A stretch of DNA of 64,000 bases, taken from the IMG/VR virus record IMGVR_UViG_3300037805_000525, positions 45,094-109,093 of that record; one strand, written 5' to 3'. The notes beneath the pieces were generated by a model. The model saw nothing but the letters and a program-made list of their open reading frames with translations. It was not told the origin of the DNA and did not search any database. Shown piece by piece: positions 1 through 64,000 of the stretch (positions are counted from its first letter, which is position 1; every line of letters starts with the position of its first letter). A program made the translations under genes and the position numbers. The DNA comes from a virus.

Positions 1-2
1 TG

Positions 3-449
3 AACCCGAACGTGCCCGAAAGTCTTCTCTGTAGGCTATGGGACGAGGGGGACGATGTCCTGCGCGCGGGGATTGTGCGCCACGCGAACGCGTCCGAAGC
101 GCACCGCGAGTATGGTTACCGAAGCGCAGATCCGTACATGCGTGTGTCGGCCATGCTCAGCCCGCATGCCTCGAGCGAGTACCTGTACGCGTCGTGTACC
201 GACCCCGCGGTTCGAGTGCGAAAACTGATGGCAGGCGATGACCGCGCAACCGCAGAGATGCTGGGCATCCTCGCGGAGGATATGGACCCCGACGTGTTGT
301 GGCGCGTGGCGCAGCGCGACGACATTTCGGACGAGGTCCTCCTACGTGCATGGACACGCATGAAGAAGCTGGCGACGTGGTCGCGGCTTGGGTTCATGAA
401 CTCAAGGGCATCTTCTAGGCTGGCCGCGCTTCTTGAGGCGCGTCGCTAG
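3..449 (+). CDS. Leucine-rich-variant-like helical repeat protein, 5' end at window edge
   Basis: The frame is open to the left edge. A GTG at 12 could start it, but the codons before it (Asn-Pro-Asn) fit the protein pattern, and the base pair TG at 1-2 may complete an NTG start lying one base outside the window. The protein is built of degenerate units of about 24 residues around D-P-x-V-R-x-x-x-A, for example 'DPAVRVRKLMAG' and 'DPDVLWRVAQ'. These resemble LRV/HEAT-like helical repeats, which usually bind other proteins. It is rightward, while the next genes run leftward. No catalytic motif is visible. The function is unknown. Confidence 0.6.
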   Translation, partial: NPNVPESLLCRLWDEGDDVLRAGIVRHANASEAHREYGYRSADPYMRVSAMLSPHASSEYLYASCTDPAVRVRKLMAGDDRATAEMLGILAEDMDPDVLWRVAQRDDISDEVLLRAWTRMKKLATWSRLGFMNSRASSRLAALLEARR

Positions 450-462
450 GCTCGCCGGGCGA

Positions 463-486
463 AGAGGGCGCGAGCCCTCTTTTCTT
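463..486 (+). terminator. Intrinsic terminator after the repeat protein
   Basis: A perfect 7-bp stem (AGAGGGC / GCCCTCT) with a 4-base loop is followed by TTTTCTT. It lies 14 bp after the stop of the rightward gene and just before the stop of the convergent leftward gene at 489. Confidence 0.8.
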
Positions 487-488
487 AC

Positions 489-902
489 CTATGGCTTGGC
501 CGGGGCGGGTGCGGGTGCGGTGGCTTCGCGTAGCTGCTTGATCGTGGCGAGCACCTTGTACTTGAGCAGTGAGATCTTGGCCATCTCGGTGCGGCCGCCT
601 GCGTACATGGCGTCGGCGGTATTGAAGGGCAGCTCCACATCTGCCGAGTCAACCGGCTCAGGCAATGGCGGACCAATCTTGGCGATGCGTCGGTCCACCG
701 ACTCCAGAAGACTGAGCCCCGTGTAGAAGGAGTCGGCTCGAGTACTGCTCTCGATGAACTGCAGCGCCTCTTGTAATACTTCGTGGATCTTCTCTTGCTG
801 CAGCTGCGTGGTCTTGGCTGCAGCAGGCACCTGGTAGGGCAGCGGTATGTTCGCTGGGCTCAGCAGGTTGTCTACGCCGAAGACAAATCGTTCATCAGGC
901 AT
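489..902 (-). CDS. Hypothetical helical tail/baseplate-operon protein
   Basis: 137 aa, last gene of the leftward baseplate operon. Its ATG overlaps the end of the upstream gene (ATGCCTGA), so it is probably translationally coupled. The sequence is predicted mostly helical (residues 30-75 and 95-125) and ends in an Ala-Pro tail of about 10 residues. I do not recognise a family. Its position next to the 827-aa structural protein suggests a small baseplate component or its chaperone, but this is inference. Confidence 0.7.
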   Translation of the reverse strand: MPDERFVFGVDNLLSPANIPLPYQVPAAAKTTQLQQEKIHEVLQEALQFIESSTRADSFYTGLSLLESVDRRIAKIGPPLPEPVDSADVELPFNTADAMYAGGRTEMAKISLLKYKVLATIKQLREATAPAPAPAKP

Positions 903-3378
903 CGTCGATCTCCGCGATGTAGTCAGACATGAGGGACGTGCCGAGCGAAGAACTCGCCGCAGGCTCGCTGCCGTATGTACGCATTGCTGCAGCGAGCAGT
1001 GCCTCTACGGAGTCAGTGTCTGTGAGCGACGTGGGCTCCGTCAACCCGAACACGGACCACTCGAGCGCCATGAGTTTGGTGTGTACCCAGCTCAGGTTGG
1101 CTTGGTGGAGTGCGTTGGACAGGTCAGCGAGCTCCTGGGGTGCGGCGGCACTGTAGCTGGACGACGCGCTGGCTATGCCGTCGAAGATGAGCATGAGCGT
1201 GCTGCGTACATACGCCCAGGCATCCGGAGACACGCCGTTGAGTGGATGCTGCAGACCAGGGGCGTAGCGTTGGTCTGCTAGTAGCTTGCGAACGGTACGC
1301 AGTGTGCCGCGTAGGTAGCTGGCGGTTACCGGTGTGGTCGTGGGGCCAGCACCATAGATTGCCGCGCCTGCTTCTGCGTAGGCTGCCAGGGTGACCACGC
1401 CGCCCATGGACGAGCGAACCTCCGCCCATCCGCCGAGGGGGCCGACTGCGTAGTCGCCGGCGCGGATACGGTAGCGAGGACCCGACGCAGTGTATGAGTA
1501 GCGGGGCTGGGTGGCGAACGCCTCGTCGGGCAGTCCGAACTCAGGCCCAGGTCCTCCCCCGGGAACAAGCTCAAAGAGTTGGTTGGAGTCGATGACAAGC
1601 TCTGTGGTCTCCAGGGCGAAGGTGATGTCTACGCTGCCGGCCACGCCCAGTACGTCCAGAGGTAGGACGATAGGGGTGAGCAGCGTGACCTGGGTGGGGT
1701 TGGCGGAGACGACCTGGTGGTACCCGTCGTATGGGGTAAGGACGTGCAGGAACGCAGCTTGTGTTCCGTCGGCTACGTCAATGAGGCTCGCACCGGCTGC
1801 GGTGATGGTGGCTGCGGCAGGCGGGCTACGGTACTGCGTGTTCTGCGTAGGGACGATGTCTAGCGCAGCCGGGTTGGTAATGGTGAGGTCGTTGAACCAT
1901 ACGTCAACGCCGTAGCCCTCTACAGGCACGGTGGTGAGTAGGTCATTGAGCGTGGTGGGTGGGGTGATCCAAGTGACGCCATCTACTGCAGTGCTGAGCA
2001 CGGGAGTGGTACTGCCCATGGGGATACCCATACGAGCTGCAGAGCCTGCGGTGTCGTAGGTGAACAGCAGATTGCCGCCGGTGGTGTGCACACAGTCTAC
2101 CGAAGCCGTAAAGTTCGAAATCTCGGTTGCGAGTTCGGACAGGTTGTACTTCACCGGAGGGGCAAATATCACAGTGTGATAAATCGAATTACCTGCTGCG
2201 ACGGTGACTGTGTAGAAGGGTGACTCGTCGGTTACGAGGTACTTGCGGTAGCTGAAGTGGAACTGCGTGCCGACGGGCAGTTCTTGATCGGTGCCTGGCA
2301 CAGTGAGGTCAGCGTAGGCAATAGTGACCTTGCCGGACGTGTAGTCGATGCCGCTAGAAATGTCGAGCGGCCAACCACTTACGCTGACTAGGTTGCCGGT
2401 TCCGTCGTCCGTTATGTGGTCGTTGGCTACGTGCAGCACCAGGGAGCCCGGTACGACATGTTCTCGCAGCGTTCGAACGTACGGACCCTTCCCGCCAGGT
2501 GCGTTTATCGAGTGGATCCCACTAAACGGGGCAGCCAGGTCCGCACCGTAGACAGAGGTAGTGGTAGCCATCGCCCGGATGGCTGCGGGGGAGGAGATGG
2601 TCACCGTATTTCCCGGCTCGCCCGAATACTGCAACTCTGCGGAGTCGGTACTCAGGCTGTGGAGCGGAAACGTGCTCCCTTCCATCTTGAAGGGGCCGAC
2701 CGCAACCAGGTCTGTGCCCTTTGGGGCGTCTAGGTCTATGTCGACCGCGCTCTCTTCGACAACAGAGGCGGACACAGCGGCTATTGCGGACAAATCCTTG
2801 GTTGCGGTGCCGTCCGGGCGCACGTTAGCTCGTACAGCGTCGTCTACGCTCTGTACAACACGTCTGCGCGTAGCAAAGGCGACGTCTGCCGCCTCCCAGG
2901 CTGTACGAGAGCGTGTAAGCGCGTTCAGTGCAGTCTCGAACTCTACTAGTGCAAGCTGGATCGAGCGCACAGCATTTATCACAATGTGATAATCCACCTC
3001 GCTGGACGCGGCGGTGGACGAGGCGGACAGTTCGTTGAGAGCGCGCACTGCGCCGCTGCTGCCCTGGTCAAGGTGCAGCAGCGCGTTGTCCGCGGCGTCC
3101 ACGCTCTCTGTTGTCAGGGTCTGCGTAGGCGCTCTGCGGGTGGATATGAGCGTAAGGAGGTGTTCCCGCGCTGTACTGGACTTGGCGGCGAGTGTACGAA
3201 GGTATGTGCCGTAGATGGCGTAGTACCCGCATTGGTCGTACTGGAGTGTGCGTGAGCAGAGGTCTAGTGCAACCTCCAGTATCTCCGCGGCTGTCTTGCC
3301 TCGCATCGTTCCGAGATCTACGCTCGGGGACAACCCCTGAGCTAGTCCCGCGATGTAGGCCTCAGAATATCGAGGCAT
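895..3378 (-). CDS. Large tail/baseplate structural protein
   Basis: 827 aa. Residues 1-200 look helical; the rest (about 210-700) is rich in Thr, Val and Gly beta-strand sequence, and the C-terminus is helical again. This layout is typical of tail or baseplate spike proteins, but I recognise no named domain. The start ATG overlaps the previous stop (TAATG). Two copies of the phage-wide palindrome (2167-2181 and 2977-2991) lie inside the coding region, where they are read in frame as 'YHTVI' and 'YHIVI'. The structural role is inferred from position. Confidence 0.75.
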   Translation of the reverse strand: MPRYSEAYIAGLAQGLSPSVDLGTMRGKTAAEILEVALDLCSRTLQYDQCGYYAIYGTYLRTLAAKSSTAREHLLTLISTRRAPTQTLTTESVDAADNALLHLDQGSSGAVRALNELSASSTAASSEVDYHIVINAVRSIQLALVEFETALNALTRSRTAWEAADVAFATRRRVVQSVDDAVRANVRPDGTATKDLSAIAAVSASVVEESAVDIDLDAPKGTDLVAVGPFKMEGSTFPLHSLSTDSAELQYSGEPGNTVTISSPAAIRAMATTTSVYGADLAAPFSGIHSINAPGGKGPYVRTLREHVVPGSLVLHVANDHITDDGTGNLVSVSGWPLDISSGIDYTSGKVTIAYADLTVPGTDQELPVGTQFHFSYRKYLVTDESPFYTVTVAAGNSIYHTVIFAPPVKYNLSELATEISNFTASVDCVHTTGGNLLFTYDTAGSAARMGIPMGSTTPVLSTAVDGVTWITPPTTLNDLLTTVPVEGYGVDVWFNDLTITNPAALDIVPTQNTQYRSPPAAATITAAGASLIDVADGTQAAFLHVLTPYDGYHQVVSANPTQVTLLTPIVLPLDVLGVAGSVDITFALETTELVIDSNQLFELVPGGGPGPEFGLPDEAFATQPRYSYTASGPRYRIRAGDYAVGPLGGWAEVRSSMGGVVTLAAYAEAGAAIYGAGPTTTPVTASYLRGTLRTVRKLLADQRYAPGLQHPLNGVSPDAWAYVRSTLMLIFDGIASASSSYSAAAPQELADLSNALHQANLSWVHTKLMALEWSVFGLTEPTSLTDTDSVEALLAAAMRTYGSEPAASSSLGTSLMSDYIAEIDDA
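2167..2181. promoter_or_regulatory. Palindromic operator-like site, intragenic copy
   Basis: TATCACAGTGTGATA, a perfect 15-bp palindrome around a central G, inside the 827-aa gene. Confidence 0.65.
2977..2991. promoter_or_regulatory. Palindromic operator-like site, intragenic copy
   Basis: TATCACAATGTGATA; the symmetry extends to 17 bp (2976-2992, TTATCACAATGTGATAA). It is inside the 827-aa gene. Confidence 0.65.
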
Positions 3379-3776
3379 TAGTCACAGCTTTCGGGGTTGG
3401 TTCCGCGCAGTCGGCGGATGCCTTGTGCGTCAGCAGTACGGGCCAGCTTACGGACCGTGTGCGGGGAAATGTTGAATGCACCGCATACCGACTCGAACGA
3501 GTAGATGTACGTGGCTGTCTTGAAGTCCGTGATCAGGTCAAATATCCACGACGCAGCATCAGCGCCTAGCTCACGCTTCTGCGCGTCTGGGCTGGACCGG
3601 TACAGTACATAGTCAGAGACGCCACGACGTAGGACAGCCAACATGAGCTGTGCCGCCCCGGAATCAGCACCCTGATGCGCACGATCCAGTTTGAGGCACT
3701 CACACGTCTGTGGGTCGCAGAGGCCGAGCTGCTTGAGCGTGCACTCGTAGTTTGGATTGTGCTTATTCCTGCTCAC
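3378..3776 (-). CDS. Putative helix-turn-helix DNA-binding protein with Cys-rich N-terminus
   Basis: 132 aa. Residues 11-28 carry a cysteine cluster (C-x7-C-x4-C-x-C) that could hold a metal. Residues about 88-120 ('YSFESVCGAFNISPHTVRKL') read as a helix-turn-helix: a helix ending in the 'GAFNIS' turn, then a recognition helix 'PHTVRKLAR', followed by a basic stretch. The GTG start overlaps the upstream stop. A DNA-binding regulator inside a baseplate operon is unusual; it may control late genes or bind the repeated palindromes, but nothing here proves that. Confidence 0.7.
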   Translation of the reverse strand: MSRNKHNPNYECTLKQLGLCDPQTCECLKLDRAHQGADSGAAQLMLAVLRRGVSDYVLYRSSPDAQKRELGADAASWIFDLITDFKTATYIYSFESVCGAFNISPHTVRKLARTADAQGIRRLRGTNPESCD

Positions 3777-4690
3777 GCGACGGTGACCTCAATCGCGCCA
3801 ACGAGCGCGCTCACCAGGTCTCCACCGAACCCAAACCCTTCGGGCAGCTCGACGGGGATTAGCGTAGGGGTGTAGGTGACCACGCCAGCGGCGAGGCCCG
3901 TGAACTCTACGGCCGTGCCTTCAAGAGCCAGGTCAGCCACGTCGGGCACATCCTCGCTCAAGTACACGCGCGAGTCGGTCAACAAGACACCGCTGGTGAG
4001 CAGTATCTTGTAGGTGAGCTCCTTGACCTCGGCTACAGCCAGCGCAAGGGCGGGTGCGGCTCGTGAGAGTTCCGCTGCGCCGTCGAACCAGACAATCCCC
4101 GCAACAACCGGGAAGATGATGGACATCAGGTCGGCAGACGGAGCGTCTGGTACGTGTATGTACCAGCTGCCTAGCTGCGTGCCCAAGGCTACGCTGTACG
4201 TGCGCCCACGCAGTAGCGAGACGGACATGCGCCCATCTTTGTCTGCCACGACATCCACCGGCGCTCGGTTGAGTCCGAGGAGGACACTGGATACGTCGCG
4301 AACAGAGTCCCCGCAGTGGATGGTGATTCGCGCGGTGAGATCACCAGACGGCGAGCCGTCCAGGTCCTCGAAGTACCCAGTGCATAGGCACCGTCCGGGG
4401 TCGGCCGACTGCGGTAGGGTGGGCGACGCCACCAACACTGTAAACAGCACGGGGGCCGCTTGATCGGGCACCACGGCGGAGAACGTGTTGCCGGCGTGTG
4501 CGGTGAGCGGTTGCGGCCCGTGTACCCGCATGGAGTATGTTCCTGCGGGCTGGTCTCCGAGGAAGACGCGCCCCGCTACGTCGGTGTACCCACTGCCTAC
4601 GAGCGCAAGCCCGGCGTCGTACATCGCGACGAACACATCCGCGCGGACATCGGCAGGGGTTGAGACCGCTTCAGCGAATACTTGTGGCAC
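3773..4690 (-). CDS. Tail protein with carboxypeptidase-regulatory-like beta domains
   Basis: 305 aa, almost all beta-strand. Segments such as 'VFLGDQPAGTYSMRVHGP' (about 41-58) have the Gly-x-Tyr pattern of prealbumin-like or carboxypeptidase-regulatory-like folds common in phage tail and fibre proteins. It starts at GTG with GGAG 8 bases upstream. It resembles the 394-aa protein at 7011-8195 in composition. Likely virion surface or baseplate; no enzyme motif seen. Confidence 0.7.
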   Translation of the reverse strand: MPQVFAEAVSTPADVRADVFVAMYDAGLALVGSGYTDVAGRVFLGDQPAGTYSMRVHGPQPLTAHAGNTFSAVVPDQAAPVLFTVLVASPTLPQSADPGRCLCTGYFEDLDGSPSGDLTARITIHCGDSVRDVSSVLLGLNRAPVDVVADKDGRMSVSLLRGRTYSVALGTQLGSWYIHVPDAPSADLMSIIFPVVAGIVWFDGAAELSRAAPALALAVAEVKELTYKILLTSGVLLTDSRVYLSEDVPDVADLALEGTAVEFTGLAAGVVTYTPTLIPVELPEGFGFGGDLVSALVGAIEVTVA

Positions 4691-4693
4691 TGC

Positions 4694-5323
4694 TCAACTC
4701 CAGGCTTTGGGCATGAACGTGGTTTCGGGGTAAGTGTAGCCCCATTCTTCTGGATACAAGCTGCCTTCTTTTGAGACACACCACGCAACAAGCTGCGCGC
4801 TCGTCACCACGCCGCCACTGCTGTTGAGCATCAGGACACGCTGGAGTAGTTCGGTGAACGTGTGCTCCCCGTAGCGATCCCCCCAGTTACCCGTGGCCCT
4901 GAACATCGTCTCGACGCCCAAGTACACACATATGGCGTGTCCGTGCAGCTTCCCGTCAGCGCCGATGTAGTTCAGCGACACAACACGGGCAAGCCGATCC
5001 GAAGGCAGTACGGCGGCGGCCCAGGATGCGAAGTCGTCGCAGTCCATTGCCATGCGCGGTGGCTGCGGTTTCCCTTCGGCGATGAGGTCCAACACGTACT
5101 GTGTGCGGCACGGGTGGCCGACGGCGTCCCACAACTCGCGCCAGCCGTCAGACCTGTACGTGAGTTTGTCCATCTCTGTGACCACGCGTGCCGGAGGCAG
5201 CTCACGTGGAAGATGCGCGCTCCACGGGCCGAACAGGCGGTAGAGGTTGGACCAGGCGGCTCGGATGTATCGGTGCGTGCTGTAAGCAGCTCGCCAGACC
5301 CACGTTCGGTAAATATTCATCAC
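4694..5323 (-). CDS. Transglutaminase-like cysteine peptidase
   Basis: 209 aa. Residues 94-99 'DCDDFA' match the nucleophile motif of the bacterial transglutaminase-like cysteine proteinase fold (Cys95). His129 in 'HGHAICVY' and the polar 'TGNWG' near 144-148 fit the remaining triad positions. Such domains in tailed phages cleave proteins or peptidoglycan peptides, or are inactive. It sits in the baseplate operon, with its start overlapping the stop of the upstream gene, so a virion-associated peptidase acting at the cell envelope is plausible. Substrate unknown. Confidence 0.7.
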   Translation of the reverse strand: MMNIYRTWVWRAAYSTHRYIRAAWSNLYRLFGPWSAHLPRELPPARVVTEMDKLTYRSDGWRELWDAVGHPCRTQYVLDLIAEGKPQPPRMAMDCDDFASWAAAVLPSDRLARVVSLNYIGADGKLHGHAICVYLGVETMFRATGNWGDRYGEHTFTELLQRVLMLNSSGGVVTSAQLVAWCVSKEGSLYPEEWGYTYPETTFMPKAWS

Positions 5324-7014
5324 ATCGTGCTCTGCTGCCAGCGGTTGTACGGTTGGCGCGCGAAGTTGGCTGCGCCCTGTGCTGCGCCCTGTGCTGCGCC
5401 CTGTGCTGCGCGTGCACCACCGCCCAACGCGCCACGCGCTGTGCGGTATAGTTCGGGGCCAAACATCGCTGCGGGTAGGCCCCAGTTCTTGACGCCAGAC
5501 CAGACCTTCTGGCCGGTGCTCTGCGGCATGACACCCTTCAGCGCAGAGACGACCGCCGGGAACATCGTGATCGCCTGCTGAAGCGGGAGCTCGTGTTTGA
5601 TGCTGCCGTCTGCATTCAGCGTCCGCACTTTCCCGTTCGCGTACTGCATCTGCTGGTTGTTGATCACTCCGATGTCCACGGCTTGGTTCTTGTCCACCAC
5701 CTGATCGGCGGGCCGAGGCTTGCGAGAGAGTGTGCCCCGTCCCGCGCGCTCCTGCCAGTTGGCTGCTGCGTTGTCGAGTCGTGGCTGCCGCGCCACGGCG
5801 GTTGCGTGCTCGTAGTTACGCGGCTGGATCCCTGCCGCGTGCGTGCGACCGGCTACGATGTCCGCCCTGTTGAGGGCCCCGTACTGGCGCTGTGGTGCGA
5901 CCCAGTCCGCTGGCGCCTTCTTGGGGCGCTTGACCGCCTTTACCGGACCGATTCGAGGCGAAGCGTTGTACAGCTGGTCTGCGTCGTTCACCCGCCGCTT
6001 CACCTGCCCCGTACCCCAACTGCGCCAGCCGTGCTGGGTTAGCCCCGCGTCCACGTGGCGCGCGGCGTCGGCACCAGGACGCGGCCCAGCTATGTTGATC
6101 CGCCTACCGAGCTCCTTGGCGCGGCGCGCATCTTCGTAGCCGAGCGAGCCCGCGTCGAGACGCTTACGCGACAACCCCTGAAGCTCGTCAGAGTAGCGAG
6201 TCAGGTCGCGCTGCGCGCCGATCCTCTTCTGGTTCGAGGCGACCACGCCAGCGGCGCGCTGCCGCCCATACCCGGGGATACTACGCCACGCGCCCGCACG
6301 TGAGCCGGCGCCCGCGCTACGTGCGATGGACGCCGCACCAAGGCCTCGGGCTGCATGGGCGCCACGTATGGCGCCCCCCGCTACGCGCAGGCCACCGCTA
6401 AGGGCCGCGCCTGACCCAATCGCGCTGTTACCGAACGGGTTGATTACGTTGAGCCCGGCGCGAACGTAGTTACCCTTCGCCCAGTTGTCTGCCGCGGGCT
6501 TACCGAATATGGTCTGTCCAATCCGACGACCGATGCTCTGATTACTGTTCGTGCCGCGGAAGTTGTTAGCCATCTGGCCCGCGGCGGCAATGCCACCGAG
6601 TACGAGCGGCACCAACGCGGTCTTCTCCACACCAACAGGTATGTTGCGCATGTGCGCCGACTTCACCTTCATGTTGTCGTTGCCTGCGTTGCGCGGAAGC
6701 GACGGCGCCTTGTCAAACGAGCTTCCCGGGTTGATCGGCGCGACCCGGGCCTTTGGACCAGCTGCAAGGGAACCGCCCCCAGCAATTTGCATTGGCATCT
6801 GGTTCTGCGACTTGCGCTTCGGTGCAGGGGCAGGGATTGCGCGCGTCTGCGCGCTCATCGTTGTGGGCGCCCCCATCGACGCTGTGGGGGGTGGCGCAAA
6901 GATCCCGTCGGCGTTGCCATTCACAAAGCCAGGGTTCGCCAGCGCACCCTCCTTCAGGAGTCCTTGGGACATCACAAGCTCTGTGAACGCGCGTGCGCTC
7001 TCTGCCGTACTCAT
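5320..7014 (-). CDS. Gly/Ala/Arg-rich virion protein, possibly membrane-associated
   Basis: 564 aa. The first 130 residues are Pro/Ala/Met-rich and low in structure. Residues about 130-160 include a hydrophobic segment after 'VEKTALVPL'. A long Gly/Ala/Arg-rich part follows, and near the C-terminus (about 535-555) an A-A-Q-G unit is repeated because of a 12-bp DNA repeat at about 5371-5413. It resembles the 447-aa protein at 8891-10234. Such proteins in large phages are often ejected or line the membrane, which is speculation here. ATGA overlaps couple it to both neighbours. Confidence 0.7.
   Translation of the reverse strand: MSTAESARAFTELVMSQGLLKEGALANPGFVNGNADGIFAPPPTASMGAPTTMSAQTRAIPAPAPKRKSQNQMPMQIAGGGSLAAGPKARVAPINPGSSFDKAPSLPRNAGNDNMKVKSAHMRNIPVGVEKTALVPLVLGGIAAAGQMANNFRGTNSNQSIGRRIGQTIFGKPAADNWAKGNYVRAGLNVINPFGNSAIGSGAALSGGLRVAGGAIRGAHAARGLGAASIARSAGAGSRAGAWRSIPGYGRQRAAGVVASNQKRIGAQRDLTRYSDELQGLSRKRLDAGSLGYEDARRAKELGRRINIAGPRPGADAARHVDAGLTQHGWRSWGTGQVKRRVNDADQLYNASPRIGPVKAVKRPKKAPADWVAPQRQYGALNRADIVAGRTHAAGIQPRNYEHATAVARQPRLDNAAANWQERAGRGTLSRKPRPADQVVDKNQAVDIGVINNQQMQYANGKVRTLNADGSIKHELPLQQAITMFPAVVSALKGVMPQSTGQKVWSGVKNWGLPAAMFGPELYRTARGALGGGARAAQGAAQGAAQGAANFARQPYNRWQQSTM
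5371..5413. repeat. 12-bp tandem repeat inside a coding region
   Basis: The unit CTGTGCTGCGCC is repeated about three times. On the minus strand it encodes repeated Ala-Ala-Gln-Gly. Copy-number change would be in frame. Confidence 0.7.
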
Positions 7015-8195
7015 AGGTCTCTCCTGAAAGCGGCGGTATTTGTTAGGACCAGCATATCAAACGCATCGTCCGCGGCCTGGGATAGAAGGCCGGCGAGGTC
7101 GATCGGGTCCTGCGCGTCCACTCCAGATGGCACCGTGATGGTCCGACTGAACCCCGCAATCGGCAGTCGTACTGCCAACTTCGCTCCCTGGATCGCCGTG
7201 AATTCTGTGTAGCCGTTCGAGTCCGTGTAGTACGTGTGCACTCGGTCAAGCACCGTAACGCCAGCCAGGAGTACACTCGACGCCAGCAACTCAACCTGCA
7301 CTGGTGCGTTGACGTGTGGTGTGGCGTCCGAGCGCCACATGCGGATGTACAGCGTCGCCGCCTCCGGCGGAGGCACTGCCGGGCTGACCGTTGGCGTGAG
7401 CGTGTCTACGAGTATGTTGACCGTATTGGTCTCGTTCTCGACCACCTCGAACGCGATATTGTTGTAGGAGAACACGTGGCCGTCGCGCAGCAGCGCCACG
7501 GTGTACGCACCTGGCTGAAGGTACCCGTGCGCCTCCCCAGATATGTTCGTGCGCAGCGTAAGCGTCGCAACGCCCTCGCGCATCACAACGAGTTGTGTGG
7601 CTGAGTGCGGCTCTGACGGAGCCGACGAGGTCAGGACCAGGAAGTTACACAGCTCCGTGCCCGCAGGCATGAACAGCGACAGCGTCTCCATGAACTGCGG
7701 GATCATGAACCCACCGACGTCCATTAGCCAGACGACGGTGTACAGGCCTTCCTCGACCAGAGTCAGTGGGTCGGAGACGTACGCACCCTTACCCGCGTCG
7801 AACACAACTGGGAGCGCGCCGAGCGCGGAACTACCGTGCTGATCGAGGATGTCAAACGTCCACGAATCACCTGCCGGCTGCTCTAGCGGCAGCACGATCT
7901 CAGAGCCGACGAGCGCGTCGCCTGACGGCACTTGGGAACATACCGCTGGTTCAATCTCGACTGAGTCTCCGTCGTAGTCCCACTGAAGCAGGTACGACCC
8001 GACGGCGAGCAATGTGACAGCCTCCGATACGTACACGTTGGGTACCGCGGCGCTCTGCGTCATCGCAAGCGGTCCGACTACTACGACATCATCGCTGTCG
8101 GTTACGGTCAGCGTCAGCAGGGTAATGTCGAGGACGGCGCCGGCACTGTCTAGGTACCCTGCGCGGGTCGGAGTTCCTCTTCGGAAGACAATCAT
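7011..8195 (-). CDS. Ig/PEGA-like beta-sandwich tail protein
   Basis: 394 aa, nearly all beta. Several segments repeat the pattern 'G-x-Y-x-V/L-x-W/L' (for example 'VGSYLLQWDYDGD' near 67-79 and 'LQPGAYTVALLRDGHVF' near 229-245), typical of Ig-like, PEGA or prealbumin-like sandwiches on phage tails. A Pro-rich linker near residue 270 splits N- and C-terminal halves. Probably a baseplate-attached fibre or adhesin component. It is coupled to the next gene by an ATGA overlap. Confidence 0.7.
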   Translation of the reverse strand: MIVFRRGTPTRAGYLDSAGAVLDITLLTLTVTDSDDVVVVGPLAMTQSAAVPNVYVSEAVTLLAVGSYLLQWDYDGDSVEIEPAVCSQVPSGDALVGSEIVLPLEQPAGDSWTFDILDQHGSSALGALPVVFDAGKGAYVSDPLTLVEEGLYTVVWLMDVGGFMIPQFMETLSLFMPAGTELCNFLVLTSSAPSEPHSATQLVVMREGVATLTLRTNISGEAHGYLQPGAYTVALLRDGHVFSYNNIAFEVVENETNTVNILVDTLTPTVSPAVPPPEAATLYIRMWRSDATPHVNAPVQVELLASSVLLAGVTVLDRVHTYYTDSNGYTEFTAIQGAKLAVRLPIAGFSRTITVPSGVDAQDPIDLAGLLSQAADDAFDMLVLTNTAAFRRDL

Positions 8196-8404
8196 CGTAG
8201 AGCTCCAAGCTGCGCAACAGCGTTGCGTACGGCGGACGAGGTCACCGTGTTGGAGTAGACACGTAGTGCAGCATCTGCGCCGGTGGCTTCGCGTACAGAG
8301 ATGAGAAAGGCACGCTCACTCGTGAGCTGGGCCGCGCGCTTTGCGACGTGCGCAAGGAACGCGGACTCTAGCTCATCGAGCAGCGCATCATTTGGCGTAG
8401 GCAC
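8192..8404 (-). CDS. Small hypothetical protein, baseplate operon
   Basis: 70 aa from the GTG at 8404, chosen because GGAGGG lies 6 bases upstream; a longer frame would run into the palindrome at 8546. Mostly helical in residues 5-45. The stop overlaps the next start. Function unknown; its position as first gene after the divergent region suggests it opens the 8404-489 leftward operon. Confidence 0.65.
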   Translation of the reverse strand: MPTPNDALLDELESAFLAHVAKRAAQLTSERAFLISVREATGADAALRVYSNTVTSSAVRNAVAQLGALR

Positions 8405-8508
8405 GTTAAACCCTCCGTAGATCAATACCTTGAGTCTACCGACTAAACGTCCGCGGGGGGAGCGTGTGTTCGCGAACTTGCGCGGGACACCAAGTGCGTG
8501 GCGTTTGG

Positions 8509-8517
8509 GGGTATAAG
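8509..8517 (+). promoter_or_regulatory. Rightward promoter-like element
   Basis: GGGTATAAG followed by TACTCG, 63 bp before the ATG at 8581. It is one of six near-identical elements found only before rightward genes. No clear -35 box. Confidence 0.5.
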
Positions 8518-8545
8518 TACTCGAGTGGCTAGGTAACAACGCGGA

Positions 8546-8560
8546 TATCACAGTGTGATA
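8546..8560. promoter_or_regulatory. Palindromic operator-like site in a divergent region
   Basis: TATCACAGTGTGATA, flanked by a further inverted repeat GCGGAT / ATCCGC (8541-8546 / 8561-8566). It lies between divergent genes, 20 bp before the start at 8581 and downstream of the promoter-like element at 8509, a position where a bound repressor would block transcription. Confidence 0.75.
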
Positions 8561-8580
8561 ATCCGCAGGGAGGCGAAGAT

Positions 8581-8877
8581 ATGACTATATCTGTGGGGTC
8601 TAAGAGGTACGACGCGCGCATCGTTGGTGACGCGGTCATAGTTGTGCAGTTCGTATGCACCGGTGTGCTGTCCACGCACACCACCTGGGAGCGTGTGGGG
8701 CGCGAGCCACAAGAGATGCAAGTGTCCGGTTCAGACGACCCGTGGTCACGCACCAAAACTGAAGCGGTTAGTCGCCTACGGTCCGAGTGCGAACGCGCAG
8801 TGCGCGCGGACACAGCGGCGTTAGCTATCGCGCGTGAGTCGCTGCGCAAGGTCACTCAGTATGCGCGCCGTCCGTAG
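8581..8877 (+). CDS. Small rightward hypothetical protein
   Basis: 98 aa, with GGGAGG 7 bases before the ATG. Residues 1-35 are beta-like, the rest helical and basic. It stands alone in rightward orientation between two leftward operons, with its own promoter-like element and palindrome, which fits a regulated accessory (moron-like) gene. It ends 13 bp from the convergent stop at 8891 with no visible terminator. Family unknown. Confidence 0.65.
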   Translation: MTISVGSKRYDARIVGDAVIVVQFVCTGVLSTHTTWERVGREPQEMQVSGSDDPWSRTKTEAVSRLRSECERAVRADTAALAIARESLRKVTQYARRP

Positions 8878-8890
8878 GTTGGTGGGGGTG

Positions 8891-10234
8891 TCAGCTCGTG
8901 AGTAGGTAGCCGCCGCCAGCGACCCCTGCGGCCGGAAGGAGCCGCAGCATCTCGTTCTTGACGCGTTCTGCACGGATGCGGGCGGACAGCGCGGTGATTC
9001 CACGCGCTGTCCCAAGACCTGCCACAGAGCCCGCCAGCGCGCCAGGGACGGCCTTGCGTGCGAGCAGCGACCCGGCAACTGCGCCGAGCATCGGTAGGGA
9101 CCGCAGAGCTGACGCGGACTTGACGTTGGCGCCAAGCAACTCACGTAGCTTGCGCACAGCAGCGCGTGCAGCCGCCGGCGGGTCCATACGTGTCTCTACT
9201 GATCGCACAGGATTCAGAAGGTCATGCAGGTTACGGTTTGGCCGCACTCGGCCAAGGAGATCAAGGCGCCCACCCGCGGGGGCTCGCAGCTGGCTCCGCA
9301 CCAGGCGCGACAGCTCACCGGGTACCGCAATCGCGCGCTGCAGGATTTCTCGGGCACCCGCGGTCTTCTCGTGAGACACCTTGGTGACCGGGGACCCTGC
9401 GCGCCACAACGCTTGGTTGAACGCATCGTGGAACGGCGGATCGAACTTCCTACCTGCCGCGACCCGGTCGTAGCGTGCCTGTGCGGCTGCGACGTCGGCG
9501 GGCATTCCGCGTGCCTGCGCGGCTGCGCGTCGGTGCGTGGGGCTTGCTGCCCGGCGCGCACCCGCCATTGCCGGACGCATACGCATACGCAACCAGCTAA
9601 GCAGCCCAGGTACGGATTTCACGCCCCGGCCTGCCATCCGCGCACTACCTAGTAGGCCACGGCCTGCCAGCCGCGCCCCGCCCACTGCGCCCTTACCAAG
9701 AAGCCGAGCGCCGGCAACTGAACCAATGAGCGCGGCGCGGCTGGCTGGGTGGTTCATGGCCCTTGTGAGGCCATGGCCTAGGTCCCAAGCCATGTTGCTG
9801 CGCAGGTTGGAGAAGATCTTGCCGAACGGGATAGCCGCCTCTTTAACAGGGAGCTGATCCGCGGCGAGGTGTGCCGCGACAACGGCGTCTTCAGGTGTTT
9901 CGCCGGGGCGGCCTATTACGCTCCGTGTCTTGTCGCCGAGCATGTCGGCTAGTTCGTCACGGTTGTGGTACGCCAACAAGCCGGCGCCAGCGGCGGCCAG
10001 AGGCAGGTACGGGAACGACCGACGTGGCCGTACCGTGTGGCCAAGCAGCGCGGCCGCGGCAACAGGTGTCAGCGCACCGACTGCCGCGATTCCCGCATCG
10101 CGCGCAAACGTGGTTTGCGCGCTGGACCTCTTCTCGCGAAGCTCGGCCATGACGCGGCTACGCACGCCGCGGCGCTCAGCGTGCGTAGCCGCACTGACGT
10201 GTATGGTAAGTCTTGGTGAGTCCATTATGCTCAT
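8891..10234 (-). CDS. Ala/Arg-rich virion or membrane-associated protein
   Basis: 447 aa, strongly Ala/Gly/Arg-rich with several hydrophobic stretches (about 47-62, 76-88, 395-425 and the C-terminus), so it could insert in membranes. It contains K-x-A tripeptides in 'HEKTAGA', 'VKEAAIP' and 'VKSASAL' like the head-module proteins. Its ATG overlaps the stop of the sigma-factor gene (ATGA). Composition resembles the proteins at 5320-7014 and 48484-49110. Role unknown; an internal or ejected virion protein is one reading. Confidence 0.65.
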   Translation of the reverse strand: MSIMDSPRLTIHVSAATHAERRGVRSRVMAELREKRSSAQTTFARDAGIAAVGALTPVAAAALLGHTVRPRRSFPYLPLAAAGAGLLAYHNRDELADMLGDKTRSVIGRPGETPEDAVVAAHLAADQLPVKEAAIPFGKIFSNLRSNMAWDLGHGLTRAMNHPASRAALIGSVAGARLLGKGAVGGARLAGRGLLGSARMAGRGVKSVPGLLSWLRMRMRPAMAGARRAASPTHRRAAAQARGMPADVAAAQARYDRVAAGRKFDPPFHDAFNQALWRAGSPVTKVSHEKTAGAREILQRAIAVPGELSRLVRSQLRAPAGGRLDLLGRVRPNRNLHDLLNPVRSVETRMDPPAAARAAVRKLRELLGANVKSASALRSLPMLGAVAGSLLARKAVPGALAGSVAGLGTARGITALSARIRAERVKNEMLRLLPAAGVAGGGYLLTS

Positions 10235-11130
10235 GGTGCCTCGTCCAGGTATCCGCGCAATCTCTTCGCGAGGTCCTTTTTTATACGTGATACTCGGTAG
10301 CTTTCGATGCCGAGCTTTTCTGCGATCTCGCCGGTGCCCAGCATGGGGGCCCCGAGCCCTACAACGTGTCGGTAGACCTTCTCGTCTTCCCCGTCCAACT
10401 CGTACACGAACATGCGCATGACCTCAGTCTCGCGCTCCGTGGTCATTGTGGTGGGGTCAACCTCAAAGTTCTGACTTACCAGGTCCCCACGTAGCTCAGT
10501 GTCCATCCGGGCGACTTCGGCCTCGGACCAGTCCAGGTGGTCCGCGAGCTCCGCGTCTGTCGGTGTGCGCTTGTGCTGCTCGGACAGTTCCGCGTGAGCG
10601 ACGGAGTATCCCTGAATCTTGTAAACACGGTTCTCTGGGATGCGCGCCACATTCTGGTGCGCGGCCACGTAGCGCTTCACCTTGTGTAGATGGTTCGCAA
10701 TGTGGGTGTTGAGCTGTGTTCCACGTTCCGGGTCGTACGTGCGCAGTGCCTTGACCGTACTTAACTTGTACTGCGCCATCAGTGCCTTGTCCGGGATCAT
10801 CCGTACGCGGCCCATGTGAATCTTGGCACGTGATTTGATGAACGGGGTCAGGCTCTTCATCAGCGGGGCGAGCTTCTCAGGATCTTCGCCAGAGTCCTTC
10901 CACGCCTGCCACATCGCCATCTCAGACTCACGTCGAGACAGCTTCATGGCGTCGGCAGCACGCTCTTTGACGCCATCACGCGTGTAGCGGGTGACGATGG
11001 TGAGCGCGCCGTCGCGCTTCTTGCGCAGGTGGGCCTTGACGTCGATGCGTCCGGCGGGTCCGGCGGGTGCGCGCTTCTTCTCGGCGAGCTTCAGAAACTC
11101 CCCGATATGATCTTCACTCGAGGTCGTCAT
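10231..11130 (-). CDS. RNA polymerase sigma factor, phage-encoded
   Basis: 299 aa. Residues about 100-170 match sigma-70 family regions 2 and 3 ('ALRTYDPERGTQLNTHI', then 'YVAAHQNVARIPENRV' and the 'TPTDAELADHLDWS' stretch). Residues about 260-295 ('GTGEIAEKLGIESYRVSRI') form the region 4 helix-turn-helix. It would redirect host RNA polymerase to phage promoters. Its place in the leftward late block suggests control of late transcription. It is co-transcribed and coupled with the gene at 8891. Which promoters it reads is not shown. Confidence 0.85.
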   Translation of the reverse strand: MTTSSEDHIGEFLKLAEKKRAPAGPAGRIDVKAHLRKKRDGALTIVTRYTRDGVKERAADAMKLSRRESEMAMWQAWKDSGEDPEKLAPLMKSLTPFIKSRAKIHMGRVRMIPDKALMAQYKLSTVKALRTYDPERGTQLNTHIANHLHKVKRYVAAHQNVARIPENRVYKIQGYSVAHAELSEQHKRTPTDAELADHLDWSEAEVARMDTELRGDLVSQNFEVDPTTMTTERETEVMRMFVYELDGEDEKVYRHVVGLGAPMLGTGEIAEKLGIESYRVSRIKKDLAKRLRGYLDEAP

Positions 11131-11178
11131 CAGTCACCTTTACGGAAGTTGGCGCACACGCCGGAGAGGGCGGTGCGA

Positions 11179-11496
11179 CTACTCCGACTCGGGGCGGAAG
11201 TTGAGCGTCTTGCCCTTGAGGATCGTGGCCGGCTTCTTGCCGAGATTTGCCTTGGCTGGGCCGGCGACGCTGGTGTTCAGCGCGGGGAGCTTGGCCGAGG
11301 CCGGGACACCGCCGCTCGGGGGCTTAGCACCACCAAGCCCACGAGCAGGCGTGGGTGCGTCGATCCCACCAGGTGATGTGGCGCCCATGACGCCGCTGCC
11401 GCCGCCAGGGATCTTCGCGTCCTTCGCGAACTTGTACATCTGCCGGATGCAGCGTGGGTCGAAGATGTTTACGAGGTTGTCGTCGGGGTGGCTCAT
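11179..11496 (-). CDS. Alternative short product with VFDPR-type leader
   Basis: 105 aa. The ATG at 11496 is preceded by AAGGAG at 5-6 bases, a better site than needed by chance inside a gene. The product starts 'MSHPDDNLVNIFDPR' with a K-F-A at 22-24, close to the layout of the leader family (K-L/V-A at 19-21). It may be the true gene, with the upstream frame fused or overlapping in phase. Confidence 0.5.
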   Translation of the reverse strand: MSHPDDNLVNIFDPRCIRQMYKFAKDAKIPGGGSGVMGATSPGGIDAPTPARGLGGAKPPSGGVPASAKLPALNTSVAGPAKANLGKKPATILKGKTLNFRPESE

Positions 11497-11949
11497 ATGG
11501 GCTCCTTGCGTGCTCGAGTTATCCGAGCTGTTTTTCATCATACCAAGTCCGGCGCCTGCCAAACCTGCATATAGCAGATGTTTCGGTGCGAGCCCTGGGC
11601 GAGTGGCTCCTGCGGCGGCACCATACATGTTTCGCAGGCGGCTGGCGCCCAGGCCAGCTTCAGCAAGCGTGTCGACCACGGCACCGCGCTGCGAGGCCGC
11701 CTGGTTTCTTATCAACGCCTCCATGCTACGCCTGCGGCGATCGAACTGCCACTTGCTAAGCAGTGGAATGTCCCCTTGCCCGCGCGCGAGTGCGGCCTCG
11801 AGACGTTGTGTGGTCACCTTCTTAGGAAGGCCGAAGAAGTGGTCCATCTTCGTCACAGGGCGCCCAAGTCCAGCGAGGCTGGTGGCGTCGTAGGGTAGGC
11901 GCTTTGCGCGGCGCCCCACTGCTTGTAGGAGTAGCTGCTTCAGGGACAT
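11179..11949 (-). CDS. Virion protein with internal capsid-leader-like segment
   Basis: 256 aa. Residues 1-130 are basic and helical and begin 'MSLKQLLLQA'; a hydrophobic 'YAGLAGAGLGMM' segment follows. Residues from about 152 contain 'IFDPRCIRQMYKFAKDA', clearly related to the leader of the proteins at 60630-63845. Directly before that segment is an in-frame ATG with a strong Shine-Dalgarno, so a short product is also likely (separate entry). The Pro/Gly-rich C-terminus looks disordered. Function unknown. Confidence 0.65.
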   Translation of the reverse strand: MSLKQLLLQAVGRRAKRLPYDATSLAGLGRPVTKMDHFFGLPKKVTTQRLEAALARGQGDIPLLSKWQFDRRRRSMEALIRNQAASQRGAVVDTLAEAGLGASRLRNMYGAAAGATRPGLAPKHLLYAGLAGAGLGMMKNSSDNSSTQGAHMSHPDDNLVNIFDPRCIRQMYKFAKDAKIPGGGSGVMGATSPGGIDAPTPARGLGGAKPPSGGVPASAKLPALNTSVAGPAKANLGKKPATILKGKTLNFRPESE

Positions 11950-12028
11950 TGGTACGCTGCTCCTGCGTGGGGCGGTTAGCCTACATAGTACACGTGGTCT
12001 AGGGGCTACCCAAATAACAGGTGCTGCG

Positions 12029-12037
12029 GGGTATAAG
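12029..12037 (+). promoter_or_regulatory. Rightward promoter-like element before the Nudix gene
   Basis: GGGTATAAG followed by AACTAC, 36 bp upstream of the Nudix start. Same element as at 8509, 18966, 26285, 31939 and 34234. Confidence 0.55.
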
Positions 12038-12073
12038 AACTACGTGCGCGATGGTCGCGCGTAGGAGGTAGCT

Positions 12074-12883
12074 GTGCCGGATATTATTCACGTAGTCGCC
12101 ATGTGTGTGTCAGACAAGTCGTGTGGGGTGCGTAAATACTTGGTCGGGCGCCGAGCACCCGGCCGTGACTACGAGGGTCTGTGGGAGTTCCCTGGTGGAA
12201 AGACGGAGGTCCACGAAACCTCGTACGATACTGGGCGCCGCGAGATGTTTGAGGAGCTCGGGCTGGCAGCAGAGGCAGATGAGCTAATCGCCTCCGTGCA
12301 CGTCGACCGCCAAGACGCCCCATGTTTTGTGGTGCATATCTACGAGGCCACCGAGGTGTCCAGCCTCGACTGGGACCTCGACTCCGCGCTACCCCTCTGT
12401 TCGATGGATGGCAGCCACGACCTGATCGAAGCCAAGACGCTCGAGGAGATCGGGAACTTACCTTGCGTCCCATCCATGGACCCGCGGGTCCTGTGGCGCC
12501 TGTCGGCGCACTACGATGACAACTTCGTGAACCGTGCAAGTACGTTGGTGCACACGCGGCGAGCCCTGCAGTCTTCCGACGCTGCTGCTGAGTCCTTCCG
12601 CGCGCTAACACGTGGGTGCGACCCCTCTAGGCTCTCCACTCACATGTACCGGGGAAGCGTTCGTCGGTGTAACGCCGCGGATTGGGCGGTGCTGCTGGCC
12701 TATCACCAAGACGTCGGTGATAAGGACGCTTACGAAATGTTGACGAGCGAGCTGCCGAGCGTCGGCATGCTCCGTACACTCAGAAGGGTTGTGGATGAAT
12801 GGGTAATCAAAACGAACCTGCTGCTCGATGCGGCTCCTGCGGCCTTGTCCGTCGACGAAAAGGAGACGCGGAGCGAAACCTAG
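12074..12883 (+). CDS. Nudix hydrolase with extra C-terminal domain
   Basis: 269 aa. Residues 42-64 match the complete Nudix box (G-x5-E-x7-R-E-U-x-E-E-x-G-U), including the metal-binding glutamates, so hydrolysis of a nucleoside diphosphate linked to another group is expected, as in MutT or NUDT-type enzymes. The Nudix fold fills about 1-135; the remaining 130 residues are an unrecognised helical domain containing 'THMYRGSVRRC'. AGGAGG lies 8 bases before the GTG start. It is an isolated rightward gene with its own promoter-like element and downstream hairpin. Substrate unknown. Confidence 0.9.
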   Translation: MPDIIHVVAMCVSDKSCGVRKYLVGRRAPGRDYEGLWEFPGGKTEVHETSYDTGRREMFEELGLAAEADELIASVHVDRQDAPCFVVHIYEATEVSSLDWDLDSALPLCSMDGSHDLIEAKTLEEIGNLPCVPSMDPRVLWRLSAHYDDNFVNRASTLVHTRRALQSSDAAAESFRALTRGCDPSRLSTHMYRGSVRRCNAADWAVLLAYHQDVGDKDAYEMLTSELPSVGMLRTLRRVVDEWVIKTNLLLDAAPAALSVDEKETRSET

Positions 12884-13026
12884 CGATCATCCTCATGACC
12901 ATCGCATCCTCGCCTTCAGACGAGGACATCGAGCTCCCGCCAGATGATGTGTGCGACGTGTTGGCGAGATGCTGGAGGCCTGACGACGACTCGTGCCGGC
13001 GGCACCTAGCGCGCGGGGACGCGTAA
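12799..13026 (+). CDS. Small acidic protein overlapping the Nudix 3' end (uncertain)
   Basis: 75 aa from the ATG at 12799, or 43 aa from the ATG at 12895. It ends exactly at the 38-bp palindrome. The part beyond the Nudix stop ('SPSDEDIELPPDDVCDVLARCW') has protein-like acidic composition. The first 28 residues overlap the Nudix frame and may not be translated. Function unknown. Confidence 0.4.
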   Translation: MGNQNEPAARCGSCGLVRRRKGDAERNLAIILMTIASSPSDEDIELPPDDVCDVLARCWRPDDDSCRRHLARGDA

Positions 13027-13059
13027 GAATAGGGGGGCACGTGCCCCCCTATTCTTACG
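13022..13059. terminator. 38-bp perfect palindrome, probable bidirectional terminator
   Basis: Every base of the 38 pairs around the CACGTG centre, with a G6/C6 core. It separates the rightward Nudix island from the convergent leftward gene ending at 13082. It lacks a long T tract on either side, so termination strength is uncertain. Confidence 0.65.
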
Positions 13060-13065
13060 TATCAA

Positions 13066-13080
13066 TATCACAGTGTGATA
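13066..13080. promoter_or_regulatory. Palindromic operator-like site between convergent genes
   Basis: TATCACAGTGTGATA, directly after the stop of the leftward gene at 13082 and next to the 38-bp palindrome. A promoter operator is unlikely here; a roadblock or stoperator role fits better. Confidence 0.7.
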
Positions 13081-13081
13081 A

Positions 13082-13264
13082 TTACTGTTTCTTGGATGAG
13101 CCGCCCGGGTCACAGATCTCGTTGAGCGACGTACGCCGAGCCACCTGTACTAATCGGAGGGTGCAGCATGCACGCTCTCCGGCCTCCCCTCGGGGGAACA
13201 TGTCACGTACAGCCTGTTGCGCAGTGCGCGGCTCCTGGGCCTGTGTTCCGGGGCTATTCATCAT
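13082..13264 (-). CDS. Small hypothetical protein coupled to the hub gene
   Basis: 60 aa. Its ATG-ATG start overlaps the TGA of the 1216-aa hub gene, a typical coupled start, and the frame ends immediately before the palindrome. Contains a Cys-Cys pair and a basic C-terminus. No family recognised. Confidence 0.5.
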   Translation of the reverse strand: MMNSPGTQAQEPRTAQQAVRDMFPRGEAGERACCTLRLVQVARRTSLNEICDPGGSSKKQ

Positions 13265-16200
13265 TTGTCGTCCGCCTCTTCAGCAATGCGCCCTGTAGTA
13301 GCTTGGCGCGTATGTAACGTTCTTCACGAACGTCGATGGTGGGCGAGACGGGCGTCTTGGCCGTCTCCCCGGGTGATGGTTTTATGAACTTGGGTATCAG
13401 TTCGCTGCCGTCCCACCGAAGTAGTGCGTTGGCGGGGATAGGTGCGCCGTCGCGAGAGTCGTAGTCAAGTGTGCCCCACACAGCCCGCGAGCGGCGCTCA
13501 CCGCTGTAGAACGCCTCCGCATGGAAGCCGGACCGCTTCGGGTCCCACAGCAGCGCCTCCGCCTGGTCTCGGGTATTTATGTCGATGTCCAGGTTCGCGT
13601 TACCTGCGAACATATCGGCGAACCCGGCGTACTTGCGTGCGATGTACCCGGTTGTGTAGTAGGGGACGTCGCCGCCGGCGTTGCGGATTTCAACCCACGT
13701 GCGCGCCAAGTGCTCCGCCGCGTCGAGTATCGAGTGCTTCTTCTCGAAGAACGTGCGTGGTACCTCGAATGTCTGGTCGCTCGATGGATCCTCTACGTCG
13801 AGCTGGACAGTGACGTTGACCGCCTCATCCACCAGGTTGCCCTCGCTGTCGAAGTCTCCCGCTCCGGATGGGTCCAGACTAAGGACATCTGAGCTTGTCA
13901 CGTCGGCGACGCTGCGGGATGCGGTCGTCCGAACGCCGATCCCCTCAGTGGCCTCCGCACCACGCGCGTCCGTGAACGTACCTTCGTCGATTATGGACGG
14001 GCACCCAACTACGATGTCGTAGTACTCCTTGCCGATGTTTGACGCATAGAACGACGCGTCAAACCAGGGTGGTGTCAGCAGGTCCTCATTGTCGTACGTG
14101 ACGGTGACCTCCTTAGAGGACGTGCCGCTCTCATAAATGTCGACCACCACACCACTATGTCCGGATAGGCTGGACTGTTTACCGTTAGGGCCGTCGGTGA
14201 GTACGTTGTACCTGTAGCTGACAAACCGCGCGCCTGACGGGTCGATCTCCTCCCCGCCGTACCCGAGTATCTCGCGGTCGCGCCCAACAAGTCCCTGCTC
14301 CGCATCCTGGTCGTTGTAGTTCTTCACGCTGGCCACATACTTGCGGCCCTTGACGCGAGCGTACTCACGCGCACCAGGCTTGAGCGCGAGTGGTGCGCCG
14401 TGGCCGAGAGGCCCGCCCGCGCGCCCGGTGAACCCGGTGCTGCCGGGTACGCGGGCTTCGGTCTTTATGTAGTCGCTGAGCGGTATCACGCCTACTGGTG
14501 TCCCAACTGGCGTTCCGCTTAGTACATCCGCGCTCGGGCCGGTCGCGTTGTAGACCTGCTGGCTAACAGCTGTCGTGTGATCCTGGATCATGAACAGCTT
14601 GTCCAACGCACCCAGCTTCCGCCGGATGCGCGCGTCACCCTTCTCGTTGAAGAGCGCGCCGTCCGCGTGCGGAACCACGAACTGGCCCCCGCCCGTGGGC
14701 GTAAGCTTCCTGCGGAACCTACGCATAACATCACGGCGGACCTGGCCCCTCTCCTGGAAGAGGTCTAGGTGCTCGTCGTGGTACCTGCATTTGGTCAGCT
14801 GCACCGTCGTACTCGTGTGGCCGTCGGCGAGGCCATGCGATACGGAGCTCACCATCCCTAGAATGTGCCGCGCGGTGTGTGGCGTTGCCGCGTCGTCAGC
14901 AAGTGCGTGGTCGAGGACCAGCGCAGGAAGGCCGGGCACCAGGTTAGGCATGTACTGCCCAGTGACGGTGCATTGTCTGGAGGCGAAGCGGCTCAGGTAG
15001 AAGTAGTAGTTCGCCGCACGCTGTAGGTAGTTGTTTTTTGTATGCGCTGTGCGGTTCTCGGCCTCCTTCTTACTCACGCGCTTGGACCGGATTGCGGCCT
15101 TCATGATCCGCCCGAACGCGTCGTCCTCGTCTGCCGACCGGATGTCGGGGATGATGCCGGTGAACCGCTCGTGGTCCATGATGAACCGGTGGCCTTTTGT
15201 CACGGCCTCCTTCGCGGAAATGGTCGCAGATGTCTTGGACTTGGCCTTGAACCCGAGCATGTCGACATTCGGCGCGAAGTACATATTTTTCTTGTCACGC
15301 CCGCTGTTGTAGCGGGTGAACAGCCACAGGCGCGTTGTCTCTGTTAGCCACCGACGCGTAAGAGTGACTGATGTGATCTGGTTAGGGAATATGGTGTTGC
15401 ACTTCGGCGGCGGCGCCATGTACAGGTCAGGCATGAGCAGGTACGCATGGAGGCGGTCTCCATACTCGGCATCGACCTCGGTGGTCTTGTATATGCCGTG
15501 CCTGCCTGTACGGAGGTGTTTCAGTGCCTCCGCGAGCAGCCCTCGTGCGGCGCGGAGATTCGGAAGGTTATGTTGGAGGTAGGCGCCCTGAGAGACGGCG
15601 ACTAGCGCACTCAACGGGGCGCGCCACGCCGCGAGCAGTGCGTTTAGTCCGTTGCGCAACTTCTGCAGCTTGGACTTGGACCCCGCTACTGACTCCGCCT
15701 CCTTCTCGAACTGCGCCTCCAGCTTTTCGATACCACCTGCGGCGTAGAACGCGGGGAACCCGGTGCCTGTTATGCGCTTGTCAAACAGCGCGTGTTGCTT
15801 GCCTGCGGGCTCCAGCTTCGTGGCGCCTAGCTCGCTCTGCGCGGTGTCCCACCGTGATATGTCCACGCCGTCTGGCGCGGTACGCACCACCTTGATCGCG
15901 AAGTCTAGTCGCGTACGTACGATCTTCTCCATCTGGTCGACCATCTTGAACAGGCGGTCCGCCTCTGTGCCTGCGCCCACGGTTCCGATTCGTACACTTA
16001 CCTTGCGCTTCCCGCGCTTGCTGTTGAGGGGCATGTACGGCGGCGCGAGCACCCCAGCAGTACCGTGGAACGTCTTGCCTAGTACTGCGTGTATGAGCTG
16101 AGACACGCTCGCCGTGGCGCGTATGGAGCTGCTAATCCTACGGAAGTGGCGCTTGAACGACGCGTCGTCGATGAACAACCTGGACGTCGTGTCTGAGAAC

Positions 16201-16904
16201 GGGAGGCCCAGCATGTGGGTCAGATTCAGGCGGACACCATTGAACGTGAGGAAGTCGTTCAGCCCCTTCGCATACCTGAACACCTTCGCAGTGTTGGTCT
16301 TTACCTTGTTTCCGTGTGAGTTAGGCCCTCCCGGATAAGCCCCGACCGCCAACTCAATCAGGGATATGACGCTGCCGCTGACGCCGTTCAGATGCGGGGC
16401 CGAAGTTGGTTTGCGGCTTAGGATCATCGGAAGTTGGTTGTGCCCGGTGTTCTTCCCGATCTGCGTCGTGACGGCTCCCGCGAATGCGGTACGTCGCGTG
16501 TCGTGTGCGCTGAGGGATCGCGAACCCCAGTACAGCTTCGCGTGGTCCAGGTAGCTCCACATGCCCGTGCACGAGTACGCGACCACCTGCCCGGTAGGTG
16601 TGCTGCGGTACGAGTACGAGTCGATCTCGCCCACGAACAGTAGCTTCCACAGGGAAAGATCATGATGTGAGCTTGCGTGCGTAAGGACGCCGTCCGGTGC
16701 GACAGTCATCCCATTGTGCGCCTCGAAGTACCACACGGTCACGTACGTGCGTGGCTTCAGTAGCGTCGCTTCACGCACGTATGGTACTGCGATCTGCGCC
16801 TGCGTCGGCGAGCCGATCCCGCCGGACACAGACACAGAGGAGACGGGGACCTCTACACCCTCAACGACCAGGCGTGTTACAACTTTGCCGCCGCTTACAG
16901 ACAC
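13254..16904 (-). CDS. Baseplate hub protein (gpD/gp27-like)
   Basis: 1216 aa. The N-terminus ('VVEGVEVPVSSVSVSGGI' then 'KPRTYVTVWYFEAHNG' and 'LLFVGEIDSYSY') has the first hub-domain layout seen in Mu gp44, P2 gpD and T4 gp27. Around residue 660-700 'QYMPNLVPGLPALVLDH' matches the second barrel seen in these hubs. The rest is a long Gly/Asp-rich beta region, making it two to three times the usual hub length. It would form the ring joining tube and spike. Assignment is by pattern, not alignment. Confidence 0.65.
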   Translation of the reverse strand: MSVSGGKVVTRLVVEGVEVPVSSVSVSGGIGSPTQAQIAVPYVREATLLKPRTYVTVWYFEAHNGMTVAPDGVLTHASSHHDLSLWKLLFVGEIDSYSYRSTPTGQVVAYSCTGMWSYLDHAKLYWGSRSLSAHDTRRTAFAGAVTTQIGKNTGHNQLPMILSRKPTSAPHLNGVSGSVISLIELAVGAYPGGPNSHGNKVKTNTAKVFRYAKGLNDFLTFNGVRLNLTHMLGLPFSDTTSRLFIDDASFKRHFRRISSSIRATASVSQLIHAVLGKTFHGTAGVLAPPYMPLNSKRGKRKVSVRIGTVGAGTEADRLFKMVDQMEKIVRTRLDFAIKVVRTAPDGVDISRWDTAQSELGATKLEPAGKQHALFDKRITGTGFPAFYAAGGIEKLEAQFEKEAESVAGSKSKLQKLRNGLNALLAAWRAPLSALVAVSQGAYLQHNLPNLRAARGLLAEALKHLRTGRHGIYKTTEVDAEYGDRLHAYLLMPDLYMAPPPKCNTIFPNQITSVTLTRRWLTETTRLWLFTRYNSGRDKKNMYFAPNVDMLGFKAKSKTSATISAKEAVTKGHRFIMDHERFTGIIPDIRSADEDDAFGRIMKAAIRSKRVSKKEAENRTAHTKNNYLQRAANYYFYLSRFASRQCTVTGQYMPNLVPGLPALVLDHALADDAATPHTARHILGMVSSVSHGLADGHTSTTVQLTKCRYHDEHLDLFQERGQVRRDVMRRFRRKLTPTGGGQFVVPHADGALFNEKGDARIRRKLGALDKLFMIQDHTTAVSQQVYNATGPSADVLSGTPVGTPVGVIPLSDYIKTEARVPGSTGFTGRAGGPLGHGAPLALKPGAREYARVKGRKYVASVKNYNDQDAEQGLVGRDREILGYGGEEIDPSGARFVSYRYNVLTDGPNGKQSSLSGHSGVVVDIYESGTSSKEVTVTYDNEDLLTPPWFDASFYASNIGKEYYDIVVGCPSIIDEGTFTDARGAEATEGIGVRTTASRSVADVTSSDVLSLDPSGAGDFDSEGNLVDEAVNVTVQLDVEDPSSDQTFEVPRTFFEKKHSILDAAEHLARTWVEIRNAGGDVPYYTTGYIARKYAGFADMFAGNANLDIDINTRDQAEALLWDPKRSGFHAEAFYSGERRSRAVWGTLDYDSRDGAPIPANALLRWDGSELIPKFIKPSPGETAKTPVSPTIDVREERYIRAKLLQGALLKRRTTNDE

Positions 16905-16982
16905 AGCACCACCCTCAGGTAGTCATCTTCGTGAACTTCGATGTTACTACAGATGCGCAGCGGCGGCACAGCAGTGCTTGAT

Positions 16983-16997
16983 TATCACAGTGTGATA
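16983..16997. promoter_or_regulatory. Palindromic operator-like site between leftward genes
   Basis: TATCACAGTGTGATA, 79 bp upstream of the hub gene start and 10 bp after the stop of the 483-aa gene. The 103-bp gap holds nothing else recognisable. Confidence 0.75.
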
Positions 16998-17007
16998 TTG
17001 GCGCGCG

Positions 17008-18459
17008 CTACAGGAACTGCATACCCTGCGCGCCGCGATTGTCGTACGCCGGCGGCTTCCAGGTGGCAATCACATCAGGCGACTTGCCTGTTACAGTGCC
17101 GCGCAGCGTGGTGGCTACCGCGGGTACGATGGCGTACGCCATCTTGTCCACAATCTGCTCAACGCTGCCCTCGGTGAAGTACGGAGCAGGGACGCCGCGT
17201 GCGGCAATTGCGCTACTCCCCCAACCTACACCAGCTGCGAGCGAGCTCGTTATCGTACCGAGATAGCCGAACCAAGCGTTCACCTCACCACGCTGAACGC
17301 CCATGTTGGATTCGAAGTCGCCAGTCTTGGAGACGCCGAGGGCGGTTTCGACCTCGAGCACCGCCGCGGTAGCGCCTGCGTGCAGCACTGAGCGAAGTGA
17401 TTGCACCGCTGTCGCCTGCAGGTAGTTCGCGAAGTTGGCTGGGCCACTCAACGCGGCGAATGCCCCGCGCCGTACGGCGGCCAGCGACTCGCCCACGAAC
17501 TTCTGTGTGAACGCGTCCGGCGAGGCGCCTGGTACATCCGACTCAGCTGCGGCTGCTGCTGTGGCAGTGATCCACTTATCGCCGAGCACAGGCAACCAGT
17601 CGATAATCGACTTACGCGTCGAGTTCATATACCTCCCTGGCCTGATCTGCGCGGTGGCCTCCACCTGGTTGTAGTAGTTCCCCTTCCCGGAGAGGAACCC
17701 CTTCGTGCTGGACAGGTCGACGTACCGCGTAACCAAGAACGACATACTGAACGGGAGTAGAGTGTCGGTCTGCGCGTTCTGGCTTGCGGACGCGTTGAGC
17801 GGGTACCCTTCGATCAACACGTCGTCAAACACCAAGTACATCCGCGCATCCATGGCCAGTAGGCGGGACGCACGAAAGAAGTTGTCGTAGTTCTTCCAGA
17901 AGACCGCACGCCAGTTGAACTCAACTGTGTTGAACAGCTGCCCCGTCAGGTTCAGTACAACCGGCTTCTGGCCGTACGCGTACAGGAAGTTTCCGGAGAA
18001 CGTCTCGAGGAGCTGCGTTTTTTCGACGCGCTGTTCCTGGATCCCGGTGAGCGACCAGTCGGTCCATGCGTAGGAGTTCGGCTTGTCGAGCCGCGCCTTG
18101 TTGCGTGCTTGGTCAACGTCAGGCTGTGCGGGTAGTCCGGCGGAGTTCACACGCAGTCGGACGTTGTCCGCACTAACGTCGATATCGCTTAGATTGCTGT
18201 ACAGCTCTACGGGCGTGCCATCCGACCGAACAACCTGTGCGAATGCGAAGCTATCTGGCTTCGTGGAGTGCCCGACGTACGGCCGGGACACACGTGTGGT
18301 GTCCGTGACGTGCCGGCTGATCCCTGCGCGCTGCTCTGGCGCCCCGTCGTACAGGCCAGGGTGCTCAAGTCGTGACTTGATCGAGGGGATGTACGACGCG
18401 CGCGTCGACGCTGCGGTGAGGAACGGATCGGGCGTAATCATGAACGTTGGGTGGGCCAT
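17008..18459 (-). CDS. Baseplate or tail-tube-initiator-like structural protein
   Basis: 483 aa, with GGAGG 7 bases before the ATG. The central part (about 155-260: 'FLYAYGQKPVVLNLTGQLFN', then 'NWRAVFWKNYDNFFRASRLL' and 'PFSMSFLVTRY') has the beta pattern of tail proteins that build on the tube fold. The C-terminal 200 residues are Ala-rich and helical. It sits between the tape-measure candidate and the hub, where T4-like phages encode gp48/gp54/gp53-type proteins. Exact role unproven. Confidence 0.65.
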   Translation of the reverse strand: MAHPTFMITPDPFLTAASTRASYIPSIKSRLEHPGLYDGAPEQRAGISRHVTDTTRVSRPYVGHSTKPDSFAFAQVVRSDGTPVELYSNLSDIDVSADNVRLRVNSAGLPAQPDVDQARNKARLDKPNSYAWTDWSLTGIQEQRVEKTQLLETFSGNFLYAYGQKPVVLNLTGQLFNTVEFNWRAVFWKNYDNFFRASRLLAMDARMYLVFDDVLIEGYPLNASASQNAQTDTLLPFSMSFLVTRYVDLSSTKGFLSGKGNYYNQVEATAQIRPGRYMNSTRKSIIDWLPVLGDKWITATAAAAAESDVPGASPDAFTQKFVGESLAAVRRGAFAALSGPANFANYLQATAVQSLRSVLHAGATAAVLEVETALGVSKTGDFESNMGVQRGEVNAWFGYLGTITSSLAAGVGWGSSAIAARGVPAPYFTEGSVEQIVDKMAYAIVPAVATTLRGTVTGKSPDVIATWKPPAYDNRGAQGMQFL

Positions 18460-18510
18460 GTGCGCGCCTCCAGCAGGTCTGGCGGTTGCCCGCGGTTGGG
18501 GATCTTACGC

Positions 18511-18654
18511 CTATTTGGGGGGGACCGGAATGGTGCGTCGGGGCACTGTAGGCGCGAGGGCTGCCTTCTGTGCGCGGCTTGTGGTCCGCACTGCCTGTTG
18601 GATGCGGTGCTTCGCCAGGAGCAGCTGCTTGAGTGTCATCGAGACCATGCGCAT
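18511..18654 (-). CDS. 47-aa basic small protein
   Basis: A frame fills the gap between the 483-aa and 75-aa genes: ATG at 18654 with GGAG 6 bases upstream, stop TAG at 18511. The product begins 'MRMVSMTLKQLLLAKHRIQQ' and is basic and helical. 'MTLKQLLL' resembles 'MSLKQLLL' at the start of the 256-aa protein encoded at 11949, hinting at a shared N-terminal motif. Function unknown. Confidence 0.5.
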   Translation of the reverse strand: MRMVSMTLKQLLLAKHRIQQAVRTTSRAQKAALAPTVPRRTIPVPPK

Positions 18655-18666
18655 GTAGCACTCCGA

Positions 18667-18894
18667 TCAGTAGCGCGGCACGAGCTGCGCGATGGTTGTT
18701 AGCGGTACGGGCGTGATTGGCACGCCGTCGCGCATCTTGAGGTTGAACAAGTACACGCCGGACTGGTGCAGGAGAACCATTTCGGGCGAAAGTTTGTCTA
18801 CAAGACGTACACGGTGCGCACCTGTTGGCGACCTCACAACTGTAGATGTTTCGTTTCCGGGCGTGCCAGAGACGAGCTGCGATTCGTCGGTCAC
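18667..18894 (-). CDS. Small beta-rich tail-region protein
   Basis: 75 aa from the GTG at 18894, chosen for GGAGG 5 bases upstream; a longer frame from 18966 lacks a Shine-Dalgarno. Contains 'VYLFNLKMRDG' and a Pro/Thr-rich end that resemble LysM-adjacent or tail-completion proteins, but no family is recognised. Confidence 0.6.
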   Translation of the reverse strand: MTDESQLVSGTPGNETSTVVRSPTGAHRVRLVDKLSPEMVLLHQSGVYLFNLKMRDGVPITPVPLTTIAQLVPRY

Positions 18895-18965
18895 GGGCGC
18901 CTCCAAGACGTCGATTAGGCTAAGTATTACACGCGTGCGCCACGCGGCAAAGATATGAAGCGCCA

Positions 18966-18974
18966 TGGTATAAG
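18966..18974 (+). promoter_or_regulatory. Rightward extended -10-like promoter
   Basis: TGGTATAAG followed by CACAAT, 41 bp before the start at 19016. TG-n-TATAAG resembles an extended -10 element. Confidence 0.55.
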
Positions 18975-19015
18975 CACAATACTACGTAGCACCAAGACCT
19001 ACGTATGGAGGTGTG

Positions 19016-19909
19016 ATGGAAGCCCTATTGACGACGACATCAGAGACCACCGCCAGGCTGTACACCGAGCGGTGGGAGACTTGGGTCGAGTACTGCGCGG
19101 AGAATGGCGTCGACCCCGAAGCGGTTGAGGAGTACTCGACGTGGGTGAATTTCCTGCAGTCGCGGATCGACGCCGGCGAGGACGCTAGCAAGTACGTGAC
19201 CGCCGTCCGGCATGTGTACCGCGCACACGAGTACGAGAACGTGTCGGACTTCTACGCGACGGTGAAGTCTATGCTTGACGCTGGTGAGCTCACACAACCA
19301 GACGTGGTGGAGGTACCCAAGGTAGTCGAGGCTGCAGCCAAGAAGGCGGCCAAGCACACAGTTGACGACGACGGAATCGGCCCGTTCGGTAACGAGCACG
19401 TGGGTACGCGTGCGCAGCTTCCGGCTGGTCCGCGGTGGGACAAGCTGCAGAAGGTGGCGCCCGCTGACGCAGAAATCGGGTGTGTTTACAAAATGGCGAA
19501 CGGCTCGCTGTGGTTCCGCCGCGCCGGATCGTGGTGCGGCTTGGACGAGGACGGATCGTTCAAGGGCACAGTCCTCACCGACACATACATAAGTAAACTC
19601 CGTGTGCTTGGCAAGGTGGAGTACTACGAGGACGAGCTCACGCGAGTGGTCGTCACCACACTGGGGGAGTTGCTCAACGCGGCCCTCCCAGATGACGCGC
19701 CCACAGGCGGGCGCCTGGACAAGAATCCGCGCATGGAGCGTGTGCTGTTGGAGCTTCTCGCTCGTCAGGGCGGGTGGGGGAGCTACGCGGACTTCCTCGA
19801 AGAGATCGCACTGGGCGACGGCGCCCAGGTTCTGACCGACCCGAAGAAGGTTGGAACCCTCCTCATGGACGCATGGGTAGAGGCGTTCACCGAGGATGAG
19901 GAGGAGTAG
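19016..19909 (+). CDS. Protein with integrase-like SAM (core-binding) domain, no catalytic domain
   Basis: 297 aa, GGAGG 4 bases before the ATG. Residues 5-75 ('TTSETTARLYTERWETWVEYC', ending 'KYVTAVRHVYRAHEY') look like the four-helix N-terminal core-binding domain of tyrosine recombinases. No R-H-R-Y catalytic set follows; instead there is an acidic middle part with a 'GSLWFRRAGSW' beta segment and a helical acidic C-terminus. It may bind DNA without recombining it. It opens the 19016-21664 rightward island. Confidence 0.6.
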   Translation: MEALLTTTSETTARLYTERWETWVEYCAENGVDPEAVEEYSTWVNFLQSRIDAGEDASKYVTAVRHVYRAHEYENVSDFYATVKSMLDAGELTQPDVVEVPKVVEAAAKKAAKHTVDDDGIGPFGNEHVGTRAQLPAGPRWDKLQKVAPADAEIGCVYKMANGSLWFRRAGSWCGLDEDGSFKGTVLTDTYISKLRVLGKVEYYEDELTRVVVTTLGELLNAALPDDAPTGGRLDKNPRMERVLLELLARQGGWGSYADFLEEIALGDGAQVLTDPKKVGTLLMDAWVEAFTEDEEE

Positions 19910-19966
19910 GCCAACACACACGGGTACAGTGGTAGGATTGTTGGGTTGCAAACTAAGGTGAGCTGA

Positions 19967-20467
19967 ATGGGTCAAGGAACAGACTTCGGATTCATCACAA
20001 TCAAGAGCAGGAACCACCCTAAGTTACTGGCGCACATCTTGGCGAAAGACCCCCGAGCGTACGTGTTTGGGAAGTTTGTAGGCTTCCAGCTAGCCACCAC
20101 CCACAGCGGAGCGTACATACGCGTACGGCGGTTCAATCTGCTGGCGGGTGGTAGGCAGTGGCTGCCCGAGCCGCGTATAGGTTACGCATTCCTATACAAC
20201 ACCATACGCGCGCTAGGCGAGCGCATGCCGCGCGACGACCAGTACGGGAACCCGTTTAACCTGGCTCACCTTGCACACGCCGTACACTCAAGCGAGGGTA
20301 TGTGGGAGCCGTATTGGGATGCCGTTCGGTTCGCTAACATCGTTGAGAAGGAAGCGCCTGGAGAGTTCGTGGAGCTCGTACAGGCCCTGCGGAATAACAA
20401 ACCACCCGCGCGGGTAACCCGTGTGGAGCTACGGAGATTGAATTGCCTCGTACAAAAGATCAGCTGA
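19967..20467 (+). CDS. Hypothetical protein of the 19-21.7 kb island
   Basis: 166 aa. Starts with beta-type 'FGFITIKSRNHPKLLAHIL', with aromatic-rich segments in the middle and a helical C-terminus. GGTGAG lies 4 bases before the ATG. The next gene begins inside its end. No family recognised. Confidence 0.65.
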   Translation: MGQGTDFGFITIKSRNHPKLLAHILAKDPRAYVFGKFVGFQLATTHSGAYIRVRRFNLLAGGRQWLPEPRIGYAFLYNTIRALGERMPRDDQYGNPFNLAHLAHAVHSSEGMWEPYWDAVRFANIVEKEAPGEFVELVQALRNNKPPARVTRVELRRLNCLVQKIS

Positions 20468-21042
20468 TGGAGCTAGCCACGGGCGGCTCACACCTCAACT
20501 ACCTCGCGCACATACAGTTCCAGGCAACTACCGCCAACCTACTGCACGCGGTTGAGGTGCTCAGAGGGAACGCGCTATACGGGCTTGAAGCGCGCAGCAC
20601 AGCTGAGAAGATCGAAACCGTACTGACCACGGTCGACGCGATTAAGGGCGCGCTCAGCTCAGCGAAGGACATGCTGGAGAACTTGTCCGTCAACCTCGTG
20701 TGGGAGGTCCTGCTCGGAGAGGCCAAGGGCGACAAGGAGCTACTCGCCAAGTTACGTGATGCGGTGCCTACGGGCACGCTAGACGAGTTGGTGGGGCGCC
20801 TCACTGAAGCCGCTGAGGCCGTGAAGGAACTCGAGCGCCGGGAGCACGATGCCGATCAGACCGAAAATTCCTCCGGCGGGGTCGCAGGCCCAGAGTCCGC
20901 AATCTTCGGAGGGTCCGTGGGGAGCCACGAGTCGCCCATCGAAGAGCCACCCGTCGGGCCGAGCAGCGTGGCACCAAGCAACGCAGAGGCGGAGGAGTCC
21001 GACAACACAGACGACGCTGAGGGAACCGTATCAGACTTCTGA
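20443..21042 (+). CDS. Helical protein with acidic disordered tail
   Basis: 199 aa from TTG at 20443, with GGAG 6 bases upstream; it overlaps the previous gene by 25 bp. Residues 1-135 are helical with heptad-like Leu/Ala spacing. Residues 136-199 are Ser/Glu/Pro/Gly-rich and acidic, probably disordered. A second gene appears to overlap this tail in another frame. Function unknown. Confidence 0.65.
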   Translation: MPRTKDQLMELATGGSHLNYLAHIQFQATTANLLHAVEVLRGNALYGLEARSTAEKIETVLTTVDAIKGALSSAKDMLENLSVNLVWEVLLGEAKGDKELLAKLRDAVPTGTLDELVGRLTEAAEAVKELERREHDADQTENSSGGVAGPESAIFGGSVGSHESPIEEPPVGPSSVAPSNAEAEESDNTDDAEGTVSDF

Positions 21043-21664
21043 GCGGGAGTACGCACGACTCCCGCTAGACTTCGTTGACGGACCCCCTACACACCCAGGT
21101 ACGTGGCTGCTGCGCATGGACGCGCCTGTACCGGGGGGTGTGTTTCTGGTCGTCAACTACTACATCGACGAGCGTGGGCGCCTAGCGCCCGAGTCCGGTT
21201 ACGCGGGACACACGGTACGCGGATGGGACAAGGAGCTAAAGATTGCAATGCTTAGCGTAGGCGAGGGACCCGGGGATATCGCGCACTGCGCGTTTGTAAT
21301 GGACGGGCTGCTTCGCGTGCTCCTGTTCATGGGTGTTATCCAGGTCGACCACGGCAGGTACCACACCACGGTCGTAGACGGATTTGTCCTGATGGCGTAC
21401 GAGCTGTGCCACGCGACCAAGTCGGGCGTCTCTGGTACCGCGTGGATTGTCACGCATGAGGACTCGAACGCGGGAGGCGCGTCAGTGCAGGTCGTGCTCG
21501 GAAACAGCAATGGCGACGGGGTACGTGCAACCTACGACTGTACCGCGAAGGGTGGTGTGGTGTGGGGGGTAACCAACGCACGTAACGGCGATGAGGGGGA
21601 GGAGAGGGGGGTGAAAACGGCGGACCTTAGAGATGTGTTCGAGCGGACGCTACGACACCTGTAG
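20849..21664 (+). CDS. Hypothetical beta-rich protein with out-of-frame 5' overlap
   Basis: 271 aa from the ATG at 20849 (GGAG 4 bases upstream), overlapping the previous gene by 194 bp in a different frame. The first 65 residues are Pro/Ser/Arg-rich, as expected where two frames overlap. From 'ARLPLDFVDGPPTHPGTWLL' on it is clearly coding, with a compact beta/alpha domain. If the overlap is not used, the only later ATG is 21116. Function unknown. Confidence 0.55.
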   Translation: MPIRPKIPPAGSQAQSPQSSEGPWGATSRPSKSHPSGRAAWHQATQRRRSPTTQTTLREPYQTSEREYARLPLDFVDGPPTHPGTWLLRMDAPVPGGVFLVVNYYIDERGRLAPESGYAGHTVRGWDKELKIAMLSVGEGPGDIAHCAFVMDGLLRVLLFMGVIQVDHGRYHTTVVDGFVLMAYELCHATKSGVSGTAWIVTHEDSNAGGASVQVVLGNSNGDGVRATYDCTAKGGVVWGVTNARNGDEGEERGVKTADLRDVFERTLRHL

Positions 21665-21668
21665 TAAT

Positions 21669-21683
21669 TATCACAGCGTGATA
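21669..21683. promoter_or_regulatory. Palindromic operator-like site between convergent genes
   Basis: TATCACAGCGTGATA (one mismatch from full symmetry), 5 bp after the rightward stop and 12 bp before the leftward stop at 21696. Confidence 0.65.
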
Positions 21684-21695
21684 ATGGCCGAACCG

Positions 21696-22043
21696 CTACG
21701 CGATCTTCCGGGCTGCGACTGGAACCTCTTCACGCAGCGGTTCGGCCTCAATGTATTGCTCAGAGTGCTCACCCAACTTCAGCCGCACACCCCACTCACG
21801 CACCTTATGGATCTGGTTGCCCTTTCGGACCATCTCCGCGGCAGCCGCTTCGAAGTCCGCGAGGCTTGTGAAGTTGAGGCTGTTGAGCACCTCTTCACCT
21901 GTGCGCGTGGAGCAGTAGGTCACGACGCGGCTGCCGTCGGGACCAAACAGGCGGATCACGTCCTGGTCACGCATCCACTTGTGTGACGTAGGAACCCATT
22001 CTCCGTTAAGCAGCCTCTTCTCGATAAGTAGTGCGTGCGACAA
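21696..22043 (-). CDS. Hypothetical protein, tape-measure operon
   Basis: 115 aa from the TTG at 22043, which has AGGAGGT 5 bases upstream. Compact alpha/beta sequence ('HKWMRDQDVIRLFGPDGSRVV' region) ending in an acidic then basic tail. It follows the tape-measure gene by 105 bp. No family recognised. Confidence 0.65.
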   Translation of the reverse strand: MSHALLIEKRLLNGEWVPTSHKWMRDQDVIRLFGPDGSRVVTYCSTRTGEEVLNSLNFTSLADFEAAAAEMVRKGNQIHKVREWGVRLKLGEHSEQYIEAEPLREEVPVAARKIA

Positions 22044-22147
22044 GCTGCACCTCCTAAACCAACCCACGTGTTCGCGGGGTACACCTACTTTCTACTGGGC
22101 CGGTCGGCCGGCCGCAAGCGCAAAGTTCGCGCGCCTGCGCGACTGCA

Positions 22148-25100
22148 CTACTCAAATACGTTAGTCATCATGTTTAAAGTGCGCCCGACGAAGCCGGGCT
22201 CCGCCTCCGCTCCGGTGAACTTACGCAGGTGTGCCCCAGCCGCGTCCAGGCTCTTGAGGAAGGTGTCGAACTTAGCCTCGATCATCTTTGTGTTTGTGGC
22301 CGCGCCCGCGGAACCCTGCACCTCGGCGGTGGTTGTCCAAAGATCAAGCGCGTCTGCGGCGGCGGTCAAGTCCCCGGACTTGGCGTGCTGCGCAGATGTG
22401 CGCAGCTCCCCCATCAGCTTGCTGACTAGGGACTGGTTGTCCCCGGGCTCCATGCCAGCGCGGCGCAGGTGGTCCTCCGCCATTGTGCGGAGCCCCTGCT
22501 CCGACTTCTCGGTGTACTGCCCGTCTTTTTTATTTAGTACATCCATATCGTCCGAATCAGTGAACATCGTCCGCTTCATCGTGGAGAGCTGCGTACCTGT
22601 AAGCCGACTGAGGTACTTGAGCGGGTTTCCCTTGGAACCCTTGGCGGCAGCTTTGGCGGCAGCCACGCGCCGCAGCACGCCAGCGGCCGCTGCGCCTTCC
22701 GGCCCGGCGTTGACCAGCTGCTCCGCGGCGTCGTATAGCTCGGTCACGCCATGCCTGGACGCCTCGTCCTGCACGCGCTTACCGAAGTCCAGGAATTTTC
22801 GTGTAGTCTCCCGCGGGTTTACGCCGTCGCCGTACTCTCCGCCGGCCAACGCATCTACGTCGATACCGCTCACAATGGCCGCGCGCCGTAGCCCGGACTT
22901 GTACCGTCCTCGGGCGTCACTAGCCTGTGCGGCGAACCGTTTCGTGCCCTCTGCTGCGGGGACGTACAGCATGGCGTCCGACAACGTGTTCAGCTCGCTC
23001 ATGTCGAGCTTCCCGCGCGTGGCGAGGCCCGAAATGATCTCCTTCCGGCCCTTCAAATCACCCGTCTTGAATCTCGCCAACACCTCGCTTATCGCGCGAG
23101 CCCGCTGATCCTCTGTCACATCCGGACCGGACAGATCGCCCGTCTTTAGCCGAGTGTTCAGCGCGGCTAGGTGGGACATTCCCTCGTTCTGTGCTGCGTG
23201 CTTGTATAGCGCCTGCATCTGCGAGGTGTGTTTTGCCGAGCCAGTGAGGCCGCCGGAGCTCGCTTGATCCGCGTTCGCCCGGTCATTTTCCGCAGAGCTT
23301 ATAGTCCTCGACGACGCGAGGTCGTAGCCCGTATTACGTTTTCCAAGCGCGCCGTAGGTGGCCATCGCGTCCAGCTTTTTTATCTCAGATCGCAGCCCAC
23401 CGTCGTCTGTTATGCGCGACGACGTAGTGAGCCCCATCTTATCTGCGGCACCCGTGGCGTACAGAAGCCTGGCGATCTGCGCGCCGGTTGCCTTCGGGTG
23501 CAGACGCTTTATCTCGTCTACGGCGCCCTCCCCAGTTACAGTCCCGCGCGTCGCGCGCTTCACAAGGTCAGCGGCGGCGGTAGGGCCGCCGAACGCGTCT
23601 AGGGCGGCATCCTGATCGTCTTTGAGGGCACGCTCGTACTTGAGCATGTTCGCCTCTTGCGCCGTGTCCAGCGTGTCGCGACCAAATCCGTCACCCATGC
23701 CGATACGGGACACCTGGTTCCCTATGTGGTCTTCCGGGTCGGTCTTGCGCAGGAACCCGTCGCCGCCGTCCATCCGATCTGTGTGATCGAGGAACCGGGT
23801 CGTTCGTGCGTTACGCCCAGTGATCGTAGGCATGTTCGCGGAGCTCTCTCCGGCTGCCCAACGTGCGATCGCTGGACCACTGTTCAGCGCCAAGTTTAGT
23901 CCGACGGCGCCCAGGCCAAACGCGCGCGACTTCATGATCGCCCCGCTGCCGCGAAGTACCGCGCCGGCTGCGCGTACGCCGCCGAACCCCATACTCGCTG
24001 TACCGCGGATCAACCCCTGTCGGCCAGACGACAGGCCCGAGCCAAACTGCCCGACTCCGCTGAGCATCTTGCCTACGCGACCGATCGGGTTGAGGCCCAG
24101 CATGGACGACGCGCCAAGCATGGTGGCTCCGACGGCCATACCCATCGAATGCTTCGGCATCGTGAGGCCGAAGTTATCAAACTCGGTGAACGACGTTCCG
24201 GGAGACATGCTGTCAAGCCGCATCGCGGGAGGAACGTATGCGCCGATTCCAGTCGCCGCAGTGTTGGCGATTGACGCGCCGCCAACATGCCCGCCCGAAG
24301 AGGCAGACATATTTGGGACGCCTGCGGCCTCACGGGCTAGCGCAGACTGAAACGCCCGCTGGCCTCCGCCAAACCTGGCAGGTGTGTAGCTCCCACCTGT
24401 GAACGACTTCTCCGCACTACCTACCGCCTCGGATACGGACTGCGCGACGCTAGACCCGACGCTGCGCATCTTGTCGCGGATTGGGCCCAAAATCATCTGG
24501 TCGGCGATGGCAGACACCATCTGGCCTACCCCGATGTTCCCCGTGCCCTCACGATACCCGGACATCGCGGCCTGCTTCACGCGCGCCTGCAGCCCGGATG
24601 TTGACGCCGCATACTGCGACATCTGGTCGAGTCCAGTGCGCGATAGGCCCGACAACCCCTGCGCCTCGGAGCTCTGGTTTGCGCGGCCTTCCGTCATCCC
24701 GCGTATGCCGTGCACAGTGGAGGCCGCGCCGAACTGCGACATGTACTCGCCGGCCAGCTCGGACCGACTACTCCTGAACATGTCGAGGTTCCCGGCGCGG
24801 TTGCGTGCGGCGCGTGCCCGCATCTCACTCCCGTCCATCCCCCCGCTGGACGCACGGCGAGCTGCGGACATGTCGAGCGCGCCAGTCTCCGGGTCCATCA
24901 TCGCGGCCAGGAATGTACCGCCCTGCCGAGACCCGAGGAACCTGCTCGCCGCCCCCTGGAACTCTCCGAAGCTCTCCTGCCGCAGTCCCGGGTTCTCCGG
25001 ACCACGCATCGCTTGGCTGAACATCGCACGCTGGTTGATCGCACCTAGTGCGCCACGCATGGGGCTCGAGCCAGTCGCACGACCAAAGGCGGCACCCTGC

Positions 25101-25873
25101 TGTGCGGCCCCAAACATGTCTCCGGGCGACATGCCAGCGCCGCCGTACATACCCATGTTGGCAATCAGGCCGCCGGCCTGCTGCGCAGAGAACCCCATGG
25201 ATTGCACGCTCTGCAGCCCGGCGTACGCCTCCGTCGGGCTTGTGTTCATGATCATTGCCGCGCGTCGCGACTGCTCGACGATCTGCGAGAACCCAGACTG
25301 GAACGTGGAGAGCGAGCTTGTATCGATCTGCCCACTTCGGATTCCGCTACCCATCAGCTGGGTGAGCTGACCGAGGTTCGCGCCAGAGCTCGCGGACAGG
25401 CTTGAGGTAAACGCCGACATCTGCCCCACTGCGCTGTGTGAGGCGCGCGGCAGCATCCCGGAGATCTGCGCGTTGAGCGCCCCACGTTCTTGAGCGCCCT
25501 GCTGAAACGGCTTGAACGCCAGCGAGTTGGCGGCGGCACCCGCGGCAGCGTAGCCTCCGTACGCGGCCGCACCGGCGGCTATACCTCCGGCCACACCCGC
25601 TGAGGCGAAGCCAGCCCGCCCTGCGGCGAGGGTGCCTGAGAACGGAGACAACATGCGCGGGCCGTGGCCAAACTCAGCCGCAAGCACGGCGCCCGCTGCA
25701 ATGTAGTCGGGCGCGGCACCAGCCATGCGGGCGACGGATTCCTGCGTCGAGATAATCCCCTGCATTCGGGAATCTGTACCAGCTTCTGGTGCCCGGTCAC
25801 CTCCGGCCATCTGACGGAAGTACGCATTCTGCTGGTTGATCAGCCTGGAGATTTCCTCAGATGAGATCGGCAT
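22148..25873 (-). CDS. Tape-measure protein candidate
   Basis: 1241 aa from the ATG at 25873 (GGGAG 6 bases upstream). It is the longest protein after the sheath, is Gly/Ala/Ser/Met-rich, contains Gly/Ala-rich hydrophobic stretches near 70-125 and 590-690 and many helical stretches, and lies between the small tail genes and the baseplate genes, where tape measures are found. It lacks the long coiled coils usual in the family, so a large tail or ejected protein remains possible. No lysozyme motif seen. Confidence 0.55.
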   Translation of the reverse strand: MPISSEEISRLINQQNAYFRQMAGGDRAPEAGTDSRMQGIISTQESVARMAGAAPDYIAAGAVLAAEFGHGPRMLSPFSGTLAAGRAGFASAGVAGGIAAGAAAYGGYAAAGAAANSLAFKPFQQGAQERGALNAQISGMLPRASHSAVGQMSAFTSSLSASSGANLGQLTQLMGSGIRSGQIDTSSLSTFQSGFSQIVEQSRRAAMIMNTSPTEAYAGLQSVQSMGFSAQQAGGLIANMGMYGGAGMSPGDMFGAAQQGAAFGRATGSSPMRGALGAINQRAMFSQAMRGPENPGLRQESFGEFQGAASRFLGSRQGGTFLAAMMDPETGALDMSAARRASSGGMDGSEMRARAARNRAGNLDMFRSSRSELAGEYMSQFGAASTVHGIRGMTEGRANQSSEAQGLSGLSRTGLDQMSQYAASTSGLQARVKQAAMSGYREGTGNIGVGQMVSAIADQMILGPIRDKMRSVGSSVAQSVSEAVGSAEKSFTGGSYTPARFGGGQRAFQSALAREAAGVPNMSASSGGHVGGASIANTAATGIGAYVPPAMRLDSMSPGTSFTEFDNFGLTMPKHSMGMAVGATMLGASSMLGLNPIGRVGKMLSGVGQFGSGLSSGRQGLIRGTASMGFGGVRAAGAVLRGSGAIMKSRAFGLGAVGLNLALNSGPAIARWAAGESSANMPTITGRNARTTRFLDHTDRMDGGDGFLRKTDPEDHIGNQVSRIGMGDGFGRDTLDTAQEANMLKYERALKDDQDAALDAFGGPTAAADLVKRATRGTVTGEGAVDEIKRLHPKATGAQIARLLYATGAADKMGLTTSSRITDDGGLRSEIKKLDAMATYGALGKRNTGYDLASSRTISSAENDRANADQASSGGLTGSAKHTSQMQALYKHAAQNEGMSHLAALNTRLKTGDLSGPDVTEDQRARAISEVLARFKTGDLKGRKEIISGLATRGKLDMSELNTLSDAMLYVPAAEGTKRFAAQASDARGRYKSGLRRAAIVSGIDVDALAGGEYGDGVNPRETTRKFLDFGKRVQDEASRHGVTELYDAAEQLVNAGPEGAAAAGVLRRVAAAKAAAKGSKGNPLKYLSRLTGTQLSTMKRTMFTDSDDMDVLNKKDGQYTEKSEQGLRTMAEDHLRRAGMEPGDNQSLVSKLMGELRTSAQHAKSGDLTAAADALDLWTTTAEVQGSAGAATNTKMIEAKFDTFLKSLDAAGAHLRKFTGAEAEPGFVGRTLNMMTNVFE

Positions 25874-26180
25874 GGTAGCTCCCAAGTAGCTGGGCGATCT
25901 TCTCGCGCACCTTGCCGAGAACCTGTCGTGTGACGTCCTCGCCGTAGGGAGTCATGTGTGGGGCAAGGAACGAGGCCACCACCTGCTGCTTGTCTCCGCG
26001 CGTGCGCTTAATGACTGCGAAGCTGCCGTCGTGCATACGGACAAAGCTCCGCGGCTGTACGAGGCGTCCCGCCTTAGAAGCGGCCTGTACCTTCTGTCGC
26101 AGGTCCGCCAGGTCCGCGGAGCTTAGACGCGTTCGGGATTTCCGACGCTGCTCCTCGTGTGGGATCTTCCGTGTAATCAT
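25857..26180 (-). CDS. Small basic protein before the tape-measure gene
   Basis: 107 aa; its end overlaps the start of the tape-measure candidate. The first 45 residues are very basic ('HEEQRRKSRTRL'). The middle ('RSFVRMHDGSFAVIKRTRGD') is beta-like. Position suggests a tail-assembly accessory. It follows the palindrome at 26207 and probably opens the operon 26180-21696. Confidence 0.65.
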   Translation of the reverse strand: MITRKIPHEEQRRKSRTRLSSADLADLRQKVQAASKAGRLVQPRSFVRMHDGSFAVIKRTRGDKQQVVASFLAPHMTPYGEDVTRQVLGKVREKIAQLLGSYHADLI

Positions 26181-26206
26181 CTCGACTCCTTGCGCGGCGC
26201 GTAAAT

Positions 26207-26221
26207 TATCACAGCGTGATA
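26207..26221. promoter_or_regulatory. Palindromic operator-like site in a divergent region
   Basis: TATCACAGCGTGATA, identical in core to the copy at 21669. It lies 27 bp upstream of the leftward start at 26180 and 64 bp upstream of the rightward promoter-like element. Confidence 0.7.
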
Positions 26222-26284
26222 ATCGAGGCTCGTTCCATCCAGTTTAGGTGCTGCGCAACTCTCCGACAAATAGCTACGTGCGTG

Positions 26285-26293
26285 TGGTATAAG
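26285..26293 (+). promoter_or_regulatory. Rightward extended -10-like promoter
   Basis: TGGTATAAG followed by AATTTC, upstream of a small rightward gene; AAAGGAG follows at 26306-26312. Confidence 0.55.
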
Positions 26294-26326
26294 AATTTCG
26301 GAGCGAAAGGAGTTGCTATAGGCAAT

Positions 26327-26641
26327 TTGTGCGTGGCAGCAATCGTTTTGAGACTGTTCCTAGTTACACCAGGCATGACGCCTGAGCACTGCGCTCAGGC
26401 GAATGAGGGTCACTGGCTGGGGCAGATAGTCTTGGGGTTGGGCGTTAAGCGCCCGGTACCTGGGCAACTCCAGAACGAGAAGCTGCGAGGACCTAGGGCG
26501 ACGCCATTTTTCGAGGGCGTCCCGACAAGTCCGCATGAGTGGTTGCCTGCGCCGAACCAAGGACATGCCCACGGACGTATTGTCCGGGACACAGTCCTCG
26601 AGATGTTCTGCCCAGGTACATATCGGTGCGTAAGAGCCTGA
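26327..26641 (+). CDS. Isolated rightward small protein (start uncertain)
   Basis: 104 aa from TTG at 26327. The strong AAAGGAG at 26306-26312 is ideally spaced (5 bases) from an in-frame ATA at 26318, so a rare ATA start is possible; GTG at 26333 is a third choice. The product begins with a hydrophobic stretch ('AAIVLRLFLVTPG') and then a Pro/Gly-rich region. It has its own promoter-like element and terminator, a moron-like cassette inside the tail operons. Function unknown. Confidence 0.45.
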   Translation: MCVAAIVLRLFLVTPGMTPEHCAQANEGHWLGQIVLGLGVKRPVPGQLQNEKLRGPRATPFFEGVPTSPHEWLPAPNQGHAHGRIVRDTVLEMFCPGTYRCVRA

Positions 26642-26679
26642 CGGCCGGCACCACGCTTATGACGGCTACCAAGCACCCC

Positions 26680-26729
26680 CGGGCCCGGCACGTACATCGA
26701 AAGGTGCGTGCGCGGGCCCGTTGTTTTTT
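26680..26729 (+). terminator. Intrinsic terminator of the rightward cassette
   Basis: An 8-bp CGGGCCCG stem extended by 5 more pairs after one bulge, followed by TTGTTTTTT. Ends 6 bp before the leftward stop at 26735. Confidence 0.85.
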
Positions 26730-26734
26730 AGCCC

Positions 26735-27544
26735 TTAGTCTTTGACGAGCTGCAGCGGCGCTGTCCGCGTACGCTCGGCGCACGCCTCCGTCGCGTCAAA
26801 CGCCTCCACAAAAGCATCGGTCATGATGTGCCGCATTGGGCGCGTCATAGCGGCGAACTGCTGCAATACGCCGCGCCCATCTAGGGAGTCGTCCATCGAT
26901 CGTAGGCTGAGCAGCACCTTCTCGAGCTGAGCTTCTGCGTCCTTGTCTGAGAGGCCGCGCATCGCCATGATCTCGCTTACTGAGTCCGCAAGGTGTACGA
27001 CGAGCGGCTTAGTCGCGTAGGCCAGCGTGGGGCAGTGTCCCGTGATCGTGTACGTGAGGCTTCGCACGCATTCCTCAGAATCAGTGCACTGGTGCGCTTC
27101 GGACGCGAACGGACCTAGCCCTTTGCCGCCAAGACCTGCGTGGATGCCGTAGGCCACGCACAGCGCGGCTATGGCTTTCAGCAGCTCACCGATCTCCTGG
27201 TACGGCTTTACCGCCCCGTAAAGCGCACGCAGGCTCGCGGGTGGAATCAGCTGAGAGAGTGAAGCTACGTCCTCCACGCTATTCCCGGACTTGACCCAGA
27301 CCAGGATCTTATTTGCAAGGTACGCGTTGTCTGCGTGCGCTGCTTGCCGCGTAAATTGGTCATGGCGGCATGCCGATGAAAGCGCGCTACTCACTGGTCG
27401 GGCGGCCATGCCGAGTGCGGCGCACGCAAGCGCCTCAGCGCGCGCGATAGACGCGGCCATGACCGCGTAGCGTGCGTCGCGGTTCGCGATCTCGAGTTCC
27501 AGGTTTTCAATCTTGCGTAGTAGGCTTTTTGTATTTTGGGTCAC
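26735..27544 (-). CDS. Hypothetical helical protein
   Basis: 269 aa, almost entirely helical. The N-terminus (1-25) is coiled-coil-like ('LLRKIENLELEIANR'). Several cysteines are scattered without a metal-site pattern. Last gene of the 31822-26735 leftward run and coupled to the gene at 27759. These eight genes lie between tube and tape measure in late order, where assembly chaperones are usual, but no family is recognised. Confidence 0.65.
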   Translation of the reverse strand: MTQNTKSLLRKIENLELEIANRDARYAVMAASIARAEALACAALGMAARPVSSALSSACRHDQFTRQAAHADNAYLANKILVWVKSGNSVEDVASLSQLIPPASLRALYGAVKPYQEIGELLKAIAALCVAYGIHAGLGGKGLGPFASEAHQCTDSEECVRSLTYTITGHCPTLAYATKPLVVHLADSVSEIMAMRGLSDKDAEAQLEKVLLSLRSMDDSLDGRGVLQQFAAMTRPMRHIMTDAFVEAFDATEACAERTRTAPLQLVKD

Positions 27545-27759
27545 TTTGCTACCTCCTGTGTTTCCAGATCAGTTATCTCGGCAGAGATATCTGCCGCGAG
27601 ATCAGCTATGAGGCGCGCGGCGCTGGACAACCCGTTACGCCTGTTACCAGGGAGGTCTTCGTCCAGGGACTTCACGCGTAGTTCAGTCGACACATCGCGT
27701 AGGATGCCTTGTACGTTGCGTTGTGCGCTTATGCGCTCGAGTACCTCCAGTACATTCAT
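27541..27759 (-). CDS. Small helical protein
   Basis: 72 aa, helical, with Leu/Ile heptad-like spacing and an acidic C-terminus. ATGA overlaps on both sides. Possibly a small chaperone or partner of the following 269-aa protein. Family unknown. Confidence 0.65.
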   Translation of the reverse strand: MNVLEVLERISAQRNVQGILRDVSTELRVKSLDEDLPGNRRNGLSSAARLIADLAADISAEITDLETQEVAK

Positions 27760-28472
27760 AGCGCCCTCAGAAACGCCCGCATCTTACTGAACACCGTGCC
27801 GCCCGCACCGACGTCCGACAGTATCTTTTCGTGTCGGTAGACCACCTCTTCTCGATCAGTGGCACGCGACAGCGCGGACTGGTAGGCCGACGCAGAACTC
27901 TTTGCTCTGCGTCCGTCACGCTGCACGTTTCGTAGGTTTTTTTGCTTGTGCACCACAGCAAGGATGTCGCACCCGCCGTGCGGAAATGACAGCCATAGCC
28001 GCTCGACGTTGCGCGCGAGTTCATCACGGCTAACCGCGTAGAAGCTGCTCGTGTGCATATTGCCACGGGCTGTTATCGTGCCGCATACGGGGCACATGAA
28101 ACTGTCGTTGTTTACGCCTGAAGGGTACTCGTGCCCAAGGCACCCGTTACGCGGGCACCACCGCAGAGACATGCGCGACTCAGCGTATCGCGACATCATC
28201 GTCAGCTCAACCGCGCTGGCACCGTCGGGATCATAGAACCAGAGGGAGGTGCCGCACCACAGCTCTCCACGAGAGCCGCTACTTGGCGCACGCATCAGGT
28301 CGATCTGGACGATGGCCCGGTCAGGCCGCTTCACTTTGTACGCGGCGGGGAATAGTTCGCGAAGGAGCTTGTCAGTCTTCTCCGCGGTGAGCGTCTCGAT
28401 GACGGCAGTTTCAGTGGACTCTGCCGGTTCGAGCGCGGCGCCCGGCGACGGCAATTCAGGCATTCTGTTCAT
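27756..28472 (-). CDS. Zinc-ribbon-containing hypothetical protein
   Basis: 238 aa. Residues about 105-135 hold two Cys pairs ('WCPRNGCLGHEY' and 'FMCPVCGTI'), a zinc-ribbon pattern, inside an alpha/beta domain; the C-terminus is basic. Its neighbour at 29680 has a similar ribbon. Could bind RNA polymerase, DNA or a protein partner. No family recognised. Confidence 0.65.
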   Translation of the reverse strand: MNRMPELPSPGAALEPAESTETAVIETLTAEKTDKLLRELFPAAYKVKRPDRAIVQIDLMRAPSSGSRGELWCGTSLWFYDPDGASAVELTMMSRYAESRMSLRWCPRNGCLGHEYPSGVNNDSFMCPVCGTITARGNMHTSSFYAVSRDELARNVERLWLSFPHGGCDILAVVHKQKNLRNVQRDGRRAKSSASAYQSALSRATDREEVVYRHEKILSDVGAGGTVFSKMRAFLRAL

Positions 28473-29044
28473 TGCGAGCTCCTCGCGGGCATGATCACGT
28501 CAGTGAGTAGGGCGTCGGACACAACGTAGCTAGCACCCTGCGGGCTGCCGTCCGCGCTGAACTCCTCGTTGAAGGTCTGCCACACGTGGGCGGAGAACGC
28601 ACTTAGCGCGCGGGCAACACTGCCGCTCGTAGTCGCCCTGAATGACCATACATAGCCTAGGGTGCTCTTTCGCGGCTTCCGGTGCTCAGTCCTATATAAA
28701 CGCGCCTGTATGTCGAGGTCGTACATTCGACCGGCATCGCTGCGGAGCAGCCCCGCAGCCAGGTGTAGGTGCGATACGACGTCTCGTGCACGCACAAGAA
28801 CTTCGAACTCACCTGCCCCGTGCGCGGCGGAGATCACCTTGTAGAGGGTGAGCGGGTCCGAGTACGCCTGATCGGGGTAGCAGATCTTGAGGCTCTGTAG
28901 CGCTTGTGTGAGCGTGAGCAGCGCTGCCTCAGGTATTGCGTCCATCGGGGAGGGCACCTCCAGCGGCTGCGCCGGGAGCGTGCGTGCGGCCTCAGTTGGT
29001 CGGCTCCCGGACCGGAGGCGTAACGTTGGTCGTGACTTACCCAC
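28469..29044 (-). CDS. Hypothetical protein
   Basis: 191 aa. The first 35 residues are Arg/Pro-rich and probably disordered, then a helical domain ('LLTLTQALQSLKICYPDQAY' onward). It overlaps the neighbouring genes at both ends. No family recognised. Confidence 0.6.
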   Translation of the reverse strand: MGKSRPTLRLRSGSRPTEAARTLPAQPLEVPSPMDAIPEAALLTLTQALQSLKICYPDQAYSDPLTLYKVISAAHGAGEFEVLVRARDVVSHLHLAAGLLRSDAGRMYDLDIQARLYRTEHRKPRKSTLGYVWSFRATTSGSVARALSAFSAHVWQTFNEEFSADGSPQGASYVVSDALLTDVIMPARSSQ

Positions 29045-29669
29045 TGAACGCGTCCTGCACTTCGAGTCGTAGTGCCGCGTGGATACCCTCTGTCCGCAGA
29101 GTAGGCAGCCTGCTCAAAAACACCACGGGTGCCCCTGCAGCGACCTCTGAGCCCTCGTACACATACGTGGGGGCACCGAGCAGCGTGGCGGTCCCGTCGG
29201 GGCATCCGATGCGTACAGCGCGCATATAGACCTCCCGCTCCGCATTGCTGGAGAATACCGTGCGGACGATGCTGACGCGATTAGTCAGCACGTACTCTGC
29301 GATGTAGCGCAGTGCCTCACGAGGAGCGCGCACCTGGATGGCGTGCACCTCCTTAGCTCGATCAAGTGCGGCCACATACTCTGCTGTACTTGGCGCAGGG
29401 TCAGTGAACGACGCGGGGTGCTCTGCTCGACGATCTTCGGGCTCGGATACGTCGAGCACGATGGCGGCGGTCACCTTGCAGATCGGCCCGAACAGTAGGA
29501 TGTTTATCGCAGACGCACCTTCGTTGAGGAACCGCACGACGGCAGGGAGTACCGCAGTCGGGCTTCGCGCGACCTCGAGCTCGTACATACGGGTTTCACC
29601 GCCCGCAGTGTCTGTGTCTGCGACGTCGGACAACTGCATGTCCGGATCGATCTTCTTTGTATCAGTCAC
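29037..29669 (-). CDS. Hypothetical alpha/beta protein
   Basis: 210 aa; an acidic 30-residue N-terminus precedes an alpha/beta domain ('NILLFGPICKVTAAIVLDVS' near 56-75). The 'LLFGP' segment is not a P-loop (no GK-S/T). Coupled to the next gene by overlap. Family unknown. Confidence 0.6.
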   Translation of the reverse strand: MTDTKKIDPDMQLSDVADTDTAGGETRMYELEVARSPTAVLPAVVRFLNEGASAINILLFGPICKVTAAIVLDVSEPEDRRAEHPASFTDPAPSTAEYVAALDRAKEVHAIQVRAPREALRYIAEYVLTNRVSIVRTVFSSNAEREVYMRAVRIGCPDGTATLLGAPTYVYEGSEVAAGAPVVFLSRLPTLRTEGIHAALRLEVQDAFSG

Positions 29670-29679
29670 CGTCTACTCC

Positions 29680-30399
29680 TCATGCCGTGATGTTGTTTAC
29701 GAACCCGTCGCTCATGTGCCCCACGTCGTCGTCGGGTATCTGCGCGAATCCGAAGGAGGCTACCGCCGAGGCGCGGAAGGCGCGGACACAGCGTCGGACG
29801 ACGGCAACCTGACTCTCGCCGCTGGCTAGCGCGTACGACTTCAGGAAATCGCGTGTGTCGGCTGCGAGCCTGAACTGCGTCATGACGAGCTTGTCTGCGC
29901 GAACGCTGACCTTCTGAATTAGCAAGCTGTTCACCATCGCCTTTCCGCGAACGTTGTCTGTGTCTGCAGACCACCGCCGGCCGCCTGCGAACAGTACCAC
30001 CCGTGGCCGGGAATACTGGTCTTTGTGTTTGCCTATCTGCGCGGCACGAAGAACCGCTTTACGTGAGCGGTAGGTACGCTTCTTGGATAGGTCCAGGTAC
30101 ACGGCAACGCTCTTTAGCAGGAGGCGGTGGGAGGCGGCCCAATAAGCACGAGCAGGGCCACGCCGCGCATTACGAACGATGTGCGCGTGTAGCGTGGTCA
30201 CCTCTTGGCAAAACCTGCAGAACGCGTAACCACCGTCCGCGCCGTTCCCGTGCGGAAATAGGCATTGTGGGCAGTACCACAGCGCGGAGAACAGGTGGCT
30301 CACCGGCCAGACGCGTAGACCGACAAAAGGGGCCCCTGCGCGAAGTGGTCCGCCGTCTCCGCGTGTTTGGTGTGCAAGTGGGTAGTTACGTGCGACCAC
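29680..30399 (-). CDS. Zinc-ribbon plus ribbon-helix-helix-like protein, candidate regulator
   Basis: 239 aa. Residues about 43-64 contain 'YCPQCLF' and 'FCRFCQ', a C-x2-C/C-x2-C zinc ribbon. Residues about 176-212 ('FRLAADTRDFLKSYALASGE' then 'SQVAVVRRCVRAF') match the beta-helix-helix pattern of Arc/CopG proteins, which bind short palindromes as dimers. This makes it one candidate for the protein that reads the repeated TATCACANTGTGATA sites. The middle is basic. Evidence is by eye only. Confidence 0.55.
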   Translation of the reverse strand: MVARNYPLAHQTRGDGGPLRAGAPFVGLRVWPVSHLFSALWYCPQCLFPHGNGADGGYAFCRFCQEVTTLHAHIVRNARRGPARAYWAASHRLLLKSVAVYLDLSKKRTYRSRKAVLRAAQIGKHKDQYSRPRVVLFAGGRRWSADTDNVRGKAMVNSLLIQKVSVRADKLVMTQFRLAADTRDFLKSYALASGESQVAVVRRCVRAFRASAVASFGFAQIPDDDVGHMSDGFVNNITA

Positions 30400-30402
30400 G
30401 CG

Positions 30403-30792
30403 CTAGCTCTTTCGGCGCTTCTTACGTGAACTGCCTCGGAGGACGATTGGTCCTTGAGCAAACACGTCGTTCAGGAACTTCTCGGCGTCGGCAACCTTCT
30501 TCTTCTCGAAGTCTCCGGACCCAGGAATGTAGTCCTCTCGAAGTACGGCACGGATACTGTTCACGTACTCTGTCGAGGATTCCGAGGTCACTAGGTTGCT
30601 TATCACGCTGTGATATTCGGTGCGCTGCTTCCGGTTAAAGATGTGAATCCAAATCAACTCAGCCAGCGAATCCCTCGCTGGGACTGGCAGCGCACCTGAC
30701 CGAATCAGCTCGTAGTAGAGGCAACCACGCGCCCACCCGATTGGATCACTTAGCTCATTTTTACGGTGCCGTGCATGACACCCGACTTCCAC
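30403..30792 (-). CDS. Small helical protein with basic tail
   Basis: 129 aa from a GTG at 30792 with a weak Shine-Dalgarno, overlapping the upstream gene by 43 bp. Helical, ending in 'SSRKKRRKS'. The palindrome at 30601 lies inside and is read as 'YHSVI'. No family recognised. Confidence 0.55.
   Translation of the reverse strand: MEVGCHARHRKNELSDPIGWARGCLYYELIRSGALPVPARDSLAELIWIHIFNRKQRTEYHSVISNLVTSESSTEYVNSIRAVLREDYIPGSGDFEKKKVADAEKFLNDVFAQGPIVLRGSSRKKRRKS
30601..30615. promoter_or_regulatory. Palindromic operator-like site, intragenic copy
   Basis: TATCACGCTGTGATA, one mismatch from symmetry, inside the 129-aa gene. Confidence 0.5.
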
Positions 30793-31529
30793 AAGCTACT
30801 AACCCGGTCGTCCAACCAACGAACCTGTGTATGTAGCGCCGCCTGTAGCGGCGGAGGCACGTTGTCGATCATGTAGTTCGTGGTGTTCAGCACACGCTTG
30901 AACTCGTCCCGCCGGTGAATCTTGCGATCTGCTGAGGCGGGTGTGTTCGGAGCGTCGTTGTCTGGCGGGTACGGGCGCATGTTCCCAGGTGTCCCGACCT
31001 CAAGGATGCGACTCGACAACAGCGCGCATTGCGCTACGTTGCTCGCCGCGATGTCCGACTCGTCGCTGAACGAGTCGGTGACCTTACGTATCACCTTGGC
31101 CATGATGATCTCGTCGAGAGAACGTTGCGTGCGTAGAGTGGCCCACAGGAACGGCTCGCCGTCTGGGCCGAACAGTACGGGGACGTCTTGGGTCATGTAC
31201 CCAGACATGACGTGCTCGATGAGCGAGAGTTCGCTTTCGATACGGTCTTCGGTTGCCGCCCGGTAGTCGGGGGTGTCGAAGAACGAGCCCGACCACTCGT
31301 ACCCGGCGAACCGGTCGACTTTGGGAGCGTCGTCCTCTGCGGCCACCTCGGGCTGTGAGTTCAGCGCCTGGTAGTCCTCGACGAAGTCTGCGGCCTGCTC
31401 ACGAATGTCGGCGCGCATCTTCCGCCCAGCGGGGGCTGGTGGAGCCACCTGCTGCGCCGGGTCGGGAGCCCGCTGCTGTGAGCGGGCCTTGACCTGTTCA
31501 CGGATGCCACTCATCTTATCATCGCTCAA
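30750..31529 (-). CDS. Hypothetical tail-region protein
   Basis: 259 aa from TTG at 31529 (GGAG 7 bases upstream), which overlaps the previous stop. Residues 1-70 are Ala/Pro/Gln-rich and probably disordered; the rest is a helical domain ('TEDRIESELSLIEHVMSGYM', 'QRSLDEIIMAKVI'). Could be a tail-assembly chaperone by position between tube and tape measure. Not recognised. Confidence 0.6.
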   Translation of the reverse strand: MSDDKMSGIREQVKARSQQRAPDPAQQVAPPAPAGRKMRADIREQAADFVEDYQALNSQPEVAAEDDAPKVDRFAGYEWSGSFFDTPDYRAATEDRIESELSLIEHVMSGYMTQDVPVLFGPDGEPFLWATLRTQRSLDEIIMAKVIRKVTDSFSDESDIAASNVAQCALLSSRILEVGTPGNMRPYPPDNDAPNTPASADRKIHRRDEFKRVLNTTNYMIDNVPPPLQAALHTQVRWLDDRVSSLWKSGVMHGTVKMS

Positions 31530-31822
31530 TTCACAACTCCGTCAGGGCCGGGTGCTGGTTCGGTGTTCGCCCATCGAACCCGGGCACTGTAGCACCCGCT
31601 GCAGGTTAGGCTGGGCCAATTGTAGAGTGCTGCGACATCGAGGCAGTCGCCGTAGTGCGGACAATCTAGCTCCCGGCTGAACTCGATTGCGTAGGTCGCT
31701 ACGAAGTGGTCGTCGTCGGAAAAGATGAACGGCCCGACCTCAGCGTCCAGGTCAGCGTCCACTCGACGACGAACACCGTAGTAGCCCCAGATTGTGTTCA
31801 CCGCGGTGGTTGGCTCGGGCAT
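31526..31822 (-). CDS. Small Cys-rich (zinc-site-like) protein
   Basis: 98 aa from ATG at 31822. Contains 'CPHYGDC' near 60 and 'CSGC' near 80, a possible four-Cys zinc site. First gene of the leftward run beginning here; the 235-bp divergent gap upstream holds the rightward promoter-like element at 31939. Function unknown. Confidence 0.6.
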   Translation of the reverse strand: MPEPTTAVNTIWGYYGVRRRVDADLDAEVGPFIFSDDDHFVATYAIEFSRELDCPHYGDCLDVAALYNWPSLTCSGCYSARVRWANTEPAPGPDGVVN

Positions 31823-31938
31823 TCGACTCTCGCAGTTTGGCCGGAAAAGCGATTGAGGCGTGGATGATATACACTTCTGCACCGAGAGTCAACTCTAATG
31901 TTGAAACATTTTTGGTGCGTCAAACACACCTGTTTGTT

Positions 31939-31947
31939 TGGCATAAG
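31939..31947 (+). promoter_or_regulatory. Rightward extended -10-like promoter
   Basis: TGGCATAAG followed by CACTAT, one base different from the other copies, 110 bp before the start at 32058. Confidence 0.45.
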
Positions 31948-32057
31948 CACTATGCGTCAGTACTCGCACCCAGCGAGTCACGTTCCGTCAACAGCAGCTC
32001 TTGGTTGGAAGCCTACGGAGCTGCGCTGACACAACGGTTTAGTGCGCGGAGGATGTT

Positions 32058-32609
32058 GTGAAGCAACAAGCAATTCAGTGGGTGGACCTGAACGGGAATA
32101 GGTGGCATTGCTCGGAGCATACGCCGCAGGTTGTGTCCAAAGGTCGCCGAGGAAACTTTCAGCCAATGTCCTGCGGGATGATGCGTCGGTGGCTGCGGTG
32201 GGTCTGCTCCGAGCGGATCTCGAACGAGGACATCGACAGCTGGTTGGTGTGCCCCCCGGTGCTCGGGCCGGGGGAGGTGTTCGACGAAGATGCGCTGGTC
32301 GCGGAGCGTACGGGGGACCCCGAGCTGTGCCGGTTCCTTGAGGACATGGTCCCGCTCGCAATCCAGCTCAGCGCTGAGGACGCGGGCATCTTCTACGACA
32401 TCCCACGAACCGAGGCGGCCCTTTGCCTCATCGAGGAGGCGCTGCGGCTCCCGCACGGTGTTCGGCTTTCCTGGGAGATTCAGGGCGTCGATGCGACGGA
32501 GCCGCTCGGCATCCGTGTGCGGACCCTGATGGAGTCTTGGCCGGGTCTGAAGAACGGCGCTTTGGCGACACTCTTCCGATTGGGCGCCTTCATCATACCG
32601 GCCAACTGA
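32058..32609 (+). CDS. Hypothetical rightward protein
   Basis: 183 aa from GTG with GGAGGA 4 bases upstream. Mixed alpha/beta; Trp- and Cys-containing N-terminus ('WVDLNGNRWHCSEH'), acidic middle. Followed by hairpins and a terminator, so it is probably a single-gene transcript. No family recognised. Confidence 0.65.
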   Translation: MKQQAIQWVDLNGNRWHCSEHTPQVVSKGRRGNFQPMSCGMMRRWLRWVCSERISNEDIDSWLVCPPVLGPGEVFDEDALVAERTGDPELCRFLEDMVPLAIQLSAEDAGIFYDIPRTEAALCLIEEALRLPHGVRLSWEIQGVDATEPLGIRVRTLMESWPGLKNGALATLFRLGAFIIPAN

Positions 32610-32633
32610 GCAAGGGCCTCGTGTGCGTGTACA

Positions 32634-32665
32634 TGTGCGCACCACGTGCCCACGTGGTGCGCGCA
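32634..32665. repeat. GC-rich hairpin after the 183-aa gene
   Basis: A perfect 12-bp stem (32637-32648 / 32651-32662) with a 2-base loop, extended by a G-T and two further pairs. It starts 25 bp after the stop at 32609 and contains CACGTG twice. Confidence 0.75.
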
Positions 32666-32683
32666 CGCGCTCCCACCCGCATT

Positions 32684-32727
32684 AAACACCCCACAAAACC
32701 CCTAAAGGGTTTTTGGGTGTGTTTACT
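32684..32727 (+). terminator. Probable terminator hairpin
   Basis: AAACCC / GGGTTT inner stem with a CTAAA loop, extended with bulges by ACACCCC / GGGTGTGT-type pairing. T-rich sequence (TTTACTTTT) follows. Confidence 0.6.
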
Positions 32728-32749
32728 TTTATTGGCGTAGTTTGGCTAG

Positions 32750-32983
32750 GTAACTTGGGCACAAACCTACTATCCCGAAAAGATGTGGGTAGACTGGCCT
32801 ACCGAATGCCTGGGCGGACGCATCGGCGCGTGGATGTATCGGCGTGTGTGGATGCATCCACACACGGGTGCATCCACGCCCGCACGAGGGAAACTCCTCG
32901 CAGGGGCCTTCCGCTTGCGCTTGCGCGCACTTAGCACGTGCCCCTATTTGCGGTGCAAATAGGAACCCGCGCTTCTTTTTTTT
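32750..32983 (+). ncRNA. Candidate structured RNA or structured DNA site
   Basis: About 230 bp without a convincing gene and full of inverted repeats: GGTAG/CTACC (32788-32803), a 24-bp perfect palindrome at 32843-32866 nested in a 9-bp outer stem (32828-32836 / 32871-32879), CGAGG/CCTCG near 32885, and a perfect 9-bp stem with GGT loop (32943-32963) followed 13 bases later by eight T. It lies upstream of the 377-aa gene and 1.3 kb before the ParB-like gene. It could be a small RNA, an attenuated leader or a partition/replication site. Not similar to any RNA family I recognise. Confidence 0.4.
32843..32866. repeat. 24-bp perfect palindrome
   Basis: Perfect dyad centred on TGCA, made of alternating CACA/TGTG sequence, inside the structured region. 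The core GGATGCATCC is partly repeated as GTGCATCCACGC 4 bases later. Confidence 0.85.
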
Positions 32984-33042
32984 CTAGTCGGCTTCGCCTC
33001 CAAGACACCCGGCTGAAGCCCCGGAAACACAGGGATTTTTTA

Positions 33043-34176
33043 ATGCGAAAGATAGGCATTGTCGACGACCTGCTCAACAAGTGGCCAGAGCTGCACGCCA
33101 CACTCACGCAGACCCTATCGAACCTGGAGGGGCAGACTGCGATGTTCGATCTACTGCTATCCGCTCCCCAGGATATCGTGCTCCTGCCGGACAGTGAGCA
33201 GGGCGTGTTTTTCCAGGCGCGGCAGAAGCTGATCGGCGGCGTTGAGGACGGCCTTCGGATGTTCTTTTACGCCGATGGGACGTTCATAGACGACGCGTCG
33301 GAGGCGAAGTACGCGGTGCAGCAGGGGTGGGTCTACAGGTACTACCCAGTCGAAGGGGACCGCATCCTGGTCGAGGTTCCGTACCGCGAAATCGACAGCG
33401 ATCTGGCGCGGCACTTCTTCTATGGCCTGGCCTCGCTGAACGTGCAGGAGGGGCGAGGGGCGTACCACAAGCGTGTTACGTCAGTTCGGTACGCAGTGCA
33501 CAAGGTGACGCTCAGTATGTCGGACTTCAAGGAGTTCGCTAACCGGTGCGACGAACACCAATGGGACGTAGAGGATTTCGACGACGTCAAGGAGATCGTC
33601 GGGCAGGAGCTCGCTCACGCAGAGGCCGCAGTGGCACGGGCGGCGGACCACTTGGAGGACTTCAGGCGGATCGTCTCAGACGGTGCGGCCATGTCCGCGA
33701 TACACAACGAGGCGTTCAAGGTTGTGAACGTTCGGTCGGCCATGACCTCAGCGATGGCACACGCAAACGCACGAATCCGATCGCTCCCTGCTGGAGGGTT
33801 GCGGGCGCAGTACCAGCGCCAGATGGACGTGCTCAGTGAACGTGCGGCAGGTATTAAGGAGGTTAACCTGACGGCGATCGCTACGTCTGCGGTCGTCGAC
33901 CCAACAGCGCGGGCGGCCTCTCTGTACGCACCGCTGAAAGATGAGCTGGCCAGGCTCGCGCGTGCGTACCCGGTGCTGCGCGCGCTCACCGTCCACGAGG
34001 ACGATCACATAGAGGTTCGCAGCGCCACCGGGTCGGTGCACCTCAACGGAGACGGTTCGTCGAGGATCACGGGCACCTTGACGGACAACGTTAGGACGAG
34101 TACTAAGGCCCGCGCAACACGCATGCAAGGCATACGTGCGCAGCGCAAGAAGCGGCTCGAAGCCGCCAAAGACTAA
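33043..34176 (+). CDS. Hypothetical helical protein upstream of the ParB-like gene
   Basis: 377 aa from ATG at 33043, where clear protein-like sequence begins ('MRKIGIVDDLLNKWPELHAT'). Residues 1-165 are alpha/beta; residues about 195-310 look like long coiled-coil helices ('HAEAAVARAADHLEDFRRIV'); the C-terminus is basic. It is preceded by a structured 5' region with a further GGCTTC/GAAGCC stem and followed by the palindrome at 34189. Could be a DNA-organising or virion protein; no family recognised. Confidence 0.65.
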   Translation: MRKIGIVDDLLNKWPELHATLTQTLSNLEGQTAMFDLLLSAPQDIVLLPDSEQGVFFQARQKLIGGVEDGLRMFFYADGTFIDDASEAKYAVQQGWVYRYYPVEGDRILVEVPYREIDSDLARHFFYGLASLNVQEGRGAYHKRVTSVRYAVHKVTLSMSDFKEFANRCDEHQWDVEDFDDVKEIVGQELAHAEAAVARAADHLEDFRRIVSDGAAMSAIHNEAFKVVNVRSAMTSAMAHANARIRSLPAGGLRAQYQRQMDVLSERAAGIKEVNLTAIATSAVVDPTARAASLYAPLKDELARLARAYPVLRALTVHEDDHIEVRSATGSVHLNGDGSSRITGTLTDNVRTSTKARATRMQGIRAQRKKRLEAAKD

Positions 34177-34188
34177 GCCCCCCTCTGC

Positions 34189-34215
34189 CGGAAATATCAC
34201 ACTGTGATATTTCCG
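34189..34215. promoter_or_regulatory. 27-bp palindrome containing the operator-like core
   Basis: The longest copy of the repeated palindrome: a perfect dyad of 27 bp around TATCACACTGTGATA (34195-34209). It lies 12 bp after a stop codon and 19 bp before the ParB-gene promoter-like element, so it could act as operator, hairpin or both. Confidence 0.75.
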
Positions 34216-34233
34216 CAGTTTCACGAAAATAGC

Positions 34234-34242
34234 TGGTATAAG
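34234..34242 (+). promoter_or_regulatory. Rightward extended -10-like promoter of the ParB-like gene
   Basis: TGGTATAAG followed by CAATTT, 50 bp before the ATG at 34293. Confidence 0.6.
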
Positions 34243-34292
34243 CAATTTACTCCTAGGACACCAACAGCCCCTAGGACCTGGAGATCGCGCTC

Positions 34293-35543
34293 ATGTCCGA
34301 CGTTGAAATGACGACCGAAGAAGAAGCCGCCACCGAAATCACCGAGCTTGAGATCCCGCCCGAAGAAGAGCTGCTGCTCGTTGAGCACGGCACCGAGTGG
34401 ATCGCGCTGGGCGACATCGACACCGAAACCTTCGTGAACCCGCGCGGTGACGTGGGTGATTTGACCGAACTCAAGCAGTCCCTCCTTGCCTCTGGCGTGC
34501 TCGTCCCGCTGAGCGTGGTGATCATCAGCCCAACCGGCATCCTCGACGAGGACAACCAGGCGGAAGCCGTACTGCTGCTCGACGGTCAGCGCCGCCTCGC
34601 TGCGATGCGGGAGCTCCACGACGGCATCAACGAGCACAACGAGCGGGTTGCCCGCGATGGCGGCTTCGACGACCTCGACAGCACGTACCTGTTCGTGGTT
34701 GACGACGGCAAGGGCAACATGGTGCCCAACCCCGACGTGATCCCGCAGGCGTTCTCGGAGCAGTCCTGCAGCGTGAGCATCGCGCGCGCCTGGAGCGAGG
34801 AGCTCCAGAGCGAGATGCTCGTGCGCGCAGCGCTCATCAACGAGAAGCGTGAGTCGATGACCGACTACGACCGCTACTGCTACGTGTGCCGCCTGTCCGA
34901 GCTGGGCATGCGCCAGGTCGACATCGGCAAGAAGCTCACTCGCGCACAGGCGTGGGTGTCCGGCGCGGTCAGCGTCAAGAAGAACGGCTCCAGCGTGCTG
35001 ATCACCGCGATCAAGGAGGGCAAGGTCTCGCTCCGTCGTGGCTTCGAGATCGCCAAGCACAACAAGCGCGAGCAGGCTGCGCTCGTCGCAGGCAAGGCGC
35101 CGGCGAAGAAGTCGACCTTCCGCTCAAGCCGTGAGATCTACGCCGACGTCGTGGCGATGAGCAACCCCGAGGCCTACGTCGATGTTGACGAGGCGCATCG
35201 CCAGATGATGATTCGTACGTTCCGCTACATCATGGGCGATGCGGGCGTGACGCTCGAGCAGCTGATGTACCCGCCCGAGCCCGAGAACGATGTGGCCACG
35301 TCCACGAAGTCCCTGCTCGACCTGATCCCCGAGGCACGTCGTCGGGCGCCCAAGGCGAAGGTCACGCCCAAGAAGCCCGCAACGAAGAAGGCGCCGAAGA
35401 AGGCCGCGCCGAAGAAGGCCGCACCGAAGAAGGACGCACCGAAGAAGGTCGCCCCCAAGGCGAAGGCCCCCGCCAGCACTGCCAAGCCCGCGCGCCCTCG
35501 CCGGGCCGCGCGCCCTCGCCGGACCAAGCCCGCCGCTGAGTAA
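34293..35543 (+). CDS. ParB-like DNA-binding protein with histone H1-like tail
   Basis: 416 aa. An acidic N-terminus (1-30) leads into a ParB/Srx domain: residues 49-75 ('NPRGDVGDLTELKQSLLASG') and 95-107 ('LLLDGQRRLAAMR') match the ParB box region. Residues about 203-230 ('MRQVDIGKKLTRAQAWVSGA') are a KorB/ParB-type helix-turn-helix. Residues about 348-416 repeat Lys-Lys-Ala-Pro units like eukaryotic H1 or bacterial HC1 tails. Roles could be partition, nucleoid organisation or transcription control. Codon use is strongly biased, as in the capsid and sheath genes, suggesting high expression. Own promoter-like element and strong terminator. Confidence 0.8.
   Translation: MSDVEMTTEEEAATEITELEIPPEEELLLVEHGTEWIALGDIDTETFVNPRGDVGDLTELKQSLLASGVLVPLSVVIISPTGILDEDNQAEAVLLLDGQRRLAAMRELHDGINEHNERVARDGGFDDLDSTYLFVVDDGKGNMVPNPDVIPQAFSEQSCSVSIARAWSEELQSEMLVRAALINEKRESMTDYDRYCYVCRLSELGMRQVDIGKKLTRAQAWVSGAVSVKKNGSSVLITAIKEGKVSLRRGFEIAKHNKREQAALVAGKAPAKKSTFRSSREIYADVVAMSNPEAYVDVDEAHRQMMIRTFRYIMGDAGVTLEQLMYPPEPENDVATSTKSLLDLIPEARRRAPKAKVTPKKPATKKAPKKAAPKKAAPKKDAPKKVAPKAKAPASTAKPARPRRAARPRRTKPAAE
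35384..35462. repeat. 15-bp imperfect repeats encoding the Lys/Ala/Pro tail
   Basis: Units of about 15 bp of the type CCGAAGAAGGCCGCG, four to five copies, encode repeated P-K-K-A-A. In-frame length variation is expected. Confidence 0.7.
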
Positions 35544-35566
35544 GGCCTCGGCAACCACCTAGAAGG

Positions 35567-35602
35567 GGCCGCGATTCTCACGAGTCGCGGCCTTTTTTTT
35601 TT
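35567..35602 (+). terminator. Strong intrinsic terminator
   Basis: Perfect 8-bp stem GGCCGCGA / TCGCGGCC with 10-base loop, followed by ten T. It separates the ParB-like gene from the AAA+ operon. Confidence 0.95.
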
Positions 35603-35630
35603 GCCAAATTTTAGAGGACGAAAGTGGAGC

Positions 35631-37316
35631 ATGGACGCCAGACTCGAACTACGTAACCGCCTGCGGGCGATTCACCCACTCATCGCAATCCAAACCCTGG
35701 AAGAGGAGCGGACGATACTGGAGATCGTACGCATGCTCGAGCAGGAGGCCGCCGGACTCGAGGAGGCGCGTGCGTACGACATCTTCCAGTGGGACGTGAT
35801 CAACGCACTACGCCCTATCCAGTCGGTAACGCCCGCACTGCTTCCGGGTAAGAAGAAAGACGTGCGTCCACTACTCGATATCGTAGACCGCGCTATCTCC
35901 ACTGAGTACGCCGGACATCTGGTCATCTTTGTGAAGGACGCCTACGAGATCTTCATCGCCCCCACCACGGCGACCTCGCTGCGGCGCGTGCTCAAGACAA
36001 TGGTCAACCGTGACCCCGAGCGAAAGCTGTACCTCACGGTCATCCTGCTGGACCACACGATGCCAGCGCACCCGACACTTGAAGAGGACATGGTCGCGAT
36101 CGAGTGGCCGTTGCCCACACGTGAGGAGCTCGGTGAGTGCTTCTCATCGGAGGCGCTACTCTCGCTGGTTGGCGACGAGCTGCGTGAAGGCCTCGCGTTT
36201 TTCGATGACGATGTCAAGGCGGGCAGCGAGTGCGAATCTGCGCTGGAGCACATTCAGAACCTCGCGGATGCGGCGCAAGGGCTCAAGATGTCCGAGGCCA
36301 AGCACGCGTTCGTGCTGGCGTTCGGGTCGGAGGCGGACCTCGGCGGTGTGTCCCCGCGGCATATCGTCAAGGCGAAGGAGCAGCTGATTGGCCGCAGTGG
36401 TCTTCTGACGTTCCACCAGCCTGAGGGGACGTTGGCGGACGTTGGTGGCCTGGACCTGCTGAAGGGTTGGCTGCGCGAGCGGCGGCGCGCGTTCGGCCCG
36501 GACGCCGCAGCCTTCGGACTCCCCTCGCCAAAGGCTGTACTCCTGGTGGGCCCGCCGGGTACAGGCAAGAGCATCGTCCCGCGACTTGTAGGCGCTGAGT
36601 GGGGCATGCCCGTTCTGCAGCTAGACATGGGGCAGCTGATGAACTCCATGCTCGGGCAGTCCGAGGCCAACTTGCGTGACGCGCTCCGAACTGCTGAGGC
36701 GGCTGCGCCGGCAATCCTGTGGTTCGACGAGATCGAGAAGGCGATAGGCACGGGTGGCGACCGAGACGGCGGCACCAGCGGACGAATACTTGCTACCTGG
36801 CTCACCTGGATGGCCGAGAAGGAGGCGCCGGTGTTTGTCATCGCGAGCGCCAACGACCCCTTGAAGCTCCCCGCGGAGGTGACCCGCGTCGGCCGATTTG
36901 ATCGGACGTTCTACGTTGGGTTCCCGAATACGAAGGAGCGCGCAGAGATTTTCGCAGTACACTTGCGAAAACGTGGCCGGGACCCGGACGACTTCAACCT
37001 GCAGCTTCTGGCAAGCCGCTCTGACGGATTCAGCGGCGCTGAGATTGAGGGCGCTATTATTGGCGCGCTCTTCAAAGCGTTTGACCGGAATGCGCCCGAC
37101 GTGGAAATGGTCGACCTACTTGACGAGTGCGCGGGACTTACCCCACTGAGCGTGTCAAACGCGGAACAGCTCAGGCCTATGATCGAGTGGGCGGAGAGCA
37201 ACGCGAAGCACGCAAGTGTCCACGACACACCGGCTACAGTGGCGTCCGGTGGGCGCGGTCGTAGCCGCGTTGTCTCGCGCCGAAACCGGCTGGCGATGAA
37301 CAAAAAGATCGGCTAG
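35631..37316 (+). CDS. Ycf46-type AAA+ ATPase
   Basis: 561 aa from ATG 35631; a TTG 30 bp upstream lies inside the terminator tail. Walker A 'GPPGTGKS' at 307-314, Walker B 'ILWFDE' at 362-367, sensor 'ASAND' near 406-409, arginine finger region 'RVGRFDR' at 419-425, and the AAA lid to about 490. The N-terminal 250 residues ('IHPLIAIQTLEEERTILEIV') match the helical/RecA-like N-domain of Ycf46, a SpoVK/Vps4-type family known from plastids and bacteria. It heads the operon with RecA-like, DUF2997, radical SAM and DUF1257 genes. Substrate unknown; probably remodels a protein complex. Confidence 0.85.
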   Translation: MDARLELRNRLRAIHPLIAIQTLEEERTILEIVRMLEQEAAGLEEARAYDIFQWDVINALRPIQSVTPALLPGKKKDVRPLLDIVDRAISTEYAGHLVIFVKDAYEIFIAPTTATSLRRVLKTMVNRDPERKLYLTVILLDHTMPAHPTLEEDMVAIEWPLPTREELGECFSSEALLSLVGDELREGLAFFDDDVKAGSECESALEHIQNLADAAQGLKMSEAKHAFVLAFGSEADLGGVSPRHIVKAKEQLIGRSGLLTFHQPEGTLADVGGLDLLKGWLRERRRAFGPDAAAFGLPSPKAVLLVGPPGTGKSIVPRLVGAEWGMPVLQLDMGQLMNSMLGQSEANLRDALRTAEAAAPAILWFDEIEKAIGTGGDRDGGTSGRILATWLTWMAEKEAPVFVIASANDPLKLPAEVTRVGRFDRTFYVGFPNTKERAEIFAVHLRKRGRDPDDFNLQLLASRSDGFSGAEIEGAIIGALFKAFDRNAPDVEMVDLLDECAGLTPLSVSNAEQLRPMIEWAESNAKHASVHDTPATVASGGRGRSRVVSRRNRLAMNKKIG

Positions 37317-37318
37317 CA

Positions 37319-38236
37319 ATGCGCAGACGTCTATGCGGGATCCCGTCGCTCGACGCACACGGCGGGCTGTCACCCGGCGTCGTAGAGCTCTACGGTGCTG
37401 CGGATGACTTCATGGATGAGACCGCGTGGTACCTAGTAGAGGCACATGACGGGCCGTGCGCCTGGGTGGCGGCCGCGGATTCGGATACCACCGGGATCTC
37501 GCGCACGGATGTGGCACACATACGGCCGGTTACTAGCGAGGCCGCCATCGAGGCCACAGACTTACTCCTGGGAGTTACTGGGATGTTGGTCGTGGTCGAC
37601 CGGATGACGGCGCTACCGCCACACGCATACATGCAGCAGCTGGAAGTGTTGGACAGGTACGAAGCGCAGATCAAACTGCTGTCGCACGCAATGATCATCT
37701 GGCGTGCGTCAGCTGAGGCGCACGGGTCCACGCTCATCCTGATCAATGAGCTGCGCTACTCCAGGGACAACGGAATTCGACCGTTCCTACCCGCCGCGAC
37801 AGCCGGGCGTACGTGCGCGCGGATACGCTGTAGGCGTGGGACGACCGAGGCACGCTACGAGCTCCCGTACATGTTGCGGGTGCATGTCGACTGGCAGGCC
37901 CACGGTACATTCGGGTCGTCTGAGCTAGAGTTCTTCGCAGGGAGGGTGCCATCACCAGGGTGGCAGTACTACAGGATACTGATCCCGCTTCCTTGCGTAG
38001 AGCGCAGGGGCACGTATTCGTCGTTCACGTTCGACGGGGAATCCGTGCGGTACGGACCAGGTAAGCTGGACATGGCCGACCAGATGGCCGCACACGGAAC
38101 ATTCGACAACATTCGTGAGTCTTGCCTGACTCACCTAAGGGAGCTTCATGAAATTCCGAATCACTATAACCAAGGCCGGCGACGTAAAGCAGGACATCGA
38201 AAACGTATCCGGGCAAAGCTGCCAAGGCGAAGGTGA
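37319..38236 (+). CDS. RecA-like protein with degenerate Walker A
   Basis: 305 aa. Its order of motifs follows RecA: 'PSLDAHGGLSPGVVELYG' (9-26) like the strand before RecA's P-loop, then 'AADDFMDET' in place of G-x4-GKT, then 'GPCAWVAAADS' (45-55), Walker-B-like 'MLVVVDRMTAL' (89-99), helix 'YEAQIKLLSHAMIIW', and 'STLILINELRY' (137-147) like 'TVIFINQIR' with its sensor. The missing Lys-Thr means ATP hydrolysis is unlikely. It starts 2 bp after the Ycf46-type gene, and its basic C-terminus overlaps the DUF2997 gene by 89 bp. A structural partner of an active filament or of the AAA+ ring is possible. Confidence 0.65.
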   Translation: MRRRLCGIPSLDAHGGLSPGVVELYGAADDFMDETAWYLVEAHDGPCAWVAAADSDTTGISRTDVAHIRPVTSEAAIEATDLLLGVTGMLVVVDRMTALPPHAYMQQLEVLDRYEAQIKLLSHAMIIWRASAEAHGSTLILINELRYSRDNGIRPFLPAATAGRTCARIRCRRGTTEARYELPYMLRVHVDWQAHGTFGSSELEFFAGRVPSPGWQYYRILIPLPCVERRGTYSSFTFDGESVRYGPGKLDMADQMAAHGTFDNIRESCLTHLRELHEIPNHYNQGRRRKAGHRKRIRAKLPRRR

Positions 38237-38348
38237 GCGCTTCGCCAACCACATGATCGGTACTACGGGCCACATCGTGGACGAGACGCTCAAGCCCGAG
38301 TTCTACTTGGCTGAGGAAGAGGACGTCACGCAGGGCACGCTGGTATGA
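38148..38348 (+). CDS. DUF2997 family small protein
   Basis: 66 aa with GGGAG 5 bases before the ATG. The pattern 'ITITKAGDVKQDIENVSGQSC' then 'KPEFY' near the C-terminus matches DUF2997, short proteins in which a conserved G-x-x-C and a final pE-Y occur. DUF2997 genes are known to sit beside DUF1257/Ycf35 genes in cyanobacteria and other bacteria. The conserved Cys24 could be modified or bind metal. ATGA overlap with the radical SAM gene. Confidence 0.75.
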   Translation: MKFRITITKAGDVKQDIENVSGQSCQGEGERFANHMIGTTGHIVDETLKPEFYLAEEEDVTQGTLV

Positions 38349-38926
38349 CACCGGGCCCTAGCATCGCCGAGGTCAACGTCCCGGCGGCAGGTGCGCTCGG
38401 CGAGGGCGTGATCGCGACGGTACATTTTGACGGCTGCACCCTCGCGTGCGCTGGGTGCTGGAATAAACACCTTTGGCCGCACAAGGCGTGCGACGAGTCC
38501 CTGGGGTCTGTCGCTAAGGCCGTGGCTGCGAAGCTGGCTTGTACACGCCTTGACGGCATTGTATGGAGCGGTGGTGAGCCTCTCCAGTACCCCCACTTCC
38601 CAGCATTCTGCCAGCAGGTGCTAATCGAGCTCAACCGGCCTAAGGTGTGGACGTTTCTGTACACGGGCTACGCGGGCTGCGAGCTGCCGCGCATCCGCTT
38701 CAGCGACTCTGTCCTGCGGATGTGTGGTGTGGACGGGCTGTGTGGCGGGAGGTACAACCCAGAGAAGGTAGAAGGCGCACGCTGGCCAGCAACTTCAACG
38801 AACCAGGAGGTTGTGTGGCTCACCGACAGAGCGCGTGGGAAGCTGCGCAAGACCTCAGTGACCCGCATCACCGCAGCCACAACAACACAGCTCGGGGCTG
38901 ACGGCCCCCTGACGGAGGTACTATGA
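38345..38926 (+). CDS. NrdG-like radical SAM protein
   Basis: 193 aa. The cluster motif C-x3-C-x2-C is at Cys31, Cys35 and Cys38 ('GCTLACAGCWN'), followed by 'WSGGEPLQYP' and 'TFLYTGYAG', the layout of glycyl-radical activases such as NrdG. It should bind a 4Fe-4S cluster and cleave S-adenosylmethionine. No anaerobic ribonucleotide reductase is in this window, and the gene is coupled to DUF2997 and DUF1257 genes on both sides, so its target may be one of those proteins rather than NrdD. Function not established. Confidence 0.85.
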   Translation: MTPGPSIAEVNVPAAGALGEGVIATVHFDGCTLACAGCWNKHLWPHKACDESLGSVAKAVAAKLACTRLDGIVWSGGEPLQYPHFPAFCQQVLIELNRPKVWTFLYTGYAGCELPRIRFSDSVLRMCGVDGLCGGRYNPEKVEGARWPATSTNQEVVWLTDRARGKLRKTSVTRITAATTTQLGADGPLTEVL

Positions 38927-39369
38927 GCCACCAGGTTAAGCTAGTCACGGCAATCGACGACATTGACGACCTTGAGACGATGCTCGAGGAAGTGTTCGGG
39001 CTGAAGTGCGTTCGCAACGGCATCGGCAAGGGCTACTACAAGAAGGATGTGGTCAACTACGACCTGATGCTGGTGTCCGACTTTAAGCGGGACTTCGGGT
39101 TCAGCGCGGTGGACGGGAAGATGCAGCTGCAGCTGGACAGCATGGACCATGGCCGCCTGGACGAGCTGCTGCGCGGTAAGGTCGACGAGGCGTACGCGCC
39201 CGTCGCACAGGTTGCCACCCGGTACAAGCCAATAGAGATGCTCACCATGTGCTACCAGGCGCACAAAGCAGTCACGTACCACGAGCAGCTCGGCCGGAGC
39301 ATTGAGATGTCAGTGCTTGGCGGCGTCCTGGAGATCGTTGCTGAGGACGCGGGGGCCGTTCGAATCTGA
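38923..39369 (+). CDS. DUF1257 (Ycf35-like) protein
   Basis: 148 aa, starting 'MSH' as Ycf35 does, overlapping the radical SAM stop (ATGA). The features shared with Ycf35 are the acidic helix after residue 10, the 'DFGFSAVDGKMQLQLD' strand pair (compare 'YDIGFSWNG...ELVAD'), a tyrosine-containing helix and the terminal 'GGVLEIVAEDAG' strand. Ycf35/DUF1257 has no proven biochemical role. A terminator follows, so this ends the Ycf46 operon. Confidence 0.6.
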   Translation: MSHQVKLVTAIDDIDDLETMLEEVFGLKCVRNGIGKGYYKKDVVNYDLMLVSDFKRDFGFSAVDGKMQLQLDSMDHGRLDELLRGKVDEAYAPVAQVATRYKPIEMLTMCYQAHKAVTYHEQLGRSIEMSVLGGVLEIVAEDAGAVRI

Positions 39370-39385
39370 CAGCGCCTTCGGGCGG

Positions 39386-39410
39386 AGAGGCGCCCACGCG
39401 CCTCTTTTTT
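39386..39410 (+). terminator. Intrinsic terminator of the Ycf46 operon
   Basis: Perfect 8-bp stem AGAGGCGC / GCGCCTCT with CCAC loop and six T. Confidence 0.9.
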
Positions 39411-39424
39411 AGCGCACACCCAAT

Positions 39425-39439
39425 TATCACACTGTGATA
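39425..39439. promoter_or_regulatory. Palindromic operator-like site before the lysis-like genes
   Basis: TATCACACTGTGATA, symmetry extending to 21 bp (39422-39442 approximately). It lies 30 bp before the ATG at 39470, and its right half TGTGATAAT could itself serve as an extended -10 element. Confidence 0.75.
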
Positions 39440-39469
39440 ATTTGCTACGCACGTAACAGGAGGACAGTG

Positions 39470-39841
39470 ATGGTTTTTCTCACCCTCAAGAAGCTCGCGT
39501 CTAATGCATGGGATGGGCTACGCCAAGTGCCTGGGTGGTTAGTGTTCGTGGTGTTAGTCGCGTTCGCGACGCTGGCGTACCTGTACAGGAGGCAAGTGCT
39601 CCTGGTGCGCGTTGCGGAGATCCGACGCGAGGAGATGGACATAGAGCGCGAGCTTGCGGTCAGGCGCAAAGATGCGGCAGGCCGCGCAGATGCCCGCGTG
39701 GACGCGGCCGAAGTTGCGCTCAAGAAGCGCGTCAAGGAGATCACTGAGGTCAAGCTGAAGATCAACGCACAACGCGCTGAGGGGATTACGGGGCTAGCTG
39801 ACGCCTGGAACGAGCGTATCCGCAGGCGGCGTAAGTCGTGA
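39470..39841 (+). CDS. Inner-membrane spanin-like protein
   Basis: 123 aa with AGGAGGA 5 bases before the ATG. One transmembrane helix at about 20-37 ('WLVFVVLVAFATLAYLY') is followed by a highly charged coiled coil to the end, the layout of Rz-type i-spanins that join inner and outer membranes in lysis of Gram-negative hosts. No enzyme motif. The next gene, overlapping by GTGA, is the natural partner. A general membrane-anchored coiled coil cannot be excluded. Confidence 0.55.
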   Translation: MVFLTLKKLASNAWDGLRQVPGWLVFVVLVAFATLAYLYRRQVLLVRVAEIRREEMDIERELAVRRKDAAGRADARVDAAEVALKKRVKEITEVKLKINAQRAEGITGLADAWNERIRRRRKS

Positions 39842-40248
39842 GGGCGCTCACGCTACTACTTACGCTCAGTACGGCCCACGCACAAGTCGGCGGGCTACCC
39901 TGCGAAGAGGCCATCCCGATGACGGTACCGTGTGCCGGGATCCTGCTTCCCGAAGTGGACACGTACGAGGGCTTCGAGTGTCTTGAGGTGACCATCCCGG
40001 AGATGAAGGCGCAGACCGAGCACCGCGACCTCCTGCACGCGGTGGAGGTCAAGGAGCTCGCAGATAGCATCTTCGCGTGCGAGGACGCGCGCGCGAAGAC
40101 TAAGGCGCTCCTAAAGAAGGCCCTCGGGACGGTACCCGTGCCCCCGAAGGAGCCCTGGTACCGCGCAACGTGGGTGGAGGTGACTGTAGTGGTGGGTGCG
40201 TTTGTTCTGGGCGGGGTCGCGGTTCATTACATAAAGAAGGCCGACTAG
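39838..40248 (+). CDS. Exported membrane-anchored protein, possible spanin partner
   Basis: 136 aa from GTG. An N-terminal hydrophobic segment ending 'STAHAQ' looks like a signal peptide with a signal peptidase I site rather than a lipobox. A helical Cys-containing middle part follows, and a C-terminal transmembrane helix ('VEVTVVVGAFVLGGVAVHYI') ends in 'KKAD'. Four cysteines in the middle could form disulphides outside the cytoplasm. Coupled to the spanin-like gene, so a role in lysis is likely but unproven. Confidence 0.55.
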   Translation: MRALTLLLTLSTAHAQVGGLPCEEAIPMTVPCAGILLPEVDTYEGFECLEVTIPEMKAQTEHRDLLHAVEVKELADSIFACEDARAKTKALLKKALGTVPVPPKEPWYRATWVEVTVVVGAFVLGGVAVHYIKKAD

Positions 40249-40257
40249 AGGTGTGGC

Positions 40258-40563
40258 CTACTCGGGCTTGAAGTTTTCAAGGTAGGCGCGCACTTTGGCA
40301 TAGATGATCGTAGAGAACATCCCACCAACACCGCCAGCACACAGCCGAAGAAGGCTGAAGTCCGCATCTGACGACTCCGGAATGAGGCCAATTGCCAACC
40401 CAAAGCTGATCGCCGCCACGCGAATCAGCCAGTCGCTCATCCACTCAGCGAGGAATCGCTTGAATAGCGGCTTCACCATCTCGACGCCGAAGCCGGCAAA
40501 CAAGCCGGCAACCACTACAAGCTGGAGGGCGGCGCCGTAGTTGTCTGGTCGTAGTATCTCCAT
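40258..40563 (-). CDS. Small membrane protein, holin-like
   Basis: 101 aa with GGGAG 5 bases before the ATG. Three hydrophobic segments (about 10-27, 45-61 and 70-90) separated by short charged loops, a layout seen in class I holins. It is convergent with the spanin-like pair, forming a lysis-like cluster, although transcribed with the late tail genes (TGAATG overlap). Could also be a tail membrane protein. Confidence 0.5.
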   Translation of the reverse strand: MEILRPDNYGAALQLVVVAGLFAGFGVEMVKPLFKRFLAEWMSDWLIRVAAISFGLAIGLIPESSDADFSLLRLCAGGVGGMFSTIIYAKVRAYLENFKPE

Positions 40564-40968
40564 TCAATCTCCCAGTAGTTTGTGCATGGCGTACCCGCCG
40601 AGCGTGAGAGCGCCTAGGTGCTTCAGCGCACGCACGCGGTTGAGTACACGAAGTGGCTTTGTCGAAGCCTCGTACCCGCGTACTGCGTGCAGGTCAGCAA
40701 GCGCGCGACCACCTATGTGAGCGCCGATATTCCGGGTGGTGGACGAGCCGCCACCCGGCGCCAACGTCCCAAAAACGCCTGCGAGCTGTGCGCCGCGGCC
40801 GCCGTGGGACAAGCTGCGCTTTAGTGGCGCCACCTCGGAATACCCAAGGCGGCGGCCGAGACGCGTCCCGCCGAGCGCTTCCGTACCAGCGTCCAGGCGC
40901 TGCAGCAACTTGTTACGCAGAATGGCCTGGTAGGACTTCTGCAGTTCGGTGGGTGCGTCAGGCGGCAT
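40564..40968 (-). CDS. Hypothetical basic protein
   Basis: 134 aa. Basic, Gly/Arg-rich, with a weakly hydrophobic C-terminus ('LGALTLGGYAMHKLLGD'). Resembles in composition the Ala/Arg-rich virion proteins at 48484 and 8891. Directly follows the probable tube gene. Function unknown. Confidence 0.6.
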   Translation of the reverse strand: MPPDAPTELQKSYQAILRNKLLQRLDAGTEALGGTRLGRRLGYSEVAPLKRSLSHGGRGAQLAGVFGTLAPGGGSSTTRNIGAHIGGRALADLHAVRGYEASTKPLRVLNRVRALKHLGALTLGGYAMHKLLGD

Positions 40969-40979
40969 GGGTGTACTTT

Positions 40980-41759
40980 CTACGCGAGGCGCGGACCGTT
41001 GTACCCGCCGGTCTCGTCAGGCGCGTTGAATGTATCAACGAGGCCGACGGACGACAGGTTGATGGGCTGCATGCGCTCAAACTGGATGGCAGTGGACTCC
41101 TGTACAAGGAGGCCGCTGGAATCGAAGCCGAAGCTGTGGTTGGGCACCATGCAGGACTCAAGGTAGAACGCGCCGTAGTTGTTGAGCTCGTTGTCCTTCA
41201 AAAGGACGAACATGCCGAACGCCTGATCGAACAGGTCGGACGCCAGGTTCACGAACAAGTTGTTGTACCCCGGCGGGATACGCACCGAGTGTAGCCCATT
41301 TTTACGCACGCCAGCGGCGGCAGGGTTCGGCTGCGTGGTGAACGGGGTCGTTCCTGCGCCACCGGTCTCGATGAGCGGACGAACCTGGAAGGCGCCGGCA
41401 GCGGAGTCGCCGCGCGTGTCGTAGTACGAGTACAGCGCCCGAAGGAGCGAAGGACCGTGGTACATCGGGCGACTGAGCGACGCCTGTCCAACGGTCCGCC
41501 CGCTGAACGGGTACGACCGGCTCGAGCCGATCTCGAACAGGCGAAGCACCGACTTGTTCATCCCAAGGTTGAAGCCTTGGGCGAGTGCGACGGGGTTGAC
41601 CATCGTGTTGGCGGCATCGCCGGCGGCGTCACCAATCTGGTTGTAGAAGGGCGGACCAACACAGATCAGCGCGTGCTTCGCGCTGATGTAGTTGTTGTCG
41701 GGCAACCCGCCCTGGACGTGCTGCCCGTAAGAGCGCCATCCGTTCATTCCTTGGGCCAT
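40980..41759 (-). CDS. Probable tail tube protein
   Basis: 259 aa with AAGGAG 8 bases before the ATG. It lies downstream of the sheath, where the tube gene is expected. The C-terminal part ('FGMFVLLKDNELNNYGAFYL' then 'ESCMVPNHSFGFDSSGLLVQ' and 'STAIQFERMQPINLSSVG') has the strand order of tube folds, with the outer 'ES.. V.F' turn seen in T4 gp19-like proteins. Strong codon bias fits abundant expression. The 212-aa neighbour is the alternative candidate. Confidence 0.55.
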   Translation of the reverse strand: MAQGMNGWRSYGQHVQGGLPDNNYISAKHALICVGPPFYNQIGDAAGDAANTMVNPVALAQGFNLGMNKSVLRLFEIGSSRSYPFSGRTVGQASLSRPMYHGPSLLRALYSYYDTRGDSAAGAFQVRPLIETGGAGTTPFTTQPNPAAAGVRKNGLHSVRIPPGYNNLFVNLASDLFDQAFGMFVLLKDNELNNYGAFYLESCMVPNHSFGFDSSGLLVQESTAIQFERMQPINLSSVGLVDTFNAPDETGGYNGPRLA

Positions 41760-41809
41760 ATCAGAAGCTCCTTAGGCAGCTCGTTCAGTTTGGACTGCGC
41801 AGTCCGGTA

Positions 41810-42448
41810 CTAGACCGCGGCGCTGAAGGTGTAGCCGAGGGCGGCGATCCCACCAACGGCGGCGACCACAAGCGTGGTGGCGCCTTCCGCGAAGATCGTG
41901 AACCCTGCGATTCCGATGTTCGCGGCGGTTGCGACGGCATCCACCGGCGCGACCGTGATCTTCGGCGTATCGAGCGCGTACATGTTGGTGTAGCTGACGT
42001 TGAGGGCGATCTGCAGCGCCTCAGCAAGCGCAGCAGTCGCGGTGTGGATGTTCGTGATGCCGCCGCCGCCGGCGTCAAACTTGACAATGCCGCCGTCGTA
42101 CTTGATCACGCCGCCGCCGCCGCCGATGTAGCCGAGGACGCTAGCGACGAGCTTCCCGTCCAGTGTGACGGTGAACCCGTCCGTGTCGGCGAGCGCAGCG
42201 GCGGCGTCGAAGAGCGGATCGGCCGCCGGTAGCGCGAGGGTGACCGTGGACGTGAGGCCAACTCCGGCGACCGGGCCCGCCTCAAGCGCGGTGATACGCC
42301 CGGTGGCGTTATCGATCTCGACCTCGGCCGCGACGAATCCGGAGTCAACGTCGGAACGCAGGTCATCGATCGCTTGCCCGAGTACGCCGGTGCGGTGTGC
42401 CTGGCCGGAGGGCTTGCGCTGTGCGCCAAAGTTACGGCTGTCGCCCAT
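41810..42448 (-). CDS. Structural protein next to the sheath
   Basis: 212 aa. Residues 20-55 are helical, the rest Gly/Ala/Val-rich beta sequence with a poly-Gly stretch ('GYIGGGGGVIKYDGG'). Abundant-protein codon use. Located between sheath and probable tube; could be a second tube, a fibre or a decoration protein. No family recognised. Confidence 0.6.
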   Translation of the reverse strand: MGDSRNFGAQRKPSGQAHRTGVLGQAIDDLRSDVDSGFVAAEVEIDNATGRITALEAGPVAGVGLTSTVTLALPAADPLFDAAAALADTDGFTVTLDGKLVASVLGYIGGGGGVIKYDGGIVKFDAGGGGITNIHTATAALAEALQIALNVSYTNMYALDTPKITVAPVDAVATAANIGIAGFTIFAEGATTLVVAAVGGIAALGYTFSAAV

Positions 42449-42547
42449 GATGGGTACCTCGTAGTAATGCGCGGCGAAGGTGCTGCGCTCAAGACGATTC
42501 TACGAGGTATGAGGGGGTGGGCAAACGTGCGGTGGGTCTTTGTGGAG

Positions 42548-42568
42548 TGGGGGGCGCTTACAGCGCCC
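42548..42568 (-). terminator. Hairpin after the sheath gene
   Basis: GGGGGCGCT / AGCGCCCCC stem of 9 bp with a 3-base loop, 11 bp after the sheath stop. No T tract, so it may only stabilise the mRNA end. Confidence 0.5.
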
Positions 42569-42578
42569 CCGGTCCCCC

Positions 42579-45500
42579 CTAGAACTGCAGCTCGACGTCG
42601 ATGCCGTCCAACGCGTCCCAAGGTGTGACCCGGACGACCACCTCAATGCGGCCGCGCTCGGTAGGCGATGCCTGCAGGCTAATGATCTCGAAGCCCTGCA
42701 CGCGGTTGCCTTCACCACTGTACTTCTGCTGCAAGCTGCCCAACGCCAAGCTGAGCAGGTCCATCGTGTTCCCGGTCAGGTTCTTGCCGACCATGAACCC
42801 AGTGCCGATCCGGTAGATCAGGTTGGACATGAAGTCTACCTGCCGGGTCACGCCGGGCTGCCGGGTATCCGCGTCGGACAGGTCCGTCGTGAGGGCGTGC
42901 CGGATGATCACCGGGCCGTTGGTGCTGTCCTGGATGAGCCAGCAGATGCCGCCCCCCGCCGCGAGGGCCATCTGGCCCCGCTCAACGAAGACGTCACTCG
43001 AGCCGAGCACACGGGAGAACCCCTGAAGGACGTAGCCCGTCAGGTTCTTCTCGGGGTCGGTGGACGCGATGACAGCTGCGAGTGCGGCAGCCGCGTAGAA
43101 GCCAGGAACGATCACATCCTGGCCGGCGTAGCTGGTGACGAGCAACTCTGGCTGGAGCGCCCACATGCGGCGACTGCCGAGACCGGTACCCATGTCGGAG
43201 AGCGCCTGGCAGATGAGCCCGCGCCCCGTCGAGGTGGTCTTGTCCAAAGCACCCTGTCGGATGTTGACCGACGTCGTGTCGCCGTCGGCCGGGAATACCG
43301 CGAGGTACTCCGAACCAAGGTTGTAGAAGGCGTCGTCGTTCCCGTCGCTGCCCGGGCCGCTACCGGGGTTGAACGCGTCGGTCAGGTCGATCTGGATCGT
43401 GCTGGCGCTGACGAGCGCAGACACCCGGTAGCGGTACGCGTCGCCACCAAAGTCCAGGTAGATCCCCTGTGCGGGCGAGTAGACCTCGCCGATGCCACCA
43501 ACGATTGCGACACCATCGGCACCAATCAACCCGTTGAGTGCCAACGCGAGGTTGACCCCCACCTCGGTGAACTCGAGGTTGTACTTCGACCCACCGACCG
43601 ACTCGGCTGTAGCCACGCCGGAGAACGCGAGCAGCGGAGTCTTCTCGGTCGGCATGTCGAAGGTTGCGATTGCCGTGCGCCAGCGGTGCTCCGACGCGGT
43701 GGACATCGCCTCGACGTGCACCTTGTACAGGCCAGCGATCTGCTGGTCCGTGGTCAGTGGCGCGAGGACGTAGGCGTCCTTCGTCTCCAAGAACTCCAGC
43801 GCGCGCTGGTGGGACTCGTAGGTGCCGTAGGGCGCGTCCGCCGTGACCTCGTCGATGCCCAACGCCTGGATGTTGGTCGTGACGTTGTTGGCGAACGCGA
43901 TCGACAGCGCGAACGCGAGGGGGTTCTCGGGGCTGATGGGCCCAAAGAGTGCGTCGACCTCAGCCAGGCTATTGAACGACCACAGGACCGGGTCGGAACC
44001 CGAGGCGCTGGCGTCGAGGCGGAGAGCCTTGTACCCGATGTAGACCGGGTTGAGTGCGCCGAGGATGGCGAACCCTGCGGCGTCTCGAACGGCGCCGGCC
44101 TTGACCACGAACAGCTCCACGGCGTCGTACGGGACGACCTCGGCAGCCATTGGGGGGCTGTCCTCGTCGAGCTTGTACGAGCGGCTGTACCAGCTGGTCA
44201 GCTCGGCGCCGGCCTGGACCGAGTACTCGCTCAGCACGAGGACGGCACCCGAGTAGGTGTTGCCGCCCACCACGTGGTCTTCGATCCCAACAATGCGCCC
44301 GAGCACGCTGCCGTTGTCGTAGAGCATGTCGCCAGCCACGAGTGCCTCGTGGCCACCCGAGAACAGGTAGTTCTCGTAGGTGTGCAACGCGCCGCTGATG
44401 TTTGGTGCGCCCCGGCGGTAGTCCACCCCGAGCGTGGTGGTGCCCGACACTGCGTACAGCGTGGCTGCGAAACCCGCAACCGACCCCTGCAGCGACAGCT
44501 GGATGTCACGCGCCTGGTAGTCGAAGGAGCTCGCCGCGGACAGGCACATGCCCGTCAGGTCGACGTAACTGGTCGGCGAGAGGCCCGCAGGCAGCACGCA
44601 GTTCGAAAGCGAGTTCGAGATACTCTCTACGCGGAGAGCAAAGTTCGTGCCCGCATCGGTGATCACCGCGTCCACGCCGGACACGTTCGTCGCGTACGTA
44701 TCGAACAGCGTGTTGTCGATCGCGAAAATCGACGCAGCGGTCCCGACTTCGGTGAGCTCGAACTGTTGGCCGGCGGTGTCGGTGATGCTGTGCAGCACCA
44801 GGTACGAGACACCGTTGATGGTGGCCTCCGCAAACATCATGTAGCTGTCTAGGATCGCGTTCTTTGCCAGCCCTGCGCCTGCACCGTTCAGCGCCGCAAC
44901 CAGCGCGGTCAGCGTGATGCCCTGCCAGGTGACTGTCAGCGTGTCCGTCAGCAAAGGCGCAGGCATGCTGATCACCAGATCGAGTGCGCCTGCGTCCACC
45001 ATGGACAGGAGCGCCGGGTCTGAGATCGGGATGAAGATGGCGCCGCCAACCTTCGCATTCGTGAGCTGGAACACGGTGGAGCCCTGAACGAGCCCCTGCT
45101 CCATCGGAATGGCGGCCTGCGTGTTGATCTCTGTCGAGGACAGGGTCAGCTCGTGGATGCGTCCGTTGACGTCAAACACGGGTGACAGCGCTGCGACGGC
45201 GTACGACTCGGAGCCCGCGTACGAGCCGCCGAACAGCTTCTCGAACACAATGCTGTTCGAAGCGCGGAGCGCGATCGACGTGTCCCGTGTCGTTCCGCCA
45301 AGGGAGACGATGCGGAGCACATCGACCGACGATGCGCCCGTGTCGCCCGCCGCGACGCTGTGGGACGGGAACACCGCGTCGATCGAAGCGGTTGCGCCGA
45401 CGAGACCCGCGAGGGCCACAGTCGTGATGGCGCCAGACAACACGAAGCGCTGCCACTCGCCGCCGTCGACAGACACCTCGAGCCACTGGCCCTCGACGCC

Positions 45501-46820
45501 GAGCGCAGCCGCTGTGTCCGCAATCCCGACCTTCACGCAGCCGAGCACTCCAGCGCCGACCGTGAGGCCCTGCCCGAAGTTGACTGGGTCGGACCCATTG
45601 TTCAGGTAGAACGAGCGCGCGGGCGCGTCGTCCATGAAGTGCGTGCCCGCCGCGTCAGCGTGGTACGTGACCGAGACGGCCATGTGCAGTGCCTGGTCGA
45701 GCCCAGTCGCCGTAGCGATCGCGGTGGCGAGGTCCTCGAAGTACGGGCCAGAGCCGTTGTTGTCACCCTTGGTGATGGTGAGCGTAGACCCCGCCCACGC
45801 CGCGGACACGGTCCCTGCGAGAGGGGCGCCGCCGTCGACAAACGCGACTTGCAGCGCGTTTCCGTCGTCCCCCACGTAGTTGCCAGCGGTGTTGTCATCC
45901 GCGAGGCGGCCGAGACCCTGTGCGGTGGCCGTGAGGTAGTTGTTCCCGCTGACGTCCGGGTAGACCACGGAGCCTCCGAGAAACGACTCTCCCAGAGGGA
46001 TGATCACACTGGCGTCGTTCCCCAGGTGGAGTACACGGTTCGTGGACGGCCCAAGCTGCTGGAGCCCGTGCAGCGCCGACCGGGCGTTGCCGAGCGCTGG
46101 CGCTTCGCGGCGGTCCGTGGCCACGTTTACAACGTGCGAGGGACCGCCGATGTGCGAGTTCACGTTGATCGCGCTGTCCTTGGACAGCTGCGAGATGACC
46201 CGGTTGGACAGGATGTACATCTCTGCGGCGTCTGCGTCGAAGACGATGTCGTCTCGGTCGGCGAGGGGCGAGGGCACGGAGTTGTACGGGATCTCCAGGT
46301 TGATGCCCTCGTACCCGTCCTTGCCGAACACCGCGTCGTCAACGTCGGCGGTGAGGTTGAGCGCGGCGTACGCGCTCACGGCGGGCGGCGGCACAGTGAT
46401 CAGCTTGATCGACGCGGACGAACCCTTTGACACGGTCTCGAGGACCAGCTTGCCGTCGGAGATCTGGGCGGTCACGCCGGACAGTGCGGCGCGGATGGTG
46501 GACAGCACCAAGTTGTGTGCGAGTCCGACGCCGCCGATGGTGTTGGGGAAGTTCACGGCGACGGCGGGGTTACCGTTCACCGACACCAGGAGCGACGCGC
46601 CCGCGACGAGCACAGGCTCAGCGATCGCGACCGAGGAGATCACGCGGGCTGCGGCGGTGACCAACGCGTCCACGTTCGCGGAGCCGTTGGTGTCGATGGG
46701 GGCTACGATCTGATACAGCGCTCCGACGATGCAGGCTGGCTGCGTGGGGTCCGCGACGGTCACTTCGTCAGGTACGTTGACCTGGGTGACCAGCGTGGAG
46801 GGCCTCTGTAGTTCCGACAT
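42579..46820 (-). CDS. Tail sheath protein, exceptionally large
   Basis: 1413 aa against about 350-700 for most sheaths. The C-terminus ('GRIEVVVRVTPWDALDGIDV') and the region before it ('DPEKNLTGYVLQGFSRVLGS', 'AAGGGICWLIQDSTNGPVII', 'RQVDFMSNLIYRIGTGFMVG') match the conserved sheath core. The N-terminus 'STLVTQVNVPDEVTVADPTQ' also fits. The middle 800 or so residues are beta-rich and probably inserted surface domains. Contracts to drive the tube through the envelope. Strong codon bias indicates high expression. Followed by tube candidates. Confidence 0.85.
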   Translation of the reverse strand: MSELQRPSTLVTQVNVPDEVTVADPTQPACIVGALYQIVAPIDTNGSANVDALVTAAARVISSVAIAEPVLVAGASLLVSVNGNPAVAVNFPNTIGGVGLAHNLVLSTIRAALSGVTAQISDGKLVLETVSKGSSASIKLITVPPPAVSAYAALNLTADVDDAVFGKDGYEGINLEIPYNSVPSPLADRDDIVFDADAAEMYILSNRVISQLSKDSAINVNSHIGGPSHVVNVATDRREAPALGNARSALHGLQQLGPSTNRVLHLGNDASVIIPLGESFLGGSVVYPDVSGNNYLTATAQGLGRLADDNTAGNYVGDDGNALQVAFVDGGAPLAGTVSAAWAGSTLTITKGDNNGSGPYFEDLATAIATATGLDQALHMAVSVTYHADAAGTHFMDDAPARSFYLNNGSDPVNFGQGLTVGAGVLGCVKVGIADTAAALGVEGQWLEVSVDGGEWQRFVLSGAITTVALAGLVGATASIDAVFPSHSVAAGDTGASSVDVLRIVSLGGTTRDTSIALRASNSIVFEKLFGGSYAGSESYAVAALSPVFDVNGRIHELTLSSTEINTQAAIPMEQGLVQGSTVFQLTNAKVGGAIFIPISDPALLSMVDAGALDLVISMPAPLLTDTLTVTWQGITLTALVAALNGAGAGLAKNAILDSYMMFAEATINGVSYLVLHSITDTAGQQFELTEVGTAASIFAIDNTLFDTYATNVSGVDAVITDAGTNFALRVESISNSLSNCVLPAGLSPTSYVDLTGMCLSAASSFDYQARDIQLSLQGSVAGFAATLYAVSGTTTLGVDYRRGAPNISGALHTYENYLFSGGHEALVAGDMLYDNGSVLGRIVGIEDHVVGGNTYSGAVLVLSEYSVQAGAELTSWYSRSYKLDEDSPPMAAEVVPYDAVELFVVKAGAVRDAAGFAILGALNPVYIGYKALRLDASASGSDPVLWSFNSLAEVDALFGPISPENPLAFALSIAFANNVTTNIQALGIDEVTADAPYGTYESHQRALEFLETKDAYVLAPLTTDQQIAGLYKVHVEAMSTASEHRWRTAIATFDMPTEKTPLLAFSGVATAESVGGSKYNLEFTEVGVNLALALNGLIGADGVAIVGGIGEVYSPAQGIYLDFGGDAYRYRVSALVSASTIQIDLTDAFNPGSGPGSDGNDDAFYNLGSEYLAVFPADGDTTSVNIRQGALDKTTSTGRGLICQALSDMGTGLGSRRMWALQPELLVTSYAGQDVIVPGFYAAAALAAVIASTDPEKNLTGYVLQGFSRVLGSSDVFVERGQMALAAGGGICWLIQDSTNGPVIIRHALTTDLSDADTRQPGVTRQVDFMSNLIYRIGTGFMVGKNLTGNTMDLLSLALGSLQQKYSGEGNRVQGFEIISLQASPTERGRIEVVVRVTPWDALDGIDVELQF

Positions 46821-46901
46821 GGTGTACCTCTCAAGGTGGTGCCTGCTAGGCGACGCTGTTGATAGGATACTTCATGCGGGCGGGGGCGCACAGGGCGCGA
46901 C

Positions 46902-47591
46902 TCACCTAGCGGAGTTGAGCAGTGCATCTACGTGGTACTGGAACCCATCGCGCACCTGCTCGTAGTAGCCCTCCGCGTTGTGTTCTACCGTAACCGCGTA
47001 GTGCACCGGAACGATAACTTCCACCTTGTTGAACTCCTCATTGGGCGAAGCCGGTAGAAGCCCGCGGAACGCTGATGGAGCGGTGAGCTGCATGCGTTGG
47101 GTGATTAGCTCCGCGTTTCGGGAGGCGATCTGAATGTCTGCGCGCATCGCCAGCAGGCTGTTGAGTACGTGCATCCCAATCTTCGCGCACTCGTCGGAGT
47201 TTCGGGAGGTCACGCGGAACACCAGTGACAGCGCCATACGGTCCAGCATAAGCATGGTGCCGTCCTGGCTACCAAACGAGTACTTCGCGATCTGCGAGGT
47301 GCTTAGCCCCATCATCGTCGCAGCACTCCGCATGACCGTGATGCGCGGAAGCGTACGCCCGAGCTCTTCGTCGTATTCGGCCCCCTGCCCCCCGATTAGG
47401 ATCTCGCTCTCGTCGGTTTTGATGTTCCACTGGAAGCTTCCGGAGGGGCGGAAGGCGAACACGGCACGGGCCCACAAGATGCAGATGTCGACGAAGTTAT
47501 CCAGCACGTTCGCGTTATCGAGATCGCTGGGTAACCCGTGGTTCGGTGTAGCGCGTCCTGTGTCAGGCTTGCCTGGTACGATCTCGGTCAC
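46902..47591 (-). CDS. Neck/tail-completion-like protein
   Basis: 229 aa, alpha/beta. It sits directly before the sheath gene, where T4-like phages encode gp13-gp15 type neck and tail terminator proteins. Pattern 'VILSL'-type strands with a long helix ('DECAKIGMHVLNSLLAMRAD') are compatible. Coupled to the 294-aa gene by overlap. Role inferred from position. Confidence 0.55.
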   Translation of the reverse strand: MTEIVPGKPDTGRATPNHGLPSDLDNANVLDNFVDICILWARAVFAFRPSGSFQWNIKTDESEILIGGQGAEYDEELGRTLPRITVMRSAATMMGLSTSQIAKYSFGSQDGTMLMLDRMALSLVFRVTSRNSDECAKIGMHVLNSLLAMRADIQIASRNAELITQRMQLTAPSAFRGLLPASPNEEFNKVEVIVPVHYAVTVEHNAEGYYEQVRDGFQYHVDALLNSAR

Positions 47592-48472
47592 GTGGACCCC
47601 CTACGCGTGAATGCCGCGGCCAGCGTGTCCGTGTAGTTTGTTGTGCCCAGATCCTGCGGGGAAGTCATGGCACGCACAGGCGTCCCAAACCAGTCGTCCG
47701 CGTCCACGTTGATAGGCACCTTGTACTCGATGTTACTTGTGTCCAACTGGACCACGGTAACCTCCTGGCGAACAACGAACCTGCCGAGCGCCGGGCGGTT
47801 TTGGTTGCCACCTACGAGCCAACGCTTGTTCTCCGCCTCGACCACCAGGTCCCCGTCCCGAAGTAGCGGGAAGTGCCCGAACTTCATCATCGACTGCCGG
47901 ATGGGGATTTTACCTTCAGGCTGTGTCAGCGAAACGGCGCGTGGTTCTTCAATCTGTGCGTAGACGACGACTGGGCGGTAGAACCCCAGCGCGTATCCGG
48001 TGTTGAAGCAGGATACGCAGTTCGACTTCGTACGCTTCATACGTAGCGTGTTGAAGCACTCCATGCATCGGGCACCGGAATGTCTGCGCTGGAACAGCAG
48101 GACCCGCCGCCCCTTGTACTCCCGCAGCACGACCTGCTCGGTGCGCGCGATCTCCAACGCGGGTAGTGTCGCTTCGGCCTCCAGCGAGGCCCCATTATCA
48201 CAGTGTGATAATTCGCTGAGCCCGTTCCCTCGGATCTCAATCCGGTAGAAGTAGTCGCGGTGCGTGCCGTAGCGCCCCACGCTTGTGTCGAGGAAGGTGT
48301 TCATGGAGCTCTGCAGCGGCCCGGCGATTTCGACGTAATCACTGTGCGGGTTCCGCGAGCGGAGCACATAGAACTGGAAGTCGTCGACACCGGGGTTGTA
48401 GTCGCGCAGCTCCCAACTTATGTGTAGCGACCGAACAGACATCGATCGCACGAGTACCTTTGAGAACTCCAT
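47588..48472 (-). CDS. Fibronectin-III-like and zinc-ribbon structural protein
   Basis: 294 aa. Residues 10-95 form a fibronectin type III-like sandwich ('LHISWELRDYNPGVDDFQFY', 'YFYRIEIRGNG'). Residues about 135-160 carry 'RCMECF' and 'NCVSCF', a C-x2-C/C-x2-C zinc site. The C-terminal half is beta-rich. A neck or head-tail joining protein by location. The palindrome at 48196 is inside the gene. Confidence 0.6.
   Translation of the reverse strand: MEFSKVLVRSMSVRSLHISWELRDYNPGVDDFQFYVLRSRNPHSDYVEIAGPLQSSMNTFLDTSVGRYGTHRDYFYRIEIRGNGLSELSHCDNGASLEAEATLPALEIARTEQVVLREYKGRRVLLFQRRHSGARCMECFNTLRMKRTKSNCVSCFNTGYALGFYRPVVVYAQIEEPRAVSLTQPEGKIPIRQSMMKFGHFPLLRDGDLVVEAENKRWLVGGNQNRPALGRFVVRQEVTVVQLDTSNIEYKVPINVDADDWFGTPVRAMTSPQDLGTTNYTDTLAAAFTRRGST
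48196..48210. promoter_or_regulatory. Palindromic operator-like site, intragenic copy
   Basis: TATCACAGTGTGATA within ATTATCACAGTGTGATAAT (19-bp symmetry), inside the 294-aa gene. Confidence 0.65.
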
Positions 48473-48483
48473 GAACCGACCCC

Positions 48484-49110
48484 CTATCCCTCGTTCTCGG
48501 CGAACTCGGCGAACTCATCGCGCTTGCGACGTGTAAGCATTCGAGCGATGGCCGCGGCACCGAGACCGCCGCCAAGCAGTGCCAGCAGCTTGCGCGAACG
48601 AACTGCCGACCGACGCGCCTGGTGCGCGGCTATCTCCGCCTTGACCTGCGGGATGTACTTGTGGAGCGGACCCTTACTGAGGACACGGTCGGTGCGGCCG
48701 CCCTCTGGGAACATTCCGATGATCCCTCGCTTCTTGTCCTCCATCTGCGCGAGCTCAGCAAGCACGCGAGGTGTCGCGTACGGAGACATGCCACGTAGGG
48801 CGCGGGCACTACTCGCGCCGGGGCGCGCGAACGCGGTCGCGTCGTCAACGGCGTTACGGAGCCACTTGTCAGGCCGCGGTATCTGCGCACCGAGCGGGAT
48901 GTTGTGCCCAGGCAGCCACTCCGCACGCTTAATCGTTACAGACCCCCCCGCACTGACCAGGGTCTTGCTCGGGTTAGCTGGTGGCGGAGGTAGCGCCTGA
49001 CCGTCGATCCCCTTCGGGGTCATCTGCTCACGAAGCTCTCGCGGGATGTTCTTCAGCGTGGTGACAGGCTTGTTCGGTGGTGGCTTTGGCAGCTTAGCGT
49101 TTGCGCTCAC
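48484..49110 (-). CDS. Basic Pro-rich virion-like protein
   Basis: 208 aa from GTG. Pro-rich N-terminus (1-55), basic helical middle, then a short hydrophobic Gly/Ala stretch ('LLALLGGGLGAAAIARML') and an acidic tail 'EFAEFAENEG'. Similar in style to the proteins at 8891 and 5320. Possibly membrane-interacting. Function unknown. Confidence 0.6.
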   Translation of the reverse strand: MSANAKLPKPPPNKPVTTLKNIPRELREQMTPKGIDGQALPPPPANPSKTLVSAGGSVTIKRAEWLPGHNIPLGAQIPRPDKWLRNAVDDATAFARPGASSARALRGMSPYATPRVLAELAQMEDKKRGIIGMFPEGGRTDRVLSKGPLHKYIPQVKAEIAAHQARRSAVRSRKLLALLGGGLGAAAIARMLTRRKRDEFAEFAENEG

Positions 49111-49465
49111 AGACCTGCTCCCCTACGGACATGTGCGTCACGATGGTGGTCGTGGCACCAATGGAGTTGTCGTTGCCTGCGATGGTGAGTACCAGGCGCG
49201 TACCGTGGCACGGGCGGTCGTACTCGTAGTACCCAGCCCCCGTGACCGCCGCCAACGCCGCCCAGCCAGCAGGCGTCACGTCGTGAAGAATTGACGGGTC
49301 GGCTGCGTTCCGCGCAGAGAGCGTGGGCGTGACCGCGGCTTTCGCACCCACGATGCAGATGATGCAGCGCTCGCTCACGCCCGACATCTTTAGGTCGAGG
49401 ACCAGATCGGCCGCTACGCCCGGATTATCGAGCTCGTACGTGTTCCTATGGTCGATGCCTTGCAT
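49094..49465 (-). CDS. Hypothetical neck-region protein
   Basis: 123 aa from the ATG at 49465, which shares bases with the previous stop (TAATG). Beta-rich with 'RLVLTIAGNDNSIGATTTIV'. Located with the head-tail connector candidates. No family recognised. Confidence 0.6.
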   Translation of the reverse strand: MQGIDHRNTYELDNPGVAADLVLDLKMSGVSERCIICIVGAKAAVTPTLSARNAADPSILHDVTPAGWAALAAVTGAGYYEYDRPCHGTRLVLTIAGNDNSIGATTTIVTHMSVGEQVCERKR

Positions 49466-50004
49466 TAGCCGTCCAATCCGTCGATCCAAGAGTTTTCGTT
49501 GATGAGTGCGTAGTCCGACCCGACGCCGGATCCGGTCATTGCGCCGCGTAGGTTCTCGGACAGCTTCTGCGTACGCATCTGCTGCTTGAACTCCGCGATC
49601 ATGCGCGTGAACGCGCCCTGAAGCTGCTTCCGGTCACTCACCGATACGGACACCTGCCCGTCGGTGTACCGGAGCTCGTTGCGCTCTGCGAGGAACCACA
49701 GCGACTGGAGGAGGTACCCCAGCGCGCCGTCGATCAGCAGACCTTTGTATGGGAAGTTGCTAACGGTGTACACCCCCACCGGGGGTAGTGCGTCGTTCCA
49801 CGCGGAGACTGTACGGAGCAGCGCAAGTCCGATGGACTTATCGCTGTGCTCCACTCCGGCGGTGAGGCGGTTGAGCTGTGAGTAGTCGCGTAAGACCATC
49901 CGGACTGAGTTGATCAGTCCGCGCACCACGGTAGGCGTTGCCGGGATGCCCGCAGCAACCTGTGCGTCGATATCTGACGGGACGTCTGCGGGCAGGTCGG
50001 CCAT
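49465..50004 (-). CDS. Head-tail connector-like protein
   Basis: 179 aa, helical except for a short beta part. The segment 'ALGYLLQSLWFLAERNELRY' followed by 'DGQVSVSVSDRKQLQGAF' resembles a pattern I associate with small neck or connector proteins of myoviruses. Coupled to the next gene. Position between capsid and sheath supports this; no direct proof. Confidence 0.5.
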   Translation of the reverse strand: MADLPADVPSDIDAQVAAGIPATPTVVRGLINSVRMVLRDYSQLNRLTAGVEHSDKSIGLALLRTVSAWNDALPPVGVYTVSNFPYKGLLIDGALGYLLQSLWFLAERNELRYTDGQVSVSVSDRKQLQGAFTRMIAEFKQQMRTQKLSENLRGAMTGSGVGSDYALINENSWIDGLDG

Positions 50005-50014
50005 TGGATCGCTC

Positions 50015-50605
50015 CTACGACTTCTTCAAGAGTGTCTTGCGCGGTGCACGACTGCGCGGGCCGCGGGGTTTGCGCGGGGCCTTCTTGGGTTCGGGCTCCG
50101 GCTCCGGTTCGGGCTCCGGCTCCGGTTCGGGCTCCGGCTCCGGTTCGGGCTCGGGCTCGGGCTCCGGCTCGGGCTCCGGCTCGGGCTCCGGCTCGGGCTC
50201 CGGCTCGGGCTCCGGTTCGGGCTCCGGCTCCGGTTCGGGCTCGACCTCGGGCTCCGGCTCGGGCTCGACCTCGGGCTCCGGCTCGACCTCGGGCTCCGGC
50301 TCGACAAACACCTCGCCACGTAAGGCGGCTTGGTACTTCGCCCACTCGGCCGGGTCGCTACCCGGTAGCGGACGAACGAAGATGACGCGTACGTCGTTCT
50401 GGAGGCGGACCAGCTCGGGCATGTTGGCGAACACGACATCCGCGGATACGGGCGTACCTGCGCGTAGCGGGCGCAGGCTCAGCGTGCTGCTGACGTGTAC
50501 TCGAGCACGCGACAAGATACGGGTGCGCTCGGTCTGGTGCGTGCGTACACGCCATGTGCTGCGCATCGCGCGCGGCACGCAGTTACCAGAGTGGATGAGA
50601 AACAT
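50015..50605 (-). CDS. Pro-Glu repeat protein with basic tail
   Basis: 196 aa. Residues 1-100 are a small basic/beta domain; residues about 105-172 are nearly pure Glu-Pro dipeptides with occasional Val; the last 22 residues are Lys/Arg/Pro-rich. Glu-Pro tracts form stiff, extended, strongly acidic spacers. It follows the capsid gene after a terminator. It may be a surface spacer or bind a basic partner. The repeated DNA creates long open frames on the other strand that are not genes. Confidence 0.75.
50089..50302. repeat. Low-complexity Glu-Pro coding repeat
   Basis: About 210 bp of 6-bp and 18-bp repeats of the type GGCTCCGGTTCG, encoding the Glu-Pro tract on the minus strand. Likely unstable in length. 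Confidence 0.9.
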
Positions 50606-50626
50606 GTGGCCTCCAGAGGTGGTGAT

Positions 50627-50662
50627 AAAAAAATACCCGGGCGCCTCGTGGCAACCCGGGTA
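50627..50662 (-). terminator. Intrinsic terminator after the capsid gene
   Basis: On the minus strand, TACCCGGG / CCCGGGTA (8 bp) followed by seven T, 50 bp after the stop of the capsid gene. It would cap the high expression of the capsid protein. Confidence 0.9.
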
Positions 50663-50711
50663 CTTAGCTAGCGACTCGCCATGGGCTAATCCTAGCAGGC
50701 GTGGGCCAAGA

Positions 50712-51914
50712 TCAGAAGTCGGTCACGGTGCCGACGGTGCCGCCCTTGCTGATCAGGTTGTTGAGCGCGCCGAACTCGCTCTCGGCCAACGGGGCGAACC
50801 GCGCCTGCATGGCGGTGTTCGCGCCGCCGGCGACTGTCTCAGCGCTGCCCGCGTAGAGCTCGAGCTTGCGCACGCCGGCGATGTTGCCGATGTACGTGGC
50901 GATGATCTTGTTGGCCTCGAAGGTGAAGCGGTCCAGCTCCTTGTCCACGTAGGACTTGAGCGGACGCAGCGTGGCGCAGCCACCAACAAACGAGCGATCG
51001 GCGAATGCGAAGATGTTGCCGGGACGAAGCACGCCAGTGTTCGTGGTCGTGGCGTACTTGATGCCTTGCACGGTCGAGTACTTGTACCCCTTGACCGTGG
51101 TCTCCTTGGCGATCTCATCACCGACTTCACTGGTGGACCAGTTGTTCATGTCGAGGATGTCGGTCGCCGAGATGCCGATCACCTTGCACTTGAGGTGGCT
51201 CTTGCGAGGACCGCCGGTGCCCGGGAACAGCTTGAGCAGCTTGGTGATGTCGTCCTTCTGCAGCGGGAAGAGTTGGTCGTCGACCACGCCTGCGGCAGCG
51301 CCCGCGGCGCCCGCGCCAGCTGTCAGCGCGTCAGTGCCCTTGACCTTGCCGATCTCAGGTACGCCGGCGGCCACGTTGAACGCGGTGAACGCGGTGTTCA
51401 CCGTGAGCGCAGTGCTGTACGCAATGCCCTGCTCTTCCTTCTGGTTGATGATGGTCGCGCCTTCGCACAGGACCACCTGGCGGCGGTCGTAGACCTCCAT
51501 CATGGCGTCGAGGGCCCGCTCACGGACCATTTTTTCCATGTCGTAGCGGTACGCCATCATGTCCAGTTCGGACTGCTGCAGGCGCTCGGTCTGCAGCTTG
51601 TAGAACGGGGTGAGGAACCGAGGGCTCGTGTAGTAGCGAACCTGGGGCTCGCCGCGGAACGACGCCGACATCGCGCGGGCCTCAGGACCACTCTCGACCA
51701 TGTAGGCGAGGGTGTCGTGCTCGGTGGAGCGCTGAATCTCGGGGTCCTTCTCACTGACCTTCTGCTCGGGCCAGATCTTCGCGAAGAGGCTGTCGCTCTT
51801 CTCTCGGTCGCGGATGAACGCCGTCATCTTGCTCGCGACCTTGGTCTTGCCGTCGGTCGTGCCGAGGAGATCCAAAAGCTCGTTGAAGTGCGCGGCGGTG
51901 AAGGATGTACTCAT
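50712..51914 (-). CDS. Probable major capsid protein
   Basis: 400 aa, strongly biased codon use, between a set of scaffold-like genes and its own terminator. Residues 1-60 are helical ('[16 protein letters not shown]') and carry 'TKVAS' at 24-28, a candidate maturation site; from about 85 the mixed helix/strand sequence ('[20 protein letters not shown]', later '[15 protein letters not shown]') fits an HK97 fold with an E-loop and A-domain. The capsid shell assignment rests on position, size and codon bias rather than a recognised family signature. Confidence 0.7.
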
Positions 51915-51981
51915 GTCACTTACCTCTTGTCTCTGTTTTAGTTACCAGGTCCGTAGTGTGCCGATGTCTGCCCAGCCTAGG

Positions 51982-52575
51982 CTATGCGCCAACGAGCAGC
52001 GTGCGCGCGTGCGCGTACAGACGAATCTTGATTGTGTCGTCGTTCGCAGGGACCGCCGACTTGCTCGGCGTCTCGATGACCTCGCCGAACACGAAGACGG
52101 TGTCGGTCGCGGTGATCGCAGCGAGCGCGGTGTTGACGGGGCAGGCGACGATGCGCTTGTTCGCATCTTCCACGAACGTGATGGGGGTACCCGCGGCGAA
52201 CTGGGTGTCCAGGTTCACGGCGCTCTCGGCCAAGAACATGCCGAGCTCGATCTCCATGTCTTCGCGGCACATGAGGTACGCGACGCGCTCCTGGTTGTTT
52301 GCCTGGCGGTCGGTGCGCTTGTGGGAGCCCCAGATCATCTTGCAGCGGTTGGCCAGCGCGAACTGGGCCTGCGTGAAGGCGACGCCGGCGGCAACTTTGT
52401 AGGCGAAGGGGGTCGGGCTGCTGGCGACAGCGCCGTCAACGATGATGACCTCGCCGTCGTAGGGCACCTGCAGGATGGCGGAGCAGTCGGCGTCGCGCGT
52501 GATGTCACGACGAACGATGTCGGCGATGGGAAAGACGTGGCGGAGCTTCGAGCTGACGAAAAGTGTATCGGCCAT
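51982..52575 (-). CDS. Possible capsid decoration or minor head protein
   Basis: 197 aa, beta-rich ('VPYDGEVIIVDGAVAS', 'DTIKIRLYAHARTLLVG'), with strong codon bias like the capsid gene, directly upstream of it. Small beta proteins in this place often trimerise on the capsid surface. A start codon follows AGGA by 8 bases. Inferred from position. Confidence 0.55.
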   Translation of the reverse strand: MADTLFVSSKLRHVFPIADIVRRDITRDADCSAILQVPYDGEVIIVDGAVASSPTPFAYKVAAGVAFTQAQFALANRCKMIWGSHKRTDRQANNQERVAYLMCREDMEIELGMFLAESAVNLDTQFAAGTPITFVEDANKRIVACPVNTALAAITATDTVFVFGEVIETPSKSAVPANDDTIKIRLYAHARTLLVGA

Positions 52576-52616
52576 GATTTGGTCCTCTTGAGTCAGTTAC
52601 GCAGCGGCTGAGAAGT

Positions 52617-52976
52617 TCAGCCGCCGTAGATCGCTTCGTTGAAAGATGCGGGCGTGTACTCCGCGTCGGCCTGCTTGACACTACTGAGTGACATGCCTGA
52701 GCCGTTGGGCTGAATGATCGCGAGCGCGCTCAACTTACCCTCGAGCTCCTCGATGCTGTTGTGCTCGCGCACGACAGAGGCGAGCTTCTCCTGGGCGGTA
52801 CCGTTGCCGCAGTAGCCCTTCTCGTCCATCACGCCGGTGACTTCGATTGCCTTGCGCAAAAACTCGAGCTCGGCAGTCACCTGCGCAGTCTTTGTTGCGT
52901 AGGCATCGCGCTCGGCCACGAGTGCTCGCAGCGTCGCGGGCACTGCTGCCAACACCTTTGTGGCGCGGTCGTCCAT
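52617..52976 (-). CDS. Small coiled-coil head-module protein
   Basis: 119 aa from ATG at 52976 with GAGGAGG 6 bases upstream. Residues 10-55 and 75-95 are coiled-coil-like ('LVAERDAYATKTAQVTAELE'). Contains a 'VKQADAEY' near the end. Could belong to the scaffold. Family unknown. Confidence 0.6.
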   Translation of the reverse strand: MDDRATKVLAAVPATLRALVAERDAYATKTAQVTAELEFLRKAIEVTGVMDEKGYCGNGTAQEKLASVVREHNSIEELEGKLSALAIIQPNGSGMSLSSVKQADAEYTPASFNEAIYGG

Positions 52977-52977
52977 A

Positions 52978-53466
52978 TCAGGCCTCCTCATTGGCAGCGG
53001 CGTTGCGCAGGTCAGCGATCAAGTCATCGCTCGGAGCGCCGAGTGCTGCGTCGACTTCAGAATCCAGGTCGTAGCTGTCGTCGATCTCTGCAGGGGCCGC
53101 CTTGGCGGCGCCCAGCAGCTCAGCGTGCAGCGAGCTGGCGAACTTCTCAGCGGGCGCCGAGTGCGCGACAGCACCGTCCATGATGGCGGAGAGCGCATCT
53201 TCCGGGTCCAGCAGCGCGCCAGAGTCGCGCAACGCACGCTCGGTCAGCTGGTCCAGGGTGTCTGTGTGTGCTGAGGCGACCTTGGTGGGCGCGTACCCTA
53301 GGCCGTCGTCGTTGATCTGCTCTACCGCGTTCGCGAGCTTCTCAACAAACTCCGCGTCAGTGAGTGCGAGCTCAGCGAACTCAGCGAACTCATCCCCCGC
53401 TGACGCGTTCTTCTCCATGAGCTGGAGCAGCTCATCAGCTGGGCTGTTTGTGGGCATATCCGGCAT
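52978..53466 (-). CDS. Acidic head-module protein with K-x-A motifs
   Basis: 162 aa, strongly acidic, helical. Contains K-[x]-A tripeptides in 'MEKNASA', 'VEKLANA', 'TKVASAH' and 'EKFASSL'. Acidic helical proteins digested by the prohead protease are typical scaffolds. A terminator lies upstream, between it and the 231-aa protein. The stop is 2 bp before the next ATG. Confidence 0.6.
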   Translation of the reverse strand: MPDMPTNSPADELLQLMEKNASAGDEFAEFAELALTDAEFVEKLANAVEQINDDGLGYAPTKVASAHTDTLDQLTERALRDSGALLDPEDALSAIMDGAVAHSAPAEKFASSLHAELLGAAKAAPAEIDDSYDLDSEVDAALGAPSDDLIADLRNAAANEEA

Positions 53467-53539
53467 ATCCACCTCGTTGCTTGCCTTCTGTAATCAAGTC
53501 TATGCGTGCGCGCGTACAGAGCAAAGCGAAACCGCGCAT

Positions 53540-53580
53540 AAAAAAAGAGCCGCGCACCCTGTGTAGGTACCCGGCTCTTT
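53540..53580 (-). terminator. Intrinsic terminator inside the head module
   Basis: On the minus strand, AAAGAGCCG / CGGCTCTTT stem followed by seven T, between the two acidic proteins. It would make the gene order downstream partly independent in expression. Confidence 0.85.
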
Positions 53581-53601
53581 CTACCCGCAGCCGAGAAGCG
53601 G

Positions 53602-54297
53602 CTACTGCTGCGCGTGCATGGCCTGTGCTTCGAGCGCGTCGTAGAACTCACCGAGGCCAGCGCCCATCTGATCGATCTGATCCTGCGACCAGCCGGCGCT
53701 TGCGAGCTTCATGGGGACGTAGGCGCCCAGCGCCTCCATGACGTCGTCGCCGAGGTTGAGGTCAATGACCGAGTAGCGGTCTTCGATGCCCGCGATCTTC
53801 TCGGGCTCCACCACGCCAGCGAACACCAGCACGTCGTTGGTGTAGTCCTCTGCGAGCTTGTGGAACTCAGCCTCGGTGATCTCGTTGAGGGCGACGGGCG
53901 CCTCCTCAATCTCCTCAGCGGCGGCCAGCTTCTCGAGCTGGTCGAAGAAGGCGTTGGCCTGGTGCTCGCCGACCAGGCGGCCATACTCGGCGGCCTCTGC
54001 GGCGGCAGTCTTCGTGAGGGTGGACTCGTAGAGTCCGGCGTCGGCGGGCGAAGCAACCTTGCTGGTTGTCTGCATTTCGGCTCCTGGGTCGCCCACCTGC
54101 GTGGACTCGTTGATGATCGAAACGATCGTGGGGACGTCTACGGACTTGTAGAGGTCGATCTGCTTTGCGCTGGCCTGCTTTTCCATGCGCTCCAGCGCCG
54201 GCTCGTGCTCCATGCCGACCTGTGCGAGGACCTCGTCACGTGCGGTGGGCTCGGAACCGAGTTCATTGAGCAGGTCTTGCAGCGAAGATTCGGACAT
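53602..54297 (-). CDS. Acidic scaffold-like protein
   Basis: 231 aa, GAGGAG 7 bases before the ATG. Acidic and helical, Ala/Glu-rich, with six K-[x]-A tripeptides ('EKQASA', 'SKVASP', 'TKTAAA', 'EKLAAA', 'HKLAED', 'MKLASA') spaced along its length. This fits a scaffold cut into pieces by the prohead protease encoded just upstream. No sequence match to a known scaffold is claimed. Confidence 0.6.
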   Translation of the reverse strand: MSESSLQDLLNELGSEPTARDEVLAQVGMEHEPALERMEKQASAKQIDLYKSVDVPTIVSIINESTQVGDPGAEMQTTSKVASPADAGLYESTLTKTAAAEAAEYGRLVGEHQANAFFDQLEKLAAAEEIEEAPVALNEITEAEFHKLAEDYTNDVLVFAGVVEPEKIAGIEDRYSVIDLNLGDDVMEALGAYVPMKLASAGWSQDQIDQMGAGLGEFYDALEAQAMHAQQ

Positions 54298-54319
54298 GGT
54301 TCGGGCTCCTCAATCAAAT

Positions 54320-54334
54320 TATCACAGTGTGATA
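54320..54334. promoter_or_regulatory. Palindromic operator-like site before the scaffold-like gene
   Basis: TATCACAGTGTGATA, 22 bp upstream of the leftward start at 54297. The 83-bp gap between protease and scaffold holds nothing else. Confidence 0.75.
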
Positions 54335-54380
54335 CTGGCACCTCCAACTCTACCGAGTCTCGGGCGGCCCTCCAAGCGCA

Positions 54381-55955
54381 CTATACAAGGTGCGGCAACT
54401 TTTTGTTAATCAGCTTAGCCAACTCGACCATTCCCGTGGCTGCCGTGGCAGCAAGGATTGGGTGAGACTCTACAAGGTTCTCCACCGTACCCTTTTGCTG
54501 CGGGGCCTTGCGGGACGTATACGCCGAGTACAGGTACGCGAGCGGGAGTGCGATCGCGAAGTTCTTACTCGCGGCACCAGCGAGCTTCTCGAGGTCTGCC
54601 GAGCCGTCGTCATCTAGCGCGTCCGCAGGTAAGAAGCACTCACTGTAGTTGAGCAGGTCCTCTCTGTACGCGTCGTACGCGGCACCGATCTTGAGCATGC
54701 GCGGCGACGGGGGGCCCTGCGAGATTGTGATGTGTACGCTAACCGGCGGAGGCCCCGAACGAAGAGACCGGCCGGCAAACATACGAAGCAGCGCCCCCTG
54801 CAGCGACGCACCGCCTATCGCGCTGCCGTGGTCGGCGCGTAGTCCGCGCGTAACGCCTCGGTCCTCGGCGGGCAACCTGAAGCGTACGGCACTAGCAATG
54901 GGGCGTCCGGACGGGACAACCTGATCGCCTCGGAAGATGCCGCGCGCACGTGATGCCTGCCCCAGGGAGTGCATCAGCCCCGCGCCAAACTCTTGTGGGG
55001 ACAGCACGGCGCCCATACCTGTCAGGCTGCGTAGCACGGTGCCGAAGTTCCGACCCCGCGGGAACATCCCACGAAGCGACTCCTCTGGGATGCCTTTACG
55101 GCACGACTCCAGCGCAGGACCCAACTTGGAGGCCATAGCCGGGATACGCTTTACGAGTTCGGCCGTCTTGTCGTCCGCGACCTTCTCAGGTTGTGCATCC
55201 AGGAAGGTCTCTTCGGCGGATAGTGCGGGAAGCTCAGACGCGGCAGATGCAATCTTGAGCATCGTGTACCCAACCGCATCCGCGTTAACAACGACGAAAC
55301 TGATGTCGAAGAACACTGGGCGCGGGTTGTTGACGCACACCTGCTGCCCATCGTCCAGTATGCGATTCCGGCGCTGCTTCATGTGACTGCAGTAGTCGAA
55401 CGCCGTACGTGCTTTGTTCCCACACCCACGAATTCGGCAAACGTCGAACGGCACACGACAGCCCATGCTTACGGGGACCGCGACGCCGCGGTCTAGCCGT
55501 TCGTACAGATCGCCATGGCCGAACTCGATGCAACGCTTCTGGTCGACGCAGAGGATGAGCTCCACGCGGCGCATCAGCTGGTTGTACACCGCGTACACGA
55601 CGGAGCCGAACGACTTGGTGCGGTCCTTATTCCGGTGGTTGCGAAACACCCCCGCGGTGAGGAACGTACGGTGCCCCCAACGCGTAGTGCCGTCCACAGG
55701 ATTCAGCTGACTCTCCTGGAAGAAGTCGGCGTTGACGTTCGGGCCGTAGTAGTCGCCCGCGCCGAGGGCGTTGACCAGGACGTACAGGCAGTTTGGTTTC
55801 GGCGCGAGCGAGTCCACGAACGAACGAACACGCGGATCGTTTGTACTCGCCTTAAACGCCAGTTTTGTTCGGCCCTCGACAGACGAACCCGCCACAACGC
55901 GCATCGTGGCTTCGCCGTGCGGTGTCTCCTCTGGCAGGGCTGTGTACTTGTACAT
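54381..55955 (-). CDS. Prohead (capsid maturation) protease with Cys cluster
   Basis: 524 aa. His107 in 'FRNHRNKDRTKSFGSVV' and Ser163 in 'PVSMGCRVPF' match the His and Ser of the HK97-type prohead protease fold (H-x-x-x-K-P-x-G / S-x-G), with the intervening strand 'RRVELILCVD'. An unusual Cys cluster follows at 173, 178 and 189 ('CRIRGCGNK' and 'YCSH'), probably binding zinc. 'TKLAF' at 30-34 could be a self-processing site. The C-terminal 290 residues are of unknown role and end in K-L-A/K-I-A-containing helices. It would process scaffold and capsid proteins. Confidence 0.75.
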   Translation of the reverse strand: MYKYTALPEETPHGEATMRVVAGSSVEGRTKLAFKASTNDPRVRSFVDSLAPKPNCLYVLVNALGAGDYYGPNVNADFFQESQLNPVDGTTRWGHRTFLTAGVFRNHRNKDRTKSFGSVVYAVYNQLMRRVELILCVDQKRCIEFGHGDLYERLDRGVAVPVSMGCRVPFDVCRIRGCGNKARTAFDYCSHMKQRRNRILDDGQQVCVNNPRPVFFDISFVVVNADAVGYTMLKIASAASELPALSAEETFLDAQPEKVADDKTAELVKRIPAMASKLGPALESCRKGIPEESLRGMFPRGRNFGTVLRSLTGMGAVLSPQEFGAGLMHSLGQASRARGIFRGDQVVPSGRPIASAVRFRLPAEDRGVTRGLRADHGSAIGGASLQGALLRMFAGRSLRSGPPPVSVHITISQGPPSPRMLKIGAAYDAYREDLLNYSECFLPADALDDDGSADLEKLAGAASKNFAIALPLAYLYSAYTSRKAPQQKGTVENLVESHPILAATAATGMVELAKLINKKLPHLV

Positions 55956-55959
55956 GCGG

Positions 55960-56652
55960 TTACCCCGCGAACCGTGTCGCGTCTTCGAAGGCGCGGACCA
56001 TAGGTGTGCTGCTGCCCGACGCCGAAAGGCTTCGGCTGGTGTCCGCGAGAGTCTTCAGGTCGCCTGGCTGGATGCCCTCATCTTTGTACATGAGGTACTT
56101 CTTCGCCCAGGAGCGTGCCACGAGAGGATCGCTCGCAGAGCGCGGGCTGAACTTCTGCAACGTCCGCATGGCCCGGCGCACGTCAGTCTTGTTTTCGGCC
56201 GCCATGTCCGGGAACTCGGCATACATATTGTTGATGTTCTTCTCAAGCGCCGCAGGACCACGCCGCTTCTTGTCGTAGTAGCGCTCAGCCGCCTCAGAAC
56301 CGGCCGCGAGCCCTGCGGCGGCGCCGCCGAACACAAGCGCCTTCGGCAACATACCGCCGCGACCGAACACCTGCCTGGCGAGGGAGGGGCGCGTAAACTT
56401 AGCGATCAGCCCTTTCCCGCCCTCTGACGCAACGCTCTTGGCAAACGTGGAGCCGATGTCCTTGCCGAGCGATCCGAGGAACCCGGGCTTCGGCTCAACC
56501 AGCCCAGCGGCGCGCTCGGCGATCAGAGTGAGGCGCTTCTTGTTTGCCGCGGCGGTGGCCTCTGCGATCGCGTCGGACGCTGTGCCCGCGATCTTCGTGC
56601 CCGTGCCGTGTGCGGCTTCGCGGAGGCTATCTAGGAAGTCTGTGTGCTGCAT
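55960..56652 (-). CDS. Ala/Lys-rich head-module protein
   Basis: 230 aa from the ATG at 56652, which overlaps the previous stop (TAATG). Basic, Ala/Gly-rich, with a Gly/Ala hydrophobic stretch ('ALVFGGAAAGLAAGSEA') near 108-124 and 'TKIAGTAS' near 22-29. Could be an internal head protein. Function unknown. Confidence 0.6.
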   Translation of the reverse strand: MQHTDFLDSLREAAHGTGTKIAGTASDAIAEATAAANKKRLTLIAERAAGLVEPKPGFLGSLGKDIGSTFAKSVASEGGKGLIAKFTRPSLARQVFGRGGMLPKALVFGGAAAGLAAGSEAAERYYDKKRRGPAALEKNINNMYAEFPDMAAENKTDVRRAMRTLQKFSPRSASDPLVARSWAKKYLMYKDEGIQPGDLKTLADTSRSLSASGSSTPMVRAFEDATRFAG

Positions 56653-57239
56653 TACCACTTGCTCCGTGCAAAGGGGTTAACCGACGGCGCTTCGCCTGCA
56701 CCAAAGCGTGCTGCGACGTAGGGGTCGGTTTCGATTCGTGGGCGCATATCTGCGGTGGCTGCACCGCCGTACGCGCGAGCGCGTGGGTTGGTCAGCAACT
56801 GGTGGCCAACGAGCAGCCCGCCTGCCGCAATAAACGGGTGCCGCTTCGCCATGCCTAGCGCACCGCCGTGCTCGTACTTCTTCTTGAAGTACATGTCTCG
56901 GCCGCCGATACGGGCCTTGTACGCCTTACCCGCGAGCTCGCCTGACTGTAGCTTGGCAAACTCCGCGCGCGTGATGGCCTCAACATTCCCGCCGTGGCGG
57001 CCGCGCGGAACTGCGGAGAGCCTGCGCCCACGCATCGGACCAAACCTGGCTTTCGACCCGAGTATGGAGGCCAGTATGGCGTCCTTGGTGACGTTGATCG
57101 GAACACGCGATGCGCGACCGACCATGCGTGCTGGCATGTCTGACGCGGCATTGAGCGCGCGCTCGATCCCCTCCGGAATTCTCCGAGACATGATCTTGTC
57201 CCGGATGGACTTCCCCAGCAGGTATGCAGGCGGCTTCAT
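56652..57239 (-). CDS. Basic head-module protein
   Basis: 195 aa with AGGAG 7 bases before the ATG. Basic throughout, with a 'AGKAYKARIGGRDMYFKKKY' segment of beta character near 105-125 and a hydrophobic 'FIAAGGLLVGHQLL' near 138-151. Coupled to the next gene. Not recognised. Confidence 0.6.
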   Translation of the reverse strand: MKPPAYLLGKSIRDKIMSRRIPEGIERALNAASDMPARMVGRASRVPINVTKDAILASILGSKARFGPMRGRRLSAVPRGRHGGNVEAITRAEFAKLQSGELAGKAYKARIGGRDMYFKKKYEHGGALGMAKRHPFIAAGGLLVGHQLLTNPRARAYGGAATADMRPRIETDPYVAARFGAGEAPSVNPFARSKW

Positions 57240-57253
57240 CTAGTACTCCTGCG

Positions 57254-58645
57254 CTACTGCGCGGTCTGCTGGGGATTTGCCGGTACGGCGTTGTCCGCGG
57301 TCGGCTGCTGGCCCAGGCCTGCCCCGTTCGACGCGGCGGGGCCCTGAGGCGCCCCTTGTGGCGCCATGCCGGGAGGGGCCATGCCGGGCGGAGGCCCCAT
57401 GCCCTGCGGAGGCATACCGGGAGGCACCATGCCGGGCGGTAGTGCGGTAGGCATGTCCAGGCCAGGAGGGGGTGCTGAAAACAGGCCTGCCGCGCCCGTG
57501 AGCTGCTCGTCGCTGCCGGTGAGGTATCCCAGCAGGTTCGAGTTCGTACCGACCGCCTGGTTGATGAGCATCTGCACCTCTGTAAGGCGCCCAACAATCC
57601 CGTTCAGGTCTTGCACGAGTCCTGGGACGGGCATGCCCATACCGGGGGCCATACCGGGAGGGGCCATACCGGGAGGGGCCATGTTCGGATCCATGCCGGG
57701 AGGGGCCATGTTCGGATCCATGCCGGGAGGGGCCATGTTCGGATCCATGCCGGGAGGCGGCATTCCTGCCTGTGGAGGGGGCGGTGCCATCGCGCCAGGC
57801 ATACCCTGTCCGACGTTCGGCGTGGAGGTCATCCCGGGGCCCACGACGACGTTCGGTGCGCGAGGCGGGGACTCGCTGAACATCTCGCTCGGGTCCACGC
57901 CAGCTTGCGCCATCGTGTCGTTAGACCGGCTACCGCGCCGCGCAAGTTTACACACGCCAGACAAGCGCGAGTCGATGAGCGCGCGTAGGCCGTGCGACGG
58001 GTTACCTGCGAGGACGAGATCGCCAACGCTCTCTGGGGGCAACCCCTGATCCTCGTGGAGCTGCTGCGCGGCGTGCTTCAGCATCCCAAACTTGCGGTTG
58101 AAGTCGGAGGTGTACTGCGCACGCAGGACGCGCGCTTCGCTGACACCATGGCTGATCTTTTCGAACAACGCGGACCGCTCGTAATCCGTGAGCGGTTCCG
58201 CCGATGCGGTCTTCTCCACCGCGTCGTCGGACAGCCAGGCGCGCACAGAGTTAACTGCGGCGGACTTCTCGAGGCGCGCTGCCGCGGTCTTGATCGCAGC
58301 TGGGCTCGGCGTCTTTGGTGCAGCCACGGGCACAGCCTTCAATTTCTCAGTGACTGAGGCCACCGCGACCTTTGGGTTAACGACGGGAAACGACACGTTC
58401 CCGGTTGCGTCGGGCATCCGCAGCGCGAGGAAGGTCTGGACGTTTGCGGCCTCCGCCAGCCGGGTTGTTTGGTCCCGGTTGAAGCCCTGATCGCGTGCGA
58501 TCTTGACGACAGACTCGAGCAGCGGGGTCTGGTTTGTCCTGAAGGCGTTTGCGGCCTGCTTGGCGAAGTCAGCGATCTCGCGCTCGGAGAACGCGCGCTG
58601 GCCCGACCCGACAAGGCTACGTAGTGATGTGTTTAGGGACTCCAC
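57254..58645 (-). CDS. Head-module protein with Pro/Gly/Met repeats
   Basis: 463 aa from the GTG at 58645, chosen for AGGAG 7 bases upstream. Residues 1-240 are helical with K-[x]-A tripeptides ('VVKIARD', 'IKTAAAR', 'EKSAAVN', 'VEKTASA', 'CKLARRG'). Residues about 275-350 and 400-445 are low-complexity P-P-G-M repeats, including three exact 9-residue units. A portal protein would be expected next to the terminase, but neither length nor sequence pattern fits. Possibly a scaffold or internal protein. Confidence 0.65.
   Translation of the reverse strand: MESLNTSLRSLVGSGQRAFSEREIADFAKQAANAFRTNQTPLLESVVKIARDQGFNRDQTTRLAEAANVQTFLALRMPDATGNVSFPVVNPKVAVASVTEKLKAVPVAAPKTPSPAAIKTAAARLEKSAAVNSVRAWLSDDAVEKTASAEPLTDYERSALFEKISHGVSEARVLRAQYTSDFNRKFGMLKHAAQQLHEDQGLPPESVGDLVLAGNPSHGLRALIDSRLSGVCKLARRGSRSNDTMAQAGVDPSEMFSESPPRAPNVVVGPGMTSTPNVGQGMPGAMAPPPPQAGMPPPGMDPNMAPPGMDPNMAPPGMDPNMAPPGMAPPGMAPGMGMPVPGLVQDLNGIVGRLTEVQMLINQAVGTNSNLLGYLTGSDEQLTGAAGLFSAPPPGLDMPTALPPGMVPPGMPPQGMGPPPGMAPPGMAPQGAPQGPAASNGAGLGQQPTADNAVPANPQQTAQ
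57677..57757. repeat. Three exact 27-bp tandem repeats
   Basis: Units start at 57677, 57704 and 57731 and encode P-P-G-M-D-P-N-M-A on the minus strand. Exact identity suggests recent expansion. Confidence 0.9.
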
Positions 58646-58742
58646 GAACAAACTCCTGTGCGCAATCTCTATCAGAGAATAGTACCGCAAATGCGTGTGC
58701 TGGGAGAGTGGGTGCTCTCTGTGGGGGCGCCCCTGCCGAAAT

Positions 58743-58757
58743 TATCACACTGTGATA
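58743..58757. promoter_or_regulatory. Palindromic operator-like site between terminase and head module
   Basis: TATCACACTGTGATA within a 19-bp symmetric stretch (58741-58759), 98 bp upstream of the start at 58645 and 18 bp after the terminase stop. Confidence 0.75.
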
Positions 58758-58774
58758 ATTGCTGGGTGCGCCAG

Positions 58775-60556
58775 CTAGCGCGGACTATCCGGTACGAGAA
58801 TCTCCGGGTTAGGGAACACAGTGAGTAGCGCGAGCATCGCGTAGATCATGCTGTGCAATGTGTCGTCTGACGTGCCTGGGCGCTTCTGGATGATGGGGCG
58901 GGTGCCCTGGCGGGTCATCTCTGCGAACACCGCGAGCAGGTCGGTCATAAACGGGTCCACAATGGAGTCCCACGACGGTAGGCGTATGTACGTCTTTTTG
59001 TACACGGCGTACACAAAGCGCATGATGATTTCTGTGCGGTTCACCATGAACCTGTTCAACTTGGTGTCGAAGTACAAAAGCGACGCGCCGCAGTACTGAT
59101 ACGTGATGACGCGCTGTGGGCCTAGCAGCTTCACTAGCTCGTAGTTTTTGTCGTAGCCGCCGCCGTAGTCAGAGCCCACTAACTGCACGTTGAACTGCTT
59201 TACGATCTTCATGATCTCAGGGATCAGCTTGTCTATGTGCGACTCGTGCGCCAAGAATCGGCGGAAGTACACGTACTGCATCTTGCCGCCCAGCATCATG
59301 ACCACCGTGACCAGCGTGTACGATGCGGCTTCGCCCGTACCCCAGTCGACCCCCATGAATGCCGGTCCGCGCCCAGCGAACTTGTGACCATCCTTTAGGT
59401 GGAACCCAGACAGGCAGTTTGGGAGGATCTTCTCCTTCGGCAGAAGCTTATCCGAGGAGTCGTGCGCGAGCCCCATGATCTCGTTCATGAACTCCGCGAC
59501 AGGATAGTTCTCCAGCTTGTCCCGTACGTCAGCCCACTCAACGCGCGGCGACACTACCTGCGGGATCCTGTACCCCTCAAAGCGCGTGTTCGGGTCCGTC
59601 TCGTTCAGCCACTTACGGGAACGGGCAGACACCCACTCAGCGTTCTCCGAATCCTGCGGGTGGAGCTGTGCGCTGCACCGCTCGCACACCAGGAAGTTGA
59701 GGCCGATGTTTTTCATCGACGTGATGTTCCAGTGGTTGCAGTGCGTGCAGCGCATTGCCCACTCGTACTTTGTGGACCGCTCCTCCCAGTAGTAGTTGAT
59801 TGGGTTGTCCGTTGACTTGGGCGTGCCTGCGTAGATCTCGTACTTGTACATTGACGTGAACAAGGTCTCGCGGATAACAGGGAGGAGCTCTGCGAGTATG
59901 TCTTGCAGCTCGTCTACCGCAAGAAGGTCTGCGGACAGGCCTCGGACACGGTCCGCGTTATGCCTGGCGTAGCTGAGCGTAAGTACGCTGTCCGACATGA
60001 ACCGCTTAGTGAACATGTTGTCGGTGAGCTTGTTGCCGCGCGCGGACCCCTTGAATACCTGCAGCTCTGGGCTGAATCGGATGGGGTCGGAGACTCTGAA
60101 GGACGAGAACCGCTTCGTCTGCGTCTCGGACGGAGAGATGTACAGCGTCCTGAAGTTGGGGCGCAGACAGCTGTGCGCGATTATCTTGTTCCCGACTGTC
60201 GTCGACTTCGCCACCTGGCGTGCGCACATGTACAGCTGGCGGCGCCCAGACGAGTTATAGGGCTGCACTAGGTACGGTTGGTCGGCGATCGAAAAGGGCA
60301 CAAGGCTGCTATCGGCCAGGTCGTCTCGGTCCTGCTGCGTTAGCTGTACGTCGTCCTCGAACCCAGCGTACTCGGCCGTACCTTCCTCCGCAGCCTTTAT
60401 GAGCGCGGCGTTCGGGATACGAATCGCCTCCTGCACCCAGTCCGCTACCGGCACGCGGATCACCTCCATGTTGGCGATCCGCTCCCTGGCCGAGTTAGTA
60501 GCGTCACCACCCCATCTGCCCAGCGTAGCCGCGTCGTCTGCCTTATAAATCTTCAT
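58775..60556 (-). CDS. terL: Terminase large subunit (DNA packaging ATPase/nuclease)
   Basis: 593 aa from the ATG at 60556. Walker A-like 'CARQVAKSTT' at 111-120, Walker B 'LLAVDELQ' near 227, and a Cys4 zinc ribbon ('CTHCNHWN' and 'CERCSAQL'). The nuclease domain has 'GVDWGTGEAASY', 'VGSDYGGGYD' and the late 'DDTLHSMIYA' acidic set. It cuts concatemers and pumps DNA into the prohead through the portal. The start lacks a Shine-Dalgarno: CCACCTCC lies directly upstream, so another start or coupling to an upstream 10-codon frame is possible. Confidence 0.95.
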   Translation of the reverse strand: MKIYKADDAATLGRWGGDATNSARERIANMEVIRVPVADWVQEAIRIPNAALIKAAEEGTAEYAGFEDDVQLTQQDRDDLADSSLVPFSIADQPYLVQPYNSSGRRQLYMCARQVAKSTTVGNKIIAHSCLRPNFRTLYISPSETQTKRFSSFRVSDPIRFSPELQVFKGSARGNKLTDNMFTKRFMSDSVLTLSYARHNADRVRGLSADLLAVDELQDILAELLPVIRETLFTSMYKYEIYAGTPKSTDNPINYYWEERSTKYEWAMRCTHCNHWNITSMKNIGLNFLVCERCSAQLHPQDSENAEWVSARSRKWLNETDPNTRFEGYRIPQVVSPRVEWADVRDKLENYPVAEFMNEIMGLAHDSSDKLLPKEKILPNCLSGFHLKDGHKFAGRGPAFMGVDWGTGEAASYTLVTVVMMLGGKMQYVYFRRFLAHESHIDKLIPEIMKIVKQFNVQLVGSDYGGGYDKNYELVKLLGPQRVITYQYCGASLLYFDTKLNRFMVNRTEIIMRFVYAVYKKTYIRLPSWDSIVDPFMTDLLAVFAEMTRQGTRPIIQKRPGTSDDTLHSMIYAMLALLTVFPNPEILVPDSPR

Positions 60557-60629
60557 CGGAGGTGGTGCGCGTGGAAGGTGTACATGGCGGGGAGCATAGC
60601 GTACCCGCACAGTGTGTTGGGCGGGTTTT

Positions 60630-61256
60630 CTACGCGCCTGCTGCGGCACGCGCTCGGATGAGGCGGTCATTGATCTCGCTGGTCCGGCGCTGGGCTGCGC
60701 GCTCGGCAGCGGTTGTCCCGTCGTGCCCCGGGCGCATGTCGCGCCCGGTAACACGGCCAGCCAGCCCCACTGCCGCATCGACAGGCGAGGGGATATTCCA
60801 GCGCTTGACCTCGTCAACAAGCGAGTTTCCGTAGTCCAGCGCCTTCTCTCCGTAGCCTCTGCGAGAGAGGCGCCGCGCCTCGGCCACCTCAGCTTGATCG
60901 CGGAGAGCGCGCTTTTGTGCGGCCATGGCCTTACGGACCTTCGCGGCCCGGTGCTGCGCGATCATGATGTTGCGGCCTTCGCGCATGAGGCGATCTCCGT
61001 CCGCGGTGTTGCGCTCATGCTGTGTTGCGTTGTCACCGCGAGGGCCAATGTCGCGCCCCATCGCCTTGGAGATCCCGCGCTCCAGAAGGTCCACCGCGCC
61101 CGTACGTGCGTTCTCGACGTGGCGCCCGATCGTCTTCCCAGACTCGGACAGGAAGCCGCCCACGTTGTCGAGCGTTACGTCGTCCATCGAGAACGCGAGT
61201 TTGGTGGCGTGGCGCAAGAAGCGCGGATCGAAAACGCTGGCTCGTTGGTCTGGCAT
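60630..61256 (-). CDS. Leader-family protein A, predicted internal head protein
   Basis: 208 aa from the ATG at 61256 (GGAGG 7-8 bases upstream). The leader has S-V-F-D-P-R at 7-12 and T-K-L-A at 18-21, then 'FSMDDVTLDN', shared with the protein at 63390. The remainder is basic, Arg/Ala-rich and helical, as in DNA-associated internal proteins. The gene lies between two leader-family genes and the terminase. A capsid-targeting role for the leader is inferred. Confidence 0.7.
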   Translation of the reverse strand: MPDQRASVFDPRFLRHATKLAFSMDDVTLDNVGGFLSESGKTIGRHVENARTGAVDLLERGISKAMGRDIGPRGDNATQHERNTADGDRLMREGRNIMIAQHRAAKVRKAMAAQKRALRDQAEVAEARRLSRRGYGEKALDYGNSLVDEVKRWNIPSPVDAAVGLAGRVTGRDMRPGHDGTTAAERAAQRRTSEINDRLIRARAAAGA

Positions 61257-61319
61257 TAGAGGCACCTCCGGTATTGGTGTGCCTAGGATAGCATGTGGCG
61301 GGTGCTTCGGCTGGCGGGG

Positions 61320-62096
61320 CTACCGACGGGCCTTGCTCTTCGCATACGCTGCGCGTGCCGCGCGTGTACGTGGGCCTACGATCCCGTCGATACCGCCGAC
61401 GTCGAACCCTGCGTCCTTGAGGCGCTTCTGCTCCGCCTTGATTGCGCTAATCCGGCTTTTGCTTGGGCGTCGGTGACGGGGCTTCGTACCACCCGCGCCG
61501 GAGTACGGCGGTGTCTTCGCGGGAGCCTTCTTTGGCGCCTGCGAGTATCCGCCGCGGTTGGTGGGCTGTACGCTCTGGATCTCCTCCGAGTAGTTCTTCT
61601 CCGGAGCGTCCTTTGGCATGGACATGTTCGGCATGCTGCGGTTGGGTGCGTCCTTGTCCCGCGGCATGGACATGTTCGGGCCCTCGGCGGGAGTTCCGAT
61701 GCTCATGGGCGGGTTCCTACGCTTCGGTGCCGGCTTACGCTTCGGTGCCGGCTTGGGGAGTCGGCGGTTCGTCCCACGCATGGTGGCGGTTGTGCCTTGG
61801 CGCTTTGGCTTGCCCGGCTCGAGGTTCGCGCGTAGACGTGCCTTGGCGCTCTCCCAGGACGTAGGGTTCGCACTCCCAGCGGGGAGGGGCGCTTTCGGCT
61901 TCTTAGGGAACCCGCGAACACTGGTCGACGCGGGGTTCCTGCGCCCAAGGTCCGTACGTGCAGCGGGCGTGTCCGGCCTAGCTTGCGCCTTGAGCGCGCG
62001 CCGGGCTGCGTACACGGAGTCCTCGGACTCCGCGGCAAGCTTGGTTACCTGGCGCAAGAAGCGTGGATCGAAAACGCTGATCATTTGGTCGGACAT
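61320..62096 (-). CDS. Leader-family protein B with peptidoglycan-binding-like C-terminus
   Basis: 258 aa from the ATG at 62096, with CGGAG 9 bases upstream, which places S-V-F-D-P-R at 7-12 and K-L-A at 19-21 exactly as in its relatives. A Pro/Lys/Arg-rich disordered linker with repeated 'NMSMP' follows. The last 45 residues ('SRISAIKAEQKRLKDAGFDV', 'GGIDGIVGPRTRAARAAYA') match the peptidoglycan-binding-like fold (Q-x-x-L, D-G-I-x-G-x-x-T). It may reach the cell wall after ejection. Confidence 0.75.
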   Translation of the reverse strand: MSDQMISVFDPRFLRQVTKLAAESEDSVYAARRALKAQARPDTPAARTDLGRRNPASTSVRGFPKKPKAPLPAGSANPTSWESAKARLRANLEPGKPKRQGTTATMRGTNRRLPKPAPKRKPAPKRRNPPMSIGTPAEGPNMSMPRDKDAPNRSMPNMSMPKDAPEKNYSEEIQSVQPTNRGGYSQAPKKAPAKTPPYSGAGGTKPRHRRPSKSRISAIKAEQKRLKDAGFDVGGIDGIVGPRTRAARAAYAKSKARR

Positions 62097-62245
62097 CGGT
62101 GGTGTCTCCGCGGTTGGTGCCACTAGGGTAGCACGCGGAAAGACGGGTACGGTGGGGTGCCGTCTAGTTGCCTGCCATGAGGGGCATGGTGCGCGCGCTG
62201 CTCACGTACGGGCGCGGTGCGCTATTCTGTTGCGCCGATGGCTTC

Positions 62246-62352
62246 TAGGCAGGATTGGGCCGCGTTCGGGCTACCGGCGCTGGGCTGCGAGCGCTCGGCG
62301 AGAGACGCCTGCTTCCTCGCCGCCGTCGCTCGAGCTGCCGTAGGGGTTGCGC
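62246..62352. repeat. 107-bp direct repeat, copy 1
   Basis: Identical by eye to 63894-64000. It covers the last 82 bp of the 362-aa leader-family gene plus 25 bp after its stop. The second copy is cut by the window edge, so the repeat may be longer. Confidence 0.9.
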
Positions 62353-63359
62353 AGCTTGCGCGGATCAAACTTCGTAGCCACCGGCGCAGCTGGGTTATGC
62401 CCATACGCCATACGATCCATGCGCGACTTGAGTGCGCTGTTGCGTGCGAATGCCGCCCGCGCGGCGCGCGTCTTCGGGCCAACGATCCCATCAGCCGCGA
62501 CGCCGAGACGCCTCTGCTCGGCCTTAATCGCGTTGATCTTGGCGCGGCTCAGGCGGCTGCGGCGCCTGGGCGCTTTCTTGGGCGTTGCAGCCGCAGGTGC
62601 GGCTGCCGGGCTGGCCGGCGTTGCACCAGACCCGGGCGGTACGTGCACAGGCCCCGCGTTCGTACTCATGTTCGCGTTGGCAGGAGATGAGCTCTGCGCG
62701 GGAGTGGATGGCTTGAATGCGGGCTTGGGCGCTGACGACATGTTCGGCGCGGACTGCGGACTACTTCCTGAGGAGGCCGGTGGCGCGAACACAGGCCCCG
62801 CGTTCGTACTCATGTTCGCATTGGCAGGTGACATGCCTCCCCTGCTGGGCGCAGGTTTACTGCTCGTGGCGGGCGTAGGAGTGGCGGGCGTAGGCTTGCC
62901 GAGCGGGGCGCCGGGCGTAGGCTTGTCCGTCCACCTGTTAGGGACGCTCCCGGACGTTTGGGGGCGGGGCTGGCCCCACCTGTTAGGGACGGCGCGCGGC
63001 TTGGGCGGCGTCGCCGAGCTGATGCCGCGTCGGCGCGTTGTGGGTGGGTTGACGTTCCCGCTGGCCGCGGAGGATGCCGCACCGGAGATTGGCGCGGCAG
63101 CGGACTGCATCATATTGCTGAGCCAGCCGCCCTTGGTAGGTCCGGCCCCGCTAACGTTCGAGGCTGCACCGGACTGGGCACGGTTTGCCTGCGTCTTCTG
63201 GTACGGCGTTAGCGGTGCAGCAGGCACGGCGGGCGGTATGCGCCTGGGGGTAACCCCACGATTGGCCTGTGTCTGCTGGTACGGTGTTAGCGGCGCGGCC
63301 ACCTTCACGAGGTGCCGCATGAAGCGCGGGTCAAAAACGCTGACGTCTTGGTCTTCCAT
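62271..63359 (-). CDS. Leader-family protein C with peptidoglycan-binding-like domain
   Basis: 362 aa, CGGAG 8 bases before the ATG. S-V-F-D-P-R at 7-12 and K-V-A at 19-21. A long Pro/Ala/Ser linker holds repeats 'APLTPYQ.TQANR' (twice near 21-60) and 'SPANANMSTNAGPV' (two copies plus a related one). The domain near 275-310 ('AKINAIKAEQRRLGVAADGI', 'VGPKTRAARAAFARN') is peptidoglycan-binding-like. The 3' end is duplicated at the window edge. Likely carried in the head or tail and active at the cell wall. Confidence 0.75.
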   Translation of the reverse strand: MEDQDVSVFDPRFMRHLVKVAAPLTPYQQTQANRGVTPRRIPPAVPAAPLTPYQKTQANRAQSGAASNVSGAGPTKGGWLSNMMQSAAAPISGAASSAASGNVNPPTTRRRGISSATPPKPRAVPNRWGQPRPQTSGSVPNRWTDKPTPGAPLGKPTPATPTPATSSKPAPSRGGMSPANANMSTNAGPVFAPPASSGSSPQSAPNMSSAPKPAFKPSTPAQSSSPANANMSTNAGPVHVPPGSGATPASPAAAPAAATPKKAPRRRSRLSRAKINAIKAEQRRLGVAADGIVGPKTRAARAAFARNSALKSRMDRMAYGHNPAAPVATKFDPRKLRNPYGSSSDGGEEAGVSRRALAAQRR

Positions 63360-63389
63360 CTAAGTACTCCGGTGAAGGCGGTTAGCGAA

Positions 63390-63845
63390 TTACAGCTGCT
63401 GCCCGAGCAGCCGCTGGATGTCGATCTTCGACGGACCGTAGCCGCCCAGGACGCCGGGTCCCGCGGGGCGCGGACGGAACGTGTCGGCTTTTCGCGGCAC
63501 GTACCCCTCGGACATTTGGCGCAGTGCGCCTCGCGCACCACGGTGCCGTGCGTAGCGCTGCTTGTCACGGTTAGCCACGAACGCTGCGCCTCGGCGTGAG
63601 GCGGCGCGTGCGAGTCCCCGCTGCACGTTTGTCATGTTGTCGCCGTCGACGTCCCGCCCCGCGAAGCTGGACAGCGCGCGCTCTAGCTTCGTGGAGGCGT
63701 TGTCGGCCCACCGCCTAGCGCCAGTACCCACCTCGCTGGCGAACCCCTTGAGGTTGTCGAGCGTGAGATCTTCCATAGAGAAGGCGAGTTTCGTGGCGTG
63801 CCGCAGGTGGCGCGGGTCAAATACGCTGACATTCTGCTCAGGCAT
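63390..63845 (-). CDS. Leader-family protein D, paralogue of A
   Basis: 151 aa, GGAG 6 bases before the ATG. The leader S-V-F-D-P-R at 7-12, T-K-L-A at 18-21 and the following 'FSMEDLTLDNLKGF' are nearly the same as in the protein at 60630, so the two are paralogues. The rest is Arg-rich. No enzyme motif. Confidence 0.7.
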   Translation of the reverse strand: MPEQNVSVFDPRHLRHATKLAFSMEDLTLDNLKGFASEVGTGARRWADNASTKLERALSSFAGRDVDGDNMTNVQRGLARAASRRGAAFVANRDKQRYARHRGARGALRQMSEGYVPRKADTFRPRPAGPGVLGGYGPSKIDIQRLLGQQL

Positions 63846-63893
63846 GTTGGGCTCCAGTACTGGTGCCCAAAGAATAGCATGTAGGCGGGTGGG

Positions 63894-64000
63894 TAGGCAG
63901 GATTGGGCCGCGTTCGGGCTACCGGCGCTGGGCTGCGAGCGCTCGGCGAGAGACGCCTGCTTCCTCGCCGCCGTCGCTCGAGCTGCCGTAGGGGTTGCGC
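63894..64000. repeat. 107-bp direct repeat, copy 2 (cut by window edge)
   Basis: Same sequence as 62246-62352, found after the gene at 63390-63845. Confidence 0.9.
63919..64000 (-). CDS. 3' end of a further leader-family-type gene (partial)
   Basis: Within the second repeat copy the frame and stop (TAG at 63919-63921) match the end of protein C, giving the same C-terminal residues ending 'SRRALAAQRR'. The gene continues beyond the window. It is probably another duplicated peptidoglycan-binding-like member. Confidence 0.6.
   Translation of the reverse strand, partial: RNPYGSSSDGGEEAGVSRRALAAQRR

Follow-up and report, generated by a model that had tools for sequence, protein, structure and literature searches.

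The window, by which we mean the whole stretch of 64,000 nt analysed here, harbors five plus-strand genes between positions 35631 and 39369. As the preliminary description had proposed, they form a tight operon flanked by two strong terminators. All coordinates given below refer to positions in this window, and all features are located on the plus strand:

34293..35543, plus strand: ParB-like protein of 416 aa (TIGR00180 E=2e-6, phrog_6218 7e-8), upstream of the operon
35561..35602, plus strand: intrinsic terminator before the operon (hairpin of -26.8 kcal/mol, z -6.2, followed by a T run)
35631..37316, plus strand: Ycf46-type AAA+ ATPase of 561 aa (Pfam AAA and lid, phrog_8638)
37319..38236, plus strand: RecA-like protein of 305 aa (RecA homology; Walker A lost, Walker B strand VVVD kept)
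38148..38348, plus strand: DUF2997 protein of 66 aa (PF11211 above cut-off)
38345..38926, plus strand: NrdG-like radical SAM enzyme (rSAM) of 193 aa (Fer4_12 and NrdG profiles; CxxxCxxC, GGEP)
38923..39369, plus strand: putative divergent DUF1257 (Ycf35-like) protein of 148 aa (leave-window-out profile, AF2 model, syntenic relatives)
39385..39412, plus strand: intrinsic terminator after the operon (hairpin of -22.9 kcal/mol, z -3.7, T6 tail)

Neither flanking terminator was picked up by a consensus terminator scan. All five genes had initially been described as overlapping. This holds true for the RecA-like and DUF2997 genes (89 nt, in different frames, with the Shine-Dalgarno sequence AAGGGAG 5' of DUF2997) and for the DUF2997/rSAM and rSAM/DUF1257-like pairs (a 4-nt ATGA overlap each), but not for the AAA and RecA-like genes, since these are separated by a 2-nt gap. 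Likewise, the set had been regarded as self-contained between its terminators. In the window, a terminator indeed sets the ParB-like gene apart from the AAA gene, but in the two relatives tested (L152, L153) the ParB-like gene directly abuts the AAA gene, and in L165 and L175 the gene at the same position does so. Because the AAA gene directly follows an upstream gene in most relatives, the isolation by terminators is a local feature.

Profile searches upheld the family assignments, which are clear for the AAA+, DUF2997, and NrdG-like proteins and weakest for DUF1257. Judged by its sequence, the first protein is clearly a Ycf46-type AAA+ ATPase. It consists of an N-terminal domain of ~260 aa, an AAA module (Pfam AAA, E=2e-28), and a lid, matches phrog_8638 over almost its whole length (E=3e-113), and has intact AAA motifs (Walker A GPPGTGKS, Walker B DE, sensor N408, R419/R422). 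Full-length matches of 33-40% were obtained across 80 bacterial and archaeal loci. Residues 11-529, including the N-terminal domain, match chromosomal Ycf46-type loci of Prochlorococcus and Leptolyngbya (E about 1e-84); because these loci carry no gene names, the Ycf46 label rests on orthology. The closest solved AAA modules are those of Cdc48/p97.

The second protein is RecA-derived and has lost its Walker A motif, as far as its sequence tells. It scores below the cut-off with Pfam RecA (PF00154, 1.6e-4) and matches single solved RecA chains in the PDB with an E-value of about 3e-5 over residues 15-163. Like RecA/UvsX recombinases, it contains the RecA core, starting at RecA residue 55, to which its residue 15 aligns, but it lacks the N-terminal domain and the Walker A motif GxxxxGK[ST], in place of which it has GAADDFMDET. 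The protein is thus degenerate here, as had been noted, but this state is confined to the window phage and one relative: Walker A is intact in four of five related phages (L152, L153, L165, L175), and the proteins of L152, L153, and L165 reach 34-60 bits with Pfam RecA. Three relatives (G025, G026, G027) additionally encode a separate RecA/UvsX, and the RecA-like protein is therefore an extra paralogue. Its gene was recognised in none of the bacterial, plasmid, and other-phage sets examined.

The DUF2997 protein exceeds the curated cut-off of its family (PF11211, 26.4 vs. 24.1 bits; leave-window-out profile E=3.8e-10). The rSAM was recognised by Fer4_12 (7.6e-16) and a leave-window-out profile (E=3.8e-19). 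Its motifs CTLACAGC (CxxxCxxC; C31, C35, C38) and GGEP (G76-P79) are invariant in alignment A4. For the fifth protein, no Pfam DUF1257 (PF06868) match was obtained, nor did anything in the record match at E up to 10. An enlarged profile built without the window gave a modest hit (E=0.0013, 18.4 bits, model positions 8-85 of 141; 11,193 ORFs), compared to 0.36 for the best reversed decoy, and this profile also scored the fifth proteins of the syntenic relatives. AF2 models of the window protein (pLDDT 85.5) and of a canonical DUF1257 protein (91.8) have the topology E-H-E-E-E-E-H-H-E-E and an MS(H) start in common; the window alignment included DUF1257 rows, so the two models are not fully independent. 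With this modest profile support, the predicted protein is a divergent DUF1257 and the weakest of our family assignments. Foldseek with DUF1257 returned no informative solved relative (best E 0.08), and VIA-align gave a best Z of 5.1 (TBP-like C-terminal domains of CPSF73/IntS11, PGM domain 4, START-like). These fold scores are below those typical of models without a clear match.

The genes did not prove dispersed in a gene-neighbourhood search. The five-gene order is kept in five related phages (L152, L153, L165, L175, L213), whose terminases are 39-44% identical to that of the window phage and whose operon proteins show 18-39% identity. Between L165 and L175, every operon gene has a dN of 0.04-0.24 vs. 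a dS of 1.9 or saturated. Unrelated phages and plasmids also carry AAA, DUF1257, DUF2997, and rSAM together, as do 23 of the 80 bacterial or archaeal loci. Cultured carriers include the Bacillus paralicheniformis plasmid pBP1 and Rhodobacter phage RcTiptonus, the latter with no rSAM nearby. Partner genes are always encoded on the AAA strand (96/96; median gap 171 bp), the four families are pairwise associated (p 4e-6 to 1e-12), and the distances of the four proteins are correlated (r 0.58-0.79 for 41 full sets; 0/2000 permutations). Hsp70 genes occur in five set loci from five phyla, GrpE in one, and several cyanobacterial chromosomal AAA genes have a DUF1257 gene next downstream. Scanning of viral contigs worked with the AAA alignment only: scans with the RecA-like, rSAM, and DUF1257 proteins gave no match because these proteins have diverged too far for patterns based on close relatives, and the DUF2997 alignment has no conserved stretch usable for this purpose. 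The neighbours in the phage set L007-L040 from the first AAA scan were not recognised as DUF1257 or DUF2997, and this set was therefore left out as support. Taken together, these genomic comparisons show that the operon genes form a coherent set in phages as well as on plasmids and chromosomes. That they form one unit is supported by the same order in five phages, the cross-phylum co-occurrence, and the correlated divergence. Since the core recurs in bacteria, archaea, plasmids, and unrelated phages, the operon would appear to be a real, if unexplained, molecular machine.

Most likely, although at somewhat less than even chances, the operon encodes a protein-remodelling complex that is driven by ATP and includes a [4Fe-4S] radical or redox subunit. 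It would represent the phage version of a widespread module, in which a Ycf46-type AAA+ ring together with DUF1257 and DUF2997 is coupled to an NrdG-like rSAM. The ring would spend ATP on remodelling or loading a complex or a client protein, with DUF1257 and DUF2997 as its possible adaptor or as the part that faces the client. The [4Fe-4S] rSAM may provide a one-electron or radical step on the complex or its client. In cyanobacteria, the place of the rSAM might be taken by the ferredoxin Fed7. The RecA-derived second subunit would have been added in the lineage of the window phage; it probably has a catalytic function in most relatives, but a purely structural one in the window phage.

The suggested Fe-S link is based on the Synechocystis operon DUF2997-DUF1257(ycf35)-fed7, in which DUF2997 and DUF1257 are likewise encoded with a small [4Fe-4S] protein (PMC4284462). 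This operon differs in that a ferredoxin replaces the rSAM, Ycf46 is encoded elsewhere, and no RecA-like protein is present. We favor remodelling because the AAA motifs are intact, the closest solved modules are Cdc48/p97, Hsp70 and GrpE genes occur in the loci, and Fed7 binds a DnaJ-domain protein (PMC4284462). In the accounts of Jiang 2015 given in PMC7496141 and PMC7283877, Ycf46 (Slr0374) belongs to the stress operon slr0373-slr0374-slr0376 and has a role in CO2 utilisation. By full-length similarity of the window protein to cyanobacterial chromosomal copies, Slr0374 is of the same AAA+ family, but its context is photosynthetic, and the cyanobacterial chromosomal loci were seen without adjacent rSAM or DUF2997. 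On the Paenibacillus polymyxa plasmid pPPM1a (L045), AAA, DUF1257, DUF2997, and a 4Fe-4S single cluster protein are encoded adjacently on one strand; this set differs in gene order and in the lack of a RecA-like gene (AAA 33%, rSAM 30% identical). Several observations count against the remodelling model. Partners are missing near 38 of the 80 Ycf46-type loci, and in many hosts the AAA protein therefore works without a linked set. No Fe-S protein is found nearby in several sets, and a motif search found no ferredoxin beside rSAM-less sets outside cyanobacteria. In addition, the Hsp70 link is limited to five loci, DUF1257 gave no informative fold match, no DUF2997 or DUF1257 residue clearly depends on the presence of the rSAM (61-sequence DUF2997 conservation), and the ParB-like and RecA-like neighbours would fit a DNA-related role equally well.

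Red-algal chloroplasts have retained ycf46 and ycf35 in their genomes, as have cyanobacteria, and no mechanism is known for either. Our analysis places these two families, together with DUF2997 and rSAM, in a co-inherited module that extends to archaea and bacteria as well as to plasmids and several lineages of phages, and thereby ties two orphan cyanobacterial/chloroplast genes to radical or iron-sulphur chemistry. The four-gene set is undescribed in the open-access literature searched. Since the phage or plasmid copy is compact enough for expression as a whole in a laboratory strain, the function of the orphan genes becomes directly testable.

A possible but rather unlikely alternative to remodelling is that the rSAM post-translationally modifies either DUF1257 or DUF2997, in the latter case at Cys25, at Gly22 next to it, or in the C-terminal tail (T/K)xE(Y/F)Y, and that the modified product is then assembled or loaded by the AAA+ ring. 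NrdG/PFL-activase-like enzymes act on protein glycines, the small DUF2997 gene adjoins the rSAM gene, and the two families strongly co-occur (p 1e-12). DUF2997 contains a conserved Gly-x-x-Cys (G22, C25 in the window protein); G11 and C25 are found in all of the 61 proteins compared, and G22 in 60 of them. But G11 and C25 are equally invariant, and G22 nearly so (17/18), in the 18 proteins from loci where no rSAM was seen within the fetched stretch. The conservation of the cysteine (61/61), which the preliminary description had named as a possible site of modification by the rSAM, therefore does not point to this enzyme. Furthermore, the tail tyrosine differs only weakly with and without rSAM (p 0.04, uncorrected), and no canonical glycyl-radical motif was found in DUF2997 by eye. 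An rSAM could also act on DUF2997 from elsewhere, and the invariant cysteine is no refutation.

We consider it improbable that the operon is a DNA-transaction module of the window phage lineage, in which phage DNA would be the target of the ParB-like, AAA+, and RecA-like proteins, the small proteins would serve for loading, and the Fe-S enzyme would have a sensor function. The ParB-like gene abutting AAA and the intact Walker A of the RecA-like ATPase in relatives would fit such a role, but the RecA-like protein is unrecognised in the other sets examined, has lost its active site in the window phage, and coexists with a separate recombinase in three relatives, while the core partners recur without DNA genes.

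Slightly more speculative still is a new radical-enzyme machine. Here, the rSAM would place a radical or radical-derived change on DUF2997 (or DUF1257), the Ycf46 ring would load, reactivate, or recycle the product, and chloroplast and cyanobacterial Ycf46/Ycf35 would be what remains of an ancient system that loaded a radical or redox cofactor.

A phage-borne defence or counter-defence system appears quite doubtful: despite the mobile spread on phages and plasmids, the set is also chromosomal in many phyla. The idea of a defence-linked fitness effect found no backing and was set aside, as PADLOC gave only generic AAA similarity, namely of the AAA module (residues 294-522) to IetA (77 bits) and also to TRIP13. 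No PADLOC model matched the other operon proteins, and no IetS neighbour of the IetAS anti-phage system was detected.

Finally, the rSAM resembles NrdG/PFL activases in motifs and size, and NrdG (TIGR02491) is its best NCBIfam profile, as for all cassette rSAMs tested, two of which, from Gastranaerophilales, reach the NrdG cut-off. The window enzyme remains below it (62.6 bits; equivalog cut-off 126.1). It is very improbable that it activates a host or phage NrdD for ribonucleotide reduction: NrdD is absent from the window phage record (G000, possibly incomplete) and nine further phage records, as well as from 9 of 23 set-bearing host genomes, including a 10-Mb Actinomadura isolate. The rSAM retains its catalytic motifs yet, as initially argued from the lack of a nearby nrdD, does not appear to serve NrdD. 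In eight other genomes a separate NrdG adjoins NrdD, and in our tree the window rSAM clusters, on a long branch, with the cassette enzymes and apart from the NrdD-linked NrdGs.

The source of the window, a 109-kb IMG/VR virus sequence, encodes a terminase and a tail-sheath gene. The operon and the terminators on its two sides are arranged as follows.

Features of the operon region, in window positions
35561-35602, terminator 5' of the operon (-26.8 kcal/mol, z -6.2)
35631-39369, plus strand, the five-gene set:
first gene, plus strand, AAA+ protein, 561 aa
second gene, plus strand, RecA-like protein, 305 aa
third gene, plus strand, DUF2997 protein, 66 aa
fourth gene, plus strand, radical SAM enzyme, 193 aa
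fifth gene, plus strand, DUF1257-like protein, 148 aa
39385-39412, terminator 3' of the operon (-22.9 kcal/mol, z -3.7)

The preliminary description had all five genes overlapping. This holds at three junctions: the DUF2997 start, preceded by a good ribosome-binding site, overlaps the RecA-like gene by 89 nt in another frame, and 4-nt ATGA overlaps join the DUF2997 to the radical SAM gene and the latter to the DUF1257-like gene. The AAA and RecA-like genes, however, are separated by a 2-nt gap. Isolation by terminators was likewise seen on both flanks in the window, neither terminator being detected by a consensus scan, but it does not extend to the AAA loci L152, L153, L165 and L175 of related phages. 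There, an upstream gene directly abuts the AAA gene (ParB-like in L152 and L153, the two shown), and the terminator preceding the AAA gene in the window is therefore a local feature. The upstream neighbor in the window (34293-35543) also encodes a ParB-like protein, whose long tail is rich in Ala, Pro and Lys. Genes following the operon (39434-40563) resemble lysis genes and encode a membrane-anchored coiled coil (spanin-like via its L153 relative), a small protein with a C-terminal TM segment, and a reverse-strand holin-like protein; several cultured phages carry endolysin, holin or spanin genes near the AAA set. The minus strand at 42579-46820 encodes an unusually large sheath of 1413 aa, recognized by similarity of its C-terminal ~180 residues to phage tail sheath (phrog_279, 1e-7).

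The AAA protein matches Pfam AAA (2e-28) plus the lid, as well as phrog_8638 across residues 6-543 (3e-113), and its motifs are intact in our alignment of AAA proteins. The DUF2997 protein exceeds the Pfam cut-off. In the radical SAM enzyme, CxxxCxxC and GGEP are intact; NrdG is its nearest family, but the score lies far under the NrdG cut-off. The RecA-like protein scores below the Pfam cut-off, but its alignment to solved RecA chains runs from RecA residue 55 (about 3e-5); its active site is lost, with GAADDFMDET in place of Walker A. No Pfam match was found for the fifth protein. A profile of other DUF1257 proteins, with the window left out, retrieved it among 11,193 ORFs at E=0.0013 (reversed decoys, at least 0.36), and its AlphaFold2 model (pLDDT 85.5) has the element order of canonical DUF1257 (91.8). 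We call it a divergent DUF1257 protein.

We scanned viral contigs with the AAA alignment and then with profiles built without the window. The five-gene order is kept in L152, L153, L165, L175 (of which L178 and L179 are near-copies) and L213, each with two small genes 3' of the set, the first being spanin-like in L153. The terminases of these phages are 39-44% identical to that of the window, the operon proteins only 18-39%. Between L165 and L175, dN is 0.04-0.24 and dS ranges from 1.9 to saturated, indicating purifying selection on every operon gene. Walker A of the RecA-like protein is intact in L152, L153, L165 and L175, three of which were tested and score above the Pfam RecA cut-off (34-60 bits); the window's protein and that of L213 have lost it. 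Since the records of L153, L165 and L175 (G025, G026 and G027) encode a second, longer RecA/UvsX, the cassette protein is a specialized paralogue.

All four core families (AAA, DUF1257, DUF2997 and radical SAM) occur in 16 of 80 viral loci, a blind count that includes some duplicates. Among 80 AAA loci of bacterial and archaeal genomes, the full trio of partners occurs in 23, DUF1257 and DUF2997 in five, DUF1257 alone in nine, DUF2997 and radical SAM in two, radical SAM alone in three, and no partner in 38; partner genes lie on the AAA strand in 96/96 cases (median gap, 171 bp). Unlike the viral count, these figures are not blind, the profiles having been iterated on the same loci. Plasmids carry AAA-DUF1257-DUF2997-rSAM (Paenibacillus), AAA-141 aa-DUF2997-HhH-rSAM (Rhodococcus and Arthrobacter), rSAM-AAA (Treponema), or AAA, DUF2997 and DUF1257 (cyanobacteria). 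Phages of Rhodobacter, Rhizobium, Agrobacterium and Pseudomonas combine AAA with DUF1257-like and DUF2997-like genes, and no radical SAM gene was seen near AAA in them. In L195, L149, L159 and L164, which have the set, the window's terminase found no detectable match (some are fragments), and unrelated viruses thus apparently carry it. The four families are co-inherited: across 41 full sets, phage and plasmid ones included, their pairwise distances correlate with r 0.58-0.79 (0/2000 permutations), to which shared descent of the hosts contributes. L149 and L150 are the two copies of a large inverted duplication near the ends of one 170,948-bp contig, which reflects either terminal inverted repeats or an error of assembly.

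The earlier argument that the radical SAM enzyme is not a simple activase of NrdD was borne out, and we reject this role: NrdD is absent from the window's record, nine other phage records and 9 of 23 genomes with the set (many being metagenome assemblies; Actinomadura is an isolate), and a separate NrdG adjoins NrdD in eight genomes. Against the NrdG profile (cut-off 126.1 bits), cassette enzymes of one tested group score 81-119 bits and two from Gastranaerophilales 134 and 126.2 bits. Most cassette enzymes group apart from NrdD-linked NrdG in the tree, the exceptions being a second, Planctomycete/Verrucomicrobial lineage and a Bacillus plasmid copy (L046); the window's enzyme joins the main group by a long branch, its exact place being unsure.

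Modification of DUF2997 by this enzyme had been proposed from a conserved Cys, with DUF1257 as the other candidate. Across 61 DUF2997 proteins, G11 and C25 never vary, and 60 have G22. Of the 61, 18 come from loci with no radical SAM gene within the stretch, so the conservation of C25 is no pointer to the enzyme. In DUF1257, only one Tyr differs notably between loci with and without radical SAM (p 2e-4, uncorrected and lineage-confounded), and it is commoner in those without.

Synechocystis encodes DUF2997 and the DUF1257 protein Ycf35 together with the [4Fe-4S] ferredoxin Fed7, which has a role in redox and iron stress and binds a DnaJ-domain protein (PMC4284462). The gene for Ycf46 (Slr0374) belongs to a stress-responsive operon, and EcaB carbonic anhydrase activity is reported to fall on its loss (PMC7496141). 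The DUF2997-DUF1257-[4Fe-4S] association is already published for cyanobacteria. Our literature search, largely of open-access journals, found no paper on the four-gene set with radical SAM, and neither its phage and plasmid spread nor the RecA-like subunit was found described. The component families of the set are themselves known and mechanistically unexplained. Our preferred reading, held with somewhat less than even confidence, is an AAA+ protein-remodeling complex in which DUF1257 and DUF2997 would serve as adaptors or face the client, while either ferredoxin or radical SAM would be the Fe-S protein that acts as redox or radical partner. Hsp70 genes occur in five loci from five phyla (L064, L099, L106, L128 and L042, all with AAA/DUF1257/DUF2997), and GrpE in one (L042); several also encode a large WD40-like protein.

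Another phage set is built on the same AAA family (L007-L018, L026-L040 and Mycobacterium phage Krili, L004:6596-10345). Beside AAA it comprises two proteins, one of ~260 aa with 'LRPGLLVSLKTSVRGN' and one of ~113 aa with 'M(P/A)CDT...SHDGGxTWH'; DUF1257 and DUF2997 were not detected in it. Its conservation extends from Krili, a mycobacteriophage of the Corndogvirus group, to environmental contigs. In the Treponema/Spirochaete loci L043 (5064-8557), L058 and L067, the rSAM-AAA pair adjoins baseplate-like genes, the L043 neighbor being annotated 'phage baseplate assembly protein V', in an arrangement like contractile injection or prophage clusters.

Follow-up and report, generated by a model that had tools for sequence, protein, structure and literature searches.

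A common N-terminal leader ending in Lys-x-Ala is a candidate capsid-targeting propeptide in a family of large phages

Four adjacent genes on the minus strand of a phage contig open with the same 21-residue leader, M-x-x-Q-x-x-S-V-F-D-P-R-x-x-R-x-x-x-K-[LV]-A, which is likely to be a capsid-targeting propeptide carried by a set of basic proteins (A–F); these would be packed in the head and freed of the leader by the head maturation protease, with K-x-A as the predicted cleavage site. The stretch of DNA analysed here (the window) makes up the right-hand 64 kb of the virus record IMGVR_UViG_3300037805_000525, of 109,093 bases.

The leader and its copies in one phage

Translation of the four genes bore out the layout described in the original prediction: Q4, the string S7–R12, R15, K19, [LV]20 and A21 occupy identical positions in A, B, C and D (4/4). 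Leader protein A (63390–63845, minus strand, 151 aa, MPEQNVSVFDPRHLRHATKLAFS) is basic, with the leader in residues 1–21 and a predicted mature start at F22, and leader protein B (62271–63359, minus strand, 362 aa, pI 12, MEDQDVSVFDPRFMRHLVKVAAP) contains a weak peptidoglycan (PG)-binding-like domain at around residues 276–314. Leader protein C (61320–62096, minus strand, 258 aa, pI 11.4, MSDQMISVFDPRFLRQVTKLAAE) is a paralog of B, and leader protein D (60630–61256, minus strand, 208 aa, pI 10.6, MPDQRASVFDPRFLRHATKLAFS) is a paralog of A. The start of C is the ATG at 62096, and not the GTG at 62123, and that of D is the ATG at 61256; only translation from these later in-frame ATGs brings the leader into register, and there is a GGAG-type ribosome site at both corrected starts. 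The fifth copy, slightly shifted and predicted to begin at the internal start 11496, proved to be real: leader protein E (11179–11496, minus strand, 105 aa, MSHPDDNLVNIFDPRCIRQMYKFA) carries the shifted leader IFDPRCIRQMYKFA, its start is in frame within a longer open frame (11179–11949) and a strong ribosome site, AAGGAG, is located just upstream.

The back-translated pattern F-D-P-R-x-x-R has six matches in the window versus 0.16 expected, a count reached by 0 of 100 shuffles, and no matches in the remaining 45 kb of the record; the sixth match is a second FDPRKLR close to the C-terminus of B. An apparent promoter box preceding A, C and D (GTGCTAYNCT) is not enriched in the window, with 18 occurrences found and 22.6 expected.

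A scan with the leader alignment retrieved one more locus, at the end of IMGVR_UViG_3300037805_000715 (50,656 bases), corresponding to leader gene F. The window contains the 3′ end of this gene (63894–64000, minus strand), cut by the contig end and identical to positions 62246–62352, and the rest is in IMGVR_UViG_3300037805_000715 (L091:10001-10837). The last 127 bases of the latter contig are identical to positions 62237–62363 of the window, whose own last 107 bases (63894–64000) match the same stretch, B and F having identical 3′ ends. Assembly with k = 127 leaves an exact 127-base overlap at a repeat; because of this exact overlap, IMGVR_UViG_3300037805_000715 is almost certainly the adjoining piece of this phage's genome, with the break at the 3′ end common to B and F. 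The true gene order would accordingly run from an SNF2 helicase through a small gene, F, A, B, C and D to the terminase, with the helicase next to the leader cluster (L091:7221-9764; Pfam E 1.6e-19) and the terminase large subunit (TerL; 58775–60586, minus strand) immediately downstream of it.

A search for the S-V-F-D-P-R / K-[LV]-A leader across the genome and related phages, suggested with the original prediction, found copies in the window and in the sister contig; relatives carry an analogous leader. Among all viral contigs, the strict leader pattern was found in that sister contig only, besides chance hits in other frames or genes. Two hits in bacterial genomes were also attributed to chance; neither has a gene start with the leader there. 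Single-protein scans for close relatives yielded four loci with TerL and none with protein D, and there were no F-D-P-R leaders in Salmonella phage Arash, Vibrio phage D69 or the TerL kin. So far, one phage population accounts for all known copies of the exact S-V-F-D-P-R leader.

The head maturation protease and the distribution of K-x-A

The product of 54381–55955 (minus strand, 524 aa), predicted as the protease that removes the leader, is a head maturation protease by profile similarity and possibly by fold as well. PHROG 18299 (head maturation protease) was matched by 19 out of 23 family members, with a best E of 1.5e-12 and an E of 0.001 for the window protein itself. The protease core (residues ~41–222) was predicted with high confidence. 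In a comparison with predicted viral structures it gave modest matches to named prohead proteases (E 1e-4 to 1e-3), while no solved structure in the PDB matched the model. Residues H107 and S163, invariant in the 23 protease sequences, are the putative catalytic His and Ser. K-x-A motifs at residues 31 and 234 flank the core, and more sites occur at 258, 263 and 457.

Sites of the type K-[LVTIM]-A, or K-x-A, crowd into the head module of the window. Adjoining the protease, and in the position of a K-x-A-rich gene of relatives, a scaffold-like acidic protein (53602–54297, minus strand, pI 4.1) has seven K-x-A; five are found in a second acidic protein (52978–53472, minus strand, pI 4.1), a probable core or scaffold component, three in a small head-module protein (52617–52991, minus strand) and eight in a head-module protein of 478 aa (57254–58690, minus strand). 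The major capsid protein (50712–51914, minus strand), of HK97 fold and with PDB matches to the capsids of HK97, T5 and D3 (best E 1e-8), contains K25-V-A27, aligned with the K-x-A of all relatives; the predicted site in the capsid protein reads LTKEA in D69 and LVKEA in Arash. Overall, the late proteins of the window contain 39 K-[LVTIM]-A versus a shuffled expectation of 20, with 22 versus 22 for the mirror motif, and the early arm has 4 versus 6.7.

Alignment of the protease with those of D69 and Arash was followed by the retrieval of 80 related loci; more than 200 related protease loci exist in IMG/VR. The mirror motif, tail proteins and unrelated phages served as controls. In 51 dereplicated relatives, whose counts are not independent owing to shared descent, K-x-A outranks every other two-residue gapped pattern in the gene immediately downstream of the protease (389 versus 156 expected, z 22), within the context hydrophobic-E/T-K-[TVLI]-A-[AS]-A. 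When followed by A, S, G, N, T or E, the motif is mostly 2.3–3.8 times enriched in genes −4 to +4 around the protease, with only 1.4 times at offset −1, and the excess drops outside that range; the mirror motif stays at around 1 in the same genes. Kin of the window phage contain 409 K-x-A versus 203 mirror motifs (74 versus 15 in residues 11–40), and phages with only very distant terminases contain 163 versus 165 (12 versus 15 in residues 11–40). Head proteins gp220, gp223, gp225 and gp242 from Arash have 2.8–3.5 K-x-A per 100 residues and its tail proteins 0–0.7. The protease neighbourhood of Gordonia phage Stormageddon has two K-x-A in the capsid N-terminus and none in the gene between.

The placement of the motif is also conserved. 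When 17 capsid proteins are aligned, K25 and A27 are among just 15 invariant columns, and an alignment of 23 proteases has K31 and A33 invariant within variable surroundings. K-x-A precedes the protease core by 3–14 residues in 43 of 44 proteases, every one of the 44 also has it after the core, at a distance of mostly 4 or 11 residues, and it is near the mirror level inside the core; in capsid proteins (n = 23) it occurs at the N-terminus and is below the mirror level in the body. The distribution of K-x-A is thus what would be expected of a maturation-protease site. The leader ends show no conserved Glu, the conserved site being K-x-A.

The recurrence of the K-x-A leader end at the capsid N-terminus, at both borders of the protease core and in the scaffold-like proteins supports the original proposal that the leader is a capsid-targeting sequence. 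Alternatively, K-x-A and the leader could never be cut and serve as docking motifs for one shared partner, be it protease, portal or capsid. Binding sites, too, typically take the form of short motifs repeated in disordered acidic proteins, and a second FDPRKLR occurs in the C-tails of both B and F, in neither case with a K-x-A. We consider this unlikely, because a pure docking motif is not expected on both sides of the protease core and yet scarce within the folded core of either the protease or the capsid protein, and the placement of K-x-A is the pattern of propeptide borders.

As a propeptide, the leader would act through the amphipathic stretch around S-V-F-D-P-R-[FH]-[LM]-R, which may bind the acidic scaffold core, or else the protease or the portal, during prohead assembly; a set of basic proteins would thereby be co-assembled inside the head. 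There is a contrast of charge between the leader cargos, which are basic, and the scaffold-like proteins, which are acidic. The activated head protease would then cut the scaffold, the capsid protein, itself and the passengers at K-x-A, most likely just after Ala, and the mature cargo, from about residue 22, would remain associated with the DNA, and ejection together with it is probable.

Cargos, leader conservation and an analogous leader in relatives

The original prediction also stated that the remaining sequences of the leader proteins differ, which holds between two gene families but not within them: A and D are paralogous over their full length (45% identity), and a C-terminal PG-binding-like domain is common to B and C. 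Between the A/D and B/C families, the likeness is limited to residues 1–21 and approximately 30 nt of upstream DNA. Comparisons of A and D with Pfam and PHROGs gave no match to internal proteins, and protein A had no match in phage records.

The leader region and the ca. 30 nt upstream are recognizable as repeated DNA (families D1, D2, D4 and D6), A/D and B/C are paralogs, and B and F end identically, so that the shared N-termini could merely reflect a recent duplication of gene starts (promoter, ribosome site and first codons) lacking a function of their own. Recent duplication including upstream DNA contributes to the leader likeness; as its sole cause, however, it is very improbable. Between A and D, the leader codons have undergone 10 synonymous versus 4 non-synonymous changes, and the next 36 codons 6 versus 21 (Fisher p 0.006); because this synonymous excess is seen in the leader but not after it, the leader is under selection at the protein level, and not merely copied recently. 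Additionally, E is far from the cluster and encodes the leader with quite different codons, and relatives retain an analogous leader on many cargos.

In relatives, many of the genes close to the protease open with this analogous leader, F-x-[DE]-E-[LMI]-x-K-I-A (F-x-D-E-L-x-K-I-A in many relatives). K[LVTI]A in these neighbouring genes is most frequent between residues 21 and 30, with 14.2 per 1000 positions versus ~5 elsewhere and 0.7–1.9 for the mirror motif. A profile of this leader retrieved copies from 16 out of 18 large relatives, with a maximum of 12 in a single record, on different cargos, and the Phe is exactly residue 9 in 20 of the 44 genes extracted. Two relatives have tagged SNF2 helicases (E 8.5e-16 and 1.6e-14); the other cargos include weak matches to MazG and, suggestive only, to ADP-ribosyltransferase-type domains (E 0.03), as well as many small unknown proteins. 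A literature search returned nothing for the string D-E-L-E-K-I-A or for phage Arash. The window leader fits the layout of the relatives, F-x-x-x-[LVMA]-x-K-[LIVT]-A (e.g., FMRHLVKVA in B and FQDELVKIA in relatives), with His in A and Cys in E in place of the Phe, but departs from their leader in its own F-D-P-R extension and in a basic rather than acidic middle. The two leader types would therefore have a common function and a lineage-specific sequence. The presence of the analogous leader on many unrelated cargos and the strongly basic nature of the leader cargos of the window phage (pI 9.9–12) further favour a capsid-targeting role.

B and C weakly match endolysin and PG-binding profiles, which could point to an export or host-surface signal on lysis or tail proteins, although this is hardly credible for a leader without a hydrophobic segment, in genes that adjoin the terminase and head module, in a family whose tail proteins have no K-x-A excess, and with no catalytic lysis domain found in the PG-binding-like leader proteins.

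Implications and comparison with known systems

For the family as a whole, we lean, with some reserve, towards a wider reading of the propeptide: an undescribed head-protease code, Lys-x-Ala, and a modular N-terminal tag (F-x-D-E-L-x-K-I-A in many members and S-V-F-D-P-R-[FH]-[LM]-R...K-[LVT]-A here), swapped between lineages as if co-evolved with a docking partner, may load a dozen or more effectors per head, including SNF2 helicases, in a whole family of large contractile-tailed phages. Packed and injected phage proteins are usually identified only through proteomics of isolates. If the reading is true, the tag and the protease site would predict such proteins from sequence alone in a large family of uncultured phages, and would represent a second, independent case of head loading in the manner of T4, under another protease code. 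Genomes have been deposited for Arash and D69, so that the K-x-A part could be tested directly, provided that the isolates can be obtained.

Packaging in P1 is not known to rely on a common leader. The helicase by the window cluster and the tagged SNF2 helicases of two relatives recall the packaged DarB, among DarA/DarB/DdrB of P1 and other packaged anti-restriction proteins (PMC5512222), with the difference that Pfam identified no methyltransferase domain in the tagged helicases.

The head proteases of T4, phiKZ, SPN3US and 201phi2-1 cut after Glu (PMC9026906). Since these are the well-studied head proteases of large phages, Lys-x-Ala would be a new specificity. As predicted here, phiKZ, SPN3US and 201phi2-1 are large myoviruses with many processed head proteins, a self-cleaved protease, several motif copies per propeptide and some short propeptides (PMC10052503, PMC9026906), such as those of 20 and 24 residues in SPN3US (PMC10052503). 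In contrast, most of their propeptides have 111–254 residues, no common leader on many cargos has been described for them, and the cleavage motif of phiKZ and SPN3US, ending in Glu, was not found in the window system.

A close parallel is with proteins IPI–IPIII (with Alt) of T4, which are cut by gp21 and, like those of the window, carry a short N-terminal leader on several basic, otherwise unlike proteins (PMC9026906). In both phages the motif at the leader end also fits sites in the capsid protein, scaffold and protease, in the window by motif only, and in both T4 and the window family the cargo varies between relatives. The T4 capsid-targeting sequence has ten residues and is cut after Glu (PMC9026906), whereas the window leader has ~21 residues, with no sequence likeness seen, and its predicted cut is at Lys-x-Ala; also, relatives of the window phage have up to ~12 tagged genes per genome. 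The leader thus appears to work like the T4 capsid-targeting sequence but lies outside that family, from which it differs in sequence and in the predicted cleavage residue.

Contig ends and a probable sister contig

The end of the window (63894-64000) is an exact 107-base repeat of sequence at the 3' end of leader gene B (within 62237-62363), and the terminal 127 bases of IMGVR_UViG_3300037805_000715 (L091:10745-10871) are identical to the same region, 62237-62363. The record and IMGVR_UViG_3300037805_000715, which contains additional replication-type genes, are very probably two contigs of a single phage, split at the repeat. An additional FDPRKLR occurs close to the C-terminus of B, at 62369 (minus strand), and of F, the leader protein from the sister contig, at L091:10739 (plus strand); the tail bearing it is identical in both proteins and lacks K-x-A, the putative protease site. 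This additional FDPRKLR may be a second docking element.

Upstream sequences and the start of E

Around 30 nt located 5' of leader genes D, C and A are repeated (61266-61296, 62106-62136 and 63852-63882, respectively) and include a TGCTAYNCT box, 30-40 nt ahead of the start, which is not enriched across the whole window. The start of leader protein E lies in frame within a longer open frame (11179-11949, minus strand), which may be a dual-start gene, since ribosome-site-like sequences precede both the outer and the internal start.

Other candidate packaged or processed proteins, and the tail sheath

A sigma-factor-like protein (10231-11130, minus strand; N-terminus MTTSSEDHIGEFLKLAEKK), with K-L-A at residue 14, could itself be packaged. 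On the sister contig, a 667-residue protein (L262:6509-8509, minus strand) contains 14 K-x-A versus three mirror motifs, and is probably another processed head protein. In the 1413-residue sheath protein at 42579-46820 (minus strand), only the C-terminal 180 residues are covered by the tail-sheath match; what precedes them is a very long N-terminal extension. In the related record G002, a leader-tagged protein of 258 residues (L247:78-851, plus strand) weakly matched ADP-ribosyltransferase-type domains (E 0.03) and recalls the packaged T4 protein Alt.
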